NCBI GenBank assembly: GCA_018902385.1
Contig: JABSSW010000062.1
Location: 176,619 to 240,618 of the forward strand
DNA length: 64,000 bases
DNA from: Physcia stellaris
Taxonomy: Eukaryota; Ascomycota; Lecanoromycetes; Caliciales; Physciaceae
Direction of reading: 5' to 3'
Part shown: positions 1 to 64,000 of the stretch, in pieces
Position numbering within the stretch: the first letter of the stretch is position 1
Layout: each line of letters begins with the position of its first letter
Made by a program: the position numbers and the translations under genes
The notes under the pieces: generated by a model
Databases searched by the model: none
Seen by the model: only the letters and a program-made list of their open reading frames with translations
What the model was told of the DNA's origin: nothing

Positions 1-1190
1 CAGTAGCGCTGAGAGCGTTGCTGATAGATACGCATTTGCTCTTGGTGGAGCTCAGAGTCGAGGATAAAAGTGCGGCGGCATTAGAGGCACAAGGCAGAAC
101 AGTCCATCCCTGGTCTATCTCCCCTGCGCTATCAGATCGCCAAAAGTAGGAAGAATCTTATCCCACCGAATTTGCTGGCAAAGGGTATCATGAATAGCTT
201 GACCTAGGAGTTCCTCAAAACTACATTCTTGAACTAAAAGTCCGGACGCGGGAGATATGATGGGAATTTGAAGCCTATGTGACTCAAAACTCCCTGCCAT
301 CGGCTTATAGATGTCCTTCACCACATCTCCAGACCCATAGAGATGTAGGGCATGGAAGGGTGTCTCAATAGGCAAGAAGTGAGCCTTCAGTTTCGTAGTG
401 CTCAACAGATCCTCGAGTATGCTTGGTAGTCCACTGATGGTCACATTGGTCGGAGTGACAGTGCTTATAAACGGAAGATTTCTCTTCGGTATACCCTTAA
501 AAGATCAACATAACTCTGGTCAGAAATAGAGGACGTTTCCTACCCTTTTCAGTGCATAATCCTCGATTAATTCCGCAGCAGGTTTCTCCGATAAAGCGAC
601 TACAGCAGACCACGACTTTGGCCTTGAAAACTGTGGCCTTTCCAGATCTCGCTGAACCTTGAATGAGTGGAGGCCAGTCCGGAACGATTGAATAACCGCC
701 TGTATACCAGCTGGTATGAGCTCAGCGATGCTTCGAGAAGTTGAGATGGCAGCTGTGGCAAACGATCCAGTGCAAAGCCCAAGCATATACGTGTTTTCTG
801 AGGTAGGATACACGAGTTGAGGCTTTCCGTAATGGCTAACGATAAGTGGTCAGCAATGCGCGCTACGTAGTCGACAAAAGCATGGTACTACCTGATGAAA
901 CGGCCAATCTGATACACGGAGAGGAGTGCGAATCGTAAAGCCGGTGCCCCTTCCGTCTGATTGACATTTTCAAGAAGATCAGCCAATTCCGTAAATCTTG
1001 GCAGCCAATTCTGTTCTAGCTGTGACAGCGAGGCAAACTCGTGACGAAACGCAAATGAAACGCGAGTAAAGAAGTCGGAAAGGCTGGCATTGCCCCTAAT
1101 ATGTATGAGCTGCTTGAGGTCTCGCTGGAAGCTGTAGGTCAAGTCACCGAAGACGACTATCGTCTTCATGGGAGGCGAAAGGCCGTTCAT
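1..1190 (-). CDS. Non-reducing polyketide synthase, N-terminal SAT domain (partial, runs off the left edge)
   Basis: This is the start of a non-reducing iterative PKS. The visible part is the starter-unit acyl transferase (SAT) domain, which loads the starter onto the PKS carrier protein. I read exon 1 at 1190-892, exon 2 at 835-544 and exon 3 from 495 leftward, with introns of 56 and 48 nt carrying GT-AG ends. The N-terminus contains the TIVVFGDLT strand typical of SAT domains. The GLCTG motif puts the nucleophilic Cys near residue 121, and PFHALHLY near residue 245 supplies the His. The start at 1190 fits the usual short SAT N-terminus. At about 117-124 the reading frame closes (stop at 115-117), yet SAT-like coding continues in another frame to base 1. 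The break sits at a run of four G on the coding strand, so it is either a one-base deletion or a sequencing error. KS, AT, PT and ACP domains would lie outside the window. Confidence 0.85.
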
Positions 1191-1342
1191 GTTGAATGGA
1201 GTAGAATTTACCCGGTAAAGTAGTACTGATCATTCGTTGTACAACCCAACCACCAGACTATATACGTTGATGTATTTGGTCTCCCAAGGGTTTGGTAAGT
1301 TGTGCGTAATTATGGTCTGCAGCCCGAAATCCGGGTAGAAAA

Positions 1343-1558
1343 TTATGCCGCGTCAGCCCATGGGATTCTTAGCTCATGATAACGTTTCGATGCAACGTTA
1401 TGATAGTCTGCTGCCCGAAGGTCCCCGGGAAAGAATATTGCGGCGTCTGCCATGTTAGCTGGACCGAGGTGAAGACTCGGTAAGCATATCATGTACTCGC
1501 ACAACAGCGGATGTTCTCCATCGCAGACACGAAAGAGTCGTTCTAAAAGGTTTGTCAT
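1343..1558 (-). CDS. Small ORF between divergent cluster genes, unrecognised
   Basis: A 71-residue open frame lies between the PKS start and the EthD gene. It starts with MTNLLERLFRVCDGEHPLL and contains a short hydrophobic, acidic segment FFPGDLRAADYHN. I do not recognise a family. It has no obvious signal peptide or membrane helix. It may be a real small gene, a relic exon or a chance frame in the roughly 600-bp bidirectional promoter region. Confidence 0.25.
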   Translation of the reverse strand: MTNLLERLFRVCDGEHPLLCEYMICLPSLHLGPANMADAAIFFPGDLRAADYHNVASKRYHELRIPWADAA

Positions 1559-1590
1559 TGTTCATTTGAGTCTCTAGGCTGATAATGAAA

Positions 1591-1601
1591 CCGGTGAGCG
1601 A
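1591..1601 (+). promoter_or_regulatory. AflR-like binding palindrome (one mismatch)
   Basis: The site reads CCGGTGAGCGA. It differs only in the first base from the AflR consensus TCG-N5-CGA (extended form TCGSWNNSCGR). It lies 199 bp upstream of the EthD start and 401 bp upstream of the divergent PKS start. Binding is inferred from the AflR-type regulator in this cluster. Confidence 0.4.
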
Positions 1602-1799
1602 ATTGGTACAAGGCACACATCGGGAAGTACCGGTGTTGTTCTTGACGGTATACCGTCGTGTATCACTGCTGACCGAGAGCTATCGGCGATGAGTTTGTTG
1701 TTTACTATAACTGAGCCGACCCTGCTTTCAAATACGCAATCCAAATCACGTTTGGAAAGTTGTATCAGCTCTTGCTCACCGCTACTACCCTGTAAGAAA

Positions 1800-2328
1800 A
1801 TGGGATCCTTCAGCCAAGAACCTCGGCGCTTGTTCCAATGGACGGTCTGTGCTTATCGTAAGCCCGGCATGAGCGAAGAGGATTACCACCAGTACATGAG
1901 TCAGAAGCATGCGCCATTGGTCAAAGGCGTTCTGGCAAAATATGGAATCGTGAAGTTTTCCATGGCAAGCATTGAATTTACGCCAGGTCAGCCAGCAAGG
2001 TCGAACTGACCCACTCTCTTAGACACATAATACAAGCGAGACACGAAAATTGATGGCAAAAATTGCTGGCCCCCAGTTCGACAACCATGCCGACTACGAT
2101 TGCTTCGTGCAGGCTATCTTCAAGGATGTCGAGGACTTCGTTCGTATGAAAGCAGACCCATATTATAGGGAGGTGGTAGCCCCAGACCACGAGAACTTTG
2201 CGGATACAACGCGATCGAGGTATGTAGGTGCGTCAATGATGGAGCCCTAGCGACTGATTCATTGTTGTTGAAGCATGACAACGGGATGGGTTGAAGATCA
2301 TGTCCTCGATGGGAAGATTGTTGAGTAA
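1800..2328 (+). CDS. EthD-domain protein (decarboxylase/dehydratase-like tailoring protein)
   Basis: A 138-residue EthD-domain protein (dimeric alpha+beta barrel fold). Small proteins of this family sit in many fungal aromatic polyketide clusters and act as decarboxylases or dehydratases on PKS products. Exons are 1800-1964, 2023-2219 and 2274-2328. The second intron is GT-AG (54 nt). The first appears to be a GC-AG intron (58 nt, GCAAGC...CTTAG), and only this choice keeps the EthD frame continuous. Family features are RKPGMSEEDYHQYMSQKHAP near the N-terminus, the central DYDCFVQAIFKDVEDFVRM and the later DHENFADTTRS. The upstream in-frame ATG at 1689 would add 37 unlike residues, so I chose 1800. 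It is divergent from the PKS. The exact substrate cannot be read from the sequence. Confidence 0.85.
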
Positions 2329-2917
2329 TTTTTGCATCTGGGCTTATCATTGATTGGATACACTGGAGACAAGAGCCAATCGCATCGAGGAACAGACGTA
2401 GAGGATTTGGTCTGTTAAAGAGGTCAGCACTACCGGAGATAACTAGATAGATTACCCAATTCTAGACTTCAATAGGTGCTTGAATAAGATTTCACTTCAG
2501 CTCGACTTGACTACAGCTTATTCAATTATTCTGCAAAACTTGGCAGCATCGACGAGGGATCTGTGCTCAACTGAAGGAGGCAATACAGTTAATCGTTTTA
2601 GAAGACGCAAGTTCATCCTGCATCACTCGCTAGTAGATCCTTCTTGGTGTGTAGCAGTGTCCTGTCATGACAGCCCAGATTGCGATGGTCACATTGCTTT
2701 CAATATCCATTTGGCTTTAGTGTACCTTTCCTATTTTGACAAAGTCTAATACTTATCTATCAGGTAGCTCCAACACATTTTGAGAACACGGGAATGGACA
2801 AGATCCAAAGACTGTTCTTCCACAACGTCATTCTGAAGGTATTCAAGGGGCTATAATCAAGGAGCTATTCTATCTCCTGCCTATCGTACTTCAGTAATCC
2901 ATCCAAATACTGTTTTC
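2329..2917. other. Intergenic, convergent 3' ends
   Basis: This lies between the 3' ends of the EthD gene and the O-methyltransferase gene. An 89-codon open frame on the plus strand (2480-2749) has no recognisable motif and is probably chance. I see no RNA gene or repeat. Confidence 0.6.
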
Positions 2918-4130
2918 CTACACTTTGGCCGGGCGCTGGATTTCGATGATCGAGTGTTGACTTCCTTCAGGTCGTCGTATAGCGACGATTTGCAGTTGCT
3001 CGTCCACGCTGTGAATCAAAGCTTGCCAGTCCTCGACCTCCCTCTCTTTAGCCTTCAAGACCTGTCGCATCATCAGGTCTTTCTGACGCAAGGCTGCCTC
3101 TAATGTCTGAGAGCTTGTTCCTGGTGTAGGGAGAACCATGTCCATGATAACGATCCGGCTACCCTCTTTCAATACCTCAGCCAGTGCCTTCAGAATTCTC
3201 CTTGCATCTGAGTCGGCCCAGTCGTGGATGATCATTCGTAAGAGGTAGACGTCAGCATCTTTCACTGGCTGTGGCGTAAAGAAGTCATGTTCGATGAATT
3301 CAATCCTTCCCGAGACATCTGGGGGAAGCGATATGGCTTGAACTCGAGCGTTGAGGATAGGTTCTTGAAGATCCTGGACGATGAAGCGAAGATTTGGAAA
3401 TTTGTTTGCCAGTGCAATCGAGGCGCTCCCTGAGCTGCCGCCAACCTGTGCTGTATCAGTACTAGTTGATACTGCAACGAACCAGAAAGATATCTCATAC
3501 GTCAACGACTTTGGCTTCTCCCAGCGTGGCCCAGTCAAGCCCATGTAGAAGATGATTCACGCTAGCTCCCGCATGTACCGTGGACTGGCTCTTCATGTAC
3601 TTTCCAAATTCTGCACTGAGCTCTGGATTCTCTCTGAGATGGTCGAAAAATGGGAGCTCAGTCTTCATGGCCAGATTGTATGCCGTCTCGTTGCCCTTGG
3701 CTGGGTCGGGCCACAGTCTAGTGGCTTGCGTGAACGCACTCATGCATGGCACAGAGCGATTAAGCAGGTACGACAGCCACGTCGCCATGTTCGCATTTTC
3801 AACAAAGACGGCCGAAAGCGCACTATGAGTTAGCCTTCCGTCTCCAGTTTCGGACAGAATGTTGACCGTCATTGCCATGCGTGCTACGGAGCGGAGGGTC
3901 GACTCTGGTACTTCGAGTTTTGTCGCAAGATCTGCATATGAGATGGATCCAGGTTGTAATGGGACTTCAGGGAAAGCCTTGAACGTCCATAGCCATTCAA
4001 TGCAATAGTATTGCTGTTGCTGTACCAGTATGTTCGTCAAGAAGTCGCTCGGCTGCTGCGTGAGCTGCACAATCCGCGTCGCCGAATCGAAAATATCTTG
4101 TCGCGTTCGAAGTTCTGTGAAGGCCTCCAT
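2918..4130 (-). CDS. O-methyltransferase (plant COMT-like fungal type)
   Basis: A 385-residue SAM-dependent O-methyltransferase of the fungal group that methylates phenolic hydroxyls of aromatic polyketides. Exons are 4130-3501 and 3445-2918, separated by a 55-nt GT-AG intron (3446-3500), which splits the SAM motif I so that VVDV joins GGSSGS. The N-terminal half is a helical dimerisation domain with a winged-helix-like stretch (SISYADLATKLEVPESTLR). Further family features are the acidic FIVQDL after motif I, HDFFTPQPVKDADVYLLR, and IIHDW with the catalytic-type His. The length fits the family (about 380-420). It is transcribed divergently from the P450, with about 400 bp of shared promoter holding an AflR-like site. 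It probably methylates a hydroxyl made by the PKS or the P450. Confidence 0.9.
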
Positions 4131-4296
4131 TGTGGATTCAGTGTGCAGTCACTATGGACCGTCCGTTCTAATCAGACCATTAACACTCCTAGCACAGTCT
4201 TGTGTGGCAGTTCAATCTAGTTTTCATGTATCGGAAATTTGGACGGATACGTCGGTTTTGCTCTCGGTGAGTCTGTACCCAGTAAAATAAAAAGCG

Positions 4297-4307
4297 TCGC
4301 TCAGCGT
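4297..4307 (-). promoter_or_regulatory. AflR-like binding palindrome (one mismatch) in the OMT/P450 promoter
   Basis: The plus strand reads TCGCTCAGCGT. Its complement shares the ten bases CGCTGAGCGA with the site at 9023-9033. One base of the TCG-N5-CGA palindrome is changed. A partial match (TCGGTGAGTCT) lies about 30 bp to the left. The site is central in the shared promoter of the methyltransferase and the P450. Confidence 0.4.
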
Positions 4308-4532
4308 CATGTCGAGCTTACATAAGTGGAGTTCTGTGAGCCACCGGAGATTGAGGATAGAAATCGCTTTCTAGTAGTGTAAGATCTATATCCTAATTGC
4401 GACTCCCATTTGACAAGACCTTAGTCTCATCTCATCTCATCTCATTTCGTTCCAGAGACAGCCCAACATTACGGATTGGACATAGTCAGCGTAATACCGA
4501 AGGTGTTTGTGTAACCACCTAATATTACAATC

Positions 4533-6229
4533 ATGAATATACTTTATACAAATGCTTTGCCAATCGCAGCAGGTGTTATACTTTCATTTACCGCTTTTGT
4601 CCTATGGACTCGCCAGAAGAGACCGCTTAACAAGATCGATGGGCCAAAAGGCAACCTTCTGTTCGGTATCGGCCTGAGTCTTCCCCCAAAAGCAACGCAA
4701 AGACTACGTGAATGGGCCCAGCAGTATGGGGAAGTTTACAAGATTCGCATTGGCTGGTATCACTGGGTTATACTGAACAGCCCTGAGGCGATTAAGGAGG
4801 TTTTGGACAAACAGGTACATAGTAGTCTTCCCTTCTTGATTGTATAGACTTTAATAAACTTCACTGTGTAGTCGATCTCATGTTCGTCGAAAATGCCAGC
4901 ACCGATAGGGGAACTGGTCGTCGGAAACATGAGGATGTTGACCATGCCTTATGGTCCGAAATGGCGTGCATATCGCACAATTGTGCACACTTTGTTGACA
5001 CCGAAGATGGTCCAGACGTTCATTCCAGTTCAAACGCTGGAGATGAAACAGCTGATGTACAATCTGGCTTTCGAGAATTTCAACAACGCCGCTTTCTACG
5101 GGCATCTTCGTCGAGCCCTTTTCTCCATCATGATGACGGCAGTTTACGGAAGACGTATCGATCGCGTAGATCATGAAGATATTAGGTACTCTCAGCAGAG
5201 CGGCCAGCTTCTTGGAAAACTCGGAAAGGCCGGAACATTCATCGAGGATGAGATTCCTCCGCTAGCGAGACTTCCAGCATGGATGCAGCCGTCAAGGAAG
5301 AAGGCGCTTGAGCATGCCAAATGGGTTCTTTGGGTCAAGATGCGGATGTGGAATAGTTTGCAAGAACAATTTGATAATGGTTCTGCACCGGATTGCTACG
5401 GAGCGGACATCATGCGGAGCGACTACGCGTCGCAAGGACTTGTGAAAGAAGACTGTGCTTGGATTGCAGGAGGTATGCCAGCCTGTATCTTTTAGTGGAG
5501 TCAGTCACTGATGTTTCTGCAGGTCTTGTGGAAGCTGGATCCCAGACGTCTGCAGGAACACTTAGCAACCTCATTCTTTACCTTGCTGCGACACCCAAGG
5601 CTCAGATCAAGGCATTCGAAGAGCTTCAAGCAGTGGTCGGAGAAACTCGTGCCCCAACATACGATGATCTCGCCAATCTACCCTATATCAACGCATGTCT
5701 CAAAGAAATTTTGCGCCTTTGTCCTGCCCCGCCATGGATCTTGAGACATTTTACCGACAACGAGGTCGTTTACAAAGGCTATGTCATCCCCAAAGGCGTG
5801 GCTATCGTCGGTAACACAGCGGCGATCCACTTTGACCCCATTCGATACCCCGATCCGTTCGAATTCAAGCCCGAGCGTTACATCAAACACACCAAGAGGT
5901 CAGCGGAGTATGCCGCCATGGCGGACCCTTATGCACGGGATCACTTTACTTTCGGCGCTGGCCGAAGAATATGCCCTGGGTCGCGGTTCGCCGAGAACGC
6001 GCTGCTGATAGCTTTGGCAAATATGGTTTGGGCGTTTGAAATCAAGCCACCCCCAGTTGTGGCTGGAGAGAAGGAGACAGGACGGGTTGCCGCGATGAAC
6101 CTGTCTGACGACGCATTTGATGAGGCGCCGGTGAAATCTGCGAAGCCGTTCAAGGTGGTGTTCTCGCCGCGCAGCGAAGCGAGGCTCCAGATTGTCAGAC
6201 AAGACTGGCTTGCGCAGGGAAAAGCGTAG
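4533..6229 (+). CDS. Cytochrome P450 monooxygenase
   Basis: A 529-residue microsomal P450. Exons are 4533-4814, 4872-5472 and 5523-6229, with introns of 57 and 50 nt. An N-terminal hydrophobic anchor (about residues 8-26) is followed by the Pro/Gly hinge IDGPKGNLLFG. The I-helix shows AGSQTSAGT. The K-helix ExxR is E356/R359 (KEILR). FKPERY matches the PERF region, and the heme loop FTFGAGRRICPG places the thiolate Cys near residue 445. All key residues are present, so the enzyme should be active. The C-terminus continues about 80 residues past the heme loop, normal for fungal families close to the O-methylsterigmatocystin oxidoreductase type. It likely hydroxylates or oxidises the aromatic core. 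The CYP family cannot be fixed by eye. Confidence 0.92.
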
Positions 6230-6286
6230 ACGATGCCCGTAGAGTGATGAAGACGGTGTCATTTACTCGCTCAGCTCGCGGGTAGC

Positions 6287-6342
6287 GAGCCAAGTGAATC
6301 GGGACGAGCCAAGTGAATCGGGACGAGCCAAGTGAATCGGGA
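6287..6342. repeat. Three-copy 19-bp tandem repeat
   Basis: The unit GAGCCAAGTGAATCGGGAC is repeated three times, the last slightly cut short. It lies about 60 bp after the P450 stop codon, in its 3' untranslated region or terminator zone. Confidence 0.9.
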
Positions 6343-6981
6343 GATCCTCGATTGCAAAACATTCGCTGTTCCTTGGCATTGGTCCCTTCGCCAACTCTCA
6401 AACATTACCTAATATTCGAATGACTGCAAGCGAAAGGTTGCCCCTCATTTTCAATTTGGTGAATCTTCTGCTTTAAACATTCTCGTGATTGGCTCGGTTG
6501 TCTCTAGCAGTACTGTATAGCGAACCCCCGTCGGCTCCGAGTGCAAATTACCGACGTCATTATCGTGGTCTAAAATTTTGATCTTTTTACCTCTGATCCT
6601 ATATGGCCTTTGATCACCGTCGCTAAGTAGACTGTGACTTCAAAATGTGACTGTTGACTTTGTTGAGTTACCCAATAGCTATCCCAAAACCCAGGTATTC
6701 CAGAAATGGTATAGCCAATCGAAATCGATACAACATCCTTTTGTTCTCCTGCACGTCAGTAAATCCGGTCACTGTCTCTTCTACAAAGTGCCCTGACTCC
6801 CTATCAGGTGATTTGCCGCATCCACCCTTTCACGGCGAAAGTGCTGCCTGCAGGATGCAGCGATCCTCGGGTCTCGGTTCTCACGTTTCAGCTCGGCTAC
6901 GGTGGCCACGGCGAGCGTGTAAGACCACACATCGCCAAATCTCTCCTCAGTATAACAGGCTGAAACCTCAACAATAGATCG

Positions 6982-6992
6982 TCGTAATACGA
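6982..6992. promoter_or_regulatory. TCG-N5-CGA palindrome upstream of first SDR
   Basis: The site reads TCGTAATACGA, an exact TCG-N5-CGA, although its centre does not fit the extended AflR consensus. It lies 55 bp before the SDR start codon. A chance match is possible, since this six-base pattern is expected about once in 4 kb. Confidence 0.35.
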
Positions 6993-7046
6993 CACAACTC
7001 GTTGCTACAATCATAGGCTTGGAGGGCAAGACACCTGACATCTGTC

Positions 7047-8171
7047 ATGGCACACACTCCCAATCCCCTTCCTGACCTCCCAAGGCCAACAAAGGCATAC
7101 CACAAGACCGTGTATCCCTATGTCTCTCCCTCCCGGCCAGAGCTCAATGTTTCAGGGAAGACGGTCTTTGTTACCGGAGGAGGTTCGTTATCACCCACGC
7201 CTAGGTCCTTCACTTCTTCTTGGATATTGTATGATTAATGGAAAAGTTCAGCTGGCGGCATAGGACAAGGAATCTGCAAAGCCTTCGCACAGGCGGGTAT
7301 CGACCGCATAATCATTGTGGGACGAACGATGTCAACCCTTGCCAAGCTCAAGAGCGAAATGGAGTCCGAATTTCCAAAGCTAGAGATCATAGTACACGCA
7401 GCTTCCGTTACCGATGAATCTGCCATCCGATCCATCGTTCGTTCAAGCGGAAAGATTGACATCGTAGTCAGTGCTGCTGCTATATGCCATACAACAACGC
7501 CGCCTTCAACTATCGCCGCCTCGGAGCTCTCCGAGATCCTGCAAACAAATACCGTGGGCCCTTTCCTCGTCATTAGCACGATCCTCCACGAACGTTCCAT
7601 CCGAGGCTGGGATCACGAGGTTAAGGTTATTTATGTCAGCAGCGCGTTGAGCCACACACACATCTGCCATTTGTCGGGTTACGCGGCGAGCAAGGCAGCG
7701 ATGAATTTGCTGTGCTTGCATCTCAGTATTGAGTGGGGTTCGCGTGGTGTCTCCGTCTTCGCTATCCATCCCGGCTTGATTTATACTACATTGACTGGAA
7801 AAGTGTTTCCCAAGGATTCACCAATTTGGGAAGACGGTAAGTCTCATCTCATCACTTTTTCTTCTCCCTTTTGCCATTATTTCCGCATCCGACAACCCAA
7901 GCTCCAAAGGAGTACCATTCATGGAGATGCTGACGTATTTTATGCGAGCACAGCGAGCTTGTCAGCAGGATTCTGCGTGTGGCTGTGCCATCCCGAGGCA
8001 GCATTTCTAAGTGGTAAAGTCCTGTGGGCGCAATGGGACGTTCCGGAGCTGTTGGCGCAGAAAGAGTGGATTGAGAAGAATCCTTGGCATTTGGAGATAG
8101 GTCTTAACCTGCCAACGACAGAAAGACCGACGGAGGATTTCTTCGTTGTAGACACAAGAATTAGGAATTAA
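7047..8171 (+). CDS. Short-chain dehydrogenase/reductase (SDR)
   Basis: A classical SDR of about 312 residues, probably an NAD(P)(H)-dependent ketoreductase acting on a carbonyl or alcohol of the polyketide. Exons are 7047-7182, 7252-7836 and 7954-8171. The first intron (69 nt) splits the cofactor loop, giving the TGGG...GIGQG pattern once spliced. The last intron (117 nt, GTAAGT...CACAG) is in frame and free of stops, so retention would give a 351-residue form. Removing it restores the family-typical LSAGFCVWL stretch. Active-site features are the Ser of IYVSSAL and the YAASK motif. IHPGLIYT follows the active site as usual. The C-terminal WAQWDVPELLA is typical of fungal cluster SDRs. Confidence 0.88.
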
Positions 8172-8801
8172 ACATAGATACACGCTAAGAGATTGCTAAT
8201 CTGTCTTCTCAACAACGAAGGCACAAAATGAATGCTACAATTATATGTTCAAAACTACAGCAATGGGTGTTATGTAGAGTACCTCGTATGAAGCGAGACA
8301 GGCCGGACGGGCACCTCTCAAATATGCAGCCTCAACCATGCGGAATGACTCTAGATGTGTAGAGAGGTGAGACACTACTTAAATCGTGATCCAAGACACC
8401 AAGCTTAAGCGACACAGCTAATAGAATACAGAAGATGTCACTGTCAACCCCAAAGCGAGAAGTCGCTCTCACGGAAAGACTATCCGGGTTCCAGCGTTGG
8501 CACCCTAGTGAGTACGGATCTAGGGTTTGGACATGATCTATTGGTTGGTCATCCGTCATCGTAAATAGAGAGTATGACAAGACAAGCTAATGTAAGTTAC
8601 CCGTGGTCATTCATCCGGTTTCCGGCTCACGAGCATATGCGAGGTGAGATGCACATCTTGCAGCTCCCCCTGCATAGATGCTGTTGCCACGTGGGAGATG
8701 CAGTTCGAAAACCATCTTGCTGGTCTCTACAATGATGCACCTGATCTTGAGCTGGGGCATCGATTCCTTTTTGCTACTGCCACAGCTGATTGCACTGAAT
8801 C

Positions 8802-8812
8802 TCGGTGAGCGA
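8802..8812. promoter_or_regulatory. AflR-type palindrome, full match
   Basis: The site reads TCGGTGAGCGA. It fits both the simple TCG-N5-CGA and the extended TCGSWNNSCGR forms of the AflR site, and lies about 525 bp upstream of the FAD oxidase start. Confidence 0.5.
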
Positions 8813-9022
8813 GGTTTATCAGATATCAGCTGCGGCGTAGAGTTGTTTGATCTGACCCGCTGGTGTGGCACCTTGTATCATTTTCTTTCCAATTATAGTA
8901 ACGAGTTGCCATGTTGACATCTCCCAGATTATGCTATCTCCCACCATGAGTATTATTTTGCCTAACAAAGATTTCATACTGCCACCTTTTCGCGCTTCCT
9001 ACAACTTCGACTTTAGCAGTAT

Positions 9023-9033
9023 CCGCTGAGCGA
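9023..9033 (+). promoter_or_regulatory. AflR-like palindrome (one mismatch)
   Basis: The site reads CCGCTGAGCGA, one base from the AflR consensus. Ten of its bases recur in the OMT/P450 promoter. It lies about 305 bp upstream of the FAD oxidase start. Confidence 0.4.
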
Positions 9034-9337
9034 AGTCATGGTAGCTACAAAATCACAAAATGAAAGGATCAGCTGGACCATGCCTCAGCCACCATCGCTC
9101 ATCTCGTAGATCGCATTCCTATCCCAGCTGCGGCGGAGTATCATATGACGAGATGAATTCTGCACAATTCGAAATGGTTGCATCCAGAACTCCAGCGGAC
9201 CTCGCCGCAGCTGAGGTCTCAAAATGGCCTTGGTACAAGGAGATCTTCCAAGACTATATAACCTGGATAAGATACCCTCCAAACAAAATGCATCTCCCAT
9301 CTTATCATTCATTCTCTGGTGTTCTAGTTCTTATACC

Positions 9338-10980
9338 ATGTCTCTCTTTTCCATTTTCAAAGCTACATTCGTGGCCAGTTTTATTATCACTATTGCAGCC
9401 TCGCCAATTGCAAGCCTCAACAAGGACCTCAAACCACTGCTTTCACCTAATGCGGCAATTTGGTATCCTGGTTCCCAGGGCTATATAAATGCCACCAACA
9501 GATGGAGCTCCGATACTAATCCAGGCCTTGATGTGGTGGTAGGTGTCGCAGCCGAGAAAGATGTGCAGGCGACTGTAAGTGTGAATTTTCTACCTAAACT
9601 TTGCTCTTATCATTTTGGAACCCAGCTTTCGATGTCTGGACTTGATTGTTGACCTCATGTCTCATCAGATCAAATACGCCAACTCCCACTCCATCCCCTT
9701 TCTCGCTATCAATGGCGGCCATGGTACATCCAGTTACCTCAACAACATAAAATCAGGCATCGGAATTTACATGCGTGGCCTCAAAGGCGTCTCCCTTAAC
9801 CCTCAAAACTCCTCACAAGCCATCGTCCTCGGTGGTACTATATCGGCGGAAGCTATTCAGGGGTTCACAAGCTTCAAGAAGCAATCTACAGCCGGTGGCT
9901 GCGACTGCACAGGTTTCACGTCGCCGATGCTAGGCGGTGGACACGGATGGCTTCAGTACGTCTTTTGCGCGCGCGGTTATACAAGAGTGGAAATGCTGAC
10001 TTCAATCCGTTAACAGAGGCCGCTACGGACTCATGACCGACAATCTCGTGTCGGCACGCGTAGTCCTTGCGAATGGAAGCGCAATCTCGGTTGATGCTAA
10101 ACAACACTCGGATCTATACTGGGGTCTTCGAGGCGCAGGCCACAACTTCGGGATCGTCACCTCTGTCAATTACCAAGTCTACGATACAACTCCCGAGAAC
10201 GACGGGTTTGCAACCGCGACCTTCACCTTCACCCAAGACAAAATGGAAGCCGTTTTCACAATAGCAAACCGTTGGCTAGCAGAAAAACACCGTCCCATCG
10301 AACTCACGCATTACGCCATCTTCACAAATAATCCCACCATAGACCCCAAACCGATTATCATCTTCTTGGTCTATTGGCAAGGTCCTGGTCCCATCCCCTC
10401 CAAGTACTTGCAACCCCTCAACGCACTTAAGCCGGTCAGCCTTGCAAAGGCCCATGTCGATCTCCTCAGCGCGAATGCCAACACCGGCGCCTCACTCGAC
10501 GGGCCAGCTTGCGCACACGGAAATGGAAGGCAGAGTTTCCCAGTCGACCTCGACACCTGGGATCTCCGTAATCTGCGCTCCGTGCTCAATATTTTTGCGA
10601 CTTTCGCCTCCGGACCCCTTAAGAACTCGGTCATGCTTCTCGAAGGCTTCGCCACGAACCGCGTGCTCGAGATCGACCCCGCCAGCACTGCGTATGCGTA
10701 TCGCGAGAGCCAGCTTCTTGCCTCGCCGCTCCTGACTTATCCGGCGGGGAATAGGACGCTGGATGCGGAGGTGGCGGCTAAAGGGAAGCAAATTCGGGCG
10801 GCGTTGGTGAAGGGCTCAGAGGGCGGGCAGCTGAGGGCATACGTGAATTATGCGAACGGTGATGAGAGTCAAGAGAGCGTGTACGGGTATGAGAAGTGGC
10901 GGCTGGAGAGGCTGAGGGCGTTGAAGAGGAGTTATGATCCAACTGGGAGGTTTAACTTCTATGAGCCGATCAAGATTTAG
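9338..10980 (+). CDS. Secreted FAD-linked oxidoreductase (berberine-bridge-enzyme-like, PCMH-type)
   Basis: A 495-residue flavoprotein of the FAD_binding_4/BBE superfamily. Such enzymes oxidise C-H, C-N or phenolic substrates and pass electrons to O2. Exons are 9338-9574, 9669-9955 and 10017-10980. An N-terminal hydrophobic stretch (about residues 4-21, ending near ASPIAS) looks like a signal peptide. The FAD domain shows NGGHG with the covalent-type His near residue 97, and GGCDCTG with Cys near 157/159, followed by LGGGHGWLQGRYGL; together these suggest bicovalent flavin. The C-terminal BBE segment is complete (Y...NY, then YDPTGRFNFYEP). I chose the ATG at 9338 over an upstream in-frame ATG at 9224 because only it begins with the signal peptide. 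In the cluster it could perform ring closure or oxidative coupling. Confidence 0.9.
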
Positions 10981-12005
10981 TGTTTGGTAATGTACTGTAT
11001 TTTATAGACTGTCGGTGGTGTTGTGTGTACGTTATATTGTCGGAGGATAAATCTAGGCGCTTTGTATGCTTAAACTCGGGACCATTAGGATGACAGTCAT
11101 TTCGGCGGAAGTACACGTTGGGAACTAGAGTACAGAAACATCTCTGTTCCAATATCAAAAGACATCTGTAGTCCCATTTCCAGTTATGTCAAGCTACCTA
11201 TTGGTAGACATGATTTTGCCGCTCCGTTCGAATGAGCAAGGTCCAGAATCGTGGGCTGACAGAGAAAGAAGACATGTCACAAAGAAGAGTGCTTCGTACT
11301 GGGCACTTCGATTGGAAATCAATTACATGAGATAGGAGGAAACCTCACAAAAAGCCTAGACTTTGGTCCTATGAAAACCTTCGCTAGGATCCTCCCAAGC
11401 GACCTCACTGTCGCAATCAAGTAAATGTCAAGCATGGTCGCAAGTCACCTCTGGACCAATTAATTAAAAAGTATACTTGCAACCACGTACTTAGTACACT
11501 GGGGCTAAGGCGAAAGTCCCTATTGTCGGATCGTAGCTCCTTGTGAAATCATAACATTGCTGGTGGTTTTGGAACTTGTAAGGGATATGTATGATGCAAT
11601 TCCGAAAAGGCGATTGTACTGATGATGAAAGAGGAGGTGTGTAATTTCAAATCGCTTTCTTGATTCCGAAGTTGGACTCGGAGTGACGAAATCGGGGGCT
11701 TTGTACGGGCTAAAGTGGACATACAGTTGGATGAAACGCTGATGACCATTAATTCCACTTAGGTAAGGAGAGTCATAAGAAGCGAGTGATCGCCTAGGCC
11801 ATCTGAGCTAGTCTAGTATCATCCTCAACTATAAGCATGGCCCTTAAAGATACAAGACAATCAAAGATGTCTAACCAGCTATCTAACGCCACAGAAATGC
11901 TACTTTACATACCATACCACAGCTACTGATCCCCGTTCAGGTTGTTTAGCAGTTGAGGACAACTGATGAACGCTAAAACTTAATGCAAAGACATAACAAT
12001 GGACT
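10981..12005. other. Intergenic, convergent 3' ends
   Basis: About 1 kb between the 3' ends of the FAD oxidase and MFS genes. Short frames (for example 11549-11758, minus) have no family features. I see no repeat or RNA gene. Confidence 0.6.
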
Positions 12006-13873
12006 CTAGCCAGCTGCCTCGGTGCTCTCCTCTGAGACATCTTCTTCAGGCTTCTTAGGCGGCTTTATACTCTGCCACTTCAATGGCAGCGCACCCAGCA
12101 CACTGAGACAAGCCATCGCTAAACCGGCACGAAACACAATTCTCAAAGCCTGATTATAGGCCTCCAAAACCTGCGGCAAATACTCTGCTGAGACCCTACC
12201 TCTCAGTTCTGTCGCGCCTGCTTGCACTATGCTACTAGCATCGAAATCTGGGATACCAATGGCGTTGACGTATGAAACAAGCTTGCTGTTGAGGATGTTG
12301 TTACCGATGGACACGAACAGCGCACCTCCGAAGAACTGGAAGAATATCGTCATACTGATCCCGATGGGGATATCCTGCGGCGACAGATCAGGTTGCACCA
12401 CGACCTGCGGCAGCGCAAGTGCAAGGCCGGTTCCGAAGCCCGATATGACCTGGTAGCCTATCCACTTGCTGCTCGGGCTGTCGACTTGCCATGTCGAGAT
12501 CAGCCCGCCGCCTATGGATGTCAGGATGGTGCAGCCGTAGAAATACTGGATGTAGCTCCCGAACTTGGTCGTGAGGATACCCGATAACAGCGATCCAACG
12601 TTGTTGGCTACGATCAAAGGAATAGTATCGATACCGGACTGCTTTGCATTGACACCCTTCACGGCTTGGAAGTATATTGGGATGAAGTACACGAAAATGA
12701 AAAACTGGGCATAATTGAAGAAGGCGAAGCAGGATGCGGCAGCAACTGTGCGCTGGAAGGCGACTCCGGCAGGAATGGTGGCTTTGGATCCCATACGGAG
12801 CTCATTGATGACGAAAGCGATGAAGAGAATGGCGAAGATGACGATCAGAACGATTATACGTGCGTTGGACCAGGCATAGGTTGTGCCTGCCCATTGAAGC
12901 GCGATGAGGATGCAGATAATGCTGGGTAGGAAGAGAATTTGGCCGATAGGGTCGAGGGACCAGAGGGTTTGTAACCATCCTTGTTTGAGACGTGGTGGTG
13001 AAGGAAGATGCAGTACCATGATCAACATGGCTGCTGCTAGCCCTCCTATGGGAAGGTTGATGTAGAAGCACCTGCGAGTTGTTAGTTCGCACTTCTTGTG
13101 CGATTTGGTGACTCACCAGCGCCAAGTGACCAGGTCAGTAAAAGCACCACCAATCAAGGGGGCAGTGATGGTCGCAATAGCGTATGTGCCGCCAATTATG
13201 CTTTGATATGCTGGCCTCTTATCCAATGGAGAGATCATGGTTATGGTGACCAAGGCTCCATTGAAGATACCTGCGGACCCCGCTCCGGAAAGGGCACGAC
13301 CAACGATAAAAGCGATCGAGTCGGGAGCCACGGCCGAAATCAGGGACCCAACTTCGAAGATGAAGAGAGCGGTGAGGAAGGTGAGTTTGATCGAACGTAT
13401 TGCATATATTTTGCCGAAGAAAGGGATGAACGCGGCGGCGGGGAGGTTGAAGGCCGAGCCATACCTATGGTTCGATTTTAGTACCTCTGTGAATGGAAAG
13501 GTGCTCGCATAGATGGTAGCAAGTGATCAACTCACCATCCGACATCATTGAGGGTTTTGTAATCGTCTGTGATGCGAGGGATTGCTGTGACGATGATGGT
13601 GTTGTCTAGAGCTACGCAGAAGATGGCCAGGATCAGGGCGACGAAGATGACTAAAAATTGTAGCTTGGTTGTTGGTACGATATCATCCGTGGTAGCATTT
13701 AAGGCTGACGGTCGCAGCTCTTGTTCGTCTTGCCCTGCTAGTTGAAGATGAGGCTCTTCTTTGCCTGAAGTGACAGAACCTGGCCGTTGAAGTTGAGACT
13801 CTTCTTTGTCTGACGTGACAGAGCCTGGCCGCTTCTGGTTGTGGGTGACAAAGTCACTCATCTCTTGATTCAT
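12006..13873 (-). CDS. MFS multidrug/metabolite exporter (DHA2, 14-TMS type)
   Basis: A 583-residue major facilitator protein in the plasma membrane, probably exporting the cluster product. Exons are 13873-13536, 13464-13117 and 13071-12006, with introns of 71 and 45 nt, both splitting a Trp codon. An N-terminal cytosolic tail of about 70 residues is followed by TM1 with the DHA2 signature [13 protein letters not shown]...DVGWYGSAF. The later [17 protein letters not shown] matches motif C, and [13 protein letters not shown] is typical of the family. About 14 hydrophobic segments can be counted. The tail contains a 15-residue tandem duplication (RPGSVTS... twice), encoded by a 45-bp direct repeat with few differences. 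The start is at 13873. It lies next to the second SDR, divergently transcribed. Confidence 0.92.
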
Positions 13874-14614
13874 TGCTAGTATATGTTCTGCTGATTCGAG
13901 GGCGGATCCTGCGATACGATGGTAATGGGAAGAGCGAAGACCATGCGCATAGATCCTCGAAATCTGTCATAGAAGGAAAGCGTCGGGTTGAAGTGTCCGT
14001 CGACAGTAGGGATTTTTACGTCAAAGACGGTAAGGTGGTTGCCCCTGATCCTCTGTTACCACTCTTCGCTAGCTACTTTGCACGCTCGCCTCTCAATCCC
14101 CAGTCTTGGCAATGAGGCTCGCCGCACGGTCGCTAAGCGTAAAATTGCCGAAAGCCGAGCGCGCAAAAGCTCGCTTGCCGAAAGTAAATTCGAATTCATT
14201 TACGCTCAACGCCCTTGCGATCCTGGGTGTTTCGGGTCCAAGACTCGGAGGGAGCTGGTGACACTGGTGTGAATGGATCTTCGTAAGCCCAACCCGGGCT
14301 AATGTACTTTGCTACCAGGTATACGTGCCTGCGGTGGTATAAGTATGGTCTGGGCGAATCCTGCTGCTAAAACATTGAAGAACCCTGTCCTAGATAAGGC
14401 CTTACTCATTTGATCTTCCGGATTACCTCGCCCTGTCAACACTGTGGACTCTCATCAGAGCTAGCAGTAAAACGGTCTAGACATCCGCACAATCTCATCA
14501 GCTTCATAGCCTGTTAGCGGGGTCCTCAGAGCAGAACCATCCACGAAATCCAGATACCCAACACCAGACAGCATCTTTGCACTGAAATATCATCAACTCA
14601 ACCTTACCCTCAAA
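13874..14614. promoter_or_regulatory. Bidirectional promoter of MFS exporter and second SDR
   Basis: About 740 bp between two divergent start codons. It holds an AflR-like near-match TCGCTAAGCGT at 14130-14140 and no convincing gene. Open frames across 13873-14272 lack family features. Confidence 0.5.
14130..14140 (-). promoter_or_regulatory. AflR-like palindrome (one mismatch)
   Basis: The site reads TCGCTAAGCGT. Only the last base departs from TCG-N5-CGA. It sits between the divergent MFS and SDR genes and closely resembles the site at 4297-4307. Confidence 0.35.
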
Positions 14615-15514
14615 ATGCCTGCTCCACCACCATGGACCGGCATGAACTTTACAACCAAGCTCAACAGCAAGCCTTCCGAATGCCTCGCCCAATTCACCCC
14701 AAAGCTGCCCTCTCCGTACGTCGTCGCAATCATGGGAGCAAGTCGAAACATTGGAGCTGCAACAGCCAAGGCCTTCGCCCAGGCGGGGGCGACCGGTCTC
14801 ATCCTCACCGGTACCACTGACTCACCACTCCTCCGTGACACAAAGAAGGAAGTTGAAGCAGCTGCCTCGTTTCCAGATATCAAAGTCACCGTCCTCGCCG
14901 CTGATATTGGTGATCCGTCCTCTGCAAAGCTCGTTGCGGATACAATCGAGTCCTCGTATGGCCGTCTTGATTTGCTCGTCAACAACGCGGCTATTGTGAG
15001 CACGAACGAGTCTGCTTTCAACAAACCCGAAAGCATTGGACTCGAACAAATCCAAAAGACGATGCAAGTCAACTTCGTCGGCAAATTCGCCATCGTCCAG
15101 GCTCTGCTGCCACTTCTCTTGAACAGCGAGGGCGGTGCCAAGACGATTGTCAATGTCACGAGTGCCTTGGCGCATTTCGTGAACATGGGCCCTATCGGCT
15201 ACAACATTTCCGAGTTGGCGACTAATCGGATGACCGAGGCGATTGCCGCTGCGTATGGTGCTGAGGGCCTGTTGGCTTTTGCTGTTCATCCAGGTGTTGT
15301 TGCGACGATGCCACCCCCAATTGGCATGGAGGTTCGTCCCATGGCGGTCGATGATGTCGGGCTCTGCGGTGCATTCTTGCTCTGGTTGGTTAAGGAAAGA
15401 CGAGAGTGGCTGAGTGGACGGTACTTGAGTGCCAACTGGGACGTTGACGAGTTGGAGGCCAAGAAGGATGTCATTGTCAGCAACGATCAATTGAAGATGC
15501 GAATGGTTGTTTAA
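14615..15514 (+). CDS. Short-chain dehydrogenase/reductase with altered active site
   Basis: A 299-residue, intronless SDR. The cofactor loop is GASRNIG (near residues 41-47), the NNAA motif is present, and the Ser of NVTSAL precedes the active-site Tyr (about residue 196, in IGYNISE). The usual Lys four positions after the Tyr is replaced by Glu (codon GAG at 15212-15214). The Lys of YxxxK normally lowers the Tyr pKa and binds the cofactor ribose, so classical reductase activity is doubtful. The C-terminus ends with YLSANWDVDELEAKK, as in other fungal cluster SDRs. It may have become a non-redox enzyme or a binding protein, or it may be inactive. It is divergent from the MFS gene and convergent with the regulator. 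Confidence 0.87.
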   Translation: MPAPPPWTGMNFTTKLNSKPSECLAQFTPKLPSPYVVAIMGASRNIGAATAKAFAQAGATGLILTGTTDSPLLRDTKKEVEAAASFPDIKVTVLAADIGDPSSAKLVADTIESSYGRLDLLVNNAAIVSTNESAFNKPESIGLEQIQKTMQVNFVGKFAIVQALLPLLLNSEGGAKTIVNVTSALAHFVNMGPIGYNISELATNRMTEAIAAAYGAEGLLAFAVHPGVVATMPPPIGMEVRPMAVDDVGLCGAFLLWLVKERREWLSGRYLSANWDVDELEAKKDVIVSNDQLKMRMVV

Positions 15515-15739
15515 GAGGGGAGAATGTACGGACGCTTCGGAGGGCAAGAAGTGTGAGCTTATTACATCGGATATTAGCGTGCATCTCAATGCCCGAAATG
15601 GCAAGAGTGTATATCGAGATAGGCAGGTAGACGCTGCATACTTCAATAGACTGCCTGCGTGGGAATGGTTCATCTTTTTGATCTTTTCGGTGGGACTAAC
15701 AACTGGATCAACGAACCCTTAGCTTTGCCTAAATCCAGT

Positions 15740-16996
15740 CTATTCGTCTCGCCTGTTGATACCGGCGCCAAATTCTTTGATCTGCCGCAGTGTGTCCTGA
15801 ACCTCTGCCTGCATCTTTTTTCCCGCCACCGCGTACCAATTCAATGCATGTTGTTCGTCGTGATACGCGTCATCGCGCATGGATTCGTCGCCCATTCTCT
15901 TCATCTCACCCACGACCGTCTCCAGTTTCCTGACTTCTCGTAGCAATACCCCCTTCATCAGGAGCTTCTGATCCTCATCTCCGAGATCGAAGACGCCGAT
16001 TTGGAACGAGACTGGCTTCACCGTGCGATCGGTGGCGCTTGACGTTGTGCCGGTTGAGGAAAGTTGATCGGAGGAAGAGCTGCCACTACTCAAGCTGGGA
16101 ACGGGAGGCCTGGAGTTGGCTTGATAGTGAGAGGATATAATGATACGATACCAGAAAAGGACTTTGGAAGCTATAGTCATGTAGAGGAGCGCGATGTGTG
16201 GTTGCTGGACGCAGGGAGCATCGAGCAGTTTTCTGAGGGTGCTGATAGCGGCGCGGTTGAAGTAGAGGACTTTGTCGACGGGAGGCATGAGGTCTGTAAC
16301 ACCTCCAAAGCTTGTCCTTGTCCGAGTCGTGATCTGGTTTACTTCACCGGGATGATCCGTGTGGAGCATGGTACATGAATGCAGAGAGTGGAGGGCGGTG
16401 AATGCTTCAGCTTCGCAATCGTATGGTACTGTATGAGGTTCCGGAGGCTCGAAGACGGAGGAGGCTGCTGTCGTTGGTGGGGCTAAGGGCGCACCATCCC
16501 AACTATTGTTTGTGGCACTATCTGAAATCCCAAGGCCATTAGACATGGGAACGAGTCCCAAGTCCATGGTGGTCCAGGTCGAATCCATTTCAAAGCCATC
16601 GTCCAGAGTATGGTTGTTAAAGTCCATGAATCTTGCGTCCTCACCACCACCGCTCTCGTTCCCACTACCACCGACAGCCTGTCCATCCCCGCTATCTACA
16701 GTATTTACCACTGGCTCGGCAGCTACCGTGACCCCTAGTGGGGTCATACCGGACCCTGAGAACTTCTTCCATGGATGCTTCCCGTGGCGTCTCGAGGGGC
16801 TGTAAGAGCAGCTAAAAGAATTGGCCCGACAGCGGTCGCACACGGGTTGCTTCTTGTCGCACTTGACTTTGGCCGTGGAGCAGGCGTCACAGGTAGATCG
16901 GAGCCTGAAGGGTGCTCTTGAGGCGGACATTGGACTGGCGACACCCTTGGCCCCCACGTGTGAAGTCGGATACATGGACGAGTGCTTCTGGCGCAA
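15740..16996 (-). CDS. AflR-type Zn(II)2Cys6 transcription factor, likely pathway regulator
   Basis: A 418-residue, intronless nuclear regulator. The zinc cluster is C36-x2-C-x6-C-x6-C-x2-C-x6-C63 (STCDACSTAKVKCDKKQP at its start), followed by the basic linker SPSRRHGKHPWKK. This arrangement and wording resemble AflR, the activator of aflatoxin and sterigmatocystin genes. A Ser/Gly/Asp-rich middle is followed by an AflR-like C-terminal region: CTMLHTDHPGEV, a helix with LYFNRAAISTLRKLL, and a closing ALNWYAVAGKKMQAEVQDTL. Its position at the edge of the cluster and the AflR-like palindromes near the other genes suggest that it activates them. The first ATG gives 22 residues before the next Met; either start is possible. 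Confidence 0.92.
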   Translation of the reverse strand: MRQKHSSMYPTSHVGAKGVASPMSASRAPFRLRSTCDACSTAKVKCDKKQPVCDRCRANSFSCSYSPSRRHGKHPWKKFSGSGMTPLGVTVAAEPVVNTVDSGDGQAVGGSGNESGGGEDARFMDFNNHTLDDGFEMDSTWTTMDLGLVPMSNGLGISDSATNNSWDGAPLAPPTTAASSVFEPPEPHTVPYDCEAEAFTALHSLHSCTMLHTDHPGEVNQITTRTRTSFGGVTDLMPPVDKVLYFNRAAISTLRKLLDAPCVQQPHIALLYMTIASKVLFWYRIIISSHYQANSRPPVPSLSSGSSSSDQLSSTGTTSSATDRTVKPVSFQIGVFDLGDEDQKLLMKGVLLREVRKLETVVGEMKRMGDESMRDDAYHDEQHALNWYAVAGKKMQAEVQDTLRQIKEFGAGINRRDE

Positions 16997-19900
16997 TCAA
17001 GCGGATACCCTCGAGGTATAGATAACCTGAAGGTATCTAGGTAATGTAATTGTCATGCATTGGTGAGGCATGGTATGGTGAGATTGTTAATGCGGTCTCG
17101 AGTTGACCTAATCTCCAGCAGAGTCCAGACCCTGCGTACACGCCAAGCCGTCTCCCCCGAGACGCTAGGCCGAAATGGTCAGATGCGGGAAGTGCCACTG
17201 TGCCTTGCACGTCAGCCCCTGGACCCTGAGGATTCCGGAGGAATCTCCTCCATTCCTGTCTGGCCTTGCGACGAGAAGGTTGCACCGTCGACACGCGGCT
17301 GGAGGAATAGATTGTAGCGGTGTGACACATGGAAGAAGGTCTAGTTCATTTTGCGTATGCTGTCCGAGTCTAGCTAAGAACCACTACCCTGCGCTGCAAC
17401 GCTACAGACCAGGATGGGATTATAAGAGGTGTCAGGTGCAGACATTAATAATGTCCCTATCTACGGCTGAAGCCTCTTGGATGATGATATTGTTAGGCGG
17501 TCTGCTTACTAGTGTATTATCGAAGAGTCAAGAGGGTGGTAGCTAGTAACAATGTACATGTACTCAGGGACGTTTTTCGGGAGTACTCAAAACTACTAGG
17601 CTCATGTAGCCAATGATAAAAACGCGCCTGAGTACAGTAGCTTGGAATGAAATCTCCGGCTCTAGCTAGGCAAAATTGGAAGTCACGGCCCGTGAGCCGT
17701 GTCTTTGTTCGTTTACTTAGATTCGCGGATAAGATTAGATTAGATTAGATCAGATTAGATGGTTCCAGAAGCGAAATCCACCCTCCCTCCAATCGGGCAG
17801 AAAACATTGTACTACAATGATTATCTCAAGCGATTTCAATCAGCTTGTCCGCCTTCACGAAGCTACCTTTGCTCGACGATCATCAGATTCCCTCGTGTCA
17901 CGTCGAACTTCCTCCGATATCACCGCAATGCCAGCAAGCAAGATCACTGAGTGCCGGTAAGCGCGCTCTCGTGAAACGAGTCTCTGGAAGGTATAATCCC
18001 ACTCCATATGTACTATTGTATGATTGACATTGCATTTCAGACCATGCAGTCCATATTCTTCCTTCCTTTGACACTGTCCCGTCGAGGTTGAAGGCAGATC
18101 AAAAACATGTTGCTCGAGAAGAGAAGACCCAACAACCGGATACTACATAACTACGCTGCTATGGAAAGGATATACTCATCGGGACCAGGGTCAATGTCAT
18201 CCTTTGGATTGGGAGTAGCGTTGGGGCCTTCGCTGGAATCAACGTTGAGTTTCTTCCAGACTACACCTGGTCAATCATAGGCTCGGTGTCGACACTGTGA
18301 TATCATACATCCTCCTACGTGAAGCTTTCGGACCGGCAAGTTGTTCTGTGGCTTGCCGCGCGTGTTCCGGACACAAGGAAACGTCCTAAGGGCCACCTGT
18401 TTCCCGGGATCCATAACTGGCTACGCAACGATGAAGGGTTGTGTTACCAGGTTGGTAGCATCTTCCTGGACAAATCTCTTGAAGCGACACAATTCAAATT
18501 CAGACATCCCACCCTCCACGCTTCCAGCACCTTTTTGTACAGGCATCAAGGAGCTACAAAACCAGGGCCCGATTTATCATCTCTAAACCGGCGCTACAGG
18601 CGATGTTAGCCTGAGAAGCTTTCACGTCGAAGATCAGTAGACAATATCGGTTAACTGACACCTTCGAGGCCTCGCGACAGCGTTAAATAGATAAATCCAA
18701 GGGGGGAGAGAACATGAAACTCTCTGTGCCTGTCTAAAAGTTCATCGGGGAACCCTGCCTCTTTGGCACGCCATTGCACATTACACGCCTGGCAGATACT
18801 AGACTGGCACTCAAGGCTTCGTCGAATTTCAAATTCTTAACGGTCCGGCAAACGTGCACAAAGTGGCGAAGTGAATGGTATCTCACTGACCGCCGCCTTG
18901 TAGCCTGGTCTATCACGTTAGAATTGATACCTAAAGCCTTACTGCAATAATCTGGCTTTACCAGGCATGAATCTGCTGTGTTACCATGCCGGCTACTGGC
19001 GGGCTGGAAAATTGAGTCGGACGCTCACAACGAGAAATCTCATGATAAAGTCTCTGAAGAGCTGAACGTCAACACCGTGGACGCCGCGAATTTGTACGCG
19101 GCTTATTGACTGGCCTTCGCGAATCTTTATCCCAGGAATAACGATCCGAAGATCACAGTACGCATGCTAGGACGAGGAAGAAAGGCTAAAGACAGTATGT
19201 ATGGGCTGAGAATATGAAACGACAGCACACGGAGGATGACTGGCAATGTCGCATGGCTTTTGATAGGCCATTCCCGTAAGAATGCATGAGAGTCTCTTCA
19301 TGAGTTTCATCAACTCGGTCCCCATATGTTTCATGCTTTTCGGACGTCTCCACTTAACGTCGTCATACTCTTGGGGCAAGAGTACGTACTGCAAGAGGAG
19401 GGAGGATCGCCACGGGTATTCGCTGGATTTCGACAAGGCGCCTAATGCCCTTTTTATGGGCCTGTCCACTGAGAGTATTCTCGTTTTCTTCTAAGGATTC
19501 TCTGTTAAGTGGTCCTTTCTTCAATCACTCAAGCTCCCACAAATTGCCATTGCGACACTTGACTTGCGATATAAAACGATACATACTCTCTTCACTGGCT
19601 TTAGGGCTTCCGTATCGTCTTCTTGCGCAATAGCTTCGCTGGCTTGATAGATCTAGCGGTTTCATTCAGGAGTCTTGCTCTCTCATCTATCCTAAGAGGA
19701 ACTGCTCTCCTCAGGACATTCGCAAGCTCACGTTTTTGTACAAGGAGCTCCGAAAGAACACCATTACAAGCTACGATACATTTATACATGATCATCGCAA
19801 GCCCGGATAGCGCAAGGAACATTGCTCTGGATTCAAAAGACGACTTCAAGCATATCGCAAATCTCGTCAGGCAAAATTGCAGTATGACCACAGACGCGCA

Positions 19901-21231
19901 TGCACAGACGTTAATCAAGCTTACGCTTCTGATCTCGTACATGCAATGATAAAACTTGTCTTTTCATCTTATGCATCATGGGTATGAGCTAGCGGATACC
20001 CTTCGCAACGAGCACGTTGCGCTATTCGTGATTCACACTCGAATTCGAAGCCTCTCATTAGTGAAATTTGAATTAATTGTCTCATCGATTCAAACATCAC
20101 TTTTCAGATAAAGGTTTATTCGATACATGTAGGCCCGGCAAGTCAAAGTCAGCGGAGAGCTTTAGGGTTGGATTCAAGTCTGATTAGATTGTGAGACATG
20201 GCATATTCGTTCTTCGAGATATTCCTGCCGAGCCTGCGAATGCTTTGCGCCCTACTTATTTTCGCCTCGTGATACTTGTTGTACCCAGCATCTAAAACCT
20301 ACAAAGGAAGGCTCTTCTTGAAGGTCAAAGAATCAATAATATCAAAACCCCAGCGTGTGCGCATTGAGTTCTGGTGCAAACCGCATCGTTGCTTTGCAGG
20401 CATCGCGAGGTGTTGCCTCGCCCTTCCAAGCCGCATGACTATAGCGATGATGAATCAGTTCTCGTTACTCTACTCTCGATGGATTGGAAGGCGCGCAATC
20501 TGCTCTACATTATTGTTGACTAATTAACGAGGCCCTCCGAAATAGTATGAACGAGCAAACCACCTCGTACTATGTAACTAGCTAGTATAGGTTAGTTAGA
20601 TAGTTCACAAAATAAAAACTACCAACGCCAACTAATTAACTAATTATCGTTAGTGATCGCTTGTCGGTGTACAAATTGCGAAACTTGCAACGGATTATTC
20701 TTTGTTTCGACTAACAGCTGGAGCGACCCGGACCGTGATACTCGCTAGAAATAGCAATCTCAGGCCAACTTATGCGCAAGTAGCCGTGTTTCGGACCTAT
20801 CAACATACGCGCAAGCAGTCGTGTTCGACCCCTGAAATGCCTTGATCGAGAGTTCTTCACCTTGGGAAAACGACCATGACCCTGCTATCAGGAGACTAAT
20901 AAAACCATGAGCGTGATATTTCATCAATTGTTACAGACTCTAATTGTCGCATCAAGCTGTAGAGGCTTGAGATGGTAACCTAGTCGACTCGCTTCCCGTC
21001 GCTATATTGAGCGAAACGTGGTGACATCCTATTTCTATTATTTGTTGTAAGCTTTCCGCTATGTGAGAAGCATCAGTATGTGCCGTGATATATAGTTGAG
21101 TCGTCTGGACGCTTTGAATCGTTACTCGCAACTCACAAAAGTACGATCTCTAAGTTTGATATCATTCCCGTTGCTCGCTAGCCACTTCGATAAAGTTTTT
21201 GTATCTTCTCGCAAAGAGTATATCGCCCGTC
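16997..21231. other. Gene-poor region of normal base composition
   Basis: About 4.2 kb in which I cannot support a complete gene. It includes the promoter of the regulator, where TCGACACGCGG at 17288-17298 loosely fits TCG-N5-CGR. Several short open frames (18319-18609, 19167-19469, 19601-19942, both strands around 19.6-19.9 kb) lack recognisable domains, and neighbouring frames overlap. Weakly gene-like pieces with possible splice sites occur at 17.8-18.6 kb but do not join cleanly. These could be decayed genes. Confidence 0.5.
17733..17760. repeat. Short GATTA-type tandem repeat
   Basis: Repeats of GATTA (with one GATCA) run for 28 bases. A simple-sequence tract with no known role here. 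Confidence 0.8.
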
Positions 21232-22313
21232 ATGTCTCTCTTGGCCGCTCTGCTCGTTTCCCTCGCTTGCCTTCGTAACACGCTAGCTGTTCCCGTTCCG
21301 GACATAGATGCTGCAGCATGTACCGATATCAAGTACACGGTCGACAAAGCTGAAAAAGTGGTTGGCCAGACGTTTCTGAGTGACCTGAGTTGCAAGAATG
21401 ACTTCTCCGCAGGTATAATATCTGCATGCAGCATGACTTGCTCCAGTAGCTGACTATGCCATATAGACAAAAATGGAAGATGTAATATTGGTCCCACACA
21501 GTGGCGTCACTGGGCTGTAATCCCTTTGGTCTCGAAGAACCTAGTAGGCGCTGGCTCTACATACAATCTGTGAGCCAACGTCAGCCTCTGTATTCTTTCA
21601 TGAAGCATGTCAGCTTATGCCAGCTCAGCTCGCAGATTGCCGATGACGCAAACGGCAAGCTTGGATATGCCGACGCGGTCCCAGGGCAGCTCACTGGAGG
21701 TCCTTCCACTTTTTATTGTGACAAGGCATTGGAATGTGGCCTAACAGTGACGCCTCAATATGTCCATGTAACAGGCACCAGGAGTTTTGGGGCTTCCTGC
21801 AACGCCCCGCAGCCATCGGATGCGTTCGAGATGTGGTTGCCACTTGCGACCCTCACCGCCGGAGGCACGGAGGCATTGATCACCGCTGCCAGATGCTACA
21901 AAGGGAACGCGCCGACAGGAGAGACTGAAATGGCTGCATGTCCAAGCAGTGATGCATGGAGCGATCAGGTTGTGCCCAACATCTTACCGGCCGGCACGTT
22001 CGCCAAATTGGACCGCACGTCATCGCACGGACAAGGCTATCGCTTTAGCATAAGGTTCAACAGCGATAACACCAAGTTTGGTATCAAAGGGCAGACGCTT
22101 TTAAACGCACTGAATGATAAAGTCTACAAGGCTGGCGCTGCGACGGCATATGCTGGGAACTGGCAAGAGTGGAGCGATGGGCTTTCGGATATCGCTGAGT
22201 TCAACTTCGACGCGCCGGATGGCACAACTCTATCCAATACATGTGCGGCTGTTTCCTCAGCCCTGGAGTCTGTATCTGGGATTGGTGACTCAGGATCCGG
22301 TATCTGTGATTGA
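21232..22313 (+). CDS. Putative secreted protein, unknown family
   Basis: About 330 residues in two exons (21232-21412 and 21502-22313; intron of 89 nt, GTATAA...CACAG). The N-terminus MSLLAALLVSLACLRNTLA is a clear signal peptide with a cleavage site near A19-V20. The mature part has spaced Cys residues (AACTDIK, LSCKND, FYCDKALECG, GASCNAP, ARCYKG, AACPSS, SNTCAA, and a C-terminal SGICD), suggesting disulfides. I do not recognise a domain. A further 54-nt stop-free intron inside exon 2 (GTGAGC...GCCAG, around 21570-21625) is possible and would shorten the protein by 18 residues. It lies at the edge of the AT-rich block, where fungal effector-like genes often occur. That functional idea is inference only. 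Confidence 0.75.
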
Positions 22314-23133
22314 GCCTGAAGACTGAAACCATGAATATTTGGTAGATGAAATGCTTGAAGTTTTCCAGAATCTGATACGATGCATCTTCTGAGACCTTGA
22401 GACAATTACGAGCATGCCTGGCAGGTAGATCTGGCAGGTAGATGATCTCGCCATGCCAAAAAAAGGCTGAAATAGCGTTAAATCCGATCGGACAGTCAAT
22501 CGTCGCAATGCGTGTTATGAGACAGAAACAATAAATTGACTATTGATTAAATAAGCGAATTGCACGTGATTAATCTTAAATGTTTAACAGTAAATCTTTT
22601 ACAAAATCGTATTTAATATTTGTTTAAATAATCAAACAAAAAAACGATTAACAGAAAAAATCGTCGTTGATTGTTTATTGTATATTTTTTCGAAATAACA
22701 AAATCGAATTCTTTATTACGTAACAGTTGAATTACGAATAATTTATTTTTTCAAACGACGAAATTTTTTATAATATTATTATTAAATTTCGAAATTTAAA
22801 TTTTACACAATTTATAATCAACGAATAATTTTAATCAACATATTGAATTTTTTGTTTTCGATTTCGAATACAATCGATTTGTTAATTTCGCAATCTTTTT
22901 CGCAATAACATTTTTGCTTTTTTACGAACAAAAAATCAAACACGATTGTTTGAATTTTCGTTACGAATAATAAAAAAACAATTTCGAACAATTGTTATTA
23001 TTAAATAAAATAATTTTTAAAACGATTCAATGAAAATGCAAATTCATTTGACGATATCGATATTCGTATAAACGTTTTTATCATTTTTAATTGACGTCAA
23101 TCATTCAATTTTCGATTTGAATATTTTATTGTG

Positions 23134-23348
23134 TGACGAACGTGCATCGAATTCATCATCTGAACAGAATTAACATCGTGTTAACATCGTTATTTTATCA
23201 TCGAATGTTAAAATCGAAATTCGTCTTGACGCATTCAAGAAATCAAATTTTTTACATATGTTTTTGCAAATTTTTATGTATTTGCTTTCTATTTAGAAAT
23301 TTTCGTGTAATTATGTATTAATATTATATCAATGTATGACATCTCACA
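23134..23348 (+). repeat. 5' LTR of the Gypsy element
   Basis: A 215-bp repeat beginning TGACGAACGTGCATCGAATT and ending ACATCTCACA. It matches 31338-31551 with scattered, mostly C/T and G/A differences. Confidence 0.88.
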
Positions 23349-24798
23349 TTATTTTTAAATCATTTTAATTTTTTCAAATTGTTCGAAATACGACAATTTA
23401 TTCAATAAACAAAATTTCAATCAAACGCGAAAATTTAAAACGTCAACAATTAAATTTTAAACGTGTAACGAAAACGAGAAAATTTTGTTCACGTGAAATC
23501 AAAAATTCAAACGATTCGAATGAAAATATCGAAATTTTATTTCACGCAAATCATTTTTTAAAAAACAACGATTTCGAATGTGAATTTTCACGAAAAAATC
23601 ATTTCGATATTTTAACAAAACGACGACGAAATCGTACGTTACAAATCGAAACGACGAATTGACATTATTTTCGATCATTGAACGAAAACGACAAATTGTG
23701 TAAACGACGTTCGATTTCATCAAAAATCAATATTAATAACGAAACATCACGAATCAAACATCAATTATTCATTTTGTTTATCACATTTTTAAACAACACG
23801 TTACATATCATTCGTTGTTTTTCGCAATTGATAATGATCAAATAATGATTTTTTTTATTTTTTATTGCAAACGTTTTTCGATTTCGATTTTTTTTTTTGC
23901 AAATCAATTTTTTTTTTATAAACAATCATGTCATTCAACATATTCGCATTCATAAAACGCAAACGCATTATTCAAATCGATCGTATTGTTTTTTTAAAAC
24001 AAAACAGAAATTATTTGATTTCATTGTTTTGTTTTTGAATTCAGACATTTTTTTGTTGTCATTTCGAAAACGTTCATCAACTTTCGATAAAAAAAAACGA
24101 TTGTAAAAATTTTTCAACATCTGTATTGAAACACAATTAATCAATTGAATTCGTCATGATTCAACATCAATGTTCAAAGTTTTCGAAAAATTACGCGTTG
24201 ATAAAAACATCGACGTAATTTGCATTGTTCAATGAAATGAACACGTCGATAATTACAATAAATTTGTTAATATTGTTCAAATCATTCGAAATCAACAAAT
24301 CGATTTTAAATTTAAAAACAACGATTTTTTCATCGAAAATTTTCAATTCACGATCGAAAACGTCATTTTTCAAATCAATTTGAAAAGAATCGATACAATC
24401 GTTTTCGTTTCATTTTCGAATACAATCGTTAAAAAAAATAAAAAACGTAATATTAAAATTTCGAATTTTTTCAAATTTTCACACAACATTTCGAAATTAT
24501 TTTATGAAATTTGAAAATTATTGATTCGTAACAAATTTATTATCAACAATAATTATTATTTTACGAATCAGATGAAAATTTTGATCGTATTATTGTGATT
24601 GAATAAAATCGTTCGTGATCATGTTTTTGTTCGACGCAAACGTGATTTTTTATTTTTCAAAACGATTGACGAAATGTTTATTTTATTGATTACAATTTTT
24701 GTCGAAAAAAACGTCGATCGCATCGTTCGAAATAAATTTAAAAATTTCAAAATGAACATCAATTAACGTTTTTCGGATTTTTTTCAGAATTCGTTTTT

Positions 24799-25161
24799 TT
24801 GTTTAGTCAGTTATTTGATTATTTTCAGCAAATTTTGACTAATGAATTTCGCGAAAAATTAACATTTATTTTTCAACGAACTATCGTCAGCAATGAGAAA
24901 TTCAACGATGTCAATTCGCTGAAAAAATTGATTGAAAATGTGAATCAAAAATTTCACAATTTCAAAAACTATCAAATCATTAAATTTGAAATATTCATTC
25001 GAAATGATCAATCAACGAATAAAAAAATCAACGTCAAATTTTCTATTCGCGTTTTTCTCTCGTCAATTTTTAAAAATTTCTCGATTTCGAAATTGATCGC
25101 GCTTAAAAGTTTTCAAATAAAAAAAAAACGTCAACGAGTTGTTACAAATGCGAAACGTTGA
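24799..25161 (+). pseudogene. gag-like remnant of the Gypsy element
   Basis: A 120-codon open piece upstream of the protease remnant, rich in Phe, Asn and Lys after AT mutation (for example FRKEL-like FREKLTFIF). The position fits gag. No zinc knuckle is readable. Assigned by location rather than by a clear motif. Confidence 0.5.
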
Positions 25162-25393
25162 ATCATTGATCAAAAAATTGTTCAAAATCAAAATTCGTTG
25201 TTTTTTATATTCAAAAGATATTACGCAAAGAAAAAAACGTTCTGAAAATTTACAACACAATCGATTTCATGTTCAAAAATTCGATTCAATTAAATCAAAT
25301 TATTACGAACGATAAAATCAATGAAATTAATAACGAATTTTCATTCGAACATGAATCGAAAAACGTTTAAATTTTCTCAGAATCGCGAAAAAA

Positions 25394-25630
25394 ATGTTGT
25401 CGATTTCAGCAATGTTCAAAATATTCAACACGTTTAATAAATTCACAAACAATTCATTAATCATTCAATGTACATTAATTTTCGATAAATACGAACACAA
25501 CGTGCAAACATTAATGAACACAAATGTCATTGAATTTGTTTTCATTGATGAAAAAATTGCGCAATTGATTTGTGAAAAATTTCAAATAAATTTTGTAATT
25601 TTTTTGATTCAAACACGTCAACGAATTTGA
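25394..25630 (+). pseudogene. Aspartic protease remnant
   Basis: The stretch around ALID/TGA-type protease sequence is decayed, but FIDEKIAQLICEKFQI follows the former active site as it does in fungal Gypsy proteases. The catalytic Asp-Ser/Thr-Gly triplet is not preserved. Confidence 0.6.
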
Positions 25631-26481
25631 CGATCGTTTGATTAAATTTATTATTCATGTCATTTATTTCACATTCACAATGCAAAATCATTTTGAATTA
25701 TTTATTTTTATGTTCATTACGAAAATAAACGTTCATTTTTTGATTTTGAATAAATTTTGAATGAACGTGCACGACGTGATATTAAATATGCAAATCGATA
25801 AAATTATTTTTAAATTTAATCGTTATATTTATTTCGAAACGTTTAAAAATTTGAAAACGTTTTTTGAACATCGACATTCATCAAAAAATATTTATTTATT
25901 ATTTTTCACATCGTTCGAAAAATTTTCAATATCGATAAATTCGCAAAAATATACGATTTTGCAAAAACGTTTATCGTCGAAAACGATTAAAATTCAATCA
26001 TTTCGTTTTACAGTCGAAAATTACGATGAAAAAAATGAATTTTTTTCGAAAATCGTGTTAGATTTCAATTCTCGATATGTCATTGAAAAAATTGATAAAA
26101 AATATTTTTTCGTCAAATTCTTTAAAAAAAAACGACGTATTAAAATCATACGAAAATTTCAACAATTTACATTCATGAAATTTTTTATTCGAAAATCGAA
26201 TTTAATCAAAAAATTTTTCGACGATTTAGTCGACGATTTAAAATCACGATTTTCGACAACGAAAAATATGAAAACAATTTAAATTTCGATACATTTTGAA
26301 ATGTTTTTTTATCGACGTAATCGTTTTTCAATTTCTGATCGAATTTTAAAAAAAAAAAAAAAGAAATCAAAACGTTTTCGTTGATCATTAAGAAATTAAA
26401 TGAAATTATTAACAACGTTAAAGAAAATTTAATTCAAACGAAATTCGATTTCGATATGAATTCAAAAAAACGTTTAAAATT

Positions 26482-27293
26482 ATGAAAACAATCATTGAAA
26501 AATTGAAACGTAAAGTTTTTGATTTTTTTAAACGATTCGAAAATATATTCAATTTCAAAAAAATCGATAAATTATTTTTTCACAGATTTTACGATCACAA
26601 AATCGAATTGACTGAAAAATCGATTCAATTGTCTCGAAATCGAATTTATTTTTTATCGTTTAGAAAATTCGAAATTTTACAGAAGTATTTTCATGAAAAT
26701 TTTCAGAAAAAATTTATCAATTCAAACAAGACATTTTATATTTGTTTATTTTATTCGTTGTCAAATCAAACGATCAATTTCGTTTGTGTGTGAATTATCG
26801 AAAACTGAACGTCATAATCAGACGCAATAATTATTCTATTTCATTAATCGAAAAAATTTTCGTTAAAATTATCGATTGTAAATTTTTGTTCAAATTAAAC
26901 ATCATATCGATTTTCAACAAATTTCGAATGAATTCACAAAGCGAAAATTTTACAATTTTTATATGTTCATTGAACATTTACAAATATCACGTATTGTTTT
27001 TCGAATTAATCAATGATTCGATCAATTGACAACATTATATGAACGATTTGTTGTTCGAATATATTAATTATTTTTGTCAAATATATTTGAATGATATTTT
27101 CATTTATAACAAAATTCGAAAAAAACACGAGCGACATTTCATTCAAATATTTCAAAAATTAAAAAAAGTCGAATTTCAAATCGATATCAAAAAATACGAA
27201 TTTTTTAAAACGAAAATTTCATTTTTAAAAATCATATTGTCAACGAAAAACTTACGCATGAATTTTAAAAAAATACAAAACATTGTCGATTGA
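26482..27293 (+). pseudogene. Reverse transcriptase remnant
   Basis: Recognisable Ty3/Gypsy RT in pieces: YDHKIELTEK, then YFLSFRKFEILQKYFHENFQ, then FRLCVNYRKLN, and the catalytic block seen as IYLNDIFIYN, where the second position of YxDD-type LDDI is Asn instead of Asp. An internal stop at 27027-27029 and frame breaks interrupt it. The Asp-to-Asn change is a G-to-A transition, as expected from the mutation process. Confidence 0.88.
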
Positions 27294-27479
27294 ATTCGTT
27301 CAACGTGCATCAAAAAAATGCAAACATTTGTAAATTTTTGCAATTTTTATCGACGTTTCATCAAAACATTTTCGAAATTCGTCAAGTTTCTGATTCGAAT
27401 GATCAAAAAAAAATTGATTTCGAATGAATTGATTTCGTTAATGAAACGTTCGAAATTTTGAAAAAACAAATGATCGAAA

Positions 27480-27960
27480 TTTCAATTTTTCGACATTACG
27501 ATCGCAATCGTAAAACAATTTTAAAAACAGATTTTTCGAATTGATGTTTAAATGAAATTTTATTTCAATACGACGACGACGAAATGTTTCATTCGATAAT
27601 TTTTTTCAACAAAAAAATGATTTTTGTCGAATGCAATTACGAAATATATAACAAAAAACTTTTGATCATTATTCGATGTTTAAAACATTGAAAATCAAAA
27701 TTTGAAAACATCGACGAATTCGTCGAAATTTATATCGATCATAAAAATTTGAAAATTTTCATGACGAACAAAAAATTCATTTTTCGTCAAATGCGTTGAG
27801 TCGAAATTTTGATCGATTACAATATCAAAATTCAATATCAATTCGAAATCAAAAATGTTAAAACAAACGTTTTGATTCGAATGTTTGAATTTCGTTTTGT
27901 CGATGACGACAAACGAAAATTTTATAAAAAACAAATTTTGTTGTCGTTTTTTCGATTGCA
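27480..27960 (+). pseudogene. RNase H remnant
   Basis: Remnants of the Gypsy RNase H domain: KTDFSN in place of the usual TDAS start, [18 protein letters not shown], and IYIDHKNLKIFMTNK. The order and spacing match the family. Stops interrupt the frame, including one at a former Trp position. Confidence 0.82.
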
Positions 27961-28259
27961 ATTATGTTCGATTGACGTTCAAAACGATTTGTACGAACGA
28001 ATTATGCAAATCAATCGAAAAAATGAAAATTGCATTAATTATCGTCAAATTTTGATCGATAAACAAATCATCAACGAAAAAATAAATTTGCAAAAATGTT
28101 TCGATCGAAACGACGTTTTTTTCAAAAACGAAAATTTATGAATGTCAAATCGTTTAAATTTTATGATTGAAATAATTCGCGATGTTCACGATTAATTTTT
28201 TTGTGTTCATTCAAACATGAATCGTATTGAAAAATTCATTAAACGTTATTATTATTGAT

Positions 28260-29215
28260 TTAATATGCGATTGTTTATCAAACGTTACATTCGTAATTGT
28301 CATAAATGTCAACGATTTAAATTTTCACACGATGATCGTCATGAATTGTTAATATCATTGTGAATATTTAATCAGCGATGACTAAATATTTCGATAAATT
28401 TCATAATCGAATTATTTGAATTCAAAAAAAAACAACGTTATTTGCATTATTATCGATCGATCAATCAAGAAACGACATTATGTTTCATGCGTGATCGATA
28501 ATGACGAATTGACAATCGAAATTTGCGTCAAAATATTGTTTCATTACGTATTTCGCACGCATGATTTATTTTTTTCAATCGTTTCGAATCGAAATAATCA
28601 ATTTGTGAATCGCGTTTGAAAAATTTTTTGCAAACGTTTAAAAATCAAATGTAAATTGTTCACGACGTTTCAATTTCAAATCGATGATCAAATCGAACGA
28701 ATTAATCAAAACATTGAAATTCATTTACGTTTGTATTGCAATTATCGTCAAAACGATTGAATTGATTAAATCGACATCATGAAATTCGTTGACAACAATG
28801 ACGTTTTCGCAATTATCGAATTCATTTTTTTTATTAATAAAAATTATTATTTTCGAATGATTTTTGATTCAAATTTGAATAATTACGAAATCATTAAAAA
28901 ACGTTTATTAATCAAACAAAACGAATTCATTGTCGAAAAAATGAATCGCATTATCGAATAAATTAAAATCAACGTTGTCGATGTCAAACAAAAAATAATT
29001 ATTCGAATTAATAAATTTTGTTTTTTTATCAATTTTGAAATAAAAAATTATGTGTAATTAAATTGTCGTTATATTAAAACGATTCGTTCATTTGATAAAT
29101 TGAATAACAAAAAATTAAATTCATATTTCGTTGTCAAAAAACGAAATATTGTTTACGAATTCGAATTGTTCGATGACATGCACATTCATTCAATTTTTCA
29201 TTTTTGATTGTTAAA
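28260..29215 (+). pseudogene. Integrase remnant
   Basis: The HHCC zinc-binding end is visible as RNCHKCQRFK (about 28285-28320), followed by a decayed catalytic core with many stops. At about 29155-29205 the text HIHSIFHF resembles the conserved end of Gypsy integrases just before the chromodomain. Confidence 0.75.
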
Positions 29216-29278
29216 AAAAATTTTAACGATTCATTGAAAAAACAACACAACGATTTTTCGAAATTCGTTATCGCAAAT

Positions 29279-29450
29279 GAAACGTTCGAATGAAAATTCG
29301 ACAACATATTGCAATTTCGATATCATTATTATCGTTTTCAATATCGTTGTAAATGATCGAATTGAAATTTTCACGATCGCATTTGATATTATGTCGACGA
29401 CGATGAATTTCAAAATGTTCAAAATATCGTCGATGTTTTTCACGAAATTA
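29279..29450 (+). pseudogene. Chromodomain remnant
   Basis: The frame shows FDNILQFRYHYYRFQYRCK, then a segment with DDDEFQNVQNIVDVFHE. This is the layout of the C-terminal chromodomain of fungal chromoviruses. Former Trp codons (TGG) have become TGA stops, for example at 29291-29293, which is a GpG-to-GpA change. Confidence 0.75.
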
Positions 29451-30289
29451 ATTCAAAAACAACAAAATTTGTTTTGCGAAATGATTAAATCGTGAATTTT
29501 ATTGTTTATGATCGATCAGAAAATTGTCATCGAATTCGTGACAATTCATTTTCAAATTGTCGTCAATGATTTTTTTTTTGTCATTCGTTTCGTTGTCATT
29601 TTGCGTTATTTACAATCAGAATTTACGTCGCATGAAAAATTGAATCATGTTAAAAACATTTTCAGAAATTGTCGTCAAATCTTATTGAACAATAAATGAT
29701 AATGTAAAATGTCATGCAATGATGTGAATGAACAACAAATTGTTAAAAAATTCGAATATTTACAAATTCGTCAACAAGATTCTCAATTGTTTATTAATGA
29801 CACGCGAAATTATTTATAAAATTCGTACAAAATGTTTGCTTTTCAGAAAATTTAATACATGCATATTTTGTTGAATGCATTGTACGAATCAATTGTTTTA
29901 TATGCGATAACGTCGACGTGTTAATCGTGATGACAGAAATTTCATCAATTTGATCAAACTGTTCGTTTCGTGATATTAATTTGATGTTGCAAGAATTTTC
30001 AAAATTGTCGATACGCGAAATTGAATTCTTAATGATTTGTTTATTAATGTTCGTCGAAATTATTTTTAACGAATTGCATAAATTGTTCATTTTTCAAAAC
30101 ATTCATTGTTTTCACGTTTTGTCGCATGCAATGTATTACATCGATTTTCGCATGTTCGAAAATATCAATCGCATTAAAAATTGTCGCGACGATAATACAT
30201 TTTTATAAAAAAATATTCAGTAAATTCGCTTGACGCGAATGATCGATCGAAAAGAATTCTGATCAATTTTGCGTTCGTATTACTTAAAG

Positions 30290-30770
30290 TCGATAATTTT
30301 CATCAATTGAAAATTCGAATTTTCAATGCGATAAATTATCAAATTTTTTTCGTTCAATCATCAAAATTCATTTTGAATGCGAAAATTCGTACAGTTGTTT
30401 CGCATTTTGCACATCAATCAACAATCACATATGATTTTCACTTATTTAGTCAAAATTGTAAATCTGAATAAGCGCATTTCAATGTTGCAAAAATGACAAA
30501 AATCGACTCATTATCGCAATAGTTTTGCGATTTCGAAAACTTCGTCGTCGTCAAATTTGTGTCAGACGATCAGTTGAGATGTTTGCGAAAAAATTTCGTT
30601 TAATTCATTTTCGTTTGTACAATTGCTTCGCATCTTGCATCTCAATCAACAGTCACATATGATTTTCATTTATCTAGTTAGAATTGTAAATCAGAATGAG
30701 CGCATTTCAATGTTTCAAAAATTATTAAAATCGATTCATTATTGCAATAGTTGTGAGACTTTGAAAATTG
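30290..30770. repeat. Dispersed AT-rich repeat, two adjacent copies (third copy at 40508-40760)
   Basis: The block 30386-30540 recurs at 30611-30770 (shared ATCAATCAACA...CACATATGATTTTCA text). A more mutated copy including the left neighbour sequence lies at 40508-40760. It is in the 3' untranslated part of the Gypsy element. Confidence 0.75.
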
Positions 30771-31337
30771 CGAAATTGCGAAATTTGTGTTCGTTTCTCA
30801 ACTCTTCGCAATGTTCGCAGCGTTTCAATGCGATTTCGATTATAACTTCGTACGCATTCGATCGATTTTCGATATTATTGATTATTTGAATAGAATTCAC
30901 TTCGAGCTTCAAAACGAGCCTTCGTTTGTATATTTTAGTGACTGAATGCAAATGTTATTAAGATGCGAAATCGATGAAATCGCAAAACGAATGCGAAATC
31001 ATTGAGATTTTGCGAAAATTTAAGCAATCTTATCAGATCTGATTCTAATTCTAAAAGTTTTCGACAAAGTTTTTTTTAAAAAACTTTCGAATCTACTTGT
31101 TTTATTAATAAATTCAAATTGTTAATTTCAAAATATAATCATATAAATGTTTTCGAAATCTAAACGATTTTATTTCGTTGACGAAATTTTTTCGCGACGT
31201 TTCGCGTTTACTTTTTTGTTTCGACAATTAATCAATTCGACATTATTCAGAAATATATTTACATCGCGCAAAACGTTCAGAAAAAAAAATCAATTAATCG
31301 TTTCGAAACGAAATTGACGAAAAACGAAAAATAATAT

Positions 31338-31551
31338 GACAAACGTGCATCGAAATCAACATTTGAACAAAATTAACATCGTGTTAACATCGTTATTTTA
31401 TCATCGAATATTAAAATCGAAATTCGTTTTGACGCATTCAAAAAATCAAATTTTTTACATATGTTTTTGCAAATTTTCGTGTATTTGCTTTTTATTTAAA
31501 AATTCTCGTGTAATTATGTATTAATATTATATTAATGCATGACATTTCACA
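31338..31551 (+). repeat. 3' LTR of the Gypsy element
   Basis: A 214-bp direct repeat of 23134-23348, beginning TGACAAACGTGCATCGAA and ending ACATTTCACA. Confidence 0.88.
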
Positions 31552-32071
31552 TATTGATCATATAATATTAACGAATAAGACGTGTATTTTTCGTTAAAAA
31601 AATCAATTTGTATTTCAAAATAACATTTGTTACAATAATTTCGACATTTGAAAATTCGATTTCGATAATTTGTTTATTTATTTGATTAAAATTGTTTTTA
31701 TATTCGTAATTGATATTAATAACATGTTTTGTCGTTTTAATAAAATTATTAAAAACAATCGTTTTTTTCGTTAATTTGCAACATTAATTATATTCGAATT
31801 CATTTATTCAAAATTGTATTGAAATTGTATAAATTGATATATCAATTAAACATTCAAACGAATTTCGTCGAAAAAAATTACAATTATATTTAATAAAAAA
31901 TTATCGAACGAAATCGACAAAGAAAATTCGTTTATTTAATTTATGTTAAAAATACAATTTTCGCAAATATATTGCAATTAAATTCAATTAATATAATTTG
32001 ACGAAAAAAAAATCATTGAATTTTTGTTGAATTAATATTATGATATTTGTATATTTTTGTGTTTTTATTTG

Positions 32072-32076
32072 CATAC
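32072..32076 (+). repeat. Target-site duplication, left copy
   Basis: CATAC immediately before the left LTR. The identical pentamer follows the right LTR at 35332-35336. Confidence 0.75.
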
Positions 32077-32271
32077 TGTTGAGAAGTACAGCCTCCGCAG
32101 GAAGGTAACCAAGGGGCCAGTTGATATAACCTGACGAAAGAAGGACTAGTGCGTCCTTGTTGGGACTAGCGCCTTGGCATCCGCACACTTTCTGTGCTTT
32201 CACTTCATGTATGTTACCAAAAAACGAGATTCAGAGCAATAGAATGGTAGTCACCCATGATTCTTTCAATA
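32077..32271 (+). repeat. Left LTR of the zinc-finger element (unmutated)
   Basis: 195 bp, normal GC content. It serves as the reference for the mutated right LTR at 35137-35331. Confidence 0.88.
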
Positions 32272-32581
32272 GGTTATGAGAACCGGGTTAGCAGCTTTCG
32301 CTACATCTAGTACCAGCTACAGCATGAGCGCACGTAGTACCTAGCCGCCAGGCAGTACAGCAATAGGTTTGCAGTACTCCAGCAGTAACCAACTCCATTG
32401 GGAGTATCCAGTCTAGCCAGACCACAACGGCCTAATTGCATCGAGCAATACTCAGTACCTTGGTACACAGTACATCCAGTACACCCTCAGTTACTTCAGC
32501 AGTAACACCTACCTTACGAATACCTTACGAACTCGCGTATACCTACTCGGACCTCTACGCGAATCCTATCACTCAGTCAGA

Positions 32582-33859
32582 ATGACGACTCCATCATCTA
32601 CAACGCACTCGCCTCTCTCGATTCGTGCACCAGAAATCGTATGCAAGCACCCAGAGAGTGCATCCTCCACCTCCGAATCGCCGCCCGCTTTCCTTCCTTG
32701 GTCACCTCTCCTTTGCACCTGCATTTCCGCCAATGACATCTCCGCGAATGAGTCAATAACGCAGGATCTTCGATGCTTGTACGAGCAGCATCAACAGGGT
32801 CAAACCAGTCAAAAATGCGCTTGGTTCATTCAAGCAAAGAGGGCACAAGAGAATTACCTGATGCGGAAGCATGAGTCGGAGATCAAGAGCAAACTCAAGC
32901 AGGAAGCGAAGGAGTCATTGAAACAGAAAGAGGAGGCCCGCATAGCAGCGAAACGGGCTGAAGGATATACGTGCAGGCGTTGCAAGCATTCGGCCAAATT
33001 CGATAGCAACACCAAGCTTCACGAGCATATCCGCACTCGGCATGCGAAGAAGCCGAAATCGAAGCCTGCTCAGCAGTCTGTTGAGCATGTGGCCTCACCT
33101 CCTACTCCGCCTGCCTCGTCACCTCCTTCGTCACCTCAATCGGTCACCTCGTCACCTCCTACGTCACCGAAATTAGTAGCCGAGTCACCAGCTACTCCAA
33201 CTCCTTCAGAACTATCACCTACCTCGTCGGTTGCAACACCAAGAAAGCCGATATCTTGGGCAGAAATCGCCTCACGGCCTGTTGCGCCGAAACCCTCACG
33301 TCTCCCGATTGCGACACCCAAATCGGTGTGCAAACCGTTGGAGAATGCAAGCATTGCTTGCCCGCCTACTCCGCCTCGAACCCCTACACCATCGAGGCCC
33401 TATTTGACCGTGGACGACCTGTTCCGCATGTTCGCTGGGAAGCCGAGCCCATTTGGCCTGCAGCGGCACCAAATGCGCTCGTTCTCTCCGCGCGGCCCTG
33501 GCAAATGCAGTCCCGTCAGCAAATGTGGCCCCATACAAAGCCGCATTACGTCATACTTCCATGCGGCGGCCTCACCTGCTTCGAAATCGGCCAAATCCGA
33601 AGCATTTGCATCAACTCATGCCCGCGGAACCGTCCCGCGTCAATTTTCGGCCTCGGCCTCACCTACCTCTTTTCCTTCTCGATTTCCTATGGTCTCTCGC
33701 CCGTCTCCTGTTTGCAGGCATTGTCAAGGGCGTTCCGCCACCTATTGGCCTACTGGTTGGGCCATGCCAACTGCCGCAAGAGCCGGGAACAATGAGATAC
33801 CCAAGGGAATGCGTTATTGGCGTTTCGCTTCTCTCCACCCTACTTTGGGGAAGTATTGA
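32582..33859 (+). CDS. C2H2 zinc-finger protein encoded by the LTR element
   Basis: A 425-residue open frame, the only long gene in the element. A charged coiled-coil-like helix (about residues 92-127, KQEAKESLKQKEEARIAAKR) leads into one C2H2 finger: C131, C134, then His 147/149 and H154 (YTCRRCKHSAKF). A long Pro/Ser/Thr-rich region follows (about 160-300, with TPRKPISWAEIASRP), then a basic C-terminus ending with a possible CRHC pair near residue 379. Near 33.73 kb another frame reads on with a His- and Cys-containing stretch, so a frameshift may have cut off a second finger; the mutated relative at 41.5-43.8 kb keeps two fingers. It may act as a gag-like or DNA-binding protein of the element. 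I do not know a described function. Confidence 0.7.
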   Translation: MTTPSSTTHSPLSIRAPEIVCKHPESASSTSESPPAFLPWSPLLCTCISANDISANESITQDLRCLYEQHQQGQTSQKCAWFIQAKRAQENYLMRKHESEIKSKLKQEAKESLKQKEEARIAAKRAEGYTCRRCKHSAKFDSNTKLHEHIRTRHAKKPKSKPAQQSVEHVASPPTPPASSPPSSPQSVTSSPPTSPKLVAESPATPTPSELSPTSSVATPRKPISWAEIASRPVAPKPSRLPIATPKSVCKPLENASIACPPTPPRTPTPSRPYLTVDDLFRMFAGKPSPFGLQRHQMRSFSPRGPGKCSPVSKCGPIQSRITSYFHAAASPASKSAKSEAFASTHARGTVPRQFSASASPTSFPSRFPMVSRPSPVCRHCQGRSATYWPTGWAMPTAARAGNNEIPKGMRYWRFASLHPTLGKY

Positions 33860-35136
33860 CCCTCCTACTCCGGGGAGTCACTACTTCGGGGAGTTAGCAT
33901 GTTGTTTGTTTGCCCGCCCGCCCTCCCTATTAACCGTTGATCGGCCTGGGAGAAACTAAAAGTTGTTGTTGTTGTTTTAATGGATTCGATGTCCCGCTCC
34001 TCCCGCCCTGTGGCCTGAGAAAGCTTTACAAGTTGTTGTATGCTTTGTTTTATTGTTTCACTAATGAGTAGAAACTTACCTCTGTTGTGACTTCGTCTTG
34101 ATCTAACACGACTAATCTACGATATCGCCTCTTTCCCTACTACCCTTGAGGCTTAGTCGCCCGATAAATACGAGGGAAGAGAATGAGTAGAGTACAGTCC
34201 TGGCAATACAGTCTCGGAGAAGCGTACTTGACGTACTGTACGAACAATTGTTAGAAGAGGAGGAGCAGACTAGATAGTACGACTTCGAAAAAGCGTACTG
34301 TACGGATCCGACTAGAAGTCACATAGTACCGCTTCAGAAAAGCGTACTATGCAGCCATATTACATACTCGGCCTTGCAGAGCAGAAACTCGGTCAAGAAC
34401 TCAGAAACTCGATCAAGAAAAACTGGAGATATCTGACCTTTTCGCATACTAATCGACCTGATTCTCTGGCAGATCTTAATCAGATCAGAAAAGCTCGATT
34501 CTGCACTCTTCGCATCGATGTATGCCCGCAGAAACCTGCCCGCATTCGATGCACCATCTTTCATATCGATTTCTCGACCATCTCCAGCCTCTCGCATCGC
34601 ATCGACATACCTTATGAACTTCCTACAGCCAAATTACATAGGGATCGATTCATTGATGTCGCAAGAAGTATCTGAGAACTCTGAAATTCACAATGATGCT
34701 ACATGGTGTAATTCGCATTCTCGTTCGCCATCGCAGAACTCAGACATAAAATACTTGCTCCTTGATGTATCTTTTATCCAATTCTAGATACCGATTTTCG
34801 CATCGATGCTTCACCTCATGAAAATTCAAAACACGGTCGCAATTTTTCAGTCATTCGATCGCACGTCTTGCAAATCGACCTTACGTCAAAATATCTGAAA
34901 CACATCGAATTTCGATTCGTTCGTTTCTGCAGTTTTCACATCGATGCATGACCTCGATCAAGACATATCACGTTGAAAGAACTTGCTCGGAAGTTTCAGA
35001 CAATACATCGCTGAAAAAATCAGGATTTGCGTCGCTGAGAATTTGAATCTACATCGCTGAAGAAACTTGCACGAAAGCTTCAGACTGAACTCGTTAGAAT
35101 ACTGAGCAGAAAACACAGGCGAATGCTGTGAAAGAG
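33860..35136 (+). other. 3' non-coding part of the zinc-finger element
   Basis: No open frame with family features. At 34215-34350 the motif AGCGTACT recurs in variants (AAGCGTACTTGACGTACTGT, AAAGCGTACTGTACGG, AAAGCGTACTATG), forming small inverted repeats around GTAC. From about 34.8 kb rightward C and G become rarer, marking the start of the mutated end. Confidence 0.6.
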
Positions 35137-35331
35137 TGTTGAGAAATACAGTCTTCGCAAAAAGATAATCAAGAAATCAATTGATATAATTTGACGAAAA
35201 AAAAAACTAGTGCGTTCTTGTTGAAATTAGCGCCTTGACATTCGCACACTTTCTGTCTTTCATTCATGTATGTTACAAAAATAACGAGATTCAGAGCAAT
35301 AGAATGATAATCATTCATGATTCTTTCAATA
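35137..35331 (+). repeat. Right LTR of the zinc-finger element (mutated)
   Basis: 195 bp aligned to the left LTR with about 27 C-to-T or G-to-A differences, a few small indels and no change in the opposite direction that I could find. Confidence 0.88.
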
Positions 35332-35336
35332 CATAC

Positions 35337-35797
35337 AAATAAATTCGAAATTTTTTTGAAAAACATTTTTGTCGAAAACTTTTAAAATTAAAATCAAAAT
35401 TGATAAAATTGCAAAATTCGAAACGAAAACAAAATTGACAACGACGTAATTTTCGAAATTTCAAAATTATTACAATAATGAATCGATTTTTGTTATTTTT
35501 GCGACGTTAAAATACGTTTATTTTAATTTACAATTTTGATTAAATAAATAAAAATCATAAATGATTGTTGATTGAAATACAAAATACGAAACAATTATAC
35601 AACGTAATAAATTCGATAATTGAACATTAAATAAATTTTGAATTAATCAAATCGAAAAAAAAAATATCGCAAATTAACATGTTAAAAATCTCAATACGAA
35701 ATATAAAATTTCGTATAAAATTTAATTAAAAAATTGTAATCATTTAATTATGTTTTCGAAATCGATAATAATTTTCGATTGAATATAGTGTAAAAAT
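35337..35797. other. AT-rich sequence without recognisable features
   Basis: Heavily mutated sequence between the zinc-finger element and the composite repeat. I see nothing further in it. Confidence 0.6.
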
Positions 35798-36615
35798 TCT
35801 AACATTCATTTTAACGATAGTCGATATCGACTATCAACTGATTTTGGTGAGTGGGATTAGGGTTAACTAGATTCACTATCAACAAAAAAAAGTTTTGTTG
35901 ATAGTGAATCGAGTTCTCAATGAATAATGCTCGTATCAAAAATCTGAAATCAGATCTGAAATTTACGCAAAATTTTCAACAAGATACACATACATTATGA
36001 CTCGATCGGGTTAGCGCCTGGTTTTTTAAAAAATTTCGAAATCTTTTTTGAAACGAATAGTTTTAAGTCCCGAATTTTTGTTGATAGTGAATCTAGTTTG
36101 ACGTCAATATTACATGTATGAAAAATCTGAAACCAGATTTGAAATCTACGCAAAATTTGCAACAAGATACACATACATTATGATTCGATCGGGTTAGCGC
36201 CCGATTTTTTAAAAAATTTCGAAACTTTTTTTGAAACGAAAAGTTCTAAGTCCCGAACTTTTGTTGGTAGTGAATCTAGTTTGACGTTAATATTACATGT
36301 ATGAAAAATCTGAAATCAAATCTGAAATTTACGCAAAATTTTCAACAAGATACACATACATTCTGATTCGATCGAGTTAGCGCCTGATTTTTTAAAAAAT
36401 TTCGAAACTTTTTTTTGAAACGAAAAATTCTAAGTTCCGAACTTTTGTTGGTAGTGAATCTAGTTTGACGTTAATATTACATATATGAAAAATTTGAAAT
36501 CAAATCTGAAATTTACGCAAAATTTTCAACAAGATACACATACATTCTGACTCGATCGAGTTAGCGTCTGATTTTTAAAAAATTTCGAAACTTTTTTGAA
36601 ACGAAAAGTTCTATC
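35798..36615 (+). repeat. Composite repeat copy A: palindromic leader plus four ~183-bp tandem units
   Basis: The leader holds a perfect 20-bp palindrome GATAGTCGATATCGACTATC (35816-35835), a telomere-like ATTAGGGTTA (35856-35865), and a hairpin (35865-35915; arms of about 23 nt, from AACTAGATTCACTATCAAC to its complement around an A-rich loop). Four tandem units of about 183 bp follow, each with CTCGATCG(G/A)GTTAGCG. The whole structure recurs at 48311-49165 in the same orientation. Confidence 0.85.
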
Positions 36616-37200
36616 TCTTATGCGCTCGTTTATGAGGGCTCATAAACGAGATTTTGTATGAGAGGCTAGGGTCTTGGCTCCCGAGCAGGGAAGCTCATAA
36701 ACGAGATTTGGGGAGGACTCATAAACGAGACAACTAATACGAATTTGAAAATTCTGAAAAATGCATTTTGTAGAGCGAATCTTGTTTTCTTGAATAGAAA
36801 AAAGAAGTTTGTAAAAATAATAACATTTGAGATAGTTATCATTTTTTAAAAAGTTCGAAAAGTTTTGAAGTTCGCGACGATCTATCTCGCCAAACCTTAA
36901 TTTTCAAAGTTGCACCGTTGTGTGAGTTTTTGACATGATAAAGTTTTTTTTGCAAATTTGAAAAATTTAACATTGAAAATGTATAAAAATGATTTTCAAG
37001 TGTAGGGTTAGGGTTAATATTGATCGAGAAATAATTTTTCAAAAATTTCAATTGAAAAAAATGAAAGAACGTTTCATACTAAAAATATGAGATTTTTTTT
37101 TATGCTATAAAAAGAACATAATTTTTTGAATATTTTAGAATAAAAAAAAAAAAAATATTATTGAAAATCGATGAAAATATCGATTGATTTCAAAAGTTAT
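36616..37200. repeat. Seed region of the satellite, with CTCATAAACGAGA palindromes
   Basis: It contains a perfect 12-bp inverted repeat (CTCGTTTATGAG at 36625-36636, then GG, then CTCATAAACGAG) and two more CTCATAAACGAGA copies before 36735, in less mutated sequence. The same dyad, decayed, lies in each satellite unit that follows. TAGGGTTAGGGTTAA at about 37001-37015 is telomere-like. Confidence 0.75.
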
Positions 37201-40110
37201 ATTTAAAAATTGTTATATGTTCATTTACGAAAAATATGTTTCGTTTATGAACATACACAAAAAGTTGTAAATTTGTATCGAAAAATGCAAATTTTTTCAT
37301 ATATAACATTACGTCATATGTTGAAAATTCATCAAGATATTAAACATTTCATTTTTGCAATATTGAAAATGTATCGTGCTTCAATACGAAAAATATGTTT
37401 CGTTTATGAACATACACGAAATAAATGAATATTTGTATCAAAAAATGAAAAGTTTTTCATAGACAACATTACGTCATATGTTGAAAATTCATAAAGATAT
37501 CGAATATTTCAATTTTTCGAAATTGAAAATTGTATCGCGCTTTCATAAACGAGAAATATGTTTCGTTTATGAGCATACACAAAAAAACTATAAATCTGTA
37601 TCAGAAAATCGAAGATTTTTCATATATAACATTACGTCATATGTTGAAAATTTATAAAGATATCGAACATTTCAATTTTTTTCATATTGAAAATTGTATC
37701 GTGTTTCAATACGAAAAATATGTTTCGTTTGTGAACATATACGAAATAAACTTTATTTGTATCAAAAAATTGAAAATTTTTCATATATAACATTACGTCA
37801 TATGTTGAAAATTTATAAAGATATCGAACATTTCAATTTTTTCATATTGAAAATTGTATCGTGTTTCAATACGAAAAATATGTTTCGTTTGTGAACATAT
37901 ACGAAATAAACTTTATTTGTATCAAAAAATTGAAAATTTTTCATATATAACATTACGTCATATGTTGAAAGTTCATAAAAATATCGAATGTTTTGAATTT
38001 TGAAATTAAAATGTATCGTGTTTGTAAACGAAAAATATGTTTCGTTTATGAACATACACAAAAAAAATTATAAATTTGTATCAAAAAATCGAAATTTTTT
38101 TATATATAACATTACGTTATAAATTGAAAATCGACAAAATTATTAAATATTTTAATTTTCGAAATCAAAAATTCTAAAATGTTTTAAAATGAAGAAAATA
38201 TTTCGTTTATGAGTTTACACAAAATTGTTATAAATTTGAATAATAAAATCGCATATTTTTCATGTTTAACATTATTTCATAAATGAAAAATCGATAGAGA
38301 TATTAAATTTTTCAATTTTCAAAATCGATAAAATTTTAACATTTCATAAATGAGAAAAATATTTCGTTTATGAGCATAAACAAAAATTTTATAAATTTTT
38401 ATATTAAAATCGCATATTTTTCATGTATAACATTATTTCATAAATGAAAATCGATAAAGATATTATATTTTTCAATTTTCAAAATCGATCAAATTTTAAC
38501 ATGTTCATAAATGAGAAAAACATTTCGTTTATGAGCATAAACAGAAATCTTATAAATTTTTATAATAAAATCGCATATTTTTCGTGTATAACATTACGTC
38601 ATAAATGAAAAATCGATAAAGATATTAAATTTTTCATTTTTCGAAATCGAAAAAATTCTAACATGCTTCATAAATGAGAGAAATATTTCGTTTATGAACA
38701 TAAAAAAAAACTTATAAATTTTTATAATAAAATCGCATATTTTTCATGTATAACATTACGTCATAAATGAATAATCGATAAAGATATTAAATTTTTCAAT
38801 TTTCGAAATCGAAAAAATTCTAACATGCTCATAAATGAGAGAAATATCTCGTTTATGAGCATACACAGAAAACTTATAAATTTTTATAATAAAATTGCAT
38901 ATTTTTCATGTATAACATTATTTCATAAATGAAAATTCGACAAAGATATCAAATTTTTCAATTTTTCAAATAGAAAATTCTAACATGCTCATAAATGAGA
39001 AAAATATCTCGTTTATGAGCATACACAAAAAAATTATAAATTTTTATATTAAAATCGCATATTTTTCATGTATAACATTATTTCATAAATGAAAAATCGA
39101 TAAAGATATCAAATTTTTCAATTTTTCAAATAAAAAATTCTAACATGCTCAAAAATGAGAAAACATTTCGTTTATGAACATATACAAAAATGTTAAAAGT
39201 TTTTACATTAAAATCGATTCTTTTTCATGTATAACATTACGTTATAAATGAAAAATCGATAAAAATATTAAATTTTTCAATTTTCGCAATCGAAAATTTT
39301 AACATGTTCATAAATGAAAAAAATATTTCGTTTATGAACATAAACAAAAATCTTATAAATTTTTATATTAAAATCGCATATTTTTCATGTATAACATTAT
39401 CTCATAAATGAAAAATTGATAAAAATATTAAATTTTTCATTTTTCGAAATCGAGAAAATTTTAACATGCTTCATAAATGAGAAAAATATCTCGTTTATGA
39501 GCATAAACAAAAATGTTATAAATTTTTATATTAAAATCGCATATTTTTCATGTATAACATTATTTCATAAATGAAAAATCGATAAAGATATTATATTTTT
39601 CAATTTTCAAAATCGATCAAATTTTAACACGTTTCATAAATGACGAAAAACATTTCGTTTATGAGCATAAACAGAAATCTTATAAATTTTTATAATAAAA
39701 TCGCATATTTTTCATGTATAACATTACGTCATAAATGAAAAATCGATAAAGATATTAAATTTTTCAATTTTCGAAATCGAAAAATTTAAACATTTATCAT
39801 AAATGAGAAAAATATTTCGTTTATGAGCATAAACAAAAATTTTATAAATTTTTATGATAAAATCGCATTTTTTCATATATAACATTACGTCATAAATGAA
39901 AAATCGACAAAAATATTAAATTTTTCAATTTTCGAAATCGAAAATTTTAACATGTTCATAAATGAAAAAATATTTCGTTTATGAACATGACAAAAATTGT
40001 TATAAATTTTTATAATAATTTCGTATTTTTTTCATATATAACATTACGTCATAAATGAAAAATCGACAAAGATTTTAAATTTTTTCAATTTTCGAAATAT
40101 CAATTTTCGA
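37201..40110 (+). repeat. ~161-bp satellite array, about 18 copies
   Basis: The landmark CGTTTATGA(A/G)CATA recurs at 37242, 37401, 37564, 37726, 37886, 38043, 38204, 38365, 38526, 38689, 38850, 39010, 39169, 39329, 39492, 39656, 39819 and 39976, a mean step of 160.8 bp. Many units keep a dyad of the form GCTCATAAATGAGA...TCTCGTTTATGAGC and a second landmark CATGTATAACATTA. Open frames here are by-products of the repeat. Confidence 0.92.
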
Positions 40111-41530
40111 CAATTTATTTAAAAACACAACAATGACAAATCAATTTTCAAACATGTTGACATTACGAATTTGATCATTTCAAATTTGAATGACATTCGA
40201 AATCGTGTGTTCGTATAAAATAACAATTTGAATAAATGTTTAATTTATTCAATCGAAATATTTTTCAAATTTTATCGAACAAAATGCCGATTATCAAAAA
40301 TTAAAACGTATTTATTTTAGAAAATTTATATCGTCATCGATGTTTTTCAATTTGAAATTATCATTATTTATAATGTCAATTATAAATAAAATTCGAAAAA
40401 TATAATATCAAAAATGTATAAAACACAATTTAGAATTAAATATTCAATATATTCGTTTAATAACGAATAATTAATCGAAAAACATTTTGATTAATTTAAT
40501 ATTCGAATTTTTTAAAATCGATAATTTTTATTAATTGAAAATTCAAATTTTTAATACGATAAATTATCAAATTTTTTTCATTTAATTATCAAAATTTTTG
40601 CGTTTATACAATTGTTGCATTTTTTGTATCGCAATCAACAACAACGTATTATTTTAAATTATTTATTCGAAATTGTAAAATAAAATTAACGCAATTTAAC
40701 GTTGCAACAACAACGAAAATCGATTTATTATCGCAATAGTTATTTGATTTGAAAAATTATGTTGTTGAAAATTTCGAACGATTTTTTAAAAACATTTTGA
40801 ATTTGTTTGTAATAAAAATAATGTTAAATCAACAAATACAAAATCAATTATTTTACAAATTGACGTTTATATAATCAATTGATTTGTTTAATCGTATACG
40901 TATTTGATGATTTATTCGAAAATACGAATATTTGAATTCAATCGAATATTTGACGTTGACGTGATTAAATCAATCGTTTTCGTAATTTATCGAATTTTGC
41001 TAATCGAATTGTTTATTATAATTTCAAAAAATTCGATTCGCAATATTTTGTTGATTTAAATTTTGAATATTTTACGTTATTATCGTAAAATGTTTTGCAT
41101 TTCAAAAAAAATAAATGTCAAAAATACAAAATAACATAAATTTATCGAAAAAAAAAATACAATTCAAATACATTATACATTTTTTAAATTGTTTTTTTCA
41201 AATTGTTTTTTTAAAATTAAATACGTTTAACGAATCATAAAATATAAAATAAATCATTGTCAATTACACGTACAATAATTATGTTGACGACATAATTAAT
41301 CAAAACAATAATTTTCACAAAATTAAAAATCGTGTAATATATTAAGATTCGTGATTTAAATTCAATCATCAATTAATTAAACGTAAAAAAATCACAAATA
41401 AACAATCGACAATTAAAATATTATATTCAACGAATAATTTATAAATCAAGAAATAATCAATATTACGAAATGTAAATTTTTATCAATTGACGTGTTACGA
41501 TAAAACGTATTGAATAATAATGTGATGAAT
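40111..41530. other. AT-rich sequence without genes
   Basis: Mutated sequence. 40508-40760 is a copy of the dispersed repeat at 30.3-30.8 kb. Nothing else is recognisable. Confidence 0.6.
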
Positions 41531-41805
41531 AAAATGATTGAATTGTTATTATTTAAAAAAACAAAATGCGAAATATGAATCAAATTGTCAAAACGTTAAT
41601 TCGTTTTTGTCAAAATATTTTGATTTCAATTTTATGTGAAAATTTATCGTAACAAATGTCATCAACGAAAAAAAATGACAACGTTTTCGTTGTGTTTTGT
41701 TGAAATTGTTTTCGCGTGTCGAGAAATCAACGATTTATCGTTCGAGAAATCTATTAGTAATACAAGTAAAAAAGCAAGCAAACGATCTGTTTTTTCATGA
41801 AAAAA

Positions 41806-42087
41806 TCAACGATTTTCGAGATTTTTGAAATTGCGCTCGAACGTTCGAAATTTCTCAAATTCATGACGAAATGTTTGATCGAAATGAATCGTTCGTAAAT
41901 GTCGATGCAAATCATTGTTGAATTCGAAAATATCGTTGCAAATGCGACAAACGTGCGAAAAAACGAAAATGACATTGAAAACAAATAAAAAAAACGAATA
42001 AATCGAAAATTTGCAACGAGAAATATCGATCGATTTATTATGACGAAATTCTCGATATTTCTGAAATAAATAAACGAGAAAAATCAA
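41806..42087 (-). pseudogene. Mutated C2H2 ORF, C-terminal finger
   Basis: It contains a second C2H2 finger, HVCRICNDIFEFNNDLHRHL followed by RTIH. It lies downstream of the first-finger fragment on the minus strand, with frame breaks between them, so the ancestral protein probably had at least two fingers. Confidence 0.65.
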
Positions 42088-42536
42088 TAATTTGTATGAT
42101 AAAATGATCGATTTCTCAAATCACTTGTTGAAAATAAAAAATGTGAATTTAATTCGAAATCGAACGTATGTTGTTGAAAATTTTTCGAATTTCGAATTTT
42201 CGAATTTTGATTAATTTTGATGTTTTGATTGATTTGCAAAACTGAAATATGCGATGATTTTGATTTGATAAAAATAGAAAAAAATAAAAATAACTCGAGA
42301 ATTCGCATCGTTTTTGATGTGTAATAAATTTGATTTCGTGAATTTTTTAACGAACATCTCGAACAGATTATCGATAATAAGATAAAATTTTTGATGTTGA
42401 TATTTTGATATTGATTTTTGAAAAAAAATAAGCGACGAAATAAACGAATAAATAATTGATGCAATTTTCAACGCTTTTGATACACGTTTTGATGTAAATA
42501 TCGAAAGACGTGAAAACTTTTCGATGATTTATGAAA

Positions 42537-43052
42537 CTATTTCGATTCAAAATATTGACTTTTTGATGTTGCAAATGATAAAAACATTTTTTTTGATGTC
42601 GATATTGATATAACAAATAAAATCAATAAAAATGAATTATCGATGATCGATTTTGAATAATTAACAAATAATGTGAATATCAATGTTGATTCATTCGATA
42701 ATAAAAATGTTGCAAAAACATAAACATTGCGATCGATATGATTTTGATGAATTCGCTTGAAATAAATGTTGCAAAAAATGTTAATATTGCGAATTAATTT
42801 CGATGTAAATTTCGCGATTTCGTTTGCAAATTTGATAAATTTCTGATGATGATTTTGAATATGTTGATGAAATTTCGTATTGTTCGAAAATTTGACAAAA
42901 CAACGTTTGCATGCATATGTTTCTAAACGAATTTTTCGATTTTTTTGTTGTTTTTTCGTTATGCGAACTGTTTCGACTTTTGTACGTTTTTTTTGTTGTT
43001 GCAATTCGATTTCTCGTTGTATTTTTTGAAACGTTGTTCGTTGTTTGATCAA
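42537..43052 (-). pseudogene. Mutated C2H2 ORF, N-terminal part with first finger
   Basis: The frame shows a Gln/Lys-rich helix and the finger YACKRCFVKFSNNTKFHQHI followed by a second His pair. It aligns with the finger of the intact element at 32.97-33.04 kb (YTCRRCKHSAKFDSNTKLHE). The later part is decayed. Confidence 0.7.
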
Positions 43053-43828
43053 TTGTCATTTTCAATCAAACGAATTTGTTTTTTTTTTGTTTTTTTTGTT
43101 TACATTCTGCAACGTATTGTTGATATTGTTTCGAAAAAACAGTTCGAATATGCATTGACGTGTTTTTTAACAGAATTTGCATATCGTCATTTGCTAATTG
43201 ATACAAAAAATTCGCATTGTTTACATTCAACGATTTGAATGCGTTGTTTTTTGAAATTTTGCGTCATGAACAAAACGACGTTTTTCATTTGTGATATTGT
43301 AAAATGATTGTACGATCAATGTTTCGTCAAAAAAATGATTTCGTATTTCGATATTGATGACATGATATGAAAATTGCGAAAAACTTGTGAATAAATGTTT
43401 GACGTCGAATGATTAGAAATTTTTGATGCAATAAATGTTGATTGTTGCAAAACAATTGAAATTGTTATCGTCAAACAAAATTGAATGCGTTTATCGTTTG
43501 CTCGAATTGAATGTTGCAAAATAATTGATGCAATTATCGTTTGCGAATTGAATGTTTCACAAAAATTAATTAAAACATTGCAATTGAATGTTGTTCATGT
43601 TAATAAAACAACGTTAAAAATTGTCAATCGTTATTCGATAACGCTTATCATTTGTTACGATATAATTGCAATATGTTTTTTGAAAAATAAAATGATTAAT
43701 TGTTATTATTTAAAAAATTGCAAAACACATATAGAAATTCTGTCGAGATTCTGCGAAAAACGTTAATTTTTTTGATCAAGTTATTTTAATTTCTAGTTTT
43801 ATGTGCAAATTTATCGTAACAAAACGTC

Positions 43829-46800
43829 AACGTTTAATTATTGCGAAATTTGTAATTCAATAATCGTAAATGCGACATTTACACAAATCATACGATATAA
43901 AAAACGAATGAAAAAACAACAAACGCAATTGATAACATTCGTACAATTGAAACACAAAAACGTTTAATATATTTAAAAAAACATATATATAAAAAAAATA
44001 ATTCAAATCACGATCGAAATTAAATTATATAACATTTAATATTAATAAATTATATGTAATTCGATATTAAATACGACAAAATTATATATACATCACGATA
44101 TCAATACATTATTATATACAAAAAACATATTCAATGATATATCGTTTAACGTAATTGATCGACTGAAAACATTGATAATTAACATTATGTTTGTGTTGAT
44201 TTTAATCGATAATTTTAAATCAATTAACGATAAAATTAATGATTGATTCGAAAAAAATATTTGATTGAAAATGTAATATTCGAACAACGTTTGATTGTTT
44301 TTAATTTGTTGTATCGATTTCAAATTGTGTATTAATATAATAAAACAAATTAAAATTGTCATATTCAACAAACGTGATTTAATATTGTAAAAAAAAACGA
44401 TTTATTTTTGCGATAATTGAAAAATATCAAAAATTATAATATTCATTGCGATTACGTTTGATGATCGAATATTATTTTTTTAATAATAATTACGAAACGA
44501 TTATACAATTTTTATTATAATAATTTGTTGATACGTTTAATCAATCAAATCAGTTTTGTTTCACAATTTAATCAAACAAATAAATAAATTAAATAAAAAA
44601 AAATGCATTGTTACAACACGATCATTCAAAAAATCGTAAAAAAAACAGTCGTGAATCGTGATGTTGAATTTTGCATTTTTATTCGTGATAATTTGACAAT
44701 TTGAAATCGATTTTAAATCGAATTTTTTTAACAAAAATTTCAATTTGTATGTGTTTATCACGATTAATTTAATTGAAAAATGAAATTGATATAAATTGCA
44801 ATCAATAAAAACATTAAATTATACGATTTGATAAACATGAATAAACATTATTTAATTTTGAAAAAAAAAACAACAAAACAATAATATGGATTGTCAAAAA
44901 CAACAAATATAAAAAAATAAAATAATATGCAAAATTTTTTTTGAAAAAAAAATTCAAATTTGCAAATCAAATATTTTTGATAATTTTATTCATTATATTG
45001 ACAAATAACGAAATTTCGATTCAATATAACGAACAAAAAAAATTGATATTTAAAAACAAACACACAAATTTTAAAATATAATTATATAAATTTTAAAATA
45101 TAATTATATAAATTTTAATTTTTCATAACAAAATTTTATTTTCGTTTTTATTTGTATTACACACGAATACAAATTTCGAATAAAAAAACGTTTAAAAAAA
45201 CATTTTATTCGATCGTAATAAAAATAACAATATTCATTAAATAACACATGTCAAAAATCAAAATCGAATAACAATAATAAACGATTCAATAAAAACAAAT
45301 TTATATAAAAAGAATATTAAATTGATTCAAAACACAACGTGATAAAAATTAACAACATTATCGATGATATTTAGTTTTAAATTAAAAAAAAATGATATTA
45401 TTTCATACAAAATTCGTTCAACGTTCTAAAAACGAACAATGAAAAATAAAAAAACATATTATGAACGATAACAAATAAAAACAATTTTACGCGTCAAAAA
45501 ATAAAATACAACACAAATATAAAAACATTCAAAATCAATATATTATTCAAACATGATATGATTTCGTTGATTTAAAAATTTAAAAATTAACATAATTATA
45601 ATCAAAATCAACATACAAAACGAATCGAAAAAAACAAAAATGACACAAAAATTAAATAAATTTGTTAAATTAAATTATATCGTACATATCAAACATTTAT
45701 TAAATTGATAAACAATCAATTATGAAACAAATTGTATTCAAATCAATTTTATAAATTTCAAAATTTAACAAATTCAACACGTTTGTATTGATTGATTACG
45801 AACGTTGATTTTACAAAAAATATATCACGATTAATTACAATCGATTTGAAATAAAATTAATCGTATAACATTAAAAATCAATTAAATTGACAAAAATTGA
45901 TTAAAAATGAAAACAATCGATTGAATTTATAAAAAAAAAAAGAAAAAAAAAATATTGATCGTATTATGAAAAAATTAAATATAATATCAAAAAATAAAAC
46001 AACATAAAAAAATGTCATAACATGTGATTTTTTAATATATATAAAAAATTTTTATGTTGTTATATGTGTCAAAAATCAAAAAATTATATGTATATTATTA
46101 ATGAACGATATTAATACAACAAAACAAAAAACATTGATAAAAAAAATTATATATGTATATATAATCGAAAACGTTTCAAAAAAAACAAAACGAAAACAAA
46201 AATTAAAAATTTTCAAAATCAATGAAAACGACAATAAAAATTCAAAACAATATATATAATATTACACGACGAAATTTGAATCAAATATAACAATATTTAG
46301 AAAAAAACAATTCAATCGACATTATCGTTAAAAAATCGTGAAAATAATTAACAATTAATCAATGATAATATATTAAAATATATTGTATCGAATGAAACAA
46401 TAAAAAATCAAACATGTTTGAAATAAAAAACGTTATTAATATTATCAAATAACAACATTAACGAAAAACAAAATTTAATATTGAATGACACGATGAAATA
46501 TCGAAATACAAACAATTCGAACACGAAATAATTCATTCATATATTAAACGAAAAAGAAATCGAATTAAAATATAATATAAAAAATGTCACAAAAATCAAA
46601 TACATTCAATCGTACATGTACAAAACAAATTATTTCAATTTTTTACGAATTATATATCATTCAAATCAAAAACGCATTATTATTGAAAAAAAAATATCAC
46701 ATAACAAAAATAAATCGTTAACAATATTGTAACGCGACACAATGAAAAAAAAATATTTTTCAATTTACGACAAACGAAAAATTTGTATTTATATTTAACA

Positions 46801-48263
46801 ATGCAAAAAGACAAATAAAACGTTTGTAAATCGTTATGAAAAAACAACAACATATCGATAAAAATATAAAATAATTGTTTAACAATCGCATACAATAATT
46901 AATAATAAAATTGTTATTTATTAACGACGAAATTGAAAAAAAAAATCGACAAAAATCGTTACGAAAATTATCAAAACACAACATCAAAATTGTACGATTA
47001 CGAAATTTCAACATATTATTAGTTACAAAAATGAAAAATTCACGACGCACATAAAAAAAAATATTTATTTAATTCGAATTGATATTAACGATTGATTTTT
47101 TATTAATGTTTCAATCAATAACAATCAAATTTTTATCGAATACGATCAAATTCACAAACAAAAAAATTATTCAAATAACAAACGATTCGAATAAACAATT
47201 ATTAATTCAACAAAGACGACGATTGAATAAAATAATAAAAAATGTAAATAATCAAAACGAAATATCGTTGTCATTAACACAACGTGATTAAAACATACAA
47301 AAAAAAATCAACAAACGTCAATCATGTATTCACGTCATAAAATAAAATTTTGACGATAAATAAAATTCATGTTTATCACATGTACGCGATGAATTTTCGC
47401 ACATATGATTGATATTTAATTGAATAAAATAAAACAAAAATTCGACACAACAAAAATCGTACGTGAAATAAAAAAAAATCAAAACAACAAAATTATTGAA
47501 TCAAAAACAAACGCAAAATATAACGATTGAACAATTAAAAAATTACAAACAAAATCAATATGATAATTACGATCGAACAAACATATTACATTACACGACG
47601 CAATTTATATCGAAAACAAAACAAAACAAAATGCAAACGATTTGCGATCAAAACGACAAATTTTGTTATTATCGTTAAACGATAACGATAACGAACACAA
47701 ATTTCAAACGTAATAACGATTTACAATCAACAAAACAAAAAAACAAAAAAAAATGTTTGCGTTGAACAAATACGATCAAACAAACATTCAATATGTTTTT
47801 TTAAAAAAACATATTTCAACAAATCAACGAATCGACATGTGATGTAAAAACATCGACGAAAACATCAAACAAATTTAAAATTCATATATCAATGACACGA
47901 AACAAATTAATGATACAAACATGATAATCGCAACGAGAATAATAATCAAAAATCGAACGTAATAAAATGTTATCAATCGAAATTTCGATGAACAAACAAA
48001 AAACAACAACGAAAATTGAAATAAAACAATCAACAAACAAATAATACGTTTACGAATATCACAAACGCATAATTACGTGAAAAAAACATCAAAAGTCGAA
48101 AAACGTAAACGACACAAAAAAAACAAAAACACAAAACGAAAACGAAAACAAAATCATCACGTCAAATTGATCGCGTTGCGATAAAAAAAAAATTTCAATT
48201 TTGTTTGCAAACAAAACGTTTATCAAACAATTCGAAAATCAAAGAAAATATTCAAGTAATCGT
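43829..48263. other. Gene-free AT-rich block with A/C-rich plus strand
   Basis: About 4.4 kb with no recognisable gene or element. From about 44.9 kb the plus strand is rich in A, with C much more common than G (runs such as AAACAACAAAAC). The same strand bias continues into the helicase gene to the right. Confidence 0.6.
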
Positions 48264-48310
48264 GTGACGACGCGACGAGCGAACCCGGCGGCCGCGACTC
48301 GGAAACCGTA
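48264..48310. other. Isolated GC-rich island
   Basis: About 45 bp of GC-rich sequence (GACGACGCGACGAGCG, then CCCGGCGGCCGCG with a NotI-type GCGGCCGC at 48288-48295) between AT-rich DNA and composite repeat copy B. It is alien to its surroundings. Confidence 0.7.
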
Positions 48311-49165
48311 TCTAACATTCACTCTAACGATAGTCGATATCGACTACCAACTGATTTTGGTGAGTGAGGTTAGGGTTAACTAGATTCACTATCAACCAAA
48401 AAAAGTTTTGTTGATAGTGGATCGAGTTCTCAATGAATAATGCTCGTATCAAAAATCTAAAACCAGATCTGAAATTTACGCAAAATTTCCAACAAAATAC
48501 ACATACATTATGACTCGATCGGGTTAGCGCCTGATTTTTTAAAAATTTTCGAAACTTTTTTTGAAACGAAAAGTTTCAAGTCCCGAACTTTTGTTGGTAG
48601 TGGATCTAGTTTGACGTCAATATTACATGTATGAAAAATCTGAAACCAGATCTGAAATTTACGCAAAATTTGCAACAAGATACACATACATTATGACTCG
48701 ATCAGGTTAGCGCCTGATTTTTTAAAAATTTTCGAAACTTTTTTTGAAACGAAAAGTTCTAAGTCCCGAACTTTTGTTGGTAGTGGATCTAGTTTCACGT
48801 CAATATTACATGTATGAAAAATCTGAAACCAGATCTGAAATCTACGCAAAATTTGCAACAAGATACGCATACATTATGACTCGATCGGGTTAGCGCCTGA
48901 TTTTTTAAAAATTTTCGAAACTTTTTTTGAAACGAAAAGTTCTAAGTCCCGAACTTTTGTTGGTAGTGGATCTAGTTTGACGTCAATATTACATGTATGA
49001 AAAATCTGAAACCAGATCTGAAATCTAAGCAAAATTTCCAACAAGATACACATACATTATGACTCGATCGGGTTAGCGCCTGATTTTTTAGAAATTTTCG
49101 AAACTTTTTTCGAAACGAAAATTTCTAAATCCCGAACTTTCGTTGATAGTGAATTTGATTTGACG
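48311..49165 (+). repeat. Composite repeat copy B: palindromic leader plus four ~183-bp tandem units
   Basis: The second copy of the structure at 35798-36615. The leader has GATAGTCGATATCGACTACC, GTTAGGGTTAACTAG and the hairpin at about 48378-48428. The four units are spaced 182-185 bp apart. It is less mutated than copy A: it keeps ACCAGATC where copy A has more A/T. Confidence 0.85.
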
Positions 49166-49339
49166 TCAACTTTAACGAATAAATTTATTAAATTTAATTC
49201 TACAAATTTATTCGTGTTTGATTAAAAATAATATGCACAAATGTACGACTAAATTTAATAATGTTAAAAATAAAAATTAATTGATACACGAATAAACAAA
49301 AATTGAAATGCACGAATAAATTCAATTAATTTAACAATA

Positions 49340-50262
49340 ACAATTTATTCGTGCACAATTAAACAAATATTCATGCACGAATAAATAAATATTTATGCAC
49401 AAATAAAAAAATATTCATGCTCAAATAAATATTTATGCACGAATAAATAAATATTCATGCACGAATAAATAAATATTCATGAATAAATAAAGTTTATTCG
49501 TGCATGAATAAATAAATATTCATGCACGAATAAATTTACTATTTTTAACAATACAAATTAATTTTTACACGAATTAATTTAATTTACACAAATAAATAAA
49601 TATTCATGCACGAATAAATTTAATATTTTTAACAATACAAATTATATTTACACGAATAAATTTAATTCATGCATGAATAAATAAATATTCGTGCATGAAT
49701 AACAAATGATCGTGCATGAATAAATAAATGATCGTGCATAAATAAATAAATATTCGTGCATGAATAAATAAATATTCGTGCATGAATAAATAAATATTCG
49801 TGCATGAATAAATAAATATTCGTGCATGAATAAACAAATATTCGTGCATGAATAAACAAATATTCGTGCATGAATAAATAAATATTCATGCACGAATAAA
49901 TTTAATATTTTTAACAATACAAATTAATTTTTACACAAATCAATTTAATTCATGCACGAATAAATAAATATTCATGCACAAATAAATAAATATTCGTGCA
50001 TGAATAAACAAATATTCGTGCATGAATAAATAAATATTCGTGCATGAATAAATAAATATTCATGCACGAATAAATTTAATATTTATAACAATACAAATTA
50101 ATTTTTACACGAATCAATTTAATTCATGCACAAATAAATAAATATTCATGCACGAATAAATAAATATTCGTGCATGAATAAATAAATATTCGTGCATGAA
50201 TAAATAAATATTCGTGCATGAATAAATAAATATTCATGCACGAATAAATAAAATACTTTTAA
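49340..50262. repeat. 22-bp minisatellite
   Basis: A long run of units close to GCATGAATAAATAAATATTC, with GTGCATG or ATGCACG alternating, so that many units contain the palindrome around TGCA. It is broken by a few spacers of the form TTTAATATTTTTAACAATAC. Apparent open frames here are repeat by-products. Confidence 0.88.
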
Positions 50263-50786
50263 CAATACAAATTAATATTTTTTGCAATATATAAACAACG
50301 AAAATTTCTTTGTAGTTTTTTTTTTCATCATTCACATTGTTCACATTTTCACACATTTACACACGAAACAAACACACAATACATATATTCGCAACAAACA
50401 CACAAAATACACACACGAAACACATATACGACATACATATTTAAACGATATACACAAAGCACGAACACGAAAAACACACACGAAACATACACACGCAATA
50501 TACACACAACACATATACACGTACAACGTTCACACGTATTACATTCGCGAAATACAATAAAAAAAATCTTTCAACGCTAAGTTTATTTCAATTTGTTAAA
50601 TTGTTTTTTGTTTGTTTTTTCAATTGTTTTTTTTGCTTTATTGCTTTATTGTTTATTGCTTTATTATTTATTGTTTATTGTTTATTGTTTATTGTTTTAT
50701 TGTTTTATTGTTTTTTGTTTTTTTGCTTTCTTTTTTTCTTGTTTACGTTTTTGATTTTTTTCATCAACAAAAAAACAATTGCGAAA
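50263..50786. other. Simple-sequence region upstream of the helicase gene
   Basis: 50330-50540 is rich in CACA/ACAC and GAAACACA repeats. 50600-50760 is a T-rich tract with TTTATTG repeats. Frames here look repeat-derived. It may hold the promoter and leader of the helicase gene. Confidence 0.55.
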
Positions 50787-52619
50787 ATGTCGTTTTACGA
50801 TATCAACAACTCTAACGTTATTGACAACGTTGAACAAATTAACGATTTTCTTTATTACAATAAAGAATTCAAAATCGTTATTTGTTCAAAATGTCACGTT
50901 GTTATAAACAACGTGAAAAATACTGATTTAACAACTCATTTTAATTCAAATATTCAACATATAAATTTGAATTCCGCTAATAAAAAACAGATTTTCGAAA
51001 CTTTAAAGAATTACGCGACAGTTTCAACAAAAGACATTCAAATTCCGACGAATTTTCAACATTTTTTTCCGTATTTATACACATATAACGACGCATTTTC
51101 TTGTTTACATTGTTCGTATATTGTACGTTCAGAAAAAGCAATGCGTAATCATTGTAATCAAGAACACAATCTTAAAAACACAACAAAAAAAACAATGAAT
51201 TTTTACAATTCAAATATTCACGCTCAAATATTTACAACAAGTCGATATAGACAATTTTTTGCTGTTAATTACGAAAACAATTTAACAACAAAAAACAACA
51301 ATCAAACAACGATCGATATTGATTTCACAAACGACGAATCAAATCAATTAAACGAATACAATCAACAATTAAACAATATCAAAATGCAATCGATTCAACA
51401 AAACAAAACGACACAATTCAAAGAATACAATTTGTTTTTACAACAATCGTATTTTCACGAATATCTCGAAAACAAAAACATTGACGATTTAATTCAATCT
51501 GTCAATACAAAGTTCTTGAAACAATATCAACAATTACGTTATTTACACGAATTAACGCTTGAACTTGCAATTGAATCGAACGAATTGATTCAAAAATTCG
51601 ATATCAGATTAAAACAATTGTTACATACAGATAAAGCAATCGATATTGCTTTACATAACAAAAAAATGAATTCGTTTCAAGAATTGCAAAATACGTCGTC
51701 AACTCAAGATTATTATTCGACGTTTGCAGATTTAATCTGTTATATTTATTATTCAATCGAAATCGAAAAATCAAATTATTCGCAACCCGTTATTACAACG
51801 ACAATTTCGAAAATTATTCGATTAATTACTCAACTTCTGTCTCGAATCGAAGAAAATAACGACGAAAAACAACAAACGATGTTTAAACAAACGATTCAAA
51901 CGTGTATAATTCGATTAACATTCGAATTGTTACGTCAAAAAACAGAACAAAAACGACTTGACAAACACGCAACGTTTGACAGTATTGTTGTCACGTTTTG
52001 TGTTTGCAAATCAATAAGTTCTGTTGATAAAACATTTATCAAAACGTCAATGATCGAAAAATTATGCAGCAAACTTCTTTACATGTTTCGATATTTTTAC
52101 ATGTTGTACGTCAATTATCGAAACAATCAAGCAAACGACGACGACGATAATGATTTCAATTTGTCATCGTTTTTTCACGAAAATTTACTCGAACACGTAT
52201 CAAACGATTCACGAAATTGTTTCGAAACAATACAAAATTATCGAGCTTTAACGCGAAAAATCTCGATGAACGAAACGGGAAATTCTAAAATTACAGACGT
52301 TTCTAACGATATTCTTCGATACGAAAACGTTGAAATTTCAATCAATAAATTGCGAACGTTTTTCAATCAATTAATTGACGATCTTGAGCGACAATTATTT
52401 GATAAATTGTTACAAATCGACAAAAACGAACTCGAAACGTCAATTAATCTTAATGAAATATATGACGATTTACACGAACAAAAAGATCAATTTTATTTCG
52501 TTGAACACGTCACGAAAAATCAAGATTTTTCGCATTTAAAACAATTTTTAATTCGACGTTTTTTCAAAACAACGACTGAATTTCATCGTTTTTCACGGCA
52601 AAAATACAACAATCAATAA
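50787..52619 (+). CDS. Helicase gene, N-terminal piece (zinc-finger region)
   Basis: 610 residues from the ATG at 50787 (MSFYDINNSN). FKIVICSKCHVVINN, followed by a His, and later FSCLHCSYIVRSEKAMRNHC with QEH form two C2H2-like sites. They resemble the OrsD-like DUF3505 region seen in fungal proteins linked to such helicases (family name from memory). The rest is helical and Asn/Gln-rich with DDDDND stretches. The frame closes at 52617-52619, while the next part continues in a +1 frame. An upstream in-frame ATG at 50601 would add a hydrophobic, T-tract-encoded leader and is less likely. Confidence 0.6.
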   Translation: MSFYDINNSNVIDNVEQINDFLYYNKEFKIVICSKCHVVINNVKNTDLTTHFNSNIQHINLNSANKKQIFETLKNYATVSTKDIQIPTNFQHFFPYLYTYNDAFSCLHCSYIVRSEKAMRNHCNQEHNLKNTTKKTMNFYNSNIHAQIFTTSRYRQFFAVNYENNLTTKNNNQTTIDIDFTNDESNQLNEYNQQLNNIKMQSIQQNKTTQFKEYNLFLQQSYFHEYLENKNIDDLIQSVNTKFLKQYQQLRYLHELTLELAIESNELIQKFDIRLKQLLHTDKAIDIALHNKKMNSFQELQNTSSTQDYYSTFADLICYIYYSIEIEKSNYSQPVITTTISKIIRLITQLLSRIEENNDEKQQTMFKQTIQTCIIRLTFELLRQKTEQKRLDKHATFDSIVVTFCVCKSISSVDKTFIKTSMIEKLCSKLLYMFRYFYMLYVNYRNNQANDDDDNDFNLSSFFHENLLEHVSNDSRNCFETIQNYRALTRKISMNETGNSKITDVSNDILRYENVEISINKLRTFFNQLIDDLERQLFDKLLQIDKNELETSINLNEIYDDLHEQKDQFYFVEHVTKNQDFSHLKQFLIRRFFKTTTEFHRFSRQKYNNQ

Positions 52620-53307
52620 CAATCAACTTTCGTTGTATTTACAACATCGAAAAGACTTTTTAAAATTGTTATTAATTGTTATTTATTTAACAACCGGAGC
52701 GTTTGCTCGAGGCGAAGAAATTATTAAAACAAAATTCAAAAACTCGTTACATACGGGTTTACGCGAAATCTTTTACGACGAAACATCGAAATTAATCATG
52801 TTTAATTTACGATATCACAAAAATCAATCGAAACAACGAAAAAACAGCAAAAATATTCGATTTTGTAACGAACGCGTTTCAAAAATTATCGTTTATTATT
52901 TACTGTTCGTGCAATCTTTTTACGAATTTTTACAAATTCGTTATTTAGATTCGAAAACGTTGTCATCGATTCATTTATTCGAAAATAACGACAAAACATT
53001 CACATCTGAATCAATGTCTGATTTTATTAAATTAAAATCGTTAGAATATATTCAAACGCCGTTACGAATCGCGATGTTACGTCAAGTTATGACGTATATT
53101 ATTCGTGAACGAATTTTGATTTCAAATTACAATGACAACGATTCGTCGAATTCTGACAACGACGAATCAATACAATTTATACAAGCGAATCATTCTCGTA
53201 AAACGAATCAATTTCATTACGGACGCGATCAACATACGTTGATAAATACATCGAAAAATGCACAACTCGAAGCGTTGAAATTTTGCAAAAATATCAAGAA
53301 TTTTTAA
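52620..53307 (+). CDS. Helicase gene, middle conserved piece
   Basis: About 224 residues with no ATG of its own near the start, so it is a continuation and not a separate gene. It contains TTGAFARGEEIIKTKF and LIMFNLRYHKNQS, then a helix IVYYLLFVQSFYEFLQIR. A similar block with an ARG-E and a YHK motif precedes the helicase core in many large fungal helicases (from memory). Near the end is HYGRDQHTLINTS. The frame ends at 53305-53307, beside a run of five A at 53287-53291. A further open piece in another frame runs to about 53537. Confidence 0.55.
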
Positions 53308-53541
53308 TTTAAACGGAAATTCGATTACGAAACGTATTCGTTCAAATTCAAACGACGACGACGACAACGTTACAACAACAAACAAAAAATTAAAAACGTC
53401 AAATGAAATATCTTTCAATACGTCGTTATTAACACGAGATGTTAACGAAAACGTTCTTGATTTAAATTTATCGTTACAACGATTTTTCAAAATTCAAACG
53501 CAACGTTTAAATCAAACGCACAATTCGAATCAATAAAAGCA

Positions 53542-54468
53542 ATCGAAAATAACGTTTCGAATGTGTTTTTTCGAGCAGGAACCGGAGCAGGAAAAAGTCT
53601 GTTATTTATGTTTTCGTCATTTATTTCGAAAGAAACAATTAACTTTGTAGCGTTGCCACTTGTATCGTTAAAATTCGACATGAATCAACGACTAAAAACG
53701 CTCAATATTCACGCAGAAATATTCGAAAACAATGCACAACATTCGTCAAATTTGCAATTAATATCTTACGAAAGTTTATTCGAAAATTCAACGTTTTACG
53801 ATTATTTATCGTTACAAATTCGACAAAATAAACAAATTCGACTTTTTTTCGACGAAGCACACTTGATTGTTTTGCATAAACAATTTCGATACATCATGAA
53901 ACATCTGTCACAAATCAATTTGTATAAAATTCAATTGATATTTTTATCAGCAAGTTTTACAACAGAAATTTTACAAGAAATAATGACGCAATTTTCGATT
54001 CAAAAATATGAAATATTTCACACAACAACGACACGAAATAACATCAAATATATCGTTCGAGAACACAAACAAAATATCGATATATTTGAAGATTTGAAAA
54101 ATTGTATTCAACAAGAACTTTATCATACGTTAAAAAACGACGAAAAAATATTGATTTATACAAAAGAAAAACAACAATGTGAAGATTTCGCTCGTAAATA
54201 CAAAACATTGTATTATCACGCGAAAATGACACAAGACGACAAAGAATCGACGCAAAAATCGTTTTTTCAAGACAATAATCAACGTATTTTAATTGCTACT
54301 TCAGCATTTAACGAAGGAATCGATTATTCGTCAATAAAATACGTTTTACACGTTTCAAAACACGAATCAATGATTACTGTCGATCAACAAATCGGACGAG
54401 CCGGTCGTAATAACGAGAATGCAACATCGATTTTTTCGTTTCTTACAATTTTCTATCACGAAAAATAG
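53542..54468 (+). CDS. Helicase core (RecQ/SF2 type)
   Basis: An SF2 helicase core of about 310 residues that would unwind DNA with ATP. Motif I is AGTGAGKS (about 53578), motif II FDEAH (53848-53862), motif III LSASF in place of the common SAT, and motif V/VI ATSAFNEGIDYSS and QQIGRAGRN (54384-54410). The upstream frame includes QFESIKAIENN, which resembles the RecQ motif 0 region (F...Q..A). All key residues for ATP binding and the arginine finger are present. The frame closes at a run of five A at 54462-54466, and the next piece continues in another frame. Confidence 0.8.
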   Translation: MENNVSNVFFRAGTGAGKSLLFMFSSFISKETINFVALPLVSLKFDMNQRLKTLNIHAEIFENNAQHSSNLQLISYESLFENSTFYDYLSLQIRQNKQIRLFFDEAHLIVLHKQFRYIMKHLSQINLYKIQLIFLSASFTTEILQEIMTQFSIQKYEIFHTTTTRNNIKYIVREHKQNIDIFEDLKNCIQQELYHTLKNDEKILIYTKEKQQCEDFARKYKTLYYHAKMTQDDKESTQKSFFQDNNQRILIATSAFNEGIDYSSIKYVLHVSKHESMITVDQQIGRAGRNNENATSIFSFLTIFYHEK

Positions 54469-54527
54469 AAAATAAAATCGATCGAAAAATAACGAAAGAA
54501 AACGACGTTTTTCGAATCGATCAAAAT

Positions 54528-56393
54528 ATGTTACATGCATATTTATTAGAAAAGAAATGTTTACGACGTGTTCTCGACAATTATTTCGACAATAAAAAAA
54601 CTGAAGAGTGTTCACACAATCAAAATCTTTGTTATTTATGTGAAAAACGATTCAACGAATTACAACAACAAAAAACAAACGAAATTTCGAAAATTTCGTC
54701 GAATTTTCACGAAGAATCGAATTTTTTACGATATTACGAAAAATTTTCGAATTTTTGTTTCAATTGTTTTCGTCACAGAAAATTTGACGATATGCATTTA
54801 CACGAAACGTCAAATTGTAAACATGAAAAACTTTTCGATTTTCAAGTTTTAGCAAAGAATATCAAAGACGAAATCAAGAAAAACAAATTACTCGTTGAAG
54901 GATTTTCTTGTTATTATTGTTTATTGCCGCAAAAATTGTGTAACAATACACGAAAAAATAACAAATGTCAATATTTAACAACGTCTTTGTACGTTTTGTT
55001 AACTATTGCGTTTTGTCATAAAGAAAAATTCTTGATGAATTCGTATTTAACGAATTTTTCGAAATCGAATTCGAATTCGAATTCTTTGACGTTTTCGAAA
55101 TTTCTTTGTCAAAAATCTTCAATATTCGATACAGATTGCATACACGCTATGCATATTATTTACGAATTTATTCAAAACTTCGACAGATTGATTTCAGAAT
55201 TAATGAAAATTCACAATTCTCACAAAGAACGACAAAAACAATTGAAAAATTCAAACAACGAATCAAAACAACAATCGAACGTTCAATTCAACGATAATTC
55301 AAATAACAAATCGATTAACGATTCAAACGACGAATCAAATGACGATTCAAACGACGAATCAAATAACGATTCAAACGACGAATTAAATAACGATTCAAAC
55401 GACGAATCAAATGACGAATCAAACAACGAATCAATCGACAAATCGAACGATTTATCGCGTCAAAAATCAAACGATTCTTTGCATTTACAATTCGAATCAA
55501 CGTTAAATATAAGTCAACGTGACAATAATCAAATTTCGTCGAATATTATACAGAAATCGACTCACGATTCGATTTCGAATTCAAGTATCGATTCAAAATT
55601 TGAAACAACATCTTTTCACAAACAAGACAAAATTGTGAAAGAAAAATACAAAGAATATGTCAAACAAGCACGCAAAAACGTCAAAAACAAAACAATGATT
55701 CAAAACATGATAATGTCAATTGAAAATTTCGTAAACAGTTCAGAATTTTACGATTTAATCGACGAAAAAACGTACGATTATTATCACGATAAAAAATCGA
55801 CTCAAAACGTTACGAAAAAACAATCGAAATTTATAATCGATGACAACAATTTATACGATATATCATCGTCTTCAGACGACGAAATTGTCGACGAAATTGT
55901 TCGAAAAAACAAAACATTGAACATGTACGATTCGTTTGTTCAAAACGAATACAACAAATATGTTCGAAAATGTCGAAAACAAAAAACAGCAACAATGAAT
56001 TTCATTTTATCAATTGACGATTTTGTTCAAAACGACGAATTTCATAACAATATTAACGACGAAAAATCGAAACGTTGTCGCGAAATATATTCAACACAAA
56101 ATATTCGACAACAAAAACGTAATTTACGAAATCAACAACAAACGAAAAAAATATTTCAAGAACATCAAAACAAAAATACACGCGAAATTGATATGACAAA
56201 CGTTGAAAAAATGAAATATTCAACAACGAATTTATACAATTGTCAAACAGTGCGAATTCAATCGACAAATCAAACGAAAATTCAAACGACGACGAAAATT
56301 CAAACGACGACGAAATTTCGAACGACGAAAATTCTGACGACGACGAAAATTCTGAAAATGAAAACACAACAACGTCGAAAAATCGATTGTTAA
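54528..56393 (+). CDS. Helicase gene, Cys-rich and Asp/Asn/Ser-repeat tail
   Basis: 621 residues downstream of the core. Its coding frame is open from just after the core stop (about 54470). It starts with helix LEKKCLRRVLDNYFD and Cys pairs (EECSHNQNLCYLCEKRF, NFCFNCFRHR, FSCYYCLLPQKLC), a zinc-ribbon-like arrangement that follows the core in RecQ relatives. A 21-bp-type tandem repeat around 55300-55440 encodes SNDESNDDSNDE repeats. Two related DEFH-like helical blocks occur at about 55.65 and 55.95 kb (KEYVKQARKNV... and NKYVRKCRKQK...), an internal duplication. Confidence 0.55.
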   Translation: MLHAYLLEKKCLRRVLDNYFDNKKTEECSHNQNLCYLCEKRFNELQQQKTNEISKISSNFHEESNFLRYYEKFSNFCFNCFRHRKFDDMHLHETSNCKHEKLFDFQVLAKNIKDEIKKNKLLVEGFSCYYCLLPQKLCNNTRKNNKCQYLTTSLYVLLTIAFCHKEKFLMNSYLTNFSKSNSNSNSLTFSKFLCQKSSIFDTDCIHAMHIIYEFIQNFDRLISELMKIHNSHKERQKQLKNSNNESKQQSNVQFNDNSNNKSINDSNDESNDDSNDESNNDSNDELNNDSNDESNDESNNESIDKSNDLSRQKSNDSLHLQFESTLNISQRDNNQISSNIIQKSTHDSISNSSIDSKFETTSFHKQDKIVKEKYKEYVKQARKNVKNKTMIQNMIMSIENFVNSSEFYDLIDEKTYDYYHDKKSTQNVTKKQSKFIIDDNNLYDISSSSDDEIVDEIVRKNKTLNMYDSFVQNEYNKYVRKCRKQKTATMNFILSIDDFVQNDEFHNNINDEKSKRCREIYSTQNIRQQKRNLRNQQQTKKIFQEHQNKNTREIDMTNVEKMKYSTTNLYNCQTVRIQSTNQTKIQTTTKIQTTTKFRTTKILTTTKILKMKTQQRRKIDC

Positions 56394-57070
56394 AATCAAA
56401 CGATATCGATGTTGAATTTTCTGATAATTCTGACGACGAACGAAAATTCGACAAATTTCAACAATTATATCAATCTCGAAATCGTTTCGAACTTCTTGAA
56501 AACAACGATACAAACGACGACGAATTCGATATAGACGACGATTTATTACAACACATGAAAAATCAAATCGAAAACGAAATAATCAACGAACAATTTTCGA
56601 AAATTATCAAAAAAATTCAACGATTGATCACACGTTGTATATTTTGTAAAATATACAAATCGTCAAATTATCTTTCACATTCGTCGTCAAAATGCAAGAA
56701 ATTTAAAAAATTAGAATTTCAAATTGCGTACGGATTGTTAAAACAATCGAGTCGACTTTTTAACGATTCAAAATATTCGAATCGAAAATTCGAAACGATT
56801 TGTTCTGAATGTCTTATGCCGTTCAAAATTTGTTCTATTTTTCGTCGAAAATCGAAATATTCTAAAATGAAACGATGTGTTTTATGTCAAGATATATTTG
56901 CATATTTACACGTTATTCACGCGTACAAAAACGATTTAAAAGAAAAAAACGTTAAAAATTTCAACGTTGACAATAACGAATCAACGTGTTTTGCAAATCA
57001 TTTATCAAACAAAATTTTATTTCGAAAAATAAAAACGAGTCAAGCGTTTAAATACATTGTCAATTTTTAA
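56240..57070 (+). CDS. Helicase gene, C-terminal Cys-rich piece
   Basis: 276 residues overlapping the previous piece in another frame. The first 70 residues are an acidic Asn/Asp/Glu repeat encoded by the same GACGA/AAATTC repeats in which the frame changes. Then follow TRCIFCKIYKSSNYLSHSS with SKCKKF, TICSECLMPFKICS and KRCVLCQDIFAYLHVIH, a set of Cys/His pairs that could bind zinc. The protein ends at 57068-57070. Confidence 0.55.
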   Translation: MSNSANSIDKSNENSNDDENSNDDEISNDENSDDDENSENENTTTSKNRLLKSNDIDVEFSDNSDDERKFDKFQQLYQSRNRFELLENNDTNDDEFDIDDDLLQHMKNQIENEIINEQFSKIIKKIQRLITRCIFCKIYKSSNYLSHSSSKCKKFKKLEFQIAYGLLKQSSRLFNDSKYSNRKFETICSECLMPFKICSIFRRKSKYSKMKRCVLCQDIFAYLHVIHAYKNDLKEKNVKNFNVDNNESTCFANHLSNKILFRKIKTSQAFKYIVNF

Positions 57071-57272
57071 TTTTTTGTATATACAATTTATATCAACGAA
57101 ATAACTTTACGAATAAATTCATAACAATTTCAATTTTCAAGCTCAAATTCTGCAAAAAATACATGACAATCACGAGACAATGAGAAATTTTTCAAAAGAA
57201 ACAAAAAATAAATTGCGTCATGAATTGACGAAATATGTTGAATATTTCGCGTAAATTATCTACAGAAACTAT

Positions 57273-58085
57273 CTAATAATTACGCTTAAGAATTTCCAAT
57301 TCCTCACGACATTTCTATAGAAATTAATCAAAAATCACGTGAAATGACACATTGATTTACCTCAAACTGCTCGAGACAATGTTGCATTTTAGTGAAGATT
57401 TTCTAATAACGTTAATAATAAAATAAAGATTAATACAAGAATAACTTACTTCTGTCTTCACTGCCTGACTCTTGACTATTCTAGCCGACAGTCTAGTCCC
57501 AGAATGACTAGTAAGAGTCGATTTTGGGCGATTTTTTGAGCCTTTAGGTCGCTAAACAAAATTAGTAAATAATTAACAAAAAATTACAAAAAACAAAAGA
57601 ATTACTTACGTCCCGAGAACGACGTCCGTTCGACTCGTAATTTTCAGCATTTGTAGCTGTATTACTGTCAATATTGACAGAATTTTGACCAAACTATAGC
57701 AATTGTTAATGATTTATTATTGAAAAAACAAAAAAAGTACTTACAGTTGTATTGACATGAGTGGCTTGCCAATTGCCGTCCGAGTCAACGTGATACGTCA
57801 GATTGTCGTCAAATGACGTGTTGTTATACAACATTGCGTCATCGACGTAATTGACAGACTGTATGACATATTAATCAATAATTAATGAAGTTAGAAATAA
57901 GAAAAACTTACTGTCGGCATCACTTCTCAACGCGATTTCCAATTGTTGTACTCGTTTCTGACAAAGACGAACTCCTCTCCGGCATTTATCGGCAAAATAT
58001 TGAGCATTTTCCAGAGATCTTGAAAAGTAATCTCGGAATGTGTAGACGCATGAGATCGAAAATAGTCTTCGAACGCAGATGACAT
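57273..58085 (-). CDS. Small six-exon gene with AT-hook-like motif, unknown function
   Basis: Exons read on the minus strand: 58085-57912, 57858-57745, 57693-57610, 57551-57450, 57402-57361 and 57314-57273 (stop TAG). All five introns (46-58 nt) have GTAAGT or GTAAAT donors and CAG/TAG acceptors, and exons 2-6 join in phase 0. Exon 1 starts MSSAFEDYFRSHASTHSEIT; a second, longer coiled-coil-like frame (ENAQYFADKCRRGVRLCQKR) overlaps it, and the ATG frame meets a TGA near its end, so exon 1 seems to carry two one-base shifts. Exon 4 has RPKGSKNRPKS, an AT-hook-like DNA-binding motif. Exons 5-6 form a Glu/Lys helix. Its sequence keeps normal CpC and CpT, unlike the AT block to its left. Confidence 0.6.
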
Positions 58086-58380
58086 CTTCTGTATGTGTAT
58101 GTGTGTTCTATCGACTATCTAGCTAGCTAACAGAAGAGTCTTGTCATGAATAAAGACGAAAAGAACGAGAAATTTCATGAATTATATAGACAAACTGCTC
58201 GGAAATAATTGAAAGTTTATTTGAATATTTTCAATATAATTCGTATTAATTTATTGATATTCTAGTGAAACTGCATTAGTTTATTGATTTTCAATGAATA
58301 TTGCATTAGATTATTGATTATGCATGCACGTATATGTACATATATATTGATTGATTATGCAATTAACAAAAACTCAAAAT
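58086..58380. other. Upstream region of the six-exon gene
   Basis: About 300 bp without a gene. It contains the short repeat TTATTGAT(A/T)(T/A)T (58252-58320) and a run of TATATGTACATATATATTG. Confidence 0.5.
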
Positions 58381-59760
58381 CGAGTCATTCGGAAACGGAA
58401 AACTCTGCAGCAATCGAGCGTGAAAATCTCCTAAAATGACCTCATGAAATGGATGCAGAATACCTGAGATAGTGACTGAATAGGAAACAGATTGCAGTGT
58501 TCTCGAACGAGATCTCGAACGATATCAACAAGCGCCCAGAATCGAGTCATTTCGAGAGAATGAGACCTGCAATCACGAACGTGAAGATCTCCAAGAATGA
58601 TCTCATGAAATGAGTGCAGAATATCTGAGATAGTGACTGAATAGAAAGCAGATTGCAATGATCTCGAACGAGGTCTCGAACGAAATCAATAAGCTTTCGA
58701 AATCGAGCCATTTCGAGATGATGAAGTCTGCAGCAATCGAATGTGAAGATTTCTAGAATGATCTCATGAAATAGATGCAGAATATTCGAGAAGATGACTG
58801 AATAGAAAGCAGATTGCAATGATCTCGAACGAGATCAATAAATTTCGAAATCGAGTCATTTCGAGATGATGAAGTCTGCAGCAACCGAGTGTGAAGATTT
58901 TCTAAAATGATTTCATGAAATGGATGCAGGATATTCGAGATGATGACTGAATAGAAAGCAGATTGCAATGTTCTCGAACGAAAGATCAATAAATTTTCGA
59001 AATCGAGTCATTTCGAGATGTAAAGCATGCAGCCACGAACGTGAAAATCTCCTAAAATGATCTCATGAAATGAGTGCAGAATATTCGAGATGATGACTGA
59101 ATAGAAAGCAGATTGCAATGTTCTCGAACGAGATCTCGAACGATATCAACAAGTGTTCAGAATCGAGTCATTTCGAGAGTGTAAATCATGCAGTCACGAA
59201 CGTGAAAATCTTCAAGAATGATCTCATGAAATGGGTGCAGAATATTTGAGATGATGATTGCATTGAAGACAGATTGCAATGATTTCGAACGAGATCAATA
59301 AATTTTCGAAATCGAATCATTTCGAGAGAATGAAATTTGCAGCCACGAACGTGAAGATTTTCAAAAATGATCTCATGAAATGAGTGCAAGATATCTGAGA
59401 TGATGACTGCATTGAAAACAAATTGCAATGTTCTCGAACGAAATCTCGAACGATATCAACAAGTGCCCAAAATCGAGTCATTTCGAAAAAGTGAAATCTG
59501 CAACCACGAACGTGAAAATCTCCAAAAATGATCTCATGAAATGGATGCAGAATATCTGAAATGATGACTGCATTGAAGACAGATTGCAATGATCTCGAAC
59601 GAAATCAATAGATTTTCGAAATCGAGCCATTTCGAAAGAGTGAAGTCTGCAGTCACGAACGTGAAAATCTCCAAGAATGATCTCATGAAATGAATGCAAA
59701 ATACCTGAAATGATGATTGCATTGAAACAAATTGTAATGATTTCGAACTGCAAATCATTA
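58381..59760. repeat. Tandem repeat with alternating ~161- and ~149-bp units, about nine copies
   Basis: The landmark CGAGTCATTTCGAG (with variants) occurs at 58381, 58543, 58704, 58852, 59004, 59164, 59313, 59474 and 59623. Steps are 162, 161, 148, 152, 160, 149, 161 and 149 bp. The 12-bp difference comes from presence or absence of a second GATCTCGAACGA block. Each unit also holds ATGATCTCATGAAATG. Open frames here are repeat by-products. Confidence 0.9.
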
Positions 59761-59999
59761 TGAGAATTTGCAGAAAAATAACTAGGTCGAAATTCGAGAG
59801 CATTCGATTACCTAATTGGATTTTGAAATCTGTTTCGTGCTCGAGGCCTGGTCGAATTCGAAATCTTCAAAAATGATCTCAGAAATTTGAATGCAAAATA
59901 TCTGAGATGATACTGCATTGGCAAATTGTAATGATCTCGATTCTGCAAAAAGGCTCGAATTATCTGAAGAATGCCTGAATTCTGCAGAATTTAAATTAA
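59761..59999. other. Degenerate edge of the repeat array
   Basis: Parts of the previous unit (AATGATCTC, ATATCTGAGATGAT) are recognisable but scrambled. No gene is seen. Confidence 0.5.
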
Positions 60000-61085
60000 A
60001 GATCTGTTTTTCCGCGCAAATTCGAGCTCGATAATTAGTTTCGCATTCAATTCTGCCTGTTTTCGCGCATGTTTCGAGCTCGAGATTCTGACCGAATTCG
60101 AACTTCCAAACAGGGGTCAGATCTCGACGAAAATATCAGACTTCGAACAAGAGTGAAAAAATCGAATTTCGCAAAAAAAATTTCATCTATTTGCTCGTGA
60201 CGAGATTAGCAGATCTCGATGTGTATGTAAAGATCGAAAAGAAAAAGAAAAAAAGAAGAAACGAATAGATCTGAGATAATTGACAGTTTCGCATTCAATT
60301 AAGATCTGTTCTTCGCGCATGCTTCGAGCTCGAGATAATTGACAGTTTCGCATTCAATTAAGATCTGTTTTTCGCGCATGTTTCGTGCTCGAGATCTGAT
60401 CGAATTCGAATCTCTAGACAGAAGAAGTCAAATCTCGACGAAGATATCAGACTTCGAACAAGAATGAAGAAATCGAATTTCGCAAAGAGAGTCCCATCTA
60501 TTTGCTCGTGACGAGATTAGCAGATCTCGATGTGTATGTAAAGATCGAAAAAAAAAAAAAAAACGAACGAATAGAATCTGAGATAATTGACAGTTTCGCA
60601 TTCAATTAAGATCTGTTCTTCGCGCATGTTTCGAGCTCGAGATAACTGACAGTTTCGCATTCAATTGAGATTTGTTCTTCACGCATGCTTCGTGCTCGAG
60701 ATCTGGTCGAATTCGAATCTCCAGACAGAAAAAATCAGACCTCGACGAAGATATCAGACTTCGAACAAAGATGAAGAAGTCGAATCTCGCAGAGAAAATT
60801 TCATCTATTTGCCCGTGACGAGATTAGCAAATCTCGATGTGTATGTAAAAACCGAAAGAAAAGAAGAGACGAACAAATAGAATCTGAAATAATTGACAGT
60901 TTCGCACCCAATTAAGATCTGTTCTTCGCGCATGCTTCGAGCTCGAAATAATTGACAGTTTCGCATTCAATTAAGATCTGTTCTCCGCGCATGCTTCGAG
61001 CTCGAGATAATTGACAATTTCGCACCCAATTGGACTCTGTTCTCCGCGAGTTGATTTCGTGTTTATTTCGAGTCAAATAAAATAT
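60000..61085. repeat. ~306-bp tandem repeat, about three copies
   Basis: The landmark CTCGAGAT(C/T)TG(A/G)(C/T)CGAATTCG occurs near 60077, 60384 and 60690. Each unit also has CGTGACGAGATTAGCA, GATGTGTATGTAAA, a purine-rich A/G tract, and one or two copies of a TAATTGACAGTTTCGCA block. Confidence 0.82.
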
Positions 61086-62030
61086 CGAAATCGAACGTTG
61101 AAATCGAATTTGACGTTTTGTCATTAAATAATCATATATATTTCAACGATAAATCGTTGTTTATTTACAAAACAAATTCGAAATTTGACATTTATAATTG
61201 TTACGTTATTATTTGTTTGTTATGATTTATTTTATTCAAAATTCGTTTAGTAAAAATGTTGAACAAGAATTAAAACATATAATATTTAAATAAAATTTGA
61301 TTATTTTTGAATATCTGTATCAATTCATAAAAATTATTTTTTACAAATTCAATTCGTTTGAATATTGTTTGAATTTTGTATAAATTATCAAATTACGACA
61401 TTGAAATTTAATTATTAAATTTACAAAAAAAAAAAATTAAAATAATATTTGATTTCTATTTTAATGATAAAATGATTTGTTAATATCGAATCAAATTTTT
61501 ATATAAATCGTTAAAAAAATATAATTTTGCAATCATATTTTAAAATAATATAAATCAATATATTTTTGATGTATATCAAATATTTCATTACATTAACGAC
61601 AAATTTTATATAAAAATTTAATATATTCGTTCGAAAATTTTATTTTATGATAACATTATTTGATTTGCGAAACAACATTTTAGAAAATCATGATATCATT
61701 GAAAATCAAAATAAAATTATAATTTAAAGTTTAAATTAACGATATTATAATTACGATATTATCGATTTCAAAATTCGATTTAAATTAAATGTAATTAAAA
61801 AATCAAAAAAATTATATATAAAAAAACAAAATTGATTGATATAAAAATAACGAATTTCGAATTTCGTAAATATAATGTCGATTTTCGTTAAAAATTAAAA
61901 AAAATGAATATTCGAAATTAAAATTTAATTGAAATTTGTAAAATAAAATGTTATTACATACATTACGTTTCGATTGAATTAACGATTAATATTATAAAAA
62001 ACTTTTAAACAGTTTTTTCGAAAATTTCGA
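61086..62030. other. AT-rich sequence without genes
   Basis: Mutated AT-rich DNA with no recognisable gene or repeat. Confidence 0.6.
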
Positions 62031-63000
62031 CGATTCTTCATTCTTGCGGTACCGGTGCTGTTTCTCGATGAATATTTGACGTATCGTAAATCTGAAACCA
62101 GTTTTGAAATCTACAAGAAAAACTGAATAAAAAAGTGGTGAGGTTTTAGCGGCTAATTTGTTACGAATTTTTCGAATTTTGATAACTCGAAAATTCGACT
62201 AAGTTCCGAGATTCTTGCGGTACCGGTGCTGTTTCTCGATGAATATTTGACGTATCGTAATTCTGAAACCAGTTTTGAAATCTACGTAAAAAACATAAAT
62301 AAAAAGTGATATTGTTGAGCCGGATTGGGTTAGCGGCTGATTTTTACGAATTTTTGAAATTTTCGTATTCGATTAATTCAGATAAAACATCGGAACCGAA
62401 TCGTTTCTCGACGAATATTTGACGTATTGAAAATGTAAGACCAGTTTTGAAATCTACGTAAAAAATTGAAATAAAAAGTGACAAGGTTGGGCTCAATCGG
62501 GTTAGCGGCTGATTTTTCACGAATTTTTGAAGTTTTGTATCTCGAAAATTCGACTATGTTTCGATAAAACATCGATACCGAAGCCGTTTCTCGATGAATA
62601 TTTGACGTATTGAAAATGTAAAATCAGTTTTGAAATCTACGTGAAAAATGAAAATAAAAAGTTGTATTGTTGAGCCGAATTGAGTTAGCGATCGATTTTT
62701 TACAAATTTTTGAAATTTTGTATTTCGAAAATTGATCGATATCGAAATCGTTTCTTAACGAATATGTGACGTATCGAAAATTTGAAATCAGATTTGAAAT
62801 TATAATAAAAAATGACATCATTTTCACATATATTAAGTTTCAATTGAATTAGCGATTGATTTTACACGAATTTTTGAAATTTTGTATTTTGAAAATTCGA
62901 TTAAATTTCGATAATTCATCGACATTGAAATCGATTTTCGACGAATATGTGACGTATCGAAAAAATAAAATTAATTTTAAAATTGACGTAAAAAAAAATC
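62031..63000. repeat. ~175-bp tandem repeat related to the composite repeat units
   Basis: The landmark GACGTAT(C/T)G(T/A)AA recurs at 62078, 62249, 62421, 62603, 62768 and 62951. Units share CTGAAACCAG...TTTGAAATCTACG and GGGTTAGCGGCTGATTTTT with the 183-bp units at 35.8 and 48.3 kb, so the families are distantly related. Decay increases to the right. Confidence 0.82.
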
Positions 63001-64000
63001 AAAAATAATAAAATTGAATCGAATTAAATTAATGATTGATTTTTTACGAATTTTTGAATTTTGTTATTTTTGAAATTCGAAATTTCGTTAAAAATAAAGT
63101 CAATCGTTTTTCGATGCAAACATGTCTTGAAAAATTAAAAAAAAATTAAAAAATGATAAAATTGAATCGTTATAAATGAACAGTTGATTGTATACGAATT
63201 TTTAAAATGTTGATTTTTCGAAAATTTCAACAAAATTTCGAAATAATAAAAAATTCAAATTTCGATGAATAGTTGATAATCGATAATTTGAAATCAATTT
63301 TGAAATTCGTAAAAAACGAAAATTAAACATTTTAAATCGAATTAATTTATCGATTAAATTTTTTCGAAACGATTTTTAAATATTTCACGTATAAATATAT
63401 AAAATTCATTTTGAAATTTACAATAAATATAAATAAAAAATAATAAAATCAAATCGAATCGAAATAACGATTATTTTGTTTCGAAATGTTTCGTTATATT
63501 GAAATTCGAAATTTATCGAAAATTCGATAAAAGTTTCACATATAAAAAATTTGAAATTAAATTTATTATTTGTTTTAATTATATTGTAATTATTGTATTC
63601 AAAATTTCGTATAAATAATAATAAAAATAAAATTCAAATATCAACGAATAATTGTATTCGTTAAATGATGTAAATTTTGATGTGATTAACGATTAATTTT
63701 AAAAAAATTTTCAATAATATTGTATAAAGTTTTCGATATAGAAAATTCGATTATAATTGTAAATCAATAAAATGTTATAATACGTTAAACGATACATTTA
63801 ATTTTATGTTTTAATTCATTAGAATTAATAATATCGATTGACAAATTATGTACAAAATTGAAAACAATTTTCTGTAAAAAATCAAACGTATGTTAAATGA
63901 TATTTCAACAAAACAAACGTAATTTCGAAATCGAACACAGTTAATACACGTGATTCGATTTTCGAACAAAACAGACATGAATTCGGAATGGAGCAAGGCA
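63001..64000. other. AT-rich sequence, decayed end of the repeat
   Basis: Faint traces of the ~175-bp unit continue to about 63.5 kb. No gene is seen. The last 40 bases return to a more normal base mix. Confidence 0.5.

Follow-up and report, generated by a model that had tools for sequence, protein, structure and literature searches.

Features of the locus

We have analysed a stretch of 64 kb (the window) from the genome of the lichen fungus Physcia stellaris. It contains the following features; CpY stands for CpC and CpT, CpR for CpA and CpG, and o/e for observed/expected.

1..22000: part with GC 0.49, which served as the unmutated reference (CpC o/e 0.92, CpT o/e 1.04)
22500..32071: AT-rich DNA depleted in CpY, in which about 26590-27894 shows similarity to RT
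32072..32076: target-site duplication CATAC, left copy, outer flank
32077..32271, + strand: left (5') LTR, 195 bp, GC 0.46, with C or G retained at all 27 sites altered in the right LTR
32272..35136, + strand: internal part of the 3.25-kb LTR element, GC about 0.5 at the left, with GC and CpC dropping toward the right end (150-bp profile; related elements)
32582..33859, + strand: open frame of 425 codons without a Pfam match, in which a C2H2-like stretch was recognised by eye
35137..35331, + strand: right (3') LTR, 195 bp, GC 0.30, with 27 C>T/G>A changes, in CpC/CpT only
35332..35336: target-site duplication CATAC, right copy, outer flank
35798..49127: region between 818-bp direct repeats, 93% identical and made of 183-bp units
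50601..57067, + strand: AT-rich remnant; its five long open frames are devoid of Trp, and one has an OrsD domain, another DEAD/Helicase_C

The CATAC duplication on the outer flanks supports the original prediction that the two LTRs belong to a single insertion, and counts against LTRs of different insertions. In a global alignment they differ by 28 substitutions (16 G>A, 11 C>T and one C>A) and four gap columns. About 27 C-to-T or G-to-A changes had been predicted; there are exactly 27, all of them in the direction from left to right, as in the unidirectional C:G to T:A transitions of RIP (repeat-induced point mutation). The C>A change and the small indels had been missed. Classified by the 3' neighbour, 19 transitions are in CpC and 8 in CpT, precisely the numbers expected, and none is in CpA or CpG, against 21 CpC, 27 CpT, 29 CpA and 12 CpG sites available in the left LTR. 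The columns used for the tally of LTR pairs hold 21, 26, 28 and 12 such sites, so that 27/47 CpY and 0/40 CpR have changed (Fisher p = 4.7e-10).

The gradient along the element is mainly supported by the 150-bp composition profile. When the element is compared with 20 related loci, its right end has higher CpY fractions at very few sites, since few alignments with at least 80% identity extend that far. The open frame at 32582..33859 weakly resembles a degraded frame on the minus strand, at 42540-43052.

LTR pairs and retrotransposon families

The direction of the changes and their 3' context recur in several repeat families, and single elements have one-sided hits. We scored 40 of 149 candidates, a sample biased toward less mutated LTRs, which gave 12 pairs besides that of the window. 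In these 12 the pooled C/T differences are CpC 54/423, CpT 29/661, CpA 5/767 and CpG 1/278; with the window pair included they become CpC 73/445, CpT 37/705, CpA 5/823 and CpG 1/302, with 8 transversions. The pairs span a continuum from no change to saturation. Five of the 13 show 0–2 CpY differences, and one lightly changed pair (L019) has two CpA and one CpC. The changes are one-sided in the window pair (27 vs 0, one transversion) and in L018 (23 vs 1, no transversion). No target duplication was found in four of the 13 elements (L022, L024, L026 and L027), in which the first 40 bases were unmatched by the query and the LTR starts were extrapolated.

A GC-rich retrotransposon copy, L056, could be compared with five of the 12 RT loci fetched; L060, L061 and L067 have diverged too far, and L057-L059 represent other elements. 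In the five degraded copies 96–99% of CpC and 80–94% of CpT have changed, against 6–14% of CpA and 3–8% of CpG, with just 10–21 T>C changes per copy. From L056 to L062, over about 3480 bp, there are 883 C>T/G>A changes, 30 reverse transitions and 12 transversions, the last at 0.0034 per site. CpC has changed at 438 of 444 sites (about 4.3 changes per site), more than 1000 times the transversion rate, and 29 of the 443 CpA of L056 are altered. The 5' base and the second 3' base have little effect at CpC and CpT: across the degraded copies the changed fraction is 0.97–0.99 for ACC, CCC, GCC and TCC and 0.84–0.90 for ACT, CCT, GCT and TCT. Before purines it is 0.09 in TCA (48/535) and 0.11 in ACA (36/325), with 22/522 in TCG and 25/271 in ACG. 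The few CpA changes of these copies are more frequent in CpApY (110/848) than before purines (63/1164).

A second RT family has the same order when differences are counted in both directions: L057 vs L029 gives CpC 86/90, CpT 50/82, CpA 10/187 and CpG 1/112, and L057 vs L025 gives CpC 52/53, CpT 71/75, CpA 12/127 and CpG 6/96. Long comparisons in which transversions do not exceed 1%, 24 in all, give fractions of CpC 0.824, CpT 0.636, CpA 0.064 and CpG 0.026. An all-against-all comparison of LTR elements, in which old divergence among subfamilies is included (612 kb, 36818 transversions), has a weaker bias (CpC 0.207, CpT 0.115, CpG 0.076, CpA 0.053). Old comparisons rich in transversions, including tandem arrays, have mixed contexts. 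CpA as the main context, which would speak against the original prediction, was seen in no strongly mutated comparison of low divergence. The wider check that it called for, carried out on part of the genome, gave one and the same order in the 12 further pairs, the two RT families and the AT-rich blocks of the genome sample.

The process is neither swift nor universal, because L057 and L058 are little affected (94.9% alike over 3.5 kb; CpY 79/1833 vs CpR 54/1805) and the five LTR pairs mentioned above are nearly unchanged. A search of viral_contigs and genome_contigs with the RT protein of L057 found no relative. The published assembly of P. stellaris is a hybrid of Nanopore and Illumina reads, according to excerpts of its description (PMC7513301). 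We considered Nanopore polishing errors; they are unlikely to explain differences that are directed substitutions over kilobases.

AT-rich DNA and RIP indices

CpY mutation affects half of the window. Between 23000 and 31900 CpC makes up 0.1% of the C contexts, with o/e values of 0.01 for CpC, 0.18 for CpT, 3.74 for CpG and 0.44 for TpA; the CpY signal thus reaches past the coordinates of the element. This region also has repeats at 23134-23368 and 31337-31571 which resemble an older LTR pair. The 818-bp repeats show C/T differences at CpC 18/58, CpT 17/137, CpA 5/175 and CpG 3/141, with 12 transversions.

Twenty pre-chosen stretches of 4 kb were taken as a sample of the genome. Their CpC o/e is 0.01 at GC<0.28 and 0.97 at GC>=0.44, a class which comprises 121 of the 160 half-kb blocks; GC-rich DNA is spared within the sample. 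The AT-rich blocks have the same context order as the LTR pairs and RT families. CpY changes fall in transposon families; several repeats are nonetheless unmutated. A CpC share below 6% is found in 32 of the 37 low-GC 1-kb blocks of the window and in 11 of 13 in the sample. The seven exceptions are W22001 at a domain edge, W36001 and W48001 in the 183-bp units, W57001, W62001 in a tandem array, L046:2001 and L052:2001. For the last one, which lacks CpY depletion, we have no explanation. Loss of CpG, as in decay of CpG methylation or a MIP-like process, was not found: CpG o/e is 3.7 in the most AT-rich DNA.

Classical CpA RIP gives a high product index and a low substrate index. Its CpA preference is not found in P. 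stellaris, as is apparent from the 5/823 CpA in LTR pairs and from the indices: none of 144 1-kb blocks from the window and the 20 sampled stretches passes the stringent RIPper thresholds. Two of the 144, both with GC 0.48, pass the older thresholds. The five degraded copies have product indices of 0.38–0.44 and substrate indices of 1.46–1.59. Standard RIP tests miss the mutation of Physcia because its base preference is reversed from the usual fungal one, so the indices are a false negative in the 144 blocks tested.

Stop codons in transposon remnants

The stop-codon pattern predicted from such a context is present in two classes of transposon remnant. Stops have arisen from 125 of 126 TGG codons, from 14 of 326 CAA and CAG and from 3 of 70 CGA. 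The 150 scored RT matches contain 250 TGA, 33 TAA and 3 TAG, and ten DDE_1 matches contain 44 TGA and 3 TAA. Of six matches to the rve domain, five are free of stops and one has two TGA. Since it is Trp that turns into stops while Gln and CGA codons mostly survive, the remnants retain long open frames, which gene predictors may call genes.

Origin of the mutations

RIP changes C to T on both strands, drives repeat families to low GC and spares genes; the enzyme behind it is a cytosine methyltransferase of the DNMT1 class. It operates premeiotically, in the sexual phase, and detects duplications by their homology when they exceed a threshold length. We consider it very probable that P. stellaris has a RIP-like, repeat-directed C-to-T mutator which reads a 3' pyrimidine (CpY) instead of CpA. 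It would attack CpC first, nearly to completion, then CpT, and mostly spare CpA and CpG. By analogy with RIP, catalysis would be due to a DNMT1-class cytosine methyltransferase acting in the sexual cycle. The enzyme responsible, perhaps of the DIM-2 type, would be different or modified.

The changes might also come from slow passive deamination of 5-methylcytosine in heterochromatin methylated at CpC and CpT, with no active mutator. The continuum of LTR pairs would suit such a decay, and the affected DNA lies in AT-rich blocks which are possibly heterochromatic. Yet the two LTRs of one insertion have equal age, and their changes are one-sided (27:0 and 23:1). Passive decay of 5-methylcytosine has a ratio to transversions far below 1000, and the ratio found from L056 to L062 is above that value. 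We regard it as rather unlikely. A cytidine deaminase of the APOBEC/AID type acting on retroelement DNA is much less probable still: it would account for C-to-T changes alone, here mainly in retroelements, but these enzymes read the 5' base, and in Physcia the 3' base decides. Moreover, remnants with DNA-transposon domains have the same TGA pattern. The small effect of the 5' base at CpC and CpT also counts against UV damage. A lichen is exposed to the sun and CC and CT are dipyrimidines, but UV should strike TpC before purines too, which is not apparent in the TCA and TCG counts, and GC-rich DNA is spared; this origin is scarcely credible. We give equally little credit to ordinary CpA RIP misread, with CpA already saturated in all the copies compared. 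L056 retains all four contexts, including its 443 CpA, and the indices of the degraded copies are the reverse of those of CpA RIP. In favour of such a misreading, counts from alignments can give a CpT excess in families with classical indices: in excerpts of published studies, families of C. truncatum called CpT have TpA/ApT of about 1.6 (PMC6180176), and in an alignment analysis CpT to TpT dominates in control genomes capable of RIP (PMC7882544).

Candidate methyltransferases

Both DIM-2-like and RID-like methyltransferases are present. A DIM-2-like protein on contig C3 has PF00145 and, below the curated cut-off, a match to BAH; its best match is Neurospora DIM2 (630 bits to 9bap/9baq, the next about 122). 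RID-like proteins, of the RID/Masc1 class, are found on contig C5, where the PPCQ and EQT motifs are retained, and on C6, where the match runs across two TGA, perhaps introns. When DIM2 residue numbers are matched to the PDB chain by an offset of 2, the DIM-2-like protein retains R1145 and D1173 and has I at R1175, a position where none of 120 homologues has R.

In the Neurospora DIM2-DNA complex, as described in excerpts of PMC11315935, the base 3' of the target is a cytosine; R1145 binds N7 of the opposite purine and D1173 the N4 group of that cytosine. From this we infer, beyond what those authors state, that these contacts would make C the preferred base 3' of the target, followed by T, with purines less favoured. 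In Neurospora, older genomic repeats still undergo RIP without RID, and RIP is abolished only in the rid dim-2 double knock-out (excerpts of PMC11969663); Neurospora thus has a branch of RIP that is due to DIM-2. No catalysis by RID in vitro has been detected so far, according to excerpts of PMC13297926. The DIM-2-like protein of C3 is our preferred candidate, with nearly even chances. Against it, Neurospora DIM2 with the same R and D methylates both CG and non-CG DNA, its sequence preference being left open (PMC11315935, in part); the Physcia protein has I in place of R1175, which opens the DNA and is essential in Neurospora; and RID is required there for duplications newly introduced (PMC11969663, in part). 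The two RID-like proteins, taken jointly, are a quite possible alternative.

We tentatively propose, at somewhat less than even chances, that RIP exists in two opposite dialects: CpR (CpA, sometimes CpG) and CpY (CpC > CpT, as in Physcia), the latter due to a DIM-2-class enzyme. Its target-recognition loop would read the purine that faces the 3' base; the catalyst would then have changed and not the recognition of repeats. As the common indices are built on TpA/CpA, CpY-RIP would be overlooked, and some fungi called RIP-negative could be strongly mutated by RIP.

Comparison with other fungi

To our knowledge, CpA has been taken as a near-universal context of RIP. Physcia resembles classical RIP, as in Neurospora crassa and Leptosphaeria maculans, by C-to-T changes on both strands, low-GC repeats and the presence of RID-like and DIM-2-like proteins. 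It differs by its order, CpC>CpT>>CpA, CpG, by depletion instead of enrichment of TpA and by mostly sparing Gln codons. With its sharp and almost complete CpY rule, Physcia offers a naturally occurring switch variant. Changes in CpC and CpT were known earlier.

The following comparisons draw on excerpts of the papers cited. The order in Neurospora is CpA>CpT>CpG>CpC (PMC5496416). In Botrytis, Sclerotinia and Magnaporthe RIP has a CpT signature tied to a RID motif (Amselem 2015, PMC4352252); there CpT stands alongside CpA and no CpC signature appears in the excerpts, whereas in Physcia CpC is the leading context and most CpA sites escape. Neurospora Tad1 and Stagonospora show CpT excess or CpC losses beside CpA RIP (PMC2621366) and Monilinia has double changes from CpC to TpT (PMC8959702); these accompany classical CpA RIP, unlike the replacement of CpA in Physcia. 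Trichoderma reesei is at the opposite end, with CpA and CpG leading and CpC least, and it also shows that the RIP context varies between species (PMC5496416). Microbotryum and other basidiomycetes have a RIP-like mutation of CpG/TpCpG, again a non-CpA context (PMC4352252), but in Physcia CpG is spared, and CpC and CpT change almost irrespective of the 5' base.

Among the papers listed by searches of the open PMC subset, we saw no prior report of CpC-led RIP or of RIP in Physcia. Other lichen-forming ascomycetes share with Physcia AT-rich repeats affected by RIP or, in Physcia, by a RIP-like mutation. Excerpts of the respective papers describe its detection by indices based on CpA/TpA in Endocarpon pusillum (PMC3897900) and, at a moderate 5–9%, in Cladonia metacorallifera and Gyalolechia flavorubescens (PMC7882544); in Cladonia rangiformis it is defined by GC content, with no context given in the excerpt (PMC12542154).

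The LTR pair and its relatives

The original prediction held that about 27 changes separate the two 195-bp LTRs of a 3.25-kb element, all from C/G on the left to T/A on the right, in CpC or CpT and never in CpA or CpG. This is confirmed by the alignment of the pair: 27 of the 28 substitutions have that direction, with 19 in CpC, 8 in CpT and none in CpA or CpG. Changes affect 27/47 CpY sites (CpC or CpT) vs 0/40 CpR sites (CpA or CpG; Fisher p = 4.7e-10). The element has termini TGTTG...CAATA and CATAC adjoins both outer ends, so that both LTRs most likely come from a single insertion. Its features, followed by a relative of its frame elsewhere in the window, are:

32077-32271, left LTR
32582-33859, frame of 425 codons that includes a C2H2-like stretch; Pfam gives no match
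35137-35331, right LTR
42540-43052 (-), degraded relative of this frame

No polymerase frame was seen in the element (32077-35331), which therefore looks non-autonomous.

A search of the genome gave at least 40 copies of the LTR, with 40 of 149 candidates scored. Thirteen LTR pairs, which span from zero to saturated change, show the same contexts, also when the window pair is excluded. The order of loss is visible in the LTRs of copy L018, where 17/17 CpC have been lost vs 6/31 CpT. The clearest case of a directed spectrum is a GC-rich retrotransposon (RT) copy, L056 (GC 0.51), compared with five degraded copies, L062-L066 (GC 0.23-0.27 where aligned). The comparison from L056 to L062 counts 883 C>T/G>A changes, 30 reverse transitions and 12 transversions; the four remaining copies agree. 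In these five comparisons the 5' base and the second 3' base have little effect at CpC and CpT; the minor CpA changes are more frequent before a pyrimidine (110/848) than before a purine (63/1164).

Changes at C by 3' base (CpC; CpT; CpA; CpG; transversions where counted). Pairs within the window or within LTR elements are scored as C/T differences, by the C-bearing copy in LTR pairs.
13 LTR pairs: 73/445; 37/705; 5/823; 1/302; 8
Same, window pair excluded: 54/423; 29/661; 5/767; 1/278
L056 to L062: 438/444; 400/460; 29/443; 16/412; 12
L056 to four other copies: 96-99%; 80-94%; 6-14%; 3-8%
Second RT family, parts of L057 vs L029: 86/90; 50/82; 10/187; 1/112
Second RT family, parts of L057 vs L025: 52/53; 71/75; 12/127; 6/96
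24 comparisons (at least 300 bp, at most 1% transversions): 0.824; 0.636; 0.064; 0.026
Every LTR-element comparison (945), with old divergence counted in: 0.207; 0.115; 0.053; 0.076
35798-36613 vs 48311-49127: 18/58; 17/137; 5/175; 3/141; 12
Units at 59999-61008: 14/19; 38/173; 5/143; 3/209; 7
Older pair 23134/31337: no CpC remaining; 8/10; 4/63; 3/40; 9

The RT-bearing copies L057 and L058 are 94.9% alike over 3.5 kb and have a weak CpY bias (79/1833 vs 54/1805); they are repeats which have largely escaped the mutator.

The two LTRs of one insertion are equal in age, yet the hits are one-sided: 27 vs 0 in the window pair, 23 vs 1 in L018 and 10 vs 2 in L026. In three other pairs (L020, L023, L027) they are spread more evenly, and regional chromatin differences could contribute to the asymmetry. 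L056 and L062 differ by about 4.3 changes per CpC site vs 0.0034 transversions per site. The evidence favours episodes of directed mutation rather than uniform decay.

Composition of the window and of the genome

The window is the final 64 kb of its contig, in an assembly of 43.97 Mb and 147 contigs. Positions 1-22000 have 49% GC and ordinary dinucleotides. Region 23000-31900 has 25% GC; there C is followed by A in 46.7% of cases, C in 0.1%, G in 46.6% and T in 6.6%. Observed/expected (o/e) ratios are 0.01 for CpC, 0.18 for CpT, 3.74 for CpG and 0.44 for TpA. RIP of the CpA type would enrich TpA and eliminate CpA. The window also holds these repeats:

35798-49127, 13-kb region between 818-bp direct repeats, 93% identical, composed of 183-bp units
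37161-40134, array of ~160-bp units within this region
58377-63069, three tandem arrays at the contig end, perhaps subtelomeric, with units of ~310, 307 and 347 bp; the third (block 62001) has only a partial CpC loss (9.6% share)

Contexts are mixed, with 100-215 transversions, in comparisons within the array at 37161-40134 (CpC 0/0) and in part of those near 48403-50280 and 62040-63368.

We sampled the genome in twenty 4-kb stretches at positions fixed beforehand, cut into half-kb blocks. The o/e ratios for CpC and CpT are 0.01 and 0.20 below 28% GC (10 blocks), 0.07 and 0.43 at 28-36% (15), 0.81 and 0.97 at 36-44% (14), 0.97 and 1.05 at 44% or more (121). One sampled block, L052:2001-3000 (GC 0.32), has no CpY depletion, so the signature is not found in all AT-rich DNA of this genome. 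On 1-kb blocks, the stringent RIPper thresholds, as quoted in PMC7882544, are passed by 0/80 blocks of the sample and 0/64 of the window; older thresholds are passed by 2/80 sample blocks, both with 48% GC. The AT-rich islands tested would score as free of RIP under these indices.

Stop codons

A mutator that hits CpC and spares CpA should turn TGG into TGA and leave CAA, CAG and CGA intact. Open frames of L056 with at least 120 codons, some of them overlapping, were aligned to the five degraded copies: TGG has become a stop in 125/126 cases (116 of them TGA), CAA and CAG in 14/326, CGA in 3/70. Genome-wide, RT matches (150 scored of 527 candidates) contain 250 TGA, 33 TAA and 3 TAG; ten DDE_1 matches contain 44 TGA and 3 TAA. 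Five long AT-rich frames at 50601-57067, OrsD-domain and DEAD/Helicase_C among them, contain not a single Trp among 2094 residues; prediction software could annotate remnants of this kind as genes.

Relation to RIP and candidate methyltransferases

The draft genome of P. stellaris, a lichen-forming ascomycete, was built from Nanopore plus Illumina data; the terms RIP, point mutation and transposable are absent from the main text of the genome paper (PMC7513301). A 2025 survey states that a CpA preference is shared (PMC12543289); Physcia is named neither in its main text nor in that of PMC7882544. CpA, CpT and CpG signatures have been described (PMC4352252, PMC2621366, PMC5496416, PMC6180176), and CpC changes are known alongside CpA RIP (PMC8959702). 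In the open PMC subset we found no report of CpC-led or CpY-exclusive RIP. The Physcia process works like RIP; it lacks the classical CpA preference, so we file it as a RIP-like variant, not classical RIP. A CpC/CpT preference instead of CpA, as originally proposed, is supported; the mechanism behind it we infer in part.

The assembly has four PF00145 matches, which we read as three putative genes, one DIM-2-like on contig C3 and two RID-like, on contigs C5 and C6. Against structures of Neurospora DIM2, the C3 protein scores 630 bits. In the DIM2-DNA complex a cytosine lies directly 3' of the target base; R1145 contacts N7 both of the guanine paired with it and of the purine that follows, D1173 contacts N4 of the cytosine, and replacing these residues by alanine lowers activity about 8- and 10-fold (PMC11315935). 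Both purines that can pair with a pyrimidine present N7, and the amino group is that of C, from which we would infer that C, then T, is favoured 3' of the target; the authors of the structure leave specificity open (PMC11315935). A review gives the DIM-2 preference as CpT (PMC13297926).

The Physcia protein keeps both residues. Neurospora DIM2 has the same R and D, so these alone cannot explain a Physcia-specific switch. In our model most mutation would come from the DIM-2 branch in Physcia and from the RID branch in species with CpA RIP; in Neurospora, RIP of genomic repeats can occur without RID (PMC11969663). At L014:1973-5326(-) and in 120 homologues (P0121-P0240) the position of R1175 has I, L, F or others, and never R in the homologues; R1175 is the DNA-opening arginine, and R1175A kills the activity of Neurospora DIM2 (PMC11315935). 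Of the 120 homologues, 111 have R at the position of R1145; at that of D1173, 91 have D and 28 have E. E replaces the D of Physcia and Neurospora in DIM-2-like proteins of six named lichens (P0180, P0189, P0195, P0197, P0230, P0234), which we take to be Teloschistales; that of Letrouitia (P0218) has D. The C5 RID-like protein retains the catalytic motifs, and the C6 gene, L013:1401-2609(+), is shorter and additional to it.
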